From Candidatus Minthosoma caballi (GTDB lineage: Bacteria; Bacteroidota; Bacteroidia; Bacteroidales; Bacteroidaceae): a stretch of DNA of 33,723 bases. Position numbers and translations under genes: made by a program. Position 1 is the stretch's first letter, and every line of letters starts with the position of its first letter. The stretch spans positions 1 to 33,723 of the forward strand of contig JAGHVC010000212.1 in NCBI GenBank assembly GCA_018064505.1. The letters run 5' to 3'. Below, piece by piece: positions 1 to 33,723 of this stretch. Below the pieces are notes generated by a model. The model saw nothing but the letters and a program-made list of their open reading frames with translations, made no database searches and was not told the DNA's origin.

Positions 1-830
1 AAAGGCACAAATTCACAGTTGTATTTAGTGAAAAACTTTGTTACAGGATTCTTATTCTCGAATGGAACAAAGATGTTTGGATAGAGATTTTGTATGTTAC
101 GTATTGCCTCGCCAGTGTTTACTTGTCCCACTCCATATACAAATGGTGTAAGGTCAATTTTGTTATATACGAAAATCACCTTGTCGCGTGGAGACATCAT
201 AGTCTTCAAACTACGTATTCGACTGACATAATTTGCACGTGGAATGCTGTCATTCCAATCTGGTTCTACCATGACTGCCCATACTTTTCTGTTCACGCTT
301 TGTATGATAGTGTGGACATATGTAGGATATTGTCTGTTTGGATCGTCAGGAGAAAAGTAATACTCTCCTGGCGCTTCGAGAATCTGACATACTGGTTTTC
401 CATTCTTCAAAACCTTTACCAGCATAAAGCTGATGTTAGTCGTACTTGTTGCAGCTTGATTGGAATTAATCATCTGGTCAAAATTCTCACAGAGTTGCCT
501 GTAGTTGCTGTCATAAGTTGGACGGAAAGTCTTGTCTGGCACAACAGAATATCCTTGAGACTGCAAATATCTGGTCATTCGTACCAATGTCATAGTTTTA
601 CCACATGAAGGTGGACCATACAGCACAACAATTGGAGTATTTGGGTCAGAGATTGTTACTCTGATGTTGTTTGGATCGTTTAGCTCTTCTGTAGTAAGAC
701 CTGCAGGAGTGTTTTGTACAACATTATTACCATTGTTTGTACCTACATTGATATTTCCTACTTCGGTGTCATTTCCACCGTCGTTTATTTCTGTTGTATC
801 GATTGGATTTGTATTGATATCTATTGCCAT
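1..830 (-). CDS. P-loop GTPase-like protein (DO-GTPase/TRAFAC-like), C-terminus cut by window edge
   Basis: The frame opens with ATG at 828-830 and stays open to base 1, giving 276 visible codons, so the C-terminus is missing. Residues 1-60 are low-complexity and rich in Asn, Thr and Asp. A Walker A motif GPPSCGKT follows at residues 72-79. A strand ending EAPGE (152-156) sits where GTPases carry the DxxG switch-2 motif, and NKID (223-226) matches the guanine-specificity NKxD motif. This order is that of a TRAFAC-type GTPase, and the acidic-PGE signature resembles the 'double-GTPase' proteins described in bacterial NTP-dependent conflict systems; that assignment is inferred from memory of the family. 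The gene starts 18 bases after the macro-domain gene and is the third gene of a minus-strand operon. There is no signal peptide, so it is probably cytosolic and may dock on the membrane protein two genes upstream. Confidence 0.8.
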   Translation of the reverse strand, partial: MAIDINTNPIDTTEINDGGNDTEVGNINVGTNNGNNVVQNTPAGLTTEELNDPNNIRVTISDPNTPIVVLYGPPSCGKTMTLVRMTRYLQSQGYSVVPDKTFRPTYDSNYRQLCENFDQMINSNQAATSTTNISFMLVKVLKNGKPVCQILEAPGEYYFSPDDPNRQYPTYVHTIIQSVNRKVWAVMVEPDWNDSIPRANYVSRIRSLKTMMSPRDKVIFVYNKIDLTPFVYGVGQVNTGEAIRNIQNLYPNIFVPFENKNPVTKFFTKYNCEFVP

Positions 831-848
831 TTTGTTTATAATTTTAAT

Positions 849-1349
849 TTACATTATTTTATAATAATACATCTTTGCCACTTCGTCGAAGCAACAAATT
901 ATAACTTCACCGTCGAACCCTTCAACAATGCATTCCTTTATTGTAGAAAGGGCAATTTGAGCAGCTGCTTGTTTCGGAAAACCATATATGCCAGTACTTA
1001 TGCACGAGAAAGCAATACTACTCAAACTTTTTTCTTTTGCTATCTTCATTGCAGTTCGGTAGCATGAAGCAAGGAGTTCTGCTGCTTTATGTTCGTTATA
1101 ATTACTATATACTGGTCCAACAGTATGAATCACATATTTGCACGGAAGGTTGTATGCACCAGTTATTTTGCTTTGTCCAGTCTCACATCCACCAAGGGTT
1201 TTACATTCTTCATACAATCGCCTACCAGCAGCCCTATGAATAGCACCATCTACACCTCCTCCACCAAGAAGAGTTCGATTGGCTGCATTAACTATGGCAT
1301 CAACTTGTAGAGATGTAATATCTGCCACTATTACTTTCACATGCTCCAT
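849..1349 (-). CDS. Macro-domain protein (YmdB/O-acetyl-ADP-ribose deacetylase type)
   Basis: The product is 166 residues, essentially one macro domain. Visible hallmarks are VxxADIT at 6-12, VDAIVNAAN at 16-24, the glycine-rich GGGGVDGAIHRAAG at 29-42, and STGIYGFP at 118-125, which together form the ADP-ribose pocket of the YmdB/MacroD-like class. Such enzymes bind ADP-ribose or hydrolyse it from O-acetyl-ADP-ribose or modified proteins. The frame is open 11 codons further upstream, but I chose the ATG at 1347-1349 because it lies 4 bases after the stop of the membrane-protein gene and begins directly with the first strand of the fold. The tight spacing on both sides puts it in one operon with the GTPase-like and membrane genes. 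Whether it removes a modification made by that system or senses a nucleotide signal cannot be told from sequence. Confidence 0.92.
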   Translation of the reverse strand: MEHVKVIVADITSLQVDAIVNAANRTLLGGGGVDGAIHRAAGRRLYEECKTLGGCETGQSKITGAYNLPCKYVIHTVGPVYSNYNEHKAAELLASCYRTAMKIAKEKSLSSIAFSCISTGIYGFPKQAAAQIALSTIKECIVEGFDGEVIICCFDEVAKMYYYKIM

Positions 1350-1353
1350 ACTA

Positions 1354-2409
1354 TTAATCTCTTTTCTTGAATGCAATATCAAAGAAGATGAATGCTGCTA
1401 CATCCACAAGGATTGAAATGATTATCCAGAATACGAATGCAAGACCACCTTCTTTTCCTGTGAGGAAATCCACCCAAACATCATATACGCTGAGCAAACG
1501 TGCAACTTTTGTCTGAGGGTTGGCACAAGTGTATGCTTCTCTATCTGCCTCATCTTTGAAGTTCACAAATTGTTCATTCTTCTTAACAACATTATATGCT
1601 GTATTAAGTTGATCTTTGACACCTTGAACATCTTCTGCGTCTGTAAGGTCTAAATCTCCATTGTCTATAGATTTATTAATCAGTTGAAGGTTTTTCAAAC
1701 TGAGAGTGGTCTCTTTAAGGTTTTCTTCACTTGGTGAAAGAATGCTTTGTACAATGTTTCTTGCTTTTGAGTCTGCTAATGTGTACATCTTTTGACGATA
1801 TGCATCACATAAATTTTGACGTTCCTTTGGAGTGTTTGCTTTTACATTGAGAGGCTCTATCTTGTCAACTCCAAGAAGTTTTGCAAACTTTCGGAATATT
1901 TCCTCTGCCTTTGGACCAAAACCAGGATTTGCTGCATTCTTAATCTCAGCTTCCAATTCTCCAAGGAGAATCTCTAATTCATTCCTTAATTGTGTGACTT
2001 TAATCTTTGCTTGTTCATTATTGTTTGTGTTGTCTTTAATTTGAACAAGATATCCTTTGGATGTAGTAATATCTGCTGTTACCTTTTCGTCAATAAGATT
2101 GCGGAAGAAAAAGGTGTGAGTGTTGGTTGGCATACTACATAACAGCCAGAATATTAGGACAATAATTATGCCTCCAATCAGAGTTGCACCACGTTTCTCC
2201 ATGTAGATGTTCTGATTCAAACTGTCTGCTATCATCTTTGTTCCCCATGAGGCAATAAAGAAGAAGCCAATTGTGATTGCCCAACAAAAAATAGCAGGCC
2301 AACTTGGTAACAATAGATGTAATGATTCCGCAGTTGCCCAGCAGCTTACAGCAGCAAAGGCAAGAAAACCTACAATAGTGAAGATTTTCAAAAATTTGTT
2401 TTCGTTCAT
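1354..2409 (-). CDS. Four-TM membrane protein with large periplasmic helical domain, first gene of GTPase/macro operon
   Basis: A 351-residue protein not recognised by name. Hydrophobic segments are at about 8-26, 36-55, 75-93 and 322-345, followed by a short basic tail KKRD. With the N-terminus inside, residues 94-320 would be periplasmic. This part is mostly charged helix, with a probable coiled coil around 128-160, and contains isolated Cys residues. The gene begins the minus-strand operon: its stop is 4 bases before the macro-domain start, and the GTPase-like gene follows. By context it may be a membrane sensor, anchor or effector for that GTPase; this is inference. I see no convincing TAnnTTTG promoter between the RNA terminator at 2481-2510 and its ATG, so it may depend on read-through or a weak promoter. 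Confidence 0.85.
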   Translation of the reverse strand: MNENKFLKIFTIVGFLAFAAVSCWATAESLHLLLPSWPAIFCWAITIGFFFIASWGTKMIADSLNQNIYMEKRGATLIGGIIIVLIFWLLCSMPTNTHTFFFRNLIDEKVTADITTSKGYLVQIKDNTNNNEQAKIKVTQLRNELEILLGELEAEIKNAANPGFGPKAEEIFRKFAKLLGVDKIEPLNVKANTPKERQNLCDAYRQKMYTLADSKARNIVQSILSPSEENLKETTLSLKNLQLINKSIDNGDLDLTDAEDVQGVKDQLNTAYNVVKKNEQFVNFKDEADREAYTCANPQTKVARLLSVYDVWVDFLTGKEGGLAFVFWIIISILVDVAAFIFFDIAFKKRD

Positions 2410-2468
2410 GTTTATTCAATTCCGCTTAGCTACCACAGCAGAGTATTTTTTATGATAAGGTTCACATA

Positions 2469-2510
2469 TAAATAAAAGAACGTGGAGCCAGTCCTGTCAC
2501 TCGTTCCACG
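2469..2510 (-). terminator. Intrinsic terminator of the structured RNA
   Basis: A hairpin with arms CGTGGA (2481-2486) and TCCACG (2505-2510), with further inner pairing, is followed on the minus strand by a U-rich tract (complement of 2469-2480). Its outer arm overlaps the base of the long hairpin, so the two folds are partly exclusive. Confidence 0.7.
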
Positions 2511-2797
2511 CTATTAAGGCTCTCGCATTGCCCGGTAAGTCGAAACGAGCAACGCTGAAAGCCCCACGATGATGTATATAAACCCATTAGGATAAGGTAC
2601 AATACCCCCTATCCATTAGAAGGAGATATAAACATCCCATGAGACGTCCCCGTTGCTTTGTTTTTGACTTACCGATGAATTTGCGAGATTCTAATAGCGT
2701 CAAAACCAAAGCGTCAAGATACGCCTTTAATATATATGTGTCTTGTCTGTTGTTGTTATAGAATAATGAATTCTTATACAAGAGATGACAAAGACAC
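2470..2797 (-). ncRNA. Candidate independent structured RNA (long hairpin, 6S-like shape)
   Basis: No credible ORF occupies this stretch, but it has a promoter, extensive pairing and a terminator, all on the minus strand. The predicted start (about 2794-2797) is followed at once by a hairpin (2787-2797 with 2738-2747). A 193-base imperfect hairpin then spans 2508-2700, with arms 2508-2516/2692-2700 (9 bp), 2521-2526/2683-2688 (6 bp), 2533-2541/2666-2674 (9 bp), 2549-2554/2651-2656 (6 bp), a near-symmetric bubble (2555-2570 opposite 2637-2650), then 2571-2579/2626-2636 and the tip stem 2590-2594/2610-2614. A long hairpin with a central bubble of this size resembles 6S RNA, which sequesters RNA polymerase, but I cannot confirm the family. 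The 5' extension of about 95 bases is longer than usual for 6S. It could also be a leader RNA for the downstream operon. Confidence 0.62.
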
Positions 2798-2799
2798 CG

Positions 2800-2831
2800 C
2801 AAAAATAGTACTATTATTGAAAATAAGCAAA
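2800..2831 (-). promoter_or_regulatory. Bacteroidota-type promoter for the structured RNA
   Basis: On the minus strand TTTG (2828-2831) and TATTTTTG (2800-2807) are separated by 20 bases, an exact match to the Bacteroidota -33/-7 consensus (TTTG, TAnnTTTG). The predicted start is near 2794-2797. Confidence 0.75.
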
Positions 2832-2870
2832 TATAATGAGAGAAAAAATGTGAGTATATACAAAAAATAT

Positions 2871-2893
2871 GGCAGTCCGTTGTACGAACTGCC
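2871..2893 (-). terminator. Hairpin terminator, probably ending the sigma-factor transcript
   Basis: GGCAGT (2871-2876) pairs with ACTGCC (2888-2893), with an inner CG/CG pair. On the minus strand the hairpin is followed by ATATTTTTTG (complement of 2861-2870). It lies about 220 bases downstream of the sigma-factor stop and could also act weakly on the plus strand. Confidence 0.6.
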
Positions 2894-2975
2894 TTGATTT
2901 ATTAGTGAATTGTAAATGCCCTAGCTGTTAGTTTATGGGTGTTCTTCTTGTAGCTGTATAATCGCTGCCTTTGTC

Positions 2976-3053
2976 ATGAAAAGTGGTGTGAGTCACATCG
3001 GTATGGGTGGTGTGAGTCACACCACTACCATAGGTGTGAGTCACACCGCTTAA
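2976..3053 (+). CDS. Possible 25-residue peptide with octapeptide repeats (speculative)
   Basis: An ATG at 2976 opens a 25-codon frame ending in TAA at 3051-3053. Because the 24-base repeat is a multiple of three, the peptide has an in-frame 8-residue period in which GVSH recurs three times (at residues 4, 12 and 20). There is no clear ribosome-binding site or promoter, and the repeated DNA palindrome alone could explain the pattern, so I hold this only as a possibility. Confidence 0.2.
   Translation: MKSGVSHIGMGGVSHTTTIGVSHTA
2985..3047. repeat. Three 15-base palindromes at exact 24-base spacing
   Basis: GGTGTGAGTCACACC occurs at 3009-3023 and 3033-3047, and with one mismatch (GGTGTGAGTCACATC) at 2985-2999. 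Each copy is a 7-bp inverted repeat around a central G, and the starts are exactly 24 bases apart. The middle copy extends to a longer arm (GTGGTGTGA/TCACACCAC, with TATGG/CCATA outside). The array lies in the 3' region of the sigma-factor transcript. It could be a binding-site array, a series of RNA hairpins, or the coding repeat of a mini-ORF. Confidence 0.85.
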
Positions 3054-3116
3054 GGCAATGCTGGGTACGGTGATGAAGTGGGATTATTGTCACCCTTCTG
3101 GTTTCCTTTTGACTCG

Positions 3117-3674
3117 TTATGCTATGCCAAATGCACACAGAATTATGAATGCTTCATTGTTGAGACTGGAGCGAAGCAGCTGTATCATTTTGCTCTTTTG
3201 TTTCTTCACTCCGCTGACAGATAGATGGAGCTGTTCTGCTATTTCGGGATTCGATAGTCCTTGTTCAAAAGAAAGCTCGAAGATGGCGCGGTATTTTTCT
3301 GGTAGTTTCTCGATGGCAGAGTAGAGCAGATCGAGTGTTTCCTGCTCGATGTATAGCTGTGAGGAATCTTGATCTGTGTCGTCCTTTGGGGTGTTGAGGA
3401 AATTCTCATGCGCTTTGTGGTGACGCAGAATGCTGATGGCAGAATTGTGTACTGTGGTATAGAGGAATGATTTCCAGCTGATTGGGTCGGTAATTCTGTT
3501 TCTGTTTTGGTATGATTGGAAGATGCAATCCTGCACACAGTCTTCGGCCAGAAAGGCGTAGCCATCAGTGAGAATACGCACAGCGTATGTGAGCAAACTT
3601 GGGTATGCTTCATGGTAGAAGGAGTCGAGTTTGCCTGCTTTGAAATCATCTATGATGGCTTGAGTGAGTTTCAT
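3117..3674 (-). CDS. ECF-type RNA polymerase sigma factor (FecI-like)
   Basis: A 185-residue protein with the two-domain plan of ECF sigma factors. A region-2 segment covers about 15-85, including AEDCVQDCIFQSY and the promoter-melting helix ending SWKSFLYTTVHNSA. Region 4 covers about 115-170, with LPEKYRAIFELSFEQGLS and the helix-turn-helix NPEIAEQLHLSVSGVKKQ. The ATG at 3672-3674 is chosen over one eight codons upstream, because it starts at the conserved N-terminal helix and leaves a short leader after the promoter at 3696-3703. The gene is divergent from the thioredoxin/FecR/SusCD operon, so the encoded sigma factor very probably binds the FecR-like protein and drives that operon, as in FecI/FecR systems. 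Sigma and anti-sigma genes are usually adjacent and co-oriented; here they are split across a divergent promoter region. Confidence 0.93.
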   Translation of the reverse strand: MKLTQAIIDDFKAGKLDSFYHEAYPSLLTYAVRILTDGYAFLAEDCVQDCIFQSYQNRNRITDPISWKSFLYTTVHNSAISILRHHKAHENFLNTPKDDTDQDSSQLYIEQETLDLLYSAIEKLPEKYRAIFELSFEQGLSNPEIAEQLHLSVSGVKKQKSKMIQLLRSSLNNEAFIILCAFGIA

Positions 3675-3695
3675 CTCAGATTTGTAATTTGGGCA

Positions 3696-3703
3696 CAAAG
3701 GTA
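3696..3703 (-). promoter_or_regulatory. -7 element of the sigma-factor promoter
   Basis: TACCTTTG on the minus strand is a perfect TAnnTTTG element, about 22 bases upstream of the chosen ATG. I do not see a clear TTTG at the -33 position. The remaining part of 3704-3831 is AT-rich and should hold the divergent promoter of the lipoprotein operon, which I cannot place. Confidence 0.5.
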
Positions 3704-3831
3704 GTCTTTTTTGTGTGTAAATTATGTTTTTTTTGAAAAAAATGTTGCGTTTGAGGGGACTAATAGGGAAAGAGTGCGTATTATGGGTAAAGACGAAAGG
3801 ATTAAAAGGATAAATAATATAACATGAAAAT

Positions 3832-5229
3832 ATGAAAAAGATAATTATTAATTTAACGATGATGACAGCAATGCTTTTATTGCTTGTTGCTTGTCAAGAG
3901 AGTGGTCCGCTGCTTAAAGGCACGGCAAAGTTTATCGGTAAGCATGATTTTGTGGTCAACTACACGCCTGACGGACACATGCTGAATATGCAGCCTTATT
4001 TCCTGCAGCTTGATGAAGATGGCAATTTCACTTTCGATGCCGAGATGCCATACGACTTCATGGATGTGGAGGTAGTAATCGACGAGAATGTGTATGGCGT
4101 TCATCTTGAGAAAGGTAAGACATCTGTCTTGAATATTGTTGAGACGAGCGCAGGCAAATATGCATGTTCCTTTGCTGGAGATAATGCTGATATCAGCGAA
4201 CTCATGTCTGCTGCTTTTGCTGCCTACGATCTATATGCATACTCAGGTCCAGATGGAAATCATGGCATGACAGTGGCTGAGGCTCGTGCCAAACTTGACA
4301 AGGCGCACGAAGCAACCAAGGCAAAGCTACAGTTGATTGATGACGAGGAGCAGCGTGAATGGTACGCTAAGCGCATTGATGACATGCACAAAGCTACAAC
4401 CCTGCGACTGATAGAGGATCAATGCTACCAGGATGAAGTTGATCCTGCTGATAATGAAGAGTACCAAAGACTCATCGACTCTATTGATCCAAACTCAGAG
4501 TTTTCTCTTTTGTCTGCAAATGTCATTGTGTGGGTGAGCAAGCAATGCAAGAGTAAATTAGAGTTCGGAGGCAATGCTGCACCTAATGCCATGGAGATAA
4601 TGGACATTGTGGATGGAAGCATAATCAACGAACATACAAAGAAATTCTTTGCATACTATGTGCCAAACATGTTCTTCACTTATGGTGACCACATCTCTGG
4701 CAAGGAAGAGTTCTGGGCTCGATACAAGGAATTTGCAAAGAATTATCCTGACTATATAAAAGCCTATGAGCAGGAGTATAAAAAAGAAGTGCAGGCAAAG
4801 GACGACATTGTCGGCACTATGCTTCCTGATATAGAGCTAACGAAGCCGGACGGCAGCAAGGTGAAGCTGAGCAGCCTTTATGGTAAATACACCTACATTG
4901 ATGTGTGGGCTACTTGGTGTGGCCCTTGCTGCAAGGAAATACCTCATCTTGAGGAACTTGTGAAGAAGATGGCAGGCAAGGAAAACCTTCAGTTTGTGAG
5001 TTTCTCGGTTGACGATGACCTTGATGCATGGCACAATAAGCTGGATAAAGACAAGCCTGAGTGGCAACAGTTTGTGCTTGATGGAGAGGCAAATAAAGAG
5101 TTTAGCGCGGCTCTCAACATTCAGGGCATTCCGCGCTTCGTGCTTCTCGACCCAGAAGGCAAGATTGTGGATCCTGATGCAAAGAGACCTTCAGATAAGA
5201 AACTTGAAGAAGAATTGAATAGCTTGTAA
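3832..5229 (+). CDS. TlpA/ResA-like thioredoxin-fold lipoprotein
   Basis: A 465-residue lipoprotein. The N-terminal signal ends in a lipobox LLVAC with Cys21. Residues about 25-330 form the N-terminal region common in Bacteroidales thiol-disulfide lipoproteins (a beta-rich DUF4369-like part, then helices). The C-terminal thioredoxin fold starts near 335, with the active site WCGPC (Cys363, Cys366) and the cis-proline GIP at Pro434. It would act in the periplasm as a disulfide reductase or isomerase. An upstream ATG at 3823 is out of frame and closes after three codons. The stop overlaps the FecR start by one base (TAATG), so the two are translationally coupled. Placement ahead of the anti-sigma factor suggests redox control or maturation of the uptake system; the substrate is unknown. 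Confidence 0.9.
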   Translation: MKKIIINLTMMTAMLLLLVACQESGPLLKGTAKFIGKHDFVVNYTPDGHMLNMQPYFLQLDEDGNFTFDAEMPYDFMDVEVVIDENVYGVHLEKGKTSVLNIVETSAGKYACSFAGDNADISELMSAAFAAYDLYAYSGPDGNHGMTVAEARAKLDKAHEATKAKLQLIDDEEQREWYAKRIDDMHKATTLRLIEDQCYQDEVDPADNEEYQRLIDSIDPNSEFSLLSANVIVWVSKQCKSKLEFGGNAAPNAMEIMDIVDGSIINEHTKKFFAYYVPNMFFTYGDHISGKEEFWARYKEFAKNYPDYIKAYEQEYKKEVQAKDDIVGTMLPDIELTKPDGSKVKLSSLYGKYTYIDVWATWCGPCCKEIPHLEELVKKMAGKENLQFVSFSVDDDLDAWHNKLDKDKPEWQQFVLDGEANKEFSAALNIQGIPRFVLLDPEGKIVDPDAKRPSDKKLEEELNSL

Positions 5230-6371
5230 TGAATATTTCAGAAATCATAATCAATCATTTGCTTAGGAAAAGCACTGATGAAGAAGAACGGATGCTCGAA
5301 TCGTGGCGAAAGCAAAGCGAGGAGAATGAGCTGATGTTCAAGCGACTAACCACTCCTGACTATTTGGAAGCAGAGTGGCACAAGCGCAAGGCAGTAAACT
5401 ATGCTAAGGCTGAAGAGCAGATGAAGCAGAGAATAGGCAAGGAGCGACCATTGTGGTTGCGCCCTGCCTTCTATCGTTCTGCTGCAGCTGTTGCAATGTT
5501 GCTGGTTTGCAGTGCAGTAGCCGTATATTTATACAATAATAATATGCAGTCGCCACATGCAGAAGTTCAGTTAGCAATGCAAGAGTGGAAAGCAGGCGAG
5601 ATGAAAGCAGTGCTGACAAAGGGGAACGGAGAGGTGATAGAATTGAGAGAACCTTTGATATACTGTAACGATAACGATGACTATGACGATGACGGAACCG
5701 ATGCCGATAGCAAAAACGAAAAGTACACGCTCTCAGTGCCTCGTGGTGGCGAATTCAAGGTGGAGCTTGAAGATGGTACAGAGGTGTGGCTGAATGCTCA
5801 GTCGAAGCTCATCTATCCAGAGACATTTAGTAAGACGGAGCGACGAGTGATTGTGGAAGGTGAGGCATACTTCAAGGTTGCTAAGAACGAAGCAAAACCG
5901 TTCTATGTGGAAGCTGACAATCAAATAGTTCGAGTGGTTGGCACAGAGTTTAATGTCAATGCCTACAGCGAGGATAAAGTGGTGCAGACAACCCTCGTGA
6001 GTGGCAAGATTGCCATGCAGCAAAAGGGCAATGCTGACCGCGAGATGATTCTCACACCAGGTCATCAGGCTGTGTTTGATAAGACGCAACGCAACATCAA
6101 AGTGAAGAGCGTAGATACGGAAGTGGTGACCAGCTGGAAGGATGGCATGTTCGTGTTTGAGGATCAGGATTTAGCAAGTATCATGAAGACACTTAGCCGC
6201 TGGTATGACTTTGAATATGAGTTTAAGGACAATGAAGCAGCGCAAACTGTGTTCATGGGTCGCATACCTCGCTACTCTGATTTTGCTGATGTGATACAGA
6301 TTATAGAGATGAGTGGTGGATTGAAACTGAAGCTTAGTCAGCGCAAACTGACTATATCAAGTACAAAATAA
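5229..6371 (+). CDS. FecR-like anti-sigma factor with one transmembrane helix
   Basis: A 380-residue protein with the standard layout: a cytoplasmic N-terminal sigma-binding region (1-80), one TM helix at about 83-102, a periplasmic FecR domain (about 166-260, with SVPRGGEFKVELEDGTEVWL and VVGTEFNV), and a C-terminal DUF4974-like domain (about 305-378) that receives the signal from the STN domain of the partner transporter. It should hold the divergent ECF sigma factor until the SusC-type receptor is occupied. Between the TM helix and the FecR domain (about 147-165) lies an Asn/Asp-rich stretch encoded by imperfect ACGAT repeats. This is not typical of the family and is probably a disordered linker. 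The next gene starts 5 bases after the stop. Confidence 0.93.
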   Translation: MNISEIIINHLLRKSTDEEERMLESWRKQSEENELMFKRLTTPDYLEAEWHKRKAVNYAKAEEQMKQRIGKERPLWLRPAFYRSAAAVAMLLVCSAVAVYLYNNNMQSPHAEVQLAMQEWKAGEMKAVLTKGNGEVIELREPLIYCNDNDDYDDDGTDADSKNEKYTLSVPRGGEFKVELEDGTEVWLNAQSKLIYPETFSKTERRVIVEGEAYFKVAKNEAKPFYVEADNQIVRVVGTEFNVNAYSEDKVVQTTLVSGKIAMQQKGNADREMILTPGHQAVFDKTQRNIKVKSVDTEVVTSWKDGMFVFEDQDLASIMKTLSRWYDFEYEFKDNEAAQTVFMGRIPRYSDFADVIQIIEMSGGLKLKLSQRKLTISSTK

Positions 6372-6376
6372 AGATA

Positions 6377-6628
6377 ATGATGAAACGAATATTAATTTGC
6401 TTGTCTTTGCTCATGATGTGGACTTGGATGTTTGCCCAAGAGAAGACCTACAGCATGAAGATGAAGAATCAAGACATAGAAAGCGTGATACGCACTATAA
6501 GGTCTGCTACAGGCTATGAGTTTGTGTATCAAAAGAATGTGGTGAAGGAGCGCCGCGTATCACAGCTTCTTTTGATGACGAAACTATTGACAAAATCCTT
6601 GACAAAGTGCTTGTTGATGAGTGTATGA
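6377..6628 (+). pseudogene. 5' fragment of SusC-type transporter: signal peptide and first half of STN domain, frameshifted
   Basis: This frame encodes a signal peptide ending near MFAQ, then the first half of an STN domain (YSMKMKNQDIESVIRTIR, then FVYQKNVVKERRVS). After Ser62 (TCA at 6560-6562) it reads into non-homologous sequence and stops at 6626-6628. The rest of the STN domain (ASFDDETIDKILDKVL) continues without loss in the frame of the next entry. The shift lies at TCACA (6560-6564): removing one CA unit restores V-S-A-S-F in frame, and a one-base change nearby would also fit. The two frames are one gene spanning 6377-9687. The cause may be a real mutation, phase variation or a sequencing error. 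Confidence 0.85.
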
Positions 6629-9600
6629 TAGGATATGAGATTGACAAGAACACTATTGTGTTGAAAAAGCTTAATGCGCCGCTATCTATGCAAATTGACA
6701 TTCCAAATGACGCTGCCTTGCTGGAAGAGGTTTTCGTGACAGGCTACCACAATGTGAAGAAGGAGAATGCCACGGGTGCTTATCAGTCAATCTCATCTAA
6801 GGAATTGGACAAGAGATACACTGGAGATGTACTGAAGAATCTTGAAGGCAAGGTGCCTGGATTGGTAATCTACAACAATGGCTTGAATGATGGGGGAGAG
6901 GGTGCCATCACGATCAGAGGCACAGGCTCGTTCAATGCCAAGACAAGCCCTCTCATTGTAGTGGATGGTCTGCCGATTGAGGGTGGACTGGGCAGCGTAA
7001 ACCCTTACAACATTGCAAATATTACTGTGCTAAAGGATGCAGCAGCGGCTTCTATTTATGGAGCTCGTGCCAGCAATGGTGTGATAGTAATCACTACAAA
7101 GCGAGCTACGAGCAGCAAGATTGAGGTAAACTTCAGCGCTGACCTCAACATCAGCGAGCGCAAGGACTACAGTTACATGCGTTGGGCAAATGCTGGCGAG
7201 ATGATAGACTTGGAGAAGGCAAATTTCTCATACATCAAGAACAACCCAAGTCAGTCAGCTTTCAACAATGTGAAGAGCAACTATAAGACTTCGCCTTACA
7301 CGCTGAGTCCTATAGTAAGAATGCTGATGGCAAACTATCTTGGCGACCTCTCCACTGCTGACATGAATAGTGCGCTTGATGCTCTGTCGAAAAATGATTT
7401 CCGCAAGGAGTGGCAGGACTTTATGGAGAGAACTCAGGTGACTCAGCAGTATGACTTGTCGCTTCGCCATCGTGGAAAGAACCTCAATTCGAGCATTGTT
7501 CTCAACTATCGCGGTGATAATCTCGGCATGGCGAAAGAGCGTCAGAACACGCTGACTTTCAGCTATCGAGGAATACTTGATGTGGCTAAATGGATGAACT
7601 TAGAGTTTGGAGTGAATGTGATAAACGACCGTTCGAAGAAGCATGCTTTTTCATGGTGGAATGGCATCAATTCATACCAGCCTTACATGTCGATGTATAA
7701 TACAAACGGTTCATTTGCTGATATGGAGGCAGAGGTTATGCTCAATGCGCCATCTCTTAGCGATAAGAGCCTGGGATTGAAGTCCGAAGCGTATAATTTC
7801 GGTGATGAGATAAACCGTAATTTCACAAGAGCACGCGAGACTAACATCCGTTCCTTTGTGCATGCAACGGCTAAAATTATTGATGGATGGAACTTGAGCG
7901 GTCAGTTCCAGTATGAGGATATATATTCGAAAAATGACTCTTATCTCGAAGCTGAATCATACGATATGCGTCATTTGTATAATATATATACTGACAAGAA
8001 CGGGGTGCATAATATGCCAAATGGTGGCATGCTGAAATCTGCTCAGGCAGAAGGGGCGTACTATACTTTCCGCACCCAGACCGACTACTCACACGATTTT
8101 GCGGAAAAGCATAATGTAGAGGCGCTGCTGGGATTTGAGTATCGAGAGACAAACTACAAGAGCAAGAATGATGTGACGGTGGGATATGATGATAGGTCGC
8201 AGACAAACAACATGGGTACAACAAACTTTGGCATGTTAACAGCGCTTGAAGGTACTCAGTCGGCATTGGGCAAAGACTATACAATGAACGGCGCGCCTTC
8301 GGGTGCTGACTTCAGCTCAAGCAATGTGCTACACCGCTACTATTCTGTGTATTTCAATGGGGCATACACCTACAATCACCGCTACAATGCTTCCGTATCG
8401 TATCGTGTGGATAAGACAGACTTGTTTGGCGCAGACCCAAAATTCCGTGGCCGTCCGCTGTGGTCTATTGGTGCAGGATGGAATATTGCCAATGAGTCAT
8501 GGCTGGGGCAGCTGGATTTATTCCAAATACTGAAGCTTCGTGCCAGCTATGGATTGACTGGTAACATAGACCAATCAGTGTCTTCGTATCTAACGGCTTC
8601 TGTAGGCGTGAATGAAATGAACGGCGTTCGCTATGCTTCGCTCAACACACCTCCTAATGACCAATTGAGATGGGAAAAAACGGCCTCTTTTAATATCGGC
8701 ATTGACTATGCTATGCTGAGTGGTCGCCTTTCTGGCTCGATTGACTGGTATCGCAAAAATGGTTCTGATCTCCTCACAGTGACGGATCTTGACCCAACAA
8801 CAGGATGGAACTCGCTGACTATCAACAACGGCAAAGCTCTCAATACTGGCGTGGAAATACAGGTTGACGGAGTGATTTTGCCAGCTCGCAGTCGTAAGCA
8901 AGTGGGAGTGAATGCTTCGCTGAGCTATGCTTACAATCACAATGAAGTGACAAGCGTCAATCACACTCCAGCTACAGGTCTTGAAGCTCTTTCGTCATAC
9001 ACTCTCCACAAAGGATATCCTATTCATTCCATTTTCTCCTACCGATATGCAGGAATGGAGGAGAAGAACGGCATTCAGACATTTGGATGGTATGATCACG
9101 AAGGAAATGTACACTATAGTGATGTAGCTTCTGATGAGTTTAAGCCAGAAGATGCTGTGTATTGCGGCTCGTTAGACCCAAAACACACAGTGTCGTTCAC
9201 CCCTGAGGTGACTTGGAACGGCTTCACCCTCGGAGCAATGTTTGCTTACTATGGCGGTCACAAGATGAGGGCTCGCATAGAAGAGTGGACAAGCGAGGGC
9301 TCTCAGTTTGGCTATAGCTCTCTTGCTGAAATTGAAGCAATTCCGAAGAGTTATATTAACTACTGGAATTCAGACTCAAACAAAATTCCTGCCAATGGAT
9401 ATCCTGGTTCGACGAATGTGGTGGGTGATTACCGTTATCTTGATGCTGCTGTTGTTCCAGCCGACTTCCTTAAACTAAGAAATGTGGTGCTTAGCTATGA
9501 GTTTCCTCGCTCTGTGTGCCAGCGCATCAATGCAGAGTCGCTCAGACTTCGCATACAAGCAAACAATCTCTTTACTTGGCATCGCAACAATTTAGGCGTT

Positions 9601-9687
9601 GACCCAGAAGCATGCAACCCTTCTGGAGGCGAGACAATGCTCAGATTGCCACGAAGTTATACTATGTCATTGTCAGTGATGTTTTAA
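6607..9687 (+). CDS. SusC/RagA-family TonB-dependent outer-membrane transporter (main body, frameshifted from its N-terminus)
   Basis: The open frame holds the second half of the STN domain, then directly a plug domain with typical SusC signatures: EEVFVTGYHNVKKENATGA, LKNLEGKVPGLVIYNNG, IRGTGSFN, PLIVVDGLPIEGG and SIYGARASNGVIVITTK. The beta-barrel follows and ends in the C-terminal aromatic MSLSVMF expected of outer-membrane proteins. The ATG at 6607 lies inside the STN domain and is not a natural start; the true start is at 6377. The carboxypeptidase-regulatory-like domain that often lies between STN and plug in SusC proteins is absent. With the SusD lipoprotein it would import an oligosaccharide or other bulky nutrient, and its STN domain would signal to the FecR protein. 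The frameshift should abolish a full-length product unless bypassed. Confidence 0.9.
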   Translation: MLVDECMIGYEIDKNTIVLKKLNAPLSMQIDIPNDAALLEEVFVTGYHNVKKENATGAYQSISSKELDKRYTGDVLKNLEGKVPGLVIYNNGLNDGGEGAITIRGTGSFNAKTSPLIVVDGLPIEGGLGSVNPYNIANITVLKDAAAASIYGARASNGVIVITTKRATSSKIEVNFSADLNISERKDYSYMRWANAGEMIDLEKANFSYIKNNPSQSAFNNVKSNYKTSPYTLSPIVRMLMANYLGDLSTADMNSALDALSKNDFRKEWQDFMERTQVTQQYDLSLRHRGKNLNSSIVLNYRGDNLGMAKERQNTLTFSYRGILDVAKWMNLEFGVNVINDRSKKHAFSWWNGINSYQPYMSMYNTNGSFADMEAEVMLNAPSLSDKSLGLKSEAYNFGDEINRNFTRARETNIRSFVHATAKIIDGWNLSGQFQYEDIYSKNDSYLEAESYDMRHLYNIYTDKNGVHNMPNGGMLKSAQAEGAYYTFRTQTDYSHDFAEKHNVEALLGFEYRETNYKSKNDVTVGYDDRSQTNNMGTTNFGMLTALEGTQSALGKDYTMNGAPSGADFSSSNVLHRYYSVYFNGAYTYNHRYNASVSYRVDKTDLFGADPKFRGRPLWSIGAGWNIANESWLGQLDLFQILKLRASYGLTGNIDQSVSSYLTASVGVNEMNGVRYASLNTPPNDQLRWEKTASFNIGIDYAMLSGRLSGSIDWYRKNGSDLLTVTDLDPTTGWNSLTINNGKALNTGVEIQVDGVILPARSRKQVGVNASLSYAYNHNEVTSVNHTPATGLEALSSYTLHKGYPIHSIFSYRYAGMEEKNGIQTFGWYDHEGNVHYSDVASDEFKPEDAVYCGSLDPKHTVSFTPEVTWNGFTLGAMFAYYGGHKMRARIEEWTSEGSQFGYSSLAEIEAIPKSYINYWNSDSNKIPANGYPGSTNVVGDYRYLDAAVVPADFLKLRNVVLSYEFPRSVCQRINAESLRLRIQANNLFTWHRNNLGVDPEACNPSGGETMLRLPRSYTMSLSVMF

Positions 9688-9742
9688 GACTCACCCATGA
9701 CCTCCCAGTGAGAGAGGGAGTAGGAAGTTACCAGAGGGTGAT

Positions 9743-9782
9743 AACTTAAGAACTTAAAAACTTACATTCTTAAAAACTCAAA
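9743..9782. repeat. Five A-rich 8-base tandem units between susC-like and susD-like genes
   Basis: AACTTAAG, AACTTAAA, AACTTACA, TTCTTAAA and AACTCAAA follow one another without gaps, ending 9 bases before the SusD start. They form an unstructured A-rich leader of the kind Bacteroidota ribosomes favour. The remainder of the gap (9688-9742) shows only a weak hairpin. Confidence 0.6.
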
Positions 9783-9791
9783 CTTTGATTT

Positions 9792-11186
9792 ATGAGCAAA
9801 TACATATTTAATATAACAGCTTGCATGCTTATGCTGCTTTTGTCAGCGTGTGAGAGCAAGCTTGACATTGTTCCGAAAGGTAAAGTCACGCTTGGCACTG
9901 TTGATGAGCTTGAGTTGCTTCTCAATCAGGAGTATTCGCTTCCAGTAGTTCCAGCAGAAGACCTCGGATTGGTGTGTGGCGAAACAGTGGGAATGTTTGA
10001 CCAAATCAGTGCTGTTATGAGTCAGACAAACACAAGCAAGTATGCATATATGGCATTTGATGAGAGTGTTGACCGTGCTACACTTGCCACAGAAGACATT
10101 CGCTACAATGCTCTTTATAAGTACATCAACTACATGAATGTCATCATCACGACCATTGATGATGCAACTGGCGATGCACGCATCAAGCCACAGATTAAAG
10201 CTGAAGCGAGGGTGATGCGCGCTTATCTGCATTGGCTTGCTGTAGGCATTCACGCTAAGCAGTATGACGCAAGCACAGCCGAGAAGGAAGGAGGCATTGC
10301 TTATTGCACCACAACCAAAGTGATGGAGCAGAGAGATAAACTGACTCTTGCACAAAGCTATGAGGCAATACTCAACGACCTCGACGACGAAGAAGTGCTT
10401 GCAAATATGCCCGACAATCGTGGCAGCAATGTCTTCCGTGGCGACAAAGCATGGGGCTATGCAGTCAAAGCAGTGGTGCTGATGCAGATGAAACGCTATG
10501 CTGACGCTCTGCCATACGCACAGAAAGCCATCCAGTTGCGTCCCGACATGTTCGACCGCAGCATCATTAAAACTACAGGAAACTGGACACAGGAGCATGA
10601 TAGCAAGAACAATTTCCTATACATCAACGCAGGCATTCGTGTTTCGCCATCCATGGTGATGTTGTCTAAGGAGACGGCACAACTGTTTGAAGAAGGTGAC
10701 TATGTCTGTTCGTATGGCAGCGGATGGGATGCAAACTTAGGCGAGAGCTACTCAGGCATGAAAGGCGTACTGATATATATGGGCTGGGGATGCATTGTGA
10801 ATGTGTATGGTCTCACCTCCGAGCTTTTGCGCTATGTAGCTGCCGAATGCCTTATCCGCACAGGAGCGGTGAATGAGGGTCTTCGCCTTGTTGATGAGGT
10901 GCGTAGCATGAGAGTAGAGAATGCATCGAAATGGGAAGGTACGGTGAGCAGCGAGGCAGAAGCAATGGCACTGCTGCAAAGGGCAAAGTGGATTGAATGC
11001 ATCAACACCCCGTTCAACTACCTCGACATGAAGCGATGGAACACAGAAAGCACTTACCGCCGCACAGTGACGCGCAACCTCGGCTCTTACGGCACAGTGT
11101 CGCTATCGCCCGAATCACCATTGTGGGTGATGCCATTCCCCTTGAAGGTAGTGATGTATAATGGCACGCTAAAGCAGAACTATTAA
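9792..11186 (+). CDS. SusD/RagB-family nutrient-binding outer-membrane lipoprotein
   Basis: A 464-residue lipoprotein with a signal ending LLLSAC (lipid-anchored Cys20). The family is shown by the early NxxxY-type helices, TPR-like helices (AEARVMRAYLHWLAVG, KAVVLMQMKRYADALPYAQ), the late AECLIRTGAVNEGLRLVDEVR segment and the closing NYLDMKRWN...WVMPFP region, all in normal SusD order. It is slightly shorter than most SusD proteins. SusD proteins sit on the cell surface as the lid of the SusC barrel and bind its substrate. The gene lies about 100 bases after the susC-like gene and is surely co-transcribed with it. No glycosidase gene is nearby, so the substrate cannot be inferred and may not be a glycan. 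Confidence 0.93.
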   Translation: MSKYIFNITACMLMLLLSACESKLDIVPKGKVTLGTVDELELLLNQEYSLPVVPAEDLGLVCGETVGMFDQISAVMSQTNTSKYAYMAFDESVDRATLATEDIRYNALYKYINYMNVIITTIDDATGDARIKPQIKAEARVMRAYLHWLAVGIHAKQYDASTAEKEGGIAYCTTTKVMEQRDKLTLAQSYEAILNDLDDEEVLANMPDNRGSNVFRGDKAWGYAVKAVVLMQMKRYADALPYAQKAIQLRPDMFDRSIIKTTGNWTQEHDSKNNFLYINAGIRVSPSMVMLSKETAQLFEEGDYVCSYGSGWDANLGESYSGMKGVLIYMGWGCIVNVYGLTSELLRYVAAECLIRTGAVNEGLRLVDEVRSMRVENASKWEGTVSSEAEAMALLQRAKWIECINTPFNYLDMKRWNTESTYRRTVTRNLGSYGTVSLSPESPLWVMPFPLKVVMYNGTLKQNY

Positions 11187-11241
11187 ATTAAAAATTAAGA
11201 ACTAAAATACATTTATTAACCAACTAAAACAAAGTAAAACA

Positions 11242-12150
11242 ATGAAGAAGATTCTTTTTCTGATGCTTGCAGCAGTATTGTTCGCTGCCTGCAGCAAGGA
11301 TGATGATGGCGACAAGCCAGTCACTCCAACCATCGAGTTCAACAACTATTCAAGTACGCTCGGCATGAGCCTTCGCAACATGCTTAGCAAGTATGGAGAG
11401 CCTACAATGTCGTTTGGCACTTATTATGCTTATTTAAATGATGATGAGAATGCTAAAGAGCAGGCAGTAAGCTTCGTTGTCAATCAAGACAAGGTGTGTG
11501 AAGTTATGCAAGTGCTTGGAGAAGATGCCTACAAGGCAGAAGACATTCGTGCTTTCTTCGCAAGCAAATTCACTGCCTATGGCAAGGATTCGGAGAGCGA
11601 GGATGGCGAAGCATACCTCTATGGCAACAACGAAAAGAAAGAGAAAGCAACAATCCTGATCGCCGTATATGGCAATAGCTCAGTGGTATATACCGACCTC
11701 ACAAACATACCTGAGGAGCCAGAGCCAGCCGAAGGACTTACTGACCTCACTCCCGAAAATGCCGTTTCGACATTCCTCGGTAAGTCGATAGCCGACATTA
11801 AGAAAGACTTCGAAGAAGTGATGGTGGCAGTAGATGGTGGCAGCATGATAAATGTCGACAACGACTATCTTATGGCAGTTTTCCTTGAGACAAACGACGA
11901 AGGCATAGTAGCAAGCATGACACTTCTCTACAACGAAGATCTTGCTGACGAAGACATCATTGCATACTACGACGAACTTGGCTACACTGCCATGCCATGC
12001 GGTGTTGACGAGGAGACAGGCGCAGAAACCTACCTCTTCATGAATATGGCCACTGGCTCAATGTTCACATATTCAGATTGCATTGGCAGATTCATTGATC
12101 CAAATAGCGTTCCAGAAGATGACGAGGATTGGGATGAAGATGAGGATTAA
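11242..12150 (+). CDS. Two-repeat lipoprotein of unknown function, last gene of the SusCD operon
   Basis: A 302-residue lipoprotein with a signal ending LFAACSKDDD (Cys17). I do not recognise a named domain. Two halves look related: about 33-153 and about 172-282 each start with a short helix after a hydroxyl-rich strand (LGMSLRNMLSKYGEP; FLGKSIADIKKDFEE). Each then has a YAYL/YLMAVF strand, a strand pair, an 'ED-I-A/I-F/YY' helix (AEDIRAFFASKF; DEDIIAYYDELG), and a segment ending in EAYLYGN or ETYLFMN. This suggests an internal duplication. The C-terminal dozen residues are almost entirely Asp and Glu. As the last gene before a strong terminator it probably encodes a surface-exposed accessory lipoprotein for the SusCD transporter. 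Confidence 0.85.
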   Translation: MKKILFLMLAAVLFAACSKDDDGDKPVTPTIEFNNYSSTLGMSLRNMLSKYGEPTMSFGTYYAYLNDDENAKEQAVSFVVNQDKVCEVMQVLGEDAYKAEDIRAFFASKFTAYGKDSESEDGEAYLYGNNEKKEKATILIAVYGNSSVVYTDLTNIPEEPEPAEGLTDLTPENAVSTFLGKSIADIKKDFEEVMVAVDGGSMINVDNDYLMAVFLETNDEGIVASMTLLYNEDLADEDIIAYYDELGYTAMPCGVDEETGAETYLFMNMATGSMFTYSDCIGRFIDPNSVPEDDEDWDEDED

Positions 12151-12165
12151 AAAGTCGTGAACTGA

Positions 12166-12215
12166 ATAATACAAAAGAAGGTCGTTCTATGCAGAATGAC
12201 CTTCTTTTGTATTAT
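12166..12215. terminator. Strong bidirectional terminator between convergent genes
   Basis: Arms of 18 bp (ATAATACAAAAGAAGGTC with its complement) and a further 4-bp TTCT/AGAA stem enclose an ATGC loop. The A-rich and T-rich outer arms supply a U tract in either direction. It lies between the SusCD operon (plus) and the hydrolase gene (minus). Confidence 0.9.
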
Positions 12216-12227
12216 AGTGTTAAGGGA

Positions 12228-13115
12228 TTATTTGTCAATCAACTCGTTCTTCTCTATTGTCCATCCTTCGCGCTGAGAGATGCCGCAGTTTGTGCCTTGG
12301 AACATCTTTGCTGACTCGCCATCGTTCTTCATCTGCCAGTTGAGCCATGCGATGGCAGGGATGCTGAATTCACCGCCATGTGGCTTTGAGTATGTGCCTC
12401 CGTGGCCTACGGGATAGTTGCATACAAAGGCTGGCACATGGCTGATGCGATGGAAGTCGTCCATGCCGTTCTGATATGCTATGTCTGTTTCTCCTCCAAG
12501 AATGTATATGATTGGGCAGTGTATCTCTTTAAGCTTGTCCTTGCTTGGCATTGGCATGTTTGGCATTGCTCCCATAGGATTTGTGAATAGGCCGCTGTTG
12601 CAAATCATGAGAGTGGTGATTCGCTTGTCGGCACAGTTGAAGAGTGTCTGCAGACCTCCGCACGACATGCCTGCTGCTGCAATGTTCTTTGTGTCAATCT
12701 TTTTGTAGAGAGGGCTCTTCTTGTTCTTGTTCTGCTTCACTGCCCAGTCGATTGACTCTATTTGCTGCTGTGTGGTGGATGCATCGCCATGATAAGGAGT
12801 GTCGTCCTTTGGGAAATATCCTGTGGCAATGACGAGATAGCCGTGAGATGCAATTTCGTTCAAGAACTTATAGTGCTCCCAAGGTGAGTTAGTGCATGCT
12901 CCGTTGCCCCATACGAGAACTGGGAGTGGGTTGCTTTTTGAGAATGCAGACAGATCTTGAGGGCAGAACACTGTGTGTGCCTCAAGTCCTTCCACTTCCT
13001 TCATGATGGATTTGTACTGTCCCGTGCCTCCGTCTTCAACTATGCGTGACTGAAGGCTCTGAGCGTTCATGCTGCCTGCAACGGCAAGTGCTAATGCGAA
13101 AAATAGTTTCTTCAT
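12228..13115 (-). CDS. Secreted alpha/beta hydrolase (chlorophyllase/dienelactone-hydrolase-like)
   Basis: A 295-residue protein with a Sec signal (MKKLFFALALAVAGSMNAQ). The alpha/beta-hydrolase triad is visible as a nucleophile elbow GMSCGG (Ser151), Asp211 in GGETD and His238 in GHGG. An oxyanion-hole region VLVWGNGACTNSP lies at about 67-78. The frame is open 46 codons further upstream, but I chose the ATG at 13113-13115 because it begins an ordinary signal peptide while the extension has no feature of its own. Family members hydrolyse esters, and the periplasmic or extracellular location suggests action on an external ester. It stands alone on the minus strand and shares the terminator at 12166-12215. 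I found no clear promoter in 13116-13260. Confidence 0.88.
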   Translation of the reverse strand: MKKLFFALALAVAGSMNAQSLQSRIVEDGGTGQYKSIMKEVEGLEAHTVFCPQDLSAFSKSNPLPVLVWGNGACTNSPWEHYKFLNEIASHGYLVIATGYFPKDDTPYHGDASTTQQQIESIDWAVKQNKNKKSPLYKKIDTKNIAAAGMSCGGLQTLFNCADKRITTLMICNSGLFTNPMGAMPNMPMPSKDKLKEIHCPIIYILGGETDIAYQNGMDDFHRISHVPAFVCNYPVGHGGTYSKPHGGEFSIPAIAWLNWQMKNDGESAKMFQGTNCGISQREGWTIEKNELIDK

Positions 13116-13286
13116 GGGGTTTTGAGTTTGTTTGTTTATTGCCATGCGGTGCGCGTTTGCAACCAGCACATAGCATGTTTGTTTAATAACTGATGACAAA
13201 AATCGTAATTTTAGTGCTAATAGCCATAGTTTTGACACGAAAAGTCGCATCATAATACTTTATTTCTTGATTGAATGGTGAATTTG

Positions 13287-13352
13287 CAACTGAGTTGTAC
13301 GAAAAAAGAATTATCTTTGCAGTTGATTTTTGAAAAAGAGTTGACAACAACT
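13287..13352 (+). promoter_or_regulatory. Promoter region of the metal-efflux operon with two inverted repeats
   Basis: TATCTTTG at 13312-13319 is a perfect -7 element; a TTTG at 13283-13286 is 25 bases upstream of it, longer than usual. Two short inverted repeats sharing an AGTTG/CAACT half-site flank it: CAACTGAGTTG (13287-13297) and AGTTGACAACAACT (13339-13352). They could be operators, but no regulator gene is adjacent. Confidence 0.5.
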
Positions 13353-13380
13353 TAGTTACTCATAAACAAATAAACATCTA

Positions 13381-14547
13381 ATGAACAAATACTTTGCAAC
13401 ATTCTTTTTGGTTTGTGCTGCTATGATGTGCGGCTGCTCACCTGCTGGGCATTCGCATGAGATGGACGAAGAGCATGAGCATGAGGAAGGAGTGATTCAT
13501 TTGACTGATGAGCAGGCTGATGCTGCAGAACTTGCAACTGAGATAGTGAAAGCTGGTGACTTTGAGGAGTGCGTGAGAGTGAGCGGACAGGTGACGACTG
13601 CGCAGGGTGATGAGGCTGCTGTGACGGCAAAGAGCAGTGGAGTGCTCACATTCATGCGCGATCATCTTACTGAAGGCGTGGCTGTGAGTAAGGGCGAAAG
13701 CATTGCCCGAATCTCTGCTGCTGGCATGCAAGGCGGTGATGGCGTGGCACAGCAGCATGCGGTGCTTTCGGCTGCTAAGGCTGCATACGAGAGGGCAAAG
13801 GTGCTTATGGCAGACACGCTTATATCCCGCAAGGAGTTTGAGAGAGTGAAGCAAGAGTATGATGTGGCAAGGCTGGCAGCAGGCAGCGGCTCAAGCGGCA
13901 GTGTGGCCACAAGTCCTCTTTCGGGTTTCATTCGCTCCGTGATGGTGAAAGAAGGTGAGTTTGTGGAGGCTGGCAGCGTGATTGCTACTGTGACAAAAAG
14001 CTGCAACTTGCAATTGAGAGCGGAGGTGCCTGAGAAATACTTCCAGCATATTAAGAATGTGCGCAGTGCATACTTCGAGATGAGTTATGGTGGCGGTATT
14101 CATCAAATTGACTCTCTGCATGGTCACATTGTGTCAGCAGGACAGGCTGCAAGCGAAACTTCTGCTTACATCCCGTTGACATTTGAGTTTGAAAATGATG
14201 GATGTATGGTACCAGGTTCATTTGCTGATATTTGGCTTCTTACGGATAAGCGGAGTGGGGTGATAAGCGTCCCTTCGGAAGCAGTGACTGAAGAGCAGGG
14301 CGTTTATTATGTGTATTTGAAAAAAAATAACGATGACGATAACGATAACCATAACGATGATGAGCACCATCATGGGATGCTGGAATTTGAGAAGCGTGAG
14401 GTGCAGATAGGAGCAAGCAATGGATTGCGAACAGAAATTGTGAAGGGATTGAAAAGTGGAGATGAAGTGGTAGTGAAGGGTGTGACGCAAGTAAAACTTG
14501 CTGGAGCATCAGGTAATATTCCAGAGGCGCATAGTCATAATCATTAG
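13381..14547 (+). CDS. Metal-efflux RND membrane-fusion lipoprotein (CusB/CzcB-like), His-rich
   Basis: A 388-residue lipoprotein with lipobox MCGC (Cys19). The mature N-terminus is His/Glu-rich (HSHEMDEEHEHEE), followed by the half-lipoyl domain (about 70-95), a short helical hairpin, the second lipoyl half (SPLSGFIRSVMVKEGEFVEAG), a beta-barrel domain and the C-terminal membrane-proximal domain. A second His/Asp/Asn-rich stretch (about 314-332) lies in the C-terminal third, and the protein ends HSHNH. Histidine clusters at both ends and in the middle fit capture of Cu, Zn, Co or Ni in the periplasm. The gene starts a three-gene operon with the pump and outer-membrane channel (6-base gap to the pump). 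Which metal is handled cannot be read from the sequence. Confidence 0.93.
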   Translation: MNKYFATFFLVCAAMMCGCSPAGHSHEMDEEHEHEEGVIHLTDEQADAAELATEIVKAGDFEECVRVSGQVTTAQGDEAAVTAKSSGVLTFMRDHLTEGVAVSKGESIARISAAGMQGGDGVAQQHAVLSAAKAAYERAKVLMADTLISRKEFERVKQEYDVARLAAGSGSSGSVATSPLSGFIRSVMVKEGEFVEAGSVIATVTKSCNLQLRAEVPEKYFQHIKNVRSAYFEMSYGGGIHQIDSLHGHIVSAGQAASETSAYIPLTFEFENDGCMVPGSFADIWLLTDKRSGVISVPSEAVTEEQGVYYVYLKKNNDDDNDNHNDDEHHHGMLEFEKREVQIGASNGLRTEIVKGLKSGDEVVVKGVTQVKLAGASGNIPEAHSHNH

Positions 14548-14553
14548 AATAGC

Positions 14554-17500
14554 ATGTTGAATTCGATAATAAAATTCTCGCTAAAGAATAGATTGATTAT
14601 ATTGGCGGCGGCGGTGCTGGTGCTGATAGGAGGAACATATACAGCTCTCACGATGGAGGTGGATGTGTTCCCTGACTTGAATGCGCCTACTGTAGTGGTG
14701 ATGACGGAGGCTAATGGAATGGCTCCTGAAGAGGTGGAAAGGGTGGTGACATTCCCTATTGAGACTGCTGTGAATGGAGCTACTGGTGTGAGAAGAGTGC
14801 GTAGCAGCAGCCAAACGGGTTTTAGCTGTGTGTGGGTTGAGTTTGACTGGGGAACGGATATTTATCGTGACCGCCAGATCGTAGGAGAGAAATTGTCGGA
14901 GATTTCAAGTTCTTTGCCTGAGAATGTAGGGCAACCTATTCTTGGACCTCAATCGTCAATCTTAGGTGAGGTGATGATTGTTGGAATAAAAGCCTCTCAA
15001 CAGGAAAAAGGGCAAAGCGGCTCAAATAATGTTAATGCGAAGAATGGGGAAATGGGGGATTTGAAGGCTCAAACACTACAGAACTTGAGAACTATTGCCG
15101 ATTGGACAATGCGTCCACGACTTCTGAGTATTGGAGGTGTTGCTCAAGTTAGTGTGCATGGCGGAGAAACGAAGGAGTATCAAGTGCTGTTGCATCCAGA
15201 GAGGATGAAACATCATGAGGTAAGTGTGAACGAAGCTGTGGAAGCTGTGCGCGACATGAATCAAAATGTATCTGGTGGAGTGCTTTATGAGTATGGTAAT
15301 GAGTATCTTATACGAGGAGCATTGGCTACTACTGATGTTGACGAACTGGGCAAAACTGTAGTGAAGAGCGTGAATGGAGTACCCGTGCTGCTTGATCAAA
15401 TTGCAGAAATAAAGATTGGCAATAAAACTCCAAAGACTGGTTGCGCTTCGAATAATGGAGAACCTGCTGTACTGCTGACAATAAGCAAGCAACCAAATGT
15501 GAGCACTGAGGAATTGACAGAGCGTATTGATGCAGCTCTTGCTGACATGAAGAGCAGTTTGCCCGAGAATATTGAGTTTGACACTCAGATATTCCGTCAG
15601 CAGAGATTTATTGATGCTTCAATTGGAAACATCAAGGAGGCTCTGTTTGAAGGTGCTCTGTTTGTGATTGTTGTGCTATTTATCTTCTTGATGAATGTGC
15701 GCACCACTGTGATTTCGCTTGTCACCATACCTTTATCATTGCTTGTGAGCATATTGACACTCAAAGGTTTGGGATTGACAATCAATACGATGAGTATTGG
15801 AGGCATGGCTATAGCTATAGGTTCGCTGGTAGATGATGCAATTGTGGATGTGGAGAATGTGTATAAGCGAAGTTTGACGACTAATATTGACAGACTGAAT
15901 GTGTCGGCAAATGGATTGAAGCCGTGGCTGTCGTTGATTTATAATGCTTCGCGTGAGGTGAGAATGCCAATCTTGAATTCAACTTTGATTATCGTAGCTG
16001 CATTCTTGCCATTATTTGCTCTGTCGGGAATGGAAGGAAGGATGCTGGTGCCACTTGGCATAGCGTTTATCGTGTCGCTGTTTGCCAGCACTGTTGTAGC
16101 TTTGACTTTAACTCCAGTATTGTGTAGCTATTTGCTTAAAAAGAAGAACGATAACTATAACGAAAACGATGACGCTAAGCACAAAGGTGTAAACGATGAC
16201 GATGAGAAAAAGAATGATACAAAGTTTGTTGCATGGTTGAAGAAGTACTATGCTGTTGCTTTGGAATGGTGTTTTGAACATCGAAAAGTAGTGCTTGGTG
16301 CAACAGGCGGTGTGTTTTTGGTAACGCTTGTGCTTTTCTTCACACTTGGGCGCTCGTTCTTGCCACCTTTCAATGAAGGATCGTACACAATTAGCTTGAG
16401 CACTTTGCCAGGTATTTCGCTTGAAGAGTCTGATAAGATTGGCAGACGAGCTGAGCTGTTGTTGATGCAGATTCCTGAAATTCAGACAGTAGCAAGAAAG
16501 ACGGGTAGGGCAGAACTGGATGAACACGCCTTCGGAGTAAATACTTCTGAAATTGAAGCACCTTTCGTACTGTCTGATAGAAGCAGAAGTGAATTGCTTG
16601 CCGATGTTCGTTCAAAACTTTCCACTCTGCCAGGAGTGGCAATTGAGATTGGACAACCAATATCGCATCGAATAGATGCTATGCTCTCTGGTACTCGTGC
16701 AAATGTGGCAATCAAACTGTTTGGCACTGATTTGCAGAAGATGTATTCGAAGGGCCAAGAGATTAAGCAGTGCGTTTCAGAGATTGAGGGTGTGACTGAT
16801 TTGAATGTGGAACAACTTGTTGACCGCCCTCAGCTAAAGATTTCTCCAAAAAGAAACCTAATGGCTAAGTATGGCGTGACTCCTCGTCAGTTTGCTGATT
16901 ATATTAGTGTCTTGCTCGAAGGCGAATCGGTGTCGCAAGTATATGAGAATGGCGGCGCGTTTGACCTTGTCGTGAAGGTGGATGATGAGGACAGAAATGG
17001 TATTGACATTATTAAAGGCTTGATGATTGATGCCGACGGAAAGAAGATTCCGCTTGAGTATATTGCAGAAATAGTGTCTACAAGCGGGCCAAATACCATA
17101 AACCGTGAAAATGCTCAGCGCAAGCTTGTAGTGTCAGCAAATGTTGAGGGCAGAGATATGCGATCTACTGTGAATGAAATTCAACAGCGGATATCAGAAG
17201 AAGTGGAGTTGCCCGAGGGGTATCATATTGAATATGGAGGTCAGTTTGAAAGCGAGGAATCGGCATCACACATATTGTTGCTGACAAGCGGAGCATCGCT
17301 TCTTATCATCTTCTTGCTTCTAATTGGCCAGTTCCACAATTGGAAACAAGCGGCAATGGTGATGGTTAGCCTTCCTCTTGCCCTCATTGGTGGAGTGATA
17401 AGCATTGTGATAACAGGTGGTGTGCTTAGCATTCCTGCAATTATTGGCTTTATAAGTTTGTTTGGTATTGCAACAAGAAATGGAATTCTGTTGATTGATA

Positions 17501-17787
17501 AGTTTAATAATGATTTCGATGATTCAAAAAATCGAAAGCTTGATGAATCAGAAGCAAGAGAAACAGGAAGATCTCACACCAAAACCCTCATACATGACGC
17601 CATGGATCGTTTGACTCCTATTCTCATGACCGCTCTTACATCAGCTCTTGCGCTTGTTCCGCTTGCTCTTGGCGGAGAACTTCCTGGCAACGAAATCCAA
17701 TCGCCAATGGCAGTTGTGATGCTCGGAGGATTGGTTAGTAGCACATTGCTGAACATATTTATTATTCCTATAATATACAAAAGATAA
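14554..17787 (+). CDS. Heavy-metal RND efflux pump (CusA/CzcA family)
   Basis: A 1077-residue inner-membrane pump with the RND plan: TM1 at about 10-30, the first periplasmic half, TM2-6 around 335-525, TM7 near 570, the second periplasmic half, and TM8-12 at the end. Family marks are VDVFPDLNAPTVVV and VTFPIETAVNGATGV in the first periplasmic part, and SLVDDAIVDVEN in TM4, where the acidic pair Asp427/Asp428 fits proton relay. The cytoplasmic loop between TM6 and TM7 (about 529-555) carries an Asn/Asp/Lys-rich low-complexity insert. Together with the fusion protein upstream and the channel 10 bases downstream it would expel metal ions across both membranes. The last frame ends in KR just after TM12, a normal end for the family. 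Confidence 0.94.
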   Translation: MLNSIIKFSLKNRLIILAAAVLVLIGGTYTALTMEVDVFPDLNAPTVVVMTEANGMAPEEVERVVTFPIETAVNGATGVRRVRSSSQTGFSCVWVEFDWGTDIYRDRQIVGEKLSEISSSLPENVGQPILGPQSSILGEVMIVGIKASQQEKGQSGSNNVNAKNGEMGDLKAQTLQNLRTIADWTMRPRLLSIGGVAQVSVHGGETKEYQVLLHPERMKHHEVSVNEAVEAVRDMNQNVSGGVLYEYGNEYLIRGALATTDVDELGKTVVKSVNGVPVLLDQIAEIKIGNKTPKTGCASNNGEPAVLLTISKQPNVSTEELTERIDAALADMKSSLPENIEFDTQIFRQQRFIDASIGNIKEALFEGALFVIVVLFIFLMNVRTTVISLVTIPLSLLVSILTLKGLGLTINTMSIGGMAIAIGSLVDDAIVDVENVYKRSLTTNIDRLNVSANGLKPWLSLIYNASREVRMPILNSTLIIVAAFLPLFALSGMEGRMLVPLGIAFIVSLFASTVVALTLTPVLCSYLLKKKNDNYNENDDAKHKGVNDDDEKKNDTKFVAWLKKYYAVALEWCFEHRKVVLGATGGVFLVTLVLFFTLGRSFLPPFNEGSYTISLSTLPGISLEESDKIGRRAELLLMQIPEIQTVARKTGRAELDEHAFGVNTSEIEAPFVLSDRSRSELLADVRSKLSTLPGVAIEIGQPISHRIDAMLSGTRANVAIKLFGTDLQKMYSKGQEIKQCVSEIEGVTDLNVEQLVDRPQLKISPKRNLMAKYGVTPRQFADYISVLLEGESVSQVYENGGAFDLVVKVDDEDRNGIDIIKGLMIDADGKKIPLEYIAEIVSTSGPNTINRENAQRKLVVSANVEGRDMRSTVNEIQQRISEEVELPEGYHIEYGGQFESEESASHILLLTSGASLLIIFLLLIGQFHNWKQAAMVMVSLPLALIGGVISIVITGGVLSIPAIIGFISLFGIATRNGILLIDKFNNDFDDSKNRKLDESEARETGRSHTKTLIHDAMDRLTPILMTALTSALALVPLALGGELPGNEIQSPMAVVMLGGLVSSTLLNIFIIPIIYKR

Positions 17788-17797
17788 TCATTTGTTA

Positions 17798-18967
17798 ATG
17801 AAAAGAATATTATTCCTTATATCGATAATGCTTTTGTCCTCTCAAGCATTCTCGCAGTCGCTTGTGGAACTTTTTGATTTGATTGAACAGAACAATGCTT
17901 CATTGAAAGTTTATTCTGCAAAATGCAATGCCGAAAAGCTTGATGCATATACAGGAATCACTCTGGCAGACCCTGAGGTTGAGTTTGGCTATTTATGGGG
18001 AACTCCTGGTGAAATAGGTAACAGGAAAGATTTCTCTATCACTCAGAGTTTTGATCTTGCAACCCTTTTTGGAGCTCGTCGTAAAGAAGCGAACAGCAAA
18101 GCTGAACTTGCAGAAATTGAATATGAACAGGCGAAGAATCTTGTATTCTTTTCTGCTCAGCAAACTGTGATAGAAATCACATATTTAAATAAGAAAGCTG
18201 CAGAGTTGCAGAAAAGACTTGATACTGCAAAGCAACTGGAAAAATACTATAGAAAACTGCTTAATAATGGTGAAGTGAACAAGATTGAAGTGGGTAGAGC
18301 GCAACTTGCGAGAGTTTCAGCTGAAGCTGAGTTGAAGAGTGTGCAAGTAGAAAGGAATTCTTTAGTTTCGAAATTGGATGCTTTGTGCCGTAATGCTCAA
18401 GAGAATGATGCTGTACCTGCTGCGTTGTTGAATAAATTTGTAGATTCAGAACTCTATCCAAGTGATTACTTTGAAGGTGATCTTACACTTTCAGTTCATA
18501 AGCAAGAAGCCAATCTTGCATCACAGCAAATTGAGTCAGCTAAGAAAGAAGGATTGCCAGAGATTAAGGCTGGCTATATGTCGGAACTGACTGTTGGTGA
18601 GAAGTTTCGTGGCTTAACAATAGGCGTTTCAATTCCTTTATGGAAGAATCGTAACAATGTGTCTCGTGCTAAGGCTCAGTATGTGTTGGCAATGTCTTCT
18701 GCTGCTGAAGTTAATAGCCAGTTGAATGCTCAGCGCAAGGAATTGACTGAAAAACAAGAGAGTCTTCAAGAGCTTATTAATTTCATTCAATCCTCCCTGC
18801 AGTCACTAAATGCAACTCCTTTGTTGCTCAAAGCACTGAATGCTGGTGAGATGTCACTTGTTGATTTTGTGAATGATAGGGCGAATTATTATGAGCTCAC
18901 AGATAAGTTGCTCGATGCTGAGAAAGACTATGAAATAGCAAAAGCGGAGTTGGCATTCCTGCCTTAG
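17798..18967 (+). CDS. Outer-membrane efflux channel (TolC/CusC/CzcC family) of the metal-efflux system
   Basis: A 389-residue protein with a Sec signal ending near SQAFSQ and the repeated long amphipathic helices of TolC-type outer-membrane factors (residues about 25-210 and 220-385). It is mostly helical, rich in Ala, Glu, Lys and Gln, with short strands such as EIKAGYMSEL and GLTIGVSIPLW where each barrel hairpin crosses the membrane. There is no lipobox. The ATG at 17798-17800 is chosen; the frame is open two codons upstream through a TTG, which has no support. The gap of 10 bases after the pump gene shows one operon. No intrinsic terminator is visible before the next gene. Confidence 0.92.
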   Translation: MKRILFLISIMLLSSQAFSQSLVELFDLIEQNNASLKVYSAKCNAEKLDAYTGITLADPEVEFGYLWGTPGEIGNRKDFSITQSFDLATLFGARRKEANSKAELAEIEYEQAKNLVFFSAQQTVIEITYLNKKAAELQKRLDTAKQLEKYYRKLLNNGEVNKIEVGRAQLARVSAEAELKSVQVERNSLVSKLDALCRNAQENDAVPAALLNKFVDSELYPSDYFEGDLTLSVHKQEANLASQQIESAKKEGLPEIKAGYMSELTVGEKFRGLTIGVSIPLWKNRNNVSRAKAQYVLAMSSAAEVNSQLNAQRKELTEKQESLQELINFIQSSLQSLNATPLLLKALNAGEMSLVDFVNDRANYYELTDKLLDAEKDYEIAKAELAFLP

Positions 18968-19003
18968 CATATAATTTTAATTTTTGACTTTTTGTTTTTA
19001 TTC

Positions 19004-19034
19004 TTTGCCGTGTGAAAATTTTAGATTATCTTTG
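19004..19034 (+). promoter_or_regulatory. Bacteroidota-type promoter of the replication-initiator gene
   Basis: TTTG (19004-19007) and TATCTTTG (19027-19034) with a 19-base spacer match the consensus exactly. The start should be near 19040, about 17 bases before the ATG, so this gene is transcribed independently of the efflux operons on either side. Confidence 0.78.
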
Positions 19035-19056
19035 CAAGTAAAAATAGTATATAGCA

Positions 19057-20523
19057 ATGCCAAAGAAAACTAAGATAGATATTGACAATGCGCCTGCAAG
19101 CGTGGGCGAGAATTTGCCGTCGGGCACTGGCAAGGGGGATAATGTGCCTGTGAGATATATTAAACAGCCGTTTCCAGTGTCGTCGATGTATGCTGATCTG
19201 ACTCTGCAGCAGACGCATATCGTGGTTGAAATGATGGATAACTTGCAGGAGAAGGTGGATAAGCTGTTTAAGGTGCATAAGGAGAATGGGCAGGAGTTGC
19301 TGTTGTTCTCGGAGGAGGAGTTTGATGAGGATGGCATTGCTAATATTGATGTGAAGTTTTCTGCTCTTGCCAATAGGCCTGACTCTTATCGCGATGTCGA
19401 GAAAATCACTGCTGGGCTTATGTCTGCCTTCATCAAGATTGAGGATGAGAGTCCTGATGGTGAGGTGCAGCTTGAGCATTTCCTTGATTCTATCAGATAT
19501 CCTAAGAAGGGCAGTCGCCGTGATGTTGTCCGTTTCAGGTTCACTAAGCCTCAGGCAAGGCGCATTTTCAACTATAAGCGCTATTCGAAGTATCTGAAGC
19601 ATGTGGCTCGACATGCTAAGAGCAAGCATACGGCTCGTTTGTACATGCTCATCACTACCAACAGGGAACTGGGCAAATGGTTTGTCACATATAAGGAGCT
19701 TCGCAGAATGCTGGGCTGTGACATCTATGACGAGCAGAAGAAGGAGTATGTTGTGAACAGATGCAAGCTGTATAAGCACTTTAAGTCGGATGTGCTGAAA
19801 GTGGCTGAAAAGGAACTTAAGGAGTTGGCACAGAATAACTTGTCGGACTGCTATTTTGAGTTTGAGGAGATATTTGCTGATGGAGTGAGAAAGGGTGATC
19901 CTGAGAAGCTGCAGTTCAACATCTTTAAGTCTCACATGGGCGAGCTGGTTGATTTGAGGGCTAAAAACAATGTGAAGTATTTTGAGCTTCAGCAGTTCAT
20001 GCAAGAGAGTTTTGGTCTTACATATAATGATTGCCAGCCTATAATCCAGAAGATTGACGATGAGATGTATGAGCAGTTCAGCGTTAGAGTGCATGAGATT
20101 GATGCCAGCATCAGGAAGCAGGGCGACAAGATTAAGAACAAGAAGAAGTATGCTGTTAAGTCGTTGAATGAGGCTTTGAATGAGTTTGTTCATGAACAAA
20201 ATGGTGCTGAAACTGCTGACATTTCTGATAGTAAAGTCGGAAATGCCGTTGGCAATGGCGATGCTGATGATAAGCTGCCAAAATACTCTGAGTCAACTCT
20301 TTCTGCCATCAATGCTGTGAAGCAGATGCTGAAGGATTCTGGTAAGGATGCTGAGGGATTCCTGGATGGGTTCACTCTGAAGGAGGAGACTGAAACTTCT
20401 GTTGTGATTGAGGTGCTGAGCAAAGCTTTCCTTGACACCTACACTGCTCTTCATGGTGACGAATTCTATGCTTCTATTGAGCAGAAATTAGGGAAAGAGG
20501 TTGTTTCTGTGGTCAAGAAATAA
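19057..20523 (+). CDS. Rep_3-type replication initiator protein (RepB-like) with extra C-terminal domain
   Basis: A 488-residue cytosolic protein. After a short disordered N-terminus, residues about 45-280 follow the two winged helices of Rep_3 plasmid initiators: RDVVRFRFTKPQARRIFNY, SKHTARLYMLITTNRELGKW, TYKELRRMLGC, LYKHFKSDVLKVAEKELKEL and the closing GDPEKLQFNIF. Typical Rep_3 proteins have 250-350 residues. Here about 200 more follow: a basic linker, then a C-terminal part (about 400-488) whose helix/strand pattern, including ETSVVIEVLSKAF, recalls DnaA domain I (tentative). Such proteins bind iterons and open replication origins. No iteron array or DnaA-box cluster is visible in the flanking gaps. 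The gene is preceded by its own promoter and lies between two RND efflux operons. It may serve a secondary replicon or be a domesticated plasmid gene. Confidence 0.82.
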   Translation: MPKKTKIDIDNAPASVGENLPSGTGKGDNVPVRYIKQPFPVSSMYADLTLQQTHIVVEMMDNLQEKVDKLFKVHKENGQELLLFSEEEFDEDGIANIDVKFSALANRPDSYRDVEKITAGLMSAFIKIEDESPDGEVQLEHFLDSIRYPKKGSRRDVVRFRFTKPQARRIFNYKRYSKYLKHVARHAKSKHTARLYMLITTNRELGKWFVTYKELRRMLGCDIYDEQKKEYVVNRCKLYKHFKSDVLKVAEKELKELAQNNLSDCYFEFEEIFADGVRKGDPEKLQFNIFKSHMGELVDLRAKNNVKYFELQQFMQESFGLTYNDCQPIIQKIDDEMYEQFSVRVHEIDASIRKQGDKIKNKKKYAVKSLNEALNEFVHEQNGAETADISDSKVGNAVGNGDADDKLPKYSESTLSAINAVKQMLKDSGKDAEGFLDGFTLKEETETSVVIEVLSKAFLDTYTALHGDEFYASIEQKLGKEVVSVVKK

Positions 20524-20607
20524 CCTTTTCTGTGTGTATTTTGGCTAAAAAAGTACATATTGAACAAAAGTCCGTTGTTTTAAGCTATAAATGATTGGAA
20601 TATAACG

Positions 20608-20651
20608 AGTAATTTTGCTCCCGAAATTAAAAGTAAAAAAGAAAAATTACT
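20608..20651 (+). promoter_or_regulatory. Promoter and inverted repeat ahead of the second RND operon
   Basis: TAATTTTG (20610-20617) is a good -7 element. It is embedded in one arm of an inverted repeat, AGTAATTTT (20608-20616) and AAAATTACT (20643-20651), which spans the predicted start and ends 4 bases before the ATG. This would suit a repressor operator or a leader hairpin masking the start. Confidence 0.45.
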
Positions 20652-20655
20652 TGTT

Positions 20656-21729
20656 ATGAGATTTACTAATCTTTTGTTGATTGTCCTCACAGTTTCTGTT
20701 GTGCTGTCAGGGTGTAAAGATAAGGAGACTAAGGGTGCCGAGGCGCCTTTGGTCGATGTTTGTGTTGTTAATGGCTCTGGCGATGCGGGTCAGCAGATTT
20801 TCACTGGCAAAACTAAGTCTGCGGAGGAAGTGAATCTTGCATTCAGAGTGAGCGGGCAGATTGCAAAGATGTATGTGAAGGAGGGCGACCATGTGAGCAA
20901 GGGGCAAGTGGTTGCTGATTTGGATGCTCGTGATTATCAAGTGCAGCTTCTTGCAACGCAAGCTGAATATGAGCAGATTAAGGCTGATGCAGAGCGTATA
21001 ATGGCTCTTTATTCTGAGGGGAATACCACTGCAAGCAATAATGACAAGGCACGCTTTGGTTTGCAGCAGATTACTCAGAAGCTTGCTAATCATAAGAATC
21101 AGTTAGGCGACACGAAGCTTAGAAGCACAATAGATGGCTATGTGCAGACAAAGCTTCACGAGGCTGGTGAGACTGTAAGTGCTGGGATGCCTGTGGTGAG
21201 TGTGTTTGGAGGTGGAAATACGGAAGTTGAAATCAAGCTAAGTGCTGTTGATTATACAAACCTGGCAAAGTTTACAGGATTTACTTGCAAGTTTGAGGTC
21301 ACAGGCGATGAGTCATTTCCGCTTTCTCTTGTTCGAACTAGTCAAGAGGCAAATAGCAGTCAGTTGTACACTGTTCGATTCCGTTTTGCTGGCAATCCCG
21401 ACATGAACAAAATTACTCCTGGCATGACCACTACTGTCTATGCTGAATTGAATGACGAACATTCAAGTGGTGTTGTTAGTATTCCAACATCTGCATTGCT
21501 TAGCAAAGATGGAAAGTCGAGTGTGTATGTTCTTGATGAGAAAAAAGGAACAGTGCATCTGCGTAGCGTTGATGTGAAGGAAATGCATCGTGATGGGACT
21601 TGCGAGATAAGCGGTGGACTGAAATCTGGTGAGAAGATTGTCTGTACAGGTGTGCACCACATCAATGACGGACAGAAGGTGAGAATGATGAACAAAGTTA
21701 GTGAAAGTAATGTAGGAGGACTCTTATGA
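20656..21729 (+). CDS. RND membrane-fusion lipoprotein (AcrA/MexH-like)
   Basis: A 357-residue lipoprotein with lipobox VLSGC (Cys20). It shows the fusion-protein order: a beta strand and lipoyl half (LAFRVSGQIAKMYVKEGDHV), a helical hairpin (about 95-150), the second lipoyl half (LRSTIDGYVQTKLHEAGETV), a beta-barrel, and a C-terminal domain with IPTSALLSKDGKSSVYVLD and LKSGEKIVCTGVHHINDGQKV. It is shorter than AcrA and close to the MexH/NolF size. Unlike the first fusion protein it has no His-rich segments, so it points to organic compounds, not metals. The stop overlaps the pump start by four bases (ATGA), so the two are translationally coupled. Confidence 0.93.
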   Translation: MRFTNLLLIVLTVSVVLSGCKDKETKGAEAPLVDVCVVNGSGDAGQQIFTGKTKSAEEVNLAFRVSGQIAKMYVKEGDHVSKGQVVADLDARDYQVQLLATQAEYEQIKADAERIMALYSEGNTTASNNDKARFGLQQITQKLANHKNQLGDTKLRSTIDGYVQTKLHEAGETVSAGMPVVSVFGGGNTEVEIKLSAVDYTNLAKFTGFTCKFEVTGDESFPLSLVRTSQEANSSQLYTVRFRFAGNPDMNKITPGMTTTVYAELNDEHSSGVVSIPTSALLSKDGKSSVYVLDEKKGTVHLRSVDVKEMHRDGTCEISGGLKSGEKIVCTGVHHINDGQKVRMMNKVSESNVGGLL

Positions 21730-24700
21730 TAAACTTCAGCAAATGGGCTCTTGATAATAGCAAGCTTGTCAATTTCATGGTTGTGTGCCTTGTCATAGGC
21801 GGCGTGCTTGCATACAGCTCAATGTCAAAGCTTGAAGATCCAGCCATTAAGGTAAAGCAAGCGATGATTGTCACCACCTATCCTGGTGCTTCTGCTCATC
21901 AAGTGGAACTTGAGGTGACTGACCCTATCGAAAAGAGTATCAGAGAAATGACGACTATCAATAATATTCAGTCGTCAAGCTATGCTGATTTGAGTCTCAT
22001 TACCGTTGAGTTGCTCACTACAGTGCCAAACGAAGAGGTGGAACAGCAGTGGGACATGCTTCGCAGAAAGGTGAATAATGTGCAGGGAAAACTGCCTGCT
22101 GGAGCTTCGGCATCTGCTGTGAGGGATGACTTTGGCGATGTTTATGGAATGTTTTATGCTCTCACAGGAGATGGACTTACTGACACGCAGATGAGCGATT
22201 ATGCGGAACTCATTAAGCGAGAAGTTGGCGACATTGAGGGAGTGAGCCGTGTGGAGATTTATGGCAAGCGCAGTGAGTGTATCAACATTGAGCTTCGCCA
22301 AGATAAAATGGCGAATCTTGGCGTGATGCCGACTGAGGTCATTCAGACACTTAATAATCAGAACAAAACAAGCTATGCTGGCTACTATGAGAATGGAGAC
22401 CGTAGGATACGAGTGGCTGTTGACGACCAATTTGATAATGTAGTTGACATAGCCAATATGCTTATTCAGGGGCATGATGACGATCAGCTGCGCATCAAAG
22501 ATATTGCCACAGTGACAAAGTCGTATGAAGCAACTACTCGCAACAAGATGGATCGCGATGGAAAACGCTCACTTGGCATCAGCATCGCTTGTCTCAATGA
22601 CTATGATATTACAAAGGTAGGCTCAAAGGTTGAGAAATGCATTCAGAACATAGAACACCGCTTGCCTGTTGGGGTTGAATGTGAGAAGGTCTTTTTCCAG
22701 CCAGAACGCGTAAATAATGCGCTCAACACATTCCTTGTCAACTTGTTAGAGTCTGTCATTATTGTCGTTGTTGTACTCATCTTCTTCATGGGTTGGAGGA
22801 GTGGTGTCATTATCGGTACAAGTCTTGTTGTTATCGTTTTTGGCTCGTTCCTTGTGCTTCAAGGTTTTGATGGCACCTTGCAGAGAGTTTCGTTAGCCAG
22901 CTTCATTCTTGCTATGGGAATGCTTGTTGACAATGCTATCGTAATTGTTGATGGCGTGTTGGTTGACTTGAAGCTTGGCAAACCTCGCATGGAAGCTCTC
23001 ACATCCATTGGCCAGAAGACGGCAATGCCACTTCTCGGAGCTACCTTGATAGCTATTTTAGCTTTCTTGCCAATCTTTATGAGTCCAGACACAGCGGGCG
23101 TTTATGTTCGTGATCTCTTCATTGTAATTGCTGTGAGTCTTTTGTTAAGCTGGCTTCTGGCTTTGACACATGCTCCAATCATGAGCGATTGGATGTTTGC
23201 AAGAAAAGGCAAAGGTGTGAATGATGACAAGAAAGATATGAAGAAAGACCTCTACAAAGGCAAGTCATACGAGTTGCTTGAGGTAGTTTTGAAGTTTGGC
23301 CTGCGCCATCGATGGATGATGGTGGCTGCAGCAGTTGTTTTGTTAGCAATCAGTGGTTTATGCTATAAATTCCTCAATCAAGCATTTTTCCCTGACATGG
23401 AGTATGACCAGCTCTATATGGAATATAAGCTACCTGAGGGTAATAACTCCAGTCAGGTTGAAAAGGATTTGATGGAGATTAGTAAAGTGCTTAAAAAACA
23501 TGATTATATCACTCATATCACAGCAAGCGTAGGTGGCACTCCGTCGCGCTATAACCTCGTACGAAGCATTGCAACTCCGTCATTAGCCTATGGCGAACTT
23601 ATTGTAGACTTTGATTCTCCGTCATCGTTGGTTGAGCACATCGACTCGCTTCAGAGAGAGATTTCAAACCTCTATCCTGATGCTTATGTGAAGTTTAAGA
23701 GATATAATCTCATGTTCAAGAAGTACCCAATAGAAGCATGCTTCCATGGGCCAGATCCTGCTGTTCTTCATCAACTTACTGACTCTGCAAAAGCTATTGC
23801 AATAGCTTCATCAAAGACCTATCTCGTCACTTCCGATTGGGAACCTCAAGTGCCTGTGCTGAGCATTGACTATGACCAGGCAGTTGCAAGAAATATCGGA
23901 CTTACTCGTGGTGATGTGGCTCTCTCTATGATGGCATATACTGGTGGCATTCCTATTGGCTCATTCTACGATGGCATCCATGCTGAGAATATATATGTAA
24001 AATGTATTGATGAGAATGGAGATAACATCGACCGTCTCAACGATGCCCAAATATTTGGCATGATGCCAAGTTTAGGTAAGTTCATGAATCGCAATACTAT
24101 ACAGAAACTCATTACCGGCACAGTAACTAAGGAAGAAATAATTGAGAATCTCATACAGACGACACCTCTTCGTCAAGTCTCACATGGTATCGACATCAAG
24201 TGGGAAGAACCTGTTGTGGTGCGATATAATGGGCAGCGTACTCAGCGCATGCAATGTTCGCCATGCCCTGGAGTTGGCACAGAGGAAGCAAGAACAGCCA
24301 TTGCCGAAGAGATTGAGAAGATTAAATTGCCAGAAGGCTATACGCTCAGTTGGGAAGGTGAAAAGAAAGCATCTGCTCAGGCAATGAAATACCTCTTCAA
24401 TGGCTTCCCAATCAGCATTGTCATCATGATATTCATACTTGTCATGCTCTTTAAGGATTACAAGAAACCTGCCATTATATTCTGTTGCATTCCTCTTATT
24501 CTCATTGGAGTAACGCCAGTAGTTCTTATGACAGGCAAACCATTTGGCTTTGTGGCAATTGTAGGTGTGCTGGGATTGATAGGCATGATGATAAAGAATG
24601 GAATTGTATTGATGGATGAGATTAATCTTGAAATCAGTTCAGGCATAAAGCCTCGAAAAGCATTGATTCAGAGTTCAAAGTCACGCTTGCGCCCTGTGAT

Positions 24701-24860
24701 GATGGCAAGCCTCACTACGATCTTAGGAATGATTCCTCTTGTTCCAGATGCAATGTTTGGTTCGCTTGCCGTCACCATCATGGGCGGACTCTTCATAGGC
24801 ACTCTCATCACTCTCATTTTCATACCAGTGCTGTATTCTTTGTTCTTTAAAGTGAAATAA
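21726..24860 (+). CDS. RND multidrug-type efflux pump (AcrB/MexB superfamily)
   Basis: A 1044-residue inner-membrane pump, the usual size for the HAE-1-like group. It begins with TM1 at about 14-34, then the first periplasmic half, TM2-6 at about 330-490, the second periplasmic half, and TM8-12 near the end (GFPISIVIMIFILVMLF onwards). In TM4 the sequence is GMLVDNAIVIVDG: Asp402 is kept while the second acidic residue of AcrB is Asn403, a change seen in a subset of RND pumps. The TM6-TM7 cytoplasmic loop (about 493-512) is Lys/Asp-rich, with KGVNDDKK, closely like the same loop in the metal pump. It forms a tripartite system with the lipoprotein upstream and the channel that starts 34 bases downstream. 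Confidence 0.94.
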   Translation: MINFSKWALDNSKLVNFMVVCLVIGGVLAYSSMSKLEDPAIKVKQAMIVTTYPGASAHQVELEVTDPIEKSIREMTTINNIQSSSYADLSLITVELLTTVPNEEVEQQWDMLRRKVNNVQGKLPAGASASAVRDDFGDVYGMFYALTGDGLTDTQMSDYAELIKREVGDIEGVSRVEIYGKRSECINIELRQDKMANLGVMPTEVIQTLNNQNKTSYAGYYENGDRRIRVAVDDQFDNVVDIANMLIQGHDDDQLRIKDIATVTKSYEATTRNKMDRDGKRSLGISIACLNDYDITKVGSKVEKCIQNIEHRLPVGVECEKVFFQPERVNNALNTFLVNLLESVIIVVVVLIFFMGWRSGVIIGTSLVVIVFGSFLVLQGFDGTLQRVSLASFILAMGMLVDNAIVIVDGVLVDLKLGKPRMEALTSIGQKTAMPLLGATLIAILAFLPIFMSPDTAGVYVRDLFIVIAVSLLLSWLLALTHAPIMSDWMFARKGKGVNDDKKDMKKDLYKGKSYELLEVVLKFGLRHRWMMVAAAVVLLAISGLCYKFLNQAFFPDMEYDQLYMEYKLPEGNNSSQVEKDLMEISKVLKKHDYITHITASVGGTPSRYNLVRSIATPSLAYGELIVDFDSPSSLVEHIDSLQREISNLYPDAYVKFKRYNLMFKKYPIEACFHGPDPAVLHQLTDSAKAIAIASSKTYLVTSDWEPQVPVLSIDYDQAVARNIGLTRGDVALSMMAYTGGIPIGSFYDGIHAENIYVKCIDENGDNIDRLNDAQIFGMMPSLGKFMNRNTIQKLITGTVTKEEIIENLIQTTPLRQVSHGIDIKWEEPVVVRYNGQRTQRMQCSPCPGVGTEEARTAIAEEIEKIKLPEGYTLSWEGEKKASAQAMKYLFNGFPISIVIMIFILVMLFKDYKKPAIIFCCIPLILIGVTPVVLMTGKPFGFVAIVGVLGLIGMMIKNGIVLMDEINLEISSGIKPRKALIQSSKSRLRPVMMASLTTILGMIPLVPDAMFGSLAVTIMGGLFIGTLITLIFIPVLYSLFFKVK

Positions 24861-24894
24861 TTTTGAATACCTACTTATATACTTACATATTAAT

Positions 24895-26277
24895 ATGAAA
24901 CGAGCATTCACTATTATAGCATCTCTCATCATTTCTCTTTCATCGCTGTGTCAGACACTCTCATTAGAGCAGTGCAAGCAATTAGCATTAGAACATAACA
25001 AGTCGCTTTCTTCTGCTAAAGTGCAGCTTGAAAAGTCACAGTTTGACATGCAATCCTATAAGGCCAACTTCTTTCCAAAGATTGACTTGATGGCTATGGA
25101 TTTCTACAGCAATGCAAAAGGCGATATCAGTATTGACGGTTTTCAGTTACCAATCAAAAAGTTAGATCTCGCTACTGGCACTTACAACTACGATGTCACA
25201 ATACTCCCCGACGGAAGTTATGTGTATAATTCCTATACAGATGTGCCAGACATCAGTCGCGAATGGAAATTGAAAAACATCTTCATGGGTGGCGTCTCGC
25301 TTATGGAGCCCATCTACTCTGGAGGTAAGGTTTCAACAGCCTACAATATGTCAAAATTAGGAGTAAGCATTGCAAAAGACAATATCAGATTGTCCGAATC
25401 GGAAGTAGTAGTCAATACGGAAGAAGCCTACATTATGGCAATCAAAACAAAAGAGCTTGGAGATGTGGCGCGTAGGTATCAGACTTTGCTTCAGGAACTT
25501 AAGAAAAATGTTGACGCAGCTTTTCGGCACGGCATGAGTACCCGCAACGACATCATGAAGGTGCAAGTTAAACTTAATGAAGCGGAGCTTTCAATCCAGA
25601 AAGCAGACAATGCTCATCGTCTTGCCTTGATGAATCTTTGCCACATCATAGGCATGCCCCTCGATAGCCAGATTGAGGTAGATGCAGAATGTATATCGAC
25701 AAAAGAGGATAGCGCGACAGGCGGCAGTATTGAGTCTCGCCCAGAGTATGCCATGCTTGAGAAAAAAACAGAACTAGCTCGTCACAATATAAAGCTCACT
25801 AAGAGTGACTATCTGCCAACTGTTGCTGCAGGTGCAAGCTATACATACGCAAACGGTGGAGAAGTAGGTGGTAAGAAATTGCTCAACAATGGCTCTTTCT
25901 CTGTGGGAATGGCAGTAAAAGTTCCTTTAGATGTCTTCGGAGGTGGTTCCAACAAAGTGCGCTCGGCTCGTGCTGCTTACAAGATTGCCCAGATAGAACA
26001 GCAAGATCTCAATGAGAAAATGCAACTTGAACTCTCCCTCTGTCGCAACTCTCTCTCCGAATCTGCCCTCGAAGTAAAGCTATGCGAATCAGCCCTCGAA
26101 CACGCAGCAGAAAATGTTAGACTATCAAAGCAGCAATACGAAGTAGGTCTTGAACCACTCAGCGAATACCTTGAAACCCAAGCAGTTTGGCAGCAAGCAG
26201 GAGCATCGCTAGTCCAAGCTCGTTGCCAGTATATGCTAGCACAAACCAAGCTGCGAAAAGCATCGGGTGTTTTTTGA
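24895..26277 (+). CDS. Outer-membrane efflux channel (TolC family) of the second RND system
   Basis: A 460-residue protein with a Sec signal ending near SLCQT, followed by the paired OEP repeats of TolC-type channels: LEQCKQLALEHNKSLSSAKV starts the first, and the second follows at about 260. Glycine-containing motifs GGVSLMEPIYSGGKV and VGMAVKVPLDVFGGG mark the two transmembrane hairpins, and SKQQYEVGLEPLSEYLETQ is the classic helix near the end of the second repeat. It lies 34 bases after the pump gene and completes that operon. The convergent MATE gene begins 40 bases away, and I see only a weak hairpin between them. Confidence 0.93.
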   Translation: MKRAFTIIASLIISLSSLCQTLSLEQCKQLALEHNKSLSSAKVQLEKSQFDMQSYKANFFPKIDLMAMDFYSNAKGDISIDGFQLPIKKLDLATGTYNYDVTILPDGSYVYNSYTDVPDISREWKLKNIFMGGVSLMEPIYSGGKVSTAYNMSKLGVSIAKDNIRLSESEVVVNTEEAYIMAIKTKELGDVARRYQTLLQELKKNVDAAFRHGMSTRNDIMKVQVKLNEAELSIQKADNAHRLALMNLCHIIGMPLDSQIEVDAECISTKEDSATGGSIESRPEYAMLEKKTELARHNIKLTKSDYLPTVAAGASYTYANGGEVGGKKLLNNGSFSVGMAVKVPLDVFGGGSNKVRSARAAYKIAQIEQQDLNEKMQLELSLCRNSLSESALEVKLCESALEHAAENVRLSKQQYEVGLEPLSEYLETQAVWQQAGASLVQARCQYMLAQTKLRKASGVF

Positions 26278-26317
26278 TTTGTTTTTCACACAAACCATTT
26301 TACTTTGTACGAGCTAT

Positions 26318-27667
26318 TCATTCTCTTCGTTTTGCAAATCTAATCATTCCAATTGCAAAAATACATGTCATTAGTTCGGCTGAGGGCATTGCAGCCCATA
26401 TACCTGGGATGCCGAATAGGGTAGGCATAGTTATGAATGAAATGAATAGAAGGAGGTAGCCGCGGAGTATTGTAATGATGGATGCGTTGCGAGCTTGCTC
26501 AGTGCTTTGAAGGTAGCCCACAATGACGAGATTGAGAGCAATAAAAAGAAAGCCAGTGCCGAAAATTGGCAATCCATGAAGCGCAAGTGTGTAGGCGTGG
26601 CATCCTGTTGGGAGAAAAAGTCCTGATACTAATGGCGCTCCTAATGACATCATGAGTATGCCTCCGATTCCTACCAGAATGGCAGATGCGAAAGCGAGCT
26701 TTAGGGATTGTCTGATGCGCTGCATATTCTTTACCCCGTATGCAAAACTGATGATTGGCTGTGCCGATACGACGATGGCATTGCCAATGTTGAACACTAT
26801 AGGGAAGCAGTAGCAAGCAAGTGAAAAAGCTGCAACTCCGTCTTCTCCAAGGTGTTTTATGAATACAAAATTACCCACAATCATTACGAAAGCAATAGCA
26901 GCATCGCCAAAGAATGCTGAGCATCCTAAACGCATCTGATAGATGATGTTTCTAATGCTTAGCATTATGCTTTTGTTGCTGAATTTCAGTCTGTAGAGCT
27001 TTATGTTGCGTGAATGGAAAAGCAAGTAACAGAGCGTCACGATACCTGCCACAGCAAAACTGCCAGCTGTTGCAATTGCAGCTCCTTCAATGCCCATGTG
27101 CATCGGAAAGATGAGAAGCCAGTCAAAGAACATATTGCTAATAGCTGCTCCCGTAAGAATCCACATAGCAAGCTTTGGATTTCCGTCAAGTCTGATAAGG
27201 AACATGCCCACAGATGCAAGTGTGCCAAGTGGTTGCAAGAGAGCAATCCAGAACATGTAAGTGGTAGCCAATGGTAACAACTGTTCACTGCTTCCAAACA
27301 AACGGCAAGCTTCGTTTGGGAAACTCAATAGAAGAACGGCAAGGGTGATGGTCAAAACTTCAGCACCGATAATGGCCTGAGTAATGTTGATGTTAGCAGC
27401 TTTCTGTTTGCCCTGACTCATGTGTACGCTCGCAACAACACTTGCTCCCATGCCGAACATCAGAGCTATGCCACCCGGAAGAAGGAAGCAAGGACCCACG
27501 ATGTTGATAGCAGCCAGAGCGTCGCTTCCTGCACCATGTCCAACGAAGGCGCCATCAGTGAGGTTCAGCACCACCATCGAAATCATGCCCACAAGCGTTG
27601 GCCACAACATCTTGAGGAAGATGCGCTTCACATCGCCACTGCCAAAATCTATCTCATCTCTATTCAT
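26318..27667 (-). CDS. MATE-family efflux transporter
   Basis: A 449-residue protein with about twelve hydrophobic segments spread evenly over its length, in two MatE repeats (about 15-180 and 240-410). Typical early signatures are MLWPTLVGMISMVVLNLTDGAFVG and, after it, LAAINIVGPCFLL and MFGMGASVVASVHMSQGK. It resembles the MepA/NorM-like branch that exports cationic drugs against a Na+ or H+ gradient. It has its own minus-strand promoter and a leader of about 150 bases. It is not part of the convergent RND operon, but together they make this stretch an efflux cluster. Substrate specificity cannot be inferred. Confidence 0.92.
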   Translation of the reverse strand: MNRDEIDFGSGDVKRIFLKMLWPTLVGMISMVVLNLTDGAFVGHGAGSDALAAINIVGPCFLLPGGIALMFGMGASVVASVHMSQGKQKAANINITQAIIGAEVLTITLAVLLLSFPNEACRLFGSSEQLLPLATTYMFWIALLQPLGTLASVGMFLIRLDGNPKLAMWILTGAAISNMFFDWLLIFPMHMGIEGAAIATAGSFAVAGIVTLCYLLFHSRNIKLYRLKFSNKSIMLSIRNIIYQMRLGCSAFFGDAAIAFVMIVGNFVFIKHLGEDGVAAFSLACYCFPIVFNIGNAIVVSAQPIISFAYGVKNMQRIRQSLKLAFASAILVGIGGILMMSLGAPLVSGLFLPTGCHAYTLALHGLPIFGTGFLFIALNLVIVGYLQSTEQARNASIITILRGYLLLFISFITMPTLFGIPGIWAAMPSAELMTCIFAIGMIRFAKRRE

Positions 27668-27824
27668 TTATTCTCTATCTTTTTTTAGCATCACAGTTAT
27701 TAATCTTTACAACATATATGTCAGTATTCCTTGGCACTCCTGGCATATTTGTTCGCAGAGTTATCACAAAGTACTTGGAGCGATTGCTGAAAGAACCTTT
27801 ATTGCTTAATGAAAAGTTATACTG

Positions 27825-27858
27825 CAAAAATACTCAATATCTTTCGAAAATACACAAA
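27825..27858 (-). promoter_or_regulatory. Promoter of the MATE gene
   Basis: On the minus strand TTTG (27855-27858) and TATTTTTG (27825-27832) are 22 bases apart, within the Bacteroidota range. The 330-base divergent gap 27668-27998 otherwise holds only AT-rich sequence and the promoter of the SDR gene. Confidence 0.6.
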
Positions 27859-27939
27859 TCCAGCAAACTATTCTTTTCAAACGGATGCTATATTTGTCAT
27901 TTTCGGAACTAAAGAGCCACAAATATTTGGTAAAAAGCG

Positions 27940-27947
27940 TAACTTTG
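27940..27947 (+). promoter_or_regulatory. Likely -7 element for the SDR gene
   Basis: TAACTTTG matches TAnnTTTG and lies about 50 bases before the ATG. A clear TTTG at the -33 distance is absent. An alternative TATATTTG is present about 50 bases further upstream. Confidence 0.45.
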
Positions 27948-27998
27948 CAAAAATTGACATAAAGATATATTGTAGTTTCAGACAAGCATTAAAAACAC

Positions 27999-28712
27999 AT
28001 GAATATGAAGCAGACAGCATTTATTACAGGCGCCAACAAAGGCATCGGCTTTGGCATAGCAAAGCACTTAGGAAAGAAAGGATATAGCATCGTGCTTGGA
28101 GCTCGCAATGCAGAGCGCGCAGAACAGGCAATTTCCACCCTCAAGGCAGAAGGGGTTGATGTAGCAGGATGGGTGAGCATTGAGCTTGCTGACCTCGACA
28201 GCATAGAGAAAGCAGCTGCAGCCATCAGCAACGACTACCCTCAACTCACTCTTCTTGTAAACAATGCAGGCATTCCTGGCAATATGGCTTCGATGAGCTA
28301 TGACACTGATATGAAGGATATTAAGGAAACTCTGGATGTGAATTTCATTGGCACTTTTGCCCTCACAAAAGCACTTGTTCCGCTCATTGCAAATAACAAA
28401 GGTCGCATTGTGAACATCACCGTTCCTTCCGAAATCAGTCCTTACTGGCATCCATTAGCTTATGTGGCAAGCAAGGCAGCTCAGAACGCAATGATGGGTG
28501 TCATGGCAATAGAGTTCCAGCAGAACAATGTGCCAGTAGAGATATTCTCCGTACATCCTGGACCAACCACAACCGACCTCAACGGCAATATGTCATTGCC
28601 AGGATTCCACGACATCGACACCGTTGGCCAGAAGACAGCAGAGCTTATCACCGACGGCAAATCTCATCAGGGTGAGTTTGTTGAGCTCTATCCGATTGTG
28701 AAAGAAGACTGA
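27999..28712 (+). CDS. Short-chain dehydrogenase/reductase (classical SDR)
   Basis: A 237-residue cytosolic NAD(P)-dependent oxidoreductase. The cofactor motif TGANKGIG is at 10-17, NNAG at 88-91 and the catalytic YVASK with Tyr155 and Lys159; Ser144 precedes it, and the VHPGPTTTDL segment after it is normal for the family. Basic Arg36 in the strand-2 end (LGARNAER) favours NADPH over NADH. The start at 27999 is the first of two in-frame ATGs two codons apart (28005 is the other). The substrate cannot be read from sequence. The gene is monocistronic and converges with the TfoX-like gene 21 bases downstream. Confidence 0.93.
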   Translation: MNMKQTAFITGANKGIGFGIAKHLGKKGYSIVLGARNAERAEQAISTLKAEGVDVAGWVSIELADLDSIEKAAAAISNDYPQLTLLVNNAGIPGNMASMSYDTDMKDIKETLDVNFIGTFALTKALVPLIANNKGRIVNITVPSEISPYWHPLAYVASKAAQNAMMGVMAIEFQQNNVPVEIFSVHPGPTTTDLNGNMSLPGFHDIDTVGQKTAELITDGKSHQGEFVELYPIVKED

Positions 28713-28733
28713 TAATTCAGAACACCTACTTAA

Positions 28734-29051
28734 CTACTTCTTTTTCTTCGATTTAGGATAAGGAACATGCGGCAGCAAGGTGCTAACCACAGCTGTGGCA
28801 TGTTCCTTATGTTCTATATTAAGTATAAAATGCTCCTTAGCGCCATCGTAGGGAAAACCAACTTCTGCATCTTGCATCATTTCCTCAATAGCCGTATGCT
28901 TTTTTATGTAAGCAATGTTATCGCACGCCAAGATGACAGGCTTCTCGTCCACATATATGCAGTAGTCGCCAAACATCTTTCGAGTGCGAATCACTCCCAC
29001 ACCTTCCAGTTGTGAGCATACGAAATCAATGAATTCAATAGTGCATGCCAT
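28734..29051 (-). CDS. TfoX N-terminal-domain protein
   Basis: A 105-residue protein made of a single TfoX-N domain, with the family's start IEFIDFVCSQLEGVGVIRTRKMFG and the strand pair DYCIYVDEKPVILACDNIAYIK. It lacks the C-terminal TfoX domain present in the competence regulator Sxy/TfoX, so a role in DNA uptake should not be assumed. The tail is a run of lysines (SKKKK), perhaps for nucleic-acid contact. It has its own promoter at 29072-29079 and is not coupled to the histidine kinase gene upstream. Confidence 0.88.
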   Translation of the reverse strand: MACTIEFIDFVCSQLEGVGVIRTRKMFGDYCIYVDEKPVILACDNIAYIKKHTAIEEMMQDAEVGFPYDGAKEHFILNIEHKEHATAVVSTLLPHVPYPKSKKKK

Positions 29052-29071
29052 ATAAATATCAATTGTTCATG

Positions 29072-29079
29072 CAAAGATA
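29072..29079 (-). promoter_or_regulatory. -7 element of the TfoX-like gene
   Basis: TATCTTTG on the minus strand matches TAnnTTTG, 20 bases before the ATG. The -33 region is only weakly similar to TTTG. Confidence 0.5.
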
Positions 29080-29115
29080 ATAAGAATAATTGGATTGAGA
29101 AATGAATGGCAGTAT

Positions 29116-30345
29116 TTACTTCACTTTCAGCCCAATCTCAATAGTCAGCCCTCCGTCTATAGTGGCAGAAGCAGTGGCATAGCCACCGTAGCGCAAGGCT
29201 ATGTTCTTCACTATGGCAAGTCCAAGTCCAGTGCCTCCAAGACGGCGTGAACGACCCTTGTCGGTGCGATAGAAACGCTCGAAAAGATGTGGAAGATGAT
29301 CTGAGGATACTCCCGAGCCGTTGTCAATGAATTGGAATACATGCCCATCCTTGCCGCACTTCACTTTGATTTCAAAATAAGTAGCACCCGACGCATAAGC
29401 AAGCGTGTTGCTGAATATGTTTCTGAAAAGAGAATCAATGAGCGACGAATCGCCCTGCAGGAGAATATGTTCAGGCACCGACTCCATGCGAACCTCTATC
29501 CTGTGTTCCGCAAACTGCATCGCCGTCTCATCTGCTATTTGTCTCAGAATCTGGGCAGCATCAATCGTAGTTGAAGGTCGTGCCAGATTCGCTTCGTCCA
29601 GTTGTGTCAGCGTGCTCATGTCTGTAAGCAGCCTGCTCATTCTCTTGCTTTGAGTGTAGCATCGATTAATAAACTCAGTGCGCTTGTCCTCAGGCATAGC
29701 AGGATTATCAACCAGAGTTTCGAGATACCCCCCAATAGTAGCAGCAGGCGTTTTCAGTTCGTGAGCCGCATTTTCCGTCAGCTGTCGCTTGATGCGTTGC
29801 TTCTCAGCCTCGCTGTTTTTAAGTCGAGAGCGGAAGTAGAGCACCACGGCAATGAGCAGCAAGATGCCAATAGTGTAGTAGATGAAGGTGTAGTCGCGCT
29901 CGAGGCTCGCAGTGAGCGGAGCAGAGTAGGGCACAGCCGAGCGAACAATCTTTCCACGCTCAGAAAAGTAAGTGGCAGAATAGAAATACTTCTCTCCATT
30001 CGTGTTAGAAGTGCGCTTAATGTCATATCCCGAGCCATGCATTAGAGCCTCCTGCACCTCCTTGCGCTGCAAGTGATTACCCATGAGAGTCAGGTTTTGC
30101 TCATGGCTGTCGAACAAGACATTACCTAACGAGTCAATAATTGTGACACGAATAGCCGTATCCGTTACAAGTCCGTCATACATGAGAGTCCTCATGTTAT
30201 TCAGTTGCAGCTGTGCATGCAAAATATCGCATCTGAAAGCATGTTCACGGCGATATTCGTAGATGCCCAGACTGATGGTGAAAATCACAACCATTGCAGT
30301 TGCGATGCCAAACAGATAGTTGATATATTTATTCTTTTGAATCAT
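29116..30345 (-). CDS. Sensor histidine kinase (PhoR-like)
   Basis: A 409-residue membrane kinase: TM1 at about 8-28, a periplasmic sensor region of about 120 residues, TM2 at about 153-171, then the dimerisation/phosphoacceptor helix with ENAAHELKTP (His195). The ATPase domain has the N box (SLFRNIFSNTLAYAS), G1 (DNGSGV), the F box (LFERFYRTD) and G2 (GGTGLGLAIVK). Most relatives have NxSHELKTP; here the residue before His is Ala. It lies 65 bases after the response-regulator gene in the same direction, so the two form a pair. The Pho-box-like repeats in front of the pair and the divergent porin point to phosphate limitation as the signal, which is inference. Confidence 0.93.
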   Translation of the reverse strand: MIQKNKYINYLFGIATAMVVIFTISLGIYEYRREHAFRCDILHAQLQLNNMRTLMYDGLVTDTAIRVTIIDSLGNVLFDSHEQNLTLMGNHLQRKEVQEALMHGSGYDIKRTSNTNGEKYFYSATYFSERGKIVRSAVPYSAPLTASLERDYTFIYYTIGILLLIAVVLYFRSRLKNSEAEKQRIKRQLTENAAHELKTPAATIGGYLETLVDNPAMPEDKRTEFINRCYTQSKRMSRLLTDMSTLTQLDEANLARPSTTIDAAQILRQIADETAMQFAEHRIEVRMESVPEHILLQGDSSLIDSLFRNIFSNTLAYASGATYFEIKVKCGKDGHVFQFIDNGSGVSSDHLPHLFERFYRTDKGRSRRLGGTGLGLAIVKNIALRYGGYATASATIDGGLTIEIGLKVK

Positions 30346-30410
30346 TAGCGGTTTGTTTTAAGCCAGAAGCATGAAGCAAGAGGCACTTCACACATTCCCT
30401 TTCTGTTCTC

Positions 30411-31178
30411 CTACTTCTCAAACAAATACCCATACCCAAACTTAGTTCTAATGCATTCGCCATATCTCCCAATTTTCTTTCGAATGCGAGTGATGTTCAC
30501 ATCAACGGTGCGGTCAAGCACCACAGTGTCGTTAGGCCATACCGTTTGCAGAATCTTCTCGCGCGAGAACACCTGCCCAGGAGAGCTGAGCAAGAGGGTG
30601 AGCAGTTCAAATTCAAGCTTTGTAAATGGCACTTCCTTGCCATCCACCGTGCATTCAATGCGATCGAGATCCATCATAAGTCCCTCATATGCAAGCATAT
30701 TGTCTCTTGCCTCATTTCGCTTAGCCCCTCCATCCGAGGCCATATCCGCACGAGAATGCTCCCTTTCGAGCGATTCAGCCGAAGCCTTAGGCACGCTTCT
30801 TCGCAGCACAGCTCTCACCCTTGCCTTCACCTCGCTGATGCGGAAAGGCTTGCAGATGTAGTCATCGCTGCCTAGACCGAAGCCCGTCAGCAAGTCATCC
30901 TCCGCAGTCTTAGCCGTGCAGAAGATGATAGGAATGCCAGCAGTGCGCGCATTAGCCTTCAGTTCCCTTGCCCATTCAAACCCCGACTTAGGAGTCATCA
31001 TTACATCAAGCAGAATCAGGTCAATGCCCTCATTCCTCAGCCATTGCCCATTCACAATCTCCTGAGCCTCATCAGCCCCTTCAGCGGTGAAAACATCATA
31101 TCCCTCCATTTCGAGGTTGAAACGGAGGATTTCAAGAATGTCAGGTTCGTCATCGACAATAAGAATTCTCTTTGCCAT
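30411..31178 (-). CDS. OmpR/PhoB-family response regulator
   Basis: A 255-residue regulator. The receiver domain (2-122) shows the acidic pocket DDE (9-11), phospho-acceptor Asp58 in LILLDVMM, Thr88 and Lys110 in the CKPF motif. The C-terminal winged helix (about 157-254) has FTKLEFELLTLL, the DNA-recognition helix around VLDRTVDVNITRIRKKIG and the closing wing IRTKFGYGYLFEK. The linker between the domains is unusually long (about 30 residues, charged and Ser/Ala-rich), making the protein longer than a typical PhoB. The ATG at 31176-31178 is chosen over one ten codons upstream because it starts the receiver strand AKRILIVDDE. It is the first gene of the pair and probably autoregulates through the adjacent repeats. 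Confidence 0.94.
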   Translation of the reverse strand: MAKRILIVDDEPDILEILRFNLEMEGYDVFTAEGADEAQEIVNGQWLRNEGIDLILLDVMMTPKSGFEWARELKANARTAGIPIIFCTAKTAEDDLLTGFGLGSDDYICKPFRISEVKARVRAVLRRSVPKASAESLEREHSRADMASDGGAKRNEARDNMLAYEGLMMDLDRIECTVDGKEVPFTKLEFELLTLLLSSPGQVFSREKILQTVWPNDTVVLDRTVDVNITRIRKKIGRYGECIRTKFGYGYLFEK

Positions 31179-31205
31179 ATTATTTATATTTGACCATTTT
31201 CGATG

Positions 31206-31240
31206 CAAATATACATATTTATATTATTCTGTGCTTCAAA
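31206..31240 (-). promoter_or_regulatory. Promoter of the response-regulator/kinase pair
   Basis: On the minus strand TATATTTG (31206-31213) is a perfect -7 element, with TTTG at 31237-31240 (23-base spacer). Transcription would start near 31200, about 20 bases before the ATG. Confidence 0.55.
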
Positions 31241-31261
31241 ACCAAGTGCTGCAAAGCAATA

Positions 31262-31330
31262 TTTAACAACATTGTAACACCTGCAATCAAATTCATTGCA
31301 TTGTAACACCTCTGTAACCACTCTGTAACA
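31262..31330. promoter_or_regulatory. Pho-box-like direct repeats in the divergent promoter region
   Basis: TGTAACA-type heptamers occur at 31302-31308, 31313-31319 (TGTAACC) and 31324-31330, exactly 11 bases apart. A second pair lies at 31262-31268 (TTTAACA) and 31273-31279, also 11 bases apart. Heptamers at an 11-base period are the plan of PhoB-type binding sites (E. coli Pho box: CTGTCAT repeats). The triple block sits where the -33 region of the porin promoter should be; the following GACCTTTG (31340-31347) is a near -7 element that lacks the usual TA, as expected for an activator-dependent promoter. Confidence 0.72.
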
Positions 31331-31395
31331 CAGTATGCCGACCTTTGCAGCATCATTCTGAGACCAAACCAAATCCCCAGGATGAGGCAGATATA

Positions 31396-32532
31396 ATGAA
31401 TAAAACAAAAACATGCTTATTTGTTCTCCTTGCATTTCTCTATGCAGAAGCAGCATCGGCACAGACATTGGAAGAACGCATTTCTACACTTGAAAAGCAA
31501 TTGGAAAAGGTGAACGCCACCCGCAACAATGCACCCCAGCTTCACGGCATTCTCCGTGGCAAGTATGAGTATCAACCAGACCTCGAAGCCAGTCGTTTCG
31601 AGGTGCGCAATGCCCGCTTGTCGGTTGACGGCAATCTGCCCATGCGAAGCAGCTACAAGCTCGAAGTTGACCTCTGTGACGAGTCACAGATCAAGATGAA
31701 AGACGCATGGGTGCGCGTGAATCCATGGAAAACCCTTCGTGCCACAATCGGTCAGCAGCGCATGCCGTTCAGCATCGATGCACACCGCAATCCCTCAGCC
31801 CAGTATTTTGCCAATCGTTCATTCATAGCCAAGCAAGTGGGTGACATGCGCGATGTAGGCTTTCAGATTGGATACGATTTCAAGACCACAGAAGGTCGAA
31901 AACTGCTCTCTATTGATACTGGCGTGTTCAATGGCTCCAACCTCGACAATCAGAAGACAGCATGGTTTAAGTCGCCAGGCTACTCAGCTCGCGTGCAGTA
32001 TTATCCAGTCAAAGGATTAGCCATCGTTCCGAGCATCCAGCACCAGCAGATAGCAGACCGCAAGGCATCCTACACATCACTCGACTTCGGAGCATACTAT
32101 GAGTTCTCAGGCTTACACCTCGAAGCAGAATACCTCCGCAAGCACTATGCACACGATGTCTTCAACGATTGCAATGCCGTCGATGCAATGGTCATCTGGT
32201 CGCTCCCTGCCACATTTCTCGAGAATAGAAACTCATACATTCAAGGCATAGATCTTTTTATGCGCTACGATTGCATGGACAACCACAGCGATGGCAAGAA
32301 AGGTTTTGAGGAATCAAATCTACAGTCCGCAAATGGAGAGACACGAAGAGTCCTGCTGCAATCAGATGCAAAGCGTCAGCGTCTCACAGCAGGCATCACC
32401 TTCCATGTAGCCAACCAGCATTTCCCAACCGACATTCGTCTCAACTACGAGAAGTACTGGTATGCCAAAGGAGCCACTCCAAAAGAAAGCGAGCAAGACA
32501 AGATAGTAGCAGAACTAATGATTCGTTTCTAA
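31396..32532 (+). CDS. Phosphate-selective porin O/P-like outer-membrane protein
   Basis: A 378-residue protein with a Sec signal ending AASAQ, then a short coiled coil (LEERISTLEKQLEKV) as found in OprO/OprP-type trimeric porins, followed by a beta-barrel: alternating strands such as GKYEYQP, RFEVRNARLSVDGNL, YKLEVDL, VGFQIGYDF and YSARVQYYP, and a C-terminal Phe (VAELMIRF). The ATG at 31396 is chosen because it opens a normal signal peptide; the frame runs 17 codons further upstream with no such feature. It is divergent from the PhoB/PhoR-like pair and preceded by Pho-box-like repeats, so it is probably induced under phosphate limitation to take up phosphate or polyphosphate across the outer membrane. 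Confidence 0.9.
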   Translation: MNKTKTCLFVLLAFLYAEAASAQTLEERISTLEKQLEKVNATRNNAPQLHGILRGKYEYQPDLEASRFEVRNARLSVDGNLPMRSSYKLEVDLCDESQIKMKDAWVRVNPWKTLRATIGQQRMPFSIDAHRNPSAQYFANRSFIAKQVGDMRDVGFQIGYDFKTTEGRKLLSIDTGVFNGSNLDNQKTAWFKSPGYSARVQYYPVKGLAIVPSIQHQQIADRKASYTSLDFGAYYEFSGLHLEAEYLRKHYAHDVFNDCNAVDAMVIWSLPATFLENRNSYIQGIDLFMRYDCMDNHSDGKKGFEESNLQSANGETRRVLLQSDAKRQRLTAGITFHVANQHFPTDIRLNYEKYWYAKGATPKESEQDKIVAELMIRF

Positions 32533-32553
32533 TTATCCCCCCACACTAAAAAG

Positions 32554-32670
32554 ATGATGGATACAGATTTCACCATAATTGACTATTTCGAAGATGCAGA
32601 AGAGATAGAATTCTCTCGTTCCATGTCCTTCCCCGAAGAAGAAGTTGACGATGATGACGATGACGATTAA
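32554..32670 (+). CDS. Small acidic ORF downstream of the porin (38 residues)
   Basis: Starting 21 bases after the porin stop, ATGATG opens a 38-codon frame ending TAA at 32668-32670. The product has almost no basic residues (one Arg), is rich in Asp and Glu throughout and ends VDDDDDDD. There is no signal peptide. An A-rich leader precedes the start, as is usual for translated genes in this group. Its position as a likely second gene of the porin operon supports expression, but the Asp tail is encoded by a GACGAT-type simple repeat like those found elsewhere in the window, so it may be a non-functional frame. Confidence 0.45.
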   Translation: MMDTDFTIIDYFEDAEEIEFSRSMSFPEEEVDDDDDDD

Positions 32671-32701
32671 GTATCATCATCTCATCATCGGGGCGAAGAG
32701 G

Positions 32702-32734
32702 GGTTACTCATGGAAGTAAAGAGTCACCTTTTTT
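32702..32734 (+). terminator. Probable intrinsic terminator of the porin operon
   Basis: GGTTACTC (32702-32709) pairs with GAGTCACC (32721-32728) with one mismatch, followed by a T-rich run at 32729-32734. It overlaps the stop codon of the convergent YARHG gene. Confidence 0.55.
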
Positions 32735-33723
32735 CTATAGACTTAATCAAAGCAATGTTGAGGAACTCGATGAGCGAGAAATGAATCTTGTCATTGACAT
32801 CAGGATCGCTGTCCATTTCGTACCACTTCTCACTCATGAAATACTCCTTGAGATCATCACTGCCGAAACGATACCCATGACGAGCATAAATCTCATTACG
32901 CATCACGCGTAATTCATTTTTAGATAAACTGGTTATTTCGCCCGGAAGCATAAGTCGCTTGTCAGTTGGCCAACGAGGCGCTGTGCTTTCGTTCTTCCTG
33001 TCAAGAACCAAGATAATGTGCTCATTTTCATAAGTATCGTCAGCTTCATTATAGTAAACCTCAAAGATGCTCAGACCTGTGCGCAGGTTGCCAGTGTTTT
33101 CATGAGGCATGACTTTCAAGCATCTGCCATTGGTGAGTTTGAAGATGTTTGAAGGAGATTCGTATTCCTCACCCACCTGATAGCTGCCGTCATACCACGA
33201 ACCGAGCTGGAAGACATCAGCAGTGATGTTGCAGTCGGAGCCTTCAGGGCATTCACTCATTGCTGAAAAAGCAACCCTATAGTTTCCTGTCCAAGAAGAC
33301 TTCATCTGCGAGGCTATAATGTTGTATAGGTCTTCCTTAGCTTTCATCTTGCGAAAACAGTATGTAGCATCGCTCTGCTCGCTCTCCACAACCAGATATG
33401 TTTCATCATCAATGTTATAAGTAACCACATTAGACCCCTGCTGACATGGAAAACTAATGACAGGATCATCATCCGTCTCTTTGTTCCAGTATCCCCCTTC
33501 AAGAGAGAACCACGGCGCCTTAGGATCAGCGTCAGTACACTTCAGTCCAAAAGCATAGCCGCCCTCGTGACATGTGCCGCCAGTCATGTTTATGAAGTCT
33601 CCATTCACTTCAGCAACATAGACAGCATCCCCATCTGTCCAGCGAGTCTTGTTAAACATTTTTTTCAGTGAAGCATTCTGTGCAGAAGCAATAGTCACTA
33701 TAGCAGAAAAGAGAAGTAATAGT
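32724..33723 (-). CDS. Secreted YARHG-domain protein, N-terminus cut by window edge
   Basis: The frame is open to the right edge. Its first visible residues (LLLLFSAIVTIASAQ) are the hydrophobic core and cleavage site of a signal peptide, so the true start lies just beyond base 33723 and the GTG at 33696-33698 is not the start. The C-terminal 70 residues carry a YARHG domain: ELRVMRNEIYARHGYRFGS and EYFMSEKWYEMD. The middle (about 40-230) is unrecognised, beta-rich, with several Cys residues (for example CHEGGYAFGLKC, CPEGSDC) that could form disulfides. YARHG domains occur in extracellular or periplasmic proteins of unclear function. It is not linked to the porin operon, with which it converges. 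Confidence 0.9.
   Translation of the reverse strand, partial: LLLLFSAIVTIASAQNASLKKMFNKTRWTDGDAVYVAEVNGDFINMTGGTCHEGGYAFGLKCTDADPKAPWFSLEGGYWNKETDDDPVISFPCQQGSNVVTYNIDDETYLVVESEQSDATYCFRKMKAKEDLYNIIASQMKSSWTGNYRVAFSAMSECPEGSDCNITADVFQLGSWYDGSYQVGEEYESPSNIFKLTNGRCLKVMPHENTGNLRTGLSIFEVYYNEADDTYENEHIILVLDRKNESTAPRWPTDKRLMLPGEITSLSKNELRVMRNEIYARHGYRFGSDDLKEYFMSEKWYEMDSDPDVNDKIHFSLIEFLNIALIKSIEKR

Follow-up and report, generated by a model that had tools for sequence, protein, structure and literature searches.

The DNA analyzed here (the window; 33,723 nt, the entire contig C149) begins with closely spaced genes for a membrane protein, a macro-domain protein and a P-loop GTPase, which raises the question of whether these three genes work together and what kind of system they belong to. 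An original prediction, made from the letters alone, had offered, as speculation, the reading that the trio is a membrane-damage or phage sensor that signals through the GTPase, ADP-ribose chemistry being its output or control.

Gene layout at the start of the window

The ORF calls bore out the description of three minus-strand genes with gaps of 4 and 18 bases. The first gene encodes a membrane protein of 351 aa, identified by ORF call, hydropathy and alignment A3 (1354..2409); it is followed by the macro-domain gene (849..1349; 166 aa) and by the P-loop GTPase gene (1..830), whose ORF in the window (830-3; 276 aa) is open at the contig end. The leftward extension that had been proposed completed the GTPase gene: contig C232 overlaps the left end of the window by exactly 89 bases and carries the remainder (L003:6046-6246), giving 313 aa in all, of which the window holds the first 276. 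The gene set runs on into C232 with at least four further genes, encoding in order a 503-aa protein, a retropepsin-like protein (183 aa; PF13975 and PF13650 above cut-off), a 365-aa protein and a BACON-like protein (334 aa; PF13004 just below its cut-off), and a 69-aa ORF lies farther downstream across a larger gap. We call the membrane protein mem and the 503-aa and 365-aa proteins gapN and mornN, names coined in the present analysis. The last was named for MORN-like repeats seen by eye in its C-terminal part; Pfam reported no MORN match in the window mornN. The GC content of the operon was 35.5-39% versus 43.9% for the window, and Rfam gave no match at the gathering threshold on the window and L003.

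All three motifs ascribed to the GTPase in the original prediction are present on the minus strand, namely Walker A (GPPSCGKT, residues 72-79; 594..617), the switch-II-like EAPGE (residues 152-156; 363..377) and the base-recognition-like NKID (residues 223-226; 153..164). An alignment of 68 sequences (A4), made up of the window sequence plus 67 members of the set of 78 loci described below, showed that the last G and the K of Walker A, the G and final E of EAPGE (given as G152 and E153) and the D of NKID are invariant; in alignment A1 both the K and the D of NKID are invariant. A4 left out L048, L065, L077, L079, L080, L098, L099, L105, L106, L107 and L118, with L099 omitted because of a stop in its sequence. 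For the GTPase, mem, gapN and the mornN N-domain, no Pfam or NCBIfam model exceeded its curated cut-off (best 25 families for the alignments); PADLOC matches to the operon proteins were weak and fell largely on coiled coils or the P-loop, and PDB profile searches (best 60) returned P-loop, coiled-coil or helical-bundle matches, SRP/FtsY being the best for the window-family GTPase. A housekeeping GTPase, the outcome named as refuting in the original prediction, was rejected on the lack of a family above cut-off together with the patchy presence of the gene.

Hydropathy placed four transmembrane (TM) helices in the window mem, at residues 9-27, 32-50, 75-93 and 323-341, and likewise four in 60 of 73 mem copies (one gene per locus). 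The large domain that had been predicted for this protein corresponds to the roughly 229-residue stretch that separates TM3 from TM4, for which the usual in/out rule makes a periplasmic location probable. At the end of TM3 lies the motif PTNTHTFF (2107..2130, minus strand; alignment A3), in which T95, N96 and H98 are invariant among 13 sequences. Pfam and NCBIfam returned weak matches to mem, all under cut-off, and PADLOC returned none for the window mem.

Conservation of the module and its variable parts

A scan of 84,980 species genomes with a single peptide pattern around the P-loop, which can miss copies, returned 78 loci. By label, 72 belong to Bacteroidales members or Bacteroidetes and six to Firmicutes-type MAGs; carriers include Bacteroides luti DSM 26991, Parabacteroides distasonis NM39_I3, Hallella mizrahii and Xylanibacter rodentium. 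With genes called as simple longest-ORF picks, a GTPase gene was found in 76 of the loci (L052 and L116 have no such call), with mem directly upstream in 72 of the 76 and gapN directly downstream in 71. The same run contained the retropepsin-like gene in 48 of the 76 loci and mornN in 57, counts that are affected by several contigs ending early (L079 and L080 run off their contigs), and two loci (L098 and L108) have a different architecture. Since the mem-GTPase-gapN order is kept in more than 70 of the 78 loci, the arrangement is not attributable to chance. These loci and 15 further regions partly overlap, several lying on the same contigs, and are therefore not independent. As read from these sequences, the module is one in which mem, with its four predicted TM helices, the GTPase and gapN are fixed; a retropepsin-like protein with a lipoprotein-type start and mornN usually come next, and mornN is followed by variable, mostly exported-looking proteins.

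The macro gene stands outside this pattern. That it encodes a full macro domain was confirmed by a full-length Pfam Macro match (E 4.3e-47) and by 209.2 bits against NCBIfam NF001664 (cut-off 200), a full-length match above the curated cut-off to the O-acetyl-ADP-ribose deacetylase family; unlike the members of that family, it is set within a different operon, where it seems to be a passenger. The 78 loci, which span 1.14 Mb, and the 15 further regions contained no called ORF with a macro match at E up to 1e-3. Macro relatives with 26-72% identity occur in 38 of 201 family genomes, its own included, where the window gene is the sole macro match; in the three other genomes that also have a GTPase match, the macro relative is on another contig. 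The gene thus looks like a local insertion or passenger outside the conserved module, judging from its distribution. ADP-ribose chemistry as system output or control is unlikely because the called ORFs of the other copies examined gave no macro match and its relatives lie elsewhere in genomes. Co-conservation of the predicted trio therefore held for mem and the GTPase and failed for macro, and the trio gives way to a mem-GTPase-gapN module conserved across named strains.

Distribution of the module was patchy. A GTPase relative (E up to 1e-3) was found in 16 of 201 family genomes and, within the genus, in 4 of 13, the own genome being included in both counts; two of the 16 (L033 and L034) have no mem gene nearby. 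The own genome has one GTPase gene, split over the two contigs, and second copies were seen in L073, L091 and L092. An upstream neighbor was common to only 9 of 1431 locus pairs. From the flanks, the presence pattern and the GC content we infer that the GTPase module of Bacteroidota has spread horizontally; the one GTPase compared with plasmid and phage collections (L057) gave no match there.

The gapN protein consists of an N-domain, often a coiled-coil stretch, one TM helix and a tail, whereas mornN has an N-domain homologous to that of gapN followed by a TM helix and a variable tail. With hydropathy applied to one gene per locus, a single TM helix was found in 70 of 73 gapN proteins, mostly near residue 300-350, and in 48 of 64 mornN proteins, mostly near residue 180-240. 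Profile comparison of the two N-domains gave 99.2% probability (E 1.8e-19, 179 columns), a score reached by 0 of 120 shuffles, and on this sequence evidence the N-domains are homologous. The alignments used were A5 (61 of 74 gapN genes), A7 (the window mornN and 52 of 70 mornN genes) and A6 (72 of 107 downstream genes). The usual in/out rule would place the GTPase and both N-domains in the cytosol and the tails in the periplasm.

Rates of divergence differed among these parts. For 110 pairs at a GTPase identity of 0.5-0.6, drawn from 700 sampled of 1891 locus pairs, median identity was 0.47 for mem, 0.30 for the gapN N-domain, 0.23 for the rest of gapN, 0.31 for the mornN N-domain and 0.22 for the mornN C-part; the gapN-rest and mornN C-part medians are within 0.01 of the values for the most distant pairs. 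On sequence identity, then, the membrane and GTPase parts are conserved and the presumed periplasmic parts are hypervariable. A D[ST]G motif was present in 49 of 51 protease genes and a lipobox-like start in 34 of the 51. Accessory genes of the run were exported-like, by a simple N-terminal hydrophobicity rule, in 40 of 53 cases versus 134 of 496 other flank genes (Fisher p 6e-12; this count excludes L098, L108 and both loci that lack a GTPase call).

A smaller form of the module was found farther away. A mem profile detected 7 of 393 genomes in the order, four of them strongly (own included), and weakly 8 of 395 genomes in other Bacteroidota (own included). In each of the six distant loci examined out of seven (L205-L210), mem is followed by a GTPase-like gene and one further gene. 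The GTPase was recognized by the window-family model in four of the six and by alignment in the other two, and the third gene encodes one TM helix in five. Profiles of the distant proteins matched the window families with 98.7% for mem and 95.9% for the GTPase; the third gene matched gapN with 61% over 80 columns, a score that none of 120 shuffles reached, and mornN with 0.6%. Since the distant loci consist of mem, the GTPase and a third gene, the minimal core seems, from these alignments, to be three genes. The third component seems to have been doubled in Bacteroidales, as gapN and mornN.

Probable kinship with double-GTPase/GAP1 systems

The original prediction had also pointed to the double-GTPases of bacterial conflict systems, and EAPGE is comparable to their DAPGEW and DYGGEQ motifs. 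We compared the families with profiles built from 12 DO-A, 13 DO-B and 12 GAP1-N sequences, drawn from a canonical GASH/DO-GTPase/GAP1 locus found in the same class (L124) and from others found on plasmids. The DO sets leave out L217 and, because they are unannotated with an uncertain reading frame, the L128 genes for DO-A and GAP1; an earlier comparison had used 7, 8 and 7, respectively. Because hhalign was run without secondary structure, its probabilities are rough. Control clusters of at least three sequences were taken in the first control comparison from 48 of 54 loci, and the names SRP, Der, Obg, MnmE and Era were assigned here to unannotated clusters. The distant GTPases matched DO-B with 96.7% (E 3.6e-10, 187 columns), equal to the value for DO-A versus DO-B, and DO-A with 89.7%, versus 19-34% for the five controls. 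The window-family GTPase matched DO-A with 92% over 161 columns (161-184 across runs), DO-B with 20%, SRP with 81% over 61 columns around the P-loop and the other controls with 3-30%; with gappy columns removed, its DO-A match fell to 54%, still above all 120 shuffles. A combined GTPase profile gave 94.7% for DO-A, 91.9% for DO-B, 88% for Der and 80% for MnmE. DO-A itself matched Der and Era with 95%, so that part of the DO signal is general to such GTPases. A D..GE motif (D or E first) was present in 9 of 12 DO-A and 13 of 13 DO-B sequences, with the pattern elsewhere in the other three DO-A; in our reading, the invariant E of the window-family GTPase is the conserved Walker B/switch II glutamate of DO-GTPases.

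Pfam did not reproduce these matches. The DO-GTPase models had no match to the window GTPase and were absent from the best 25 of 27 families for 15 members, and genome searches with PF19993 and PF20013 did not find the window genome. Weak PF19993 matches elsewhere were taken as chance rather than as module copies because no mem-GTPase module lies in the regions examined around four of them and around a fifth (L211-L214, L125).

The partner proteins gave a fainter signal. The gapN profile scored 25.8 against GAP1-N, with a shuffle maximum of 17.8 in 120 shuffles and a probability of 6-10%; the alignment starts at residue 1 and takes in the HG...GH and R.G...L positions, and the comparison was not significant with the first, smaller sequence sets. 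Neither mornN (77 of 120 shuffles as high) nor the distant third genes (16 of 120) showed a link to GAP1-N. By Pfam, GAP1-N, GAP1-M and GAP1-C were absent from the best 25 of 34 families for 13 gapN proteins, GAP1-M and GAP1-C from the window gapN, and FNIII from the best 25 of 55 families for the variable genes. The idea that mem is a GASH protein was not supported, as 6 of 60 shuffles scored as high against 11 GASH proteins; for the distant mem, 4 of 60 did so.

The module shares several features with the DO-GTPase/GAP1 conflict systems as set out in the main text of Kaur et al. (2020; PMC7159879): a GE motif invariant in the GTPase, a partner gene directly downstream (its N-domain faintly GAP1-N-like here), variable extra components, TM components and mobile-looking neighborhoods. 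Unlike those systems, of which 38% have paired GTPase genes according to that text, the module usually has one GTPase; mem takes the place of GASH without similarity to it, the partner is a TM protein, and the module also has mornN and a retropepsin-like gene. The words retropepsin, aspartyl, MORN and BACON are absent from the main text of PMC7159879. The two-gene EACC1 membrane system in the same text likewise places a small membrane component beside fast-varying parts; unlike the module, it has a caspase-family second gene, is mostly actinobacterial and is described there with no GTPase core. We recognized no description of the operon in the literature, as judged mostly from titles and the starts of abstracts and from passages of PMC7159879 and PMC11237479. 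Kinship with double-GTPase/GAP1 systems is therefore likely from the profile comparisons, which probably upholds the suggested likeness at the profile level, while the Pfam DO-GTPase models lend it nothing; formal membership goes beyond the evidence.

Alternative readings and a possible mechanism

We put a probability of roughly 0.5 (0.52) on the reading that the window contains the first genes of a divergent relative of the double-GTPase/GAP1 systems that is anchored in the inner membrane, with a cytosolic switch predicted to be linked to variable parts in the periplasm. As far as the profiles indicate, the module most likely descends from those systems as a divergent branch anchored in the membrane. 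It is possible, if doubtful, that the module is instead an envelope-homeostasis or surface-assembly device, in which a membrane GTPase would drive export, anchoring or turnover with no conflict role: the accessory genes are mainly exported-looking, BACON and Sel1 occur in 6 and 3 of the 72 scanned downstream genes, most parts have TM helices or lipoprotein-like starts, and a cytosolic effector or known toxin domain typical of the operon was not found among the best 25 families per list. Patchy presence, differing flanks and fast-evolving tails all run counter to such a device, and therefore a conflict system fits better than housekeeping; in addition, FGE-sulfatase-like tails were found in 3 of 53 scanned mornN proteins (L046, L122 and L123), a domain type listed as an effector for related systems in the text of PMC7159879.

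We consider it unlikely that the GTPase belongs to a separate new family, for example one nearer the SRP/SIMIBI GTPases, that reached a similar layout independently. The best PDB matches and the best control score both went to SRP or FtsY, the Pfam DO-GTPase models were unmatched and DO-B reached only 20%; yet the SRP match is confined to the P-loop surroundings, the DO-A match is far longer, and the distant members match DO-B as strongly as DO-A does. Least credible of all is a working role for the macro protein, in which it would erase or recognize ADP-ribose marks that the GTPase system makes or senses. Its tight, same-strand spacing, a GC content like that of its operon neighbors and intact-looking motifs would suit that role, and against it stand the missing matches in other copies, the relatives elsewhere in 37 other family genomes and the lack of an ADP-ribosyltransferase among the Pfam matches of the scanned operon genes.

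In the mechanism we propose, the GTPase would lie on the cytosolic side of the inner membrane, where it would dock on the gapN and mornN N-domains and mem would regulate it. The signal would come from the periplasm, picked up either by mem or by the variable tails. It would switch the GTPase, and this switching would in turn alter how the periplasmic parts are assembled or proteolysed, a change in which the aspartic protease probably takes part. The likeliest purpose would be use against phages or rival bacteria, and a defence role for the module is plausible. A bolder version, which we rate as rather improbable in its full form, is a new transmembrane GTPase signaling system of gut Bacteroidales in which a duplicated GAP1-N-like gapN/mornN pair regulates one GTPase, carries hypervariable periplasmic sensors or effectors across the inner membrane and is triggered by the aspartic-protease lipoprotein; this would be a switch for immunity or competition that faces the envelope and follows the double-GTPase plan. 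GTPase/GAP1-like conflict logic may extend to the periplasm in gut bacteria, and the three-gene form found elsewhere in the phylum offers a small target for reconstitution.

TIR was not adopted as an effector, TIR_2 being present in 2 of 72 downstream genes; the one TIR_2 gene that could be placed (L108, by motif) adjoins a different GTPase fusion.

Sequence and genes flanking the operon

Upstream of mem, which encodes the membrane protein with four predicted TM helices, ~700 bases (window positions 2410-3116) contain no ORF of more than 100 aa. A Bacteroides-like promoter match was found inside this ORF-poor stretch, near positions 2830-2800, and no Rfam match was obtained in 2410-3116 at the gathering threshold. 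On contig C232, where the window's operon continues past the GTPase gene, family matches identified a row of small genes beyond the operon, DUF4160, DUF7723, and DUF7724 (L003:160-972), which may together form a toxin-antitoxin-like group. Two RND-type efflux gene sets were also recognized in the window (13381-26277) when the ORF list was judged by eye, each consisting of a periplasmic adaptor, a pump, and an outer-membrane factor.

Extra mornN and GTPase genes in related loci

At L046, a related GTPase locus, ORF calls placed five ORFs of the type of mornN, the operon's second TM protein, in tandem downstream of the core operon (11704-18486). This array looks like a cassette expansion; two of its ORFs may be a single split gene, and the final one carries an FGE-sulfatase-like tail. 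GTPase genes also varied in number, with two in tandem in L092 and one second copy, farther downstream, in each of L073 and L091. These second genes resemble true double-GTPase systems, of which a canonical locus (GASH, a DO-GTPase pair, and GAP1; L124:5497-11685) was found in the same class as the window's genome. Residues ~772-1032 of its GAP1 match genes annotated as nucleosidases and are perhaps a fused effector. In different gene contexts, the GTPase domain lay within longer proteins of 619 aa (L098) and 465 aa (L108), the latter gene adjoining one with a TIR-like start.

Operon genes under Firmicutes-type labels

Operon genes were present on short contigs labeled as Roseburia (L118), Bacillus coagulans (L120), Lachnospiraceae (L105), Bacilli (L079), Clostridia (L080), and Clostridiales (L087). 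The L118 contig shares its length, 9858, with a contig of a genome assigned to the window's family, and these records are probably mislabeled or misbinned.
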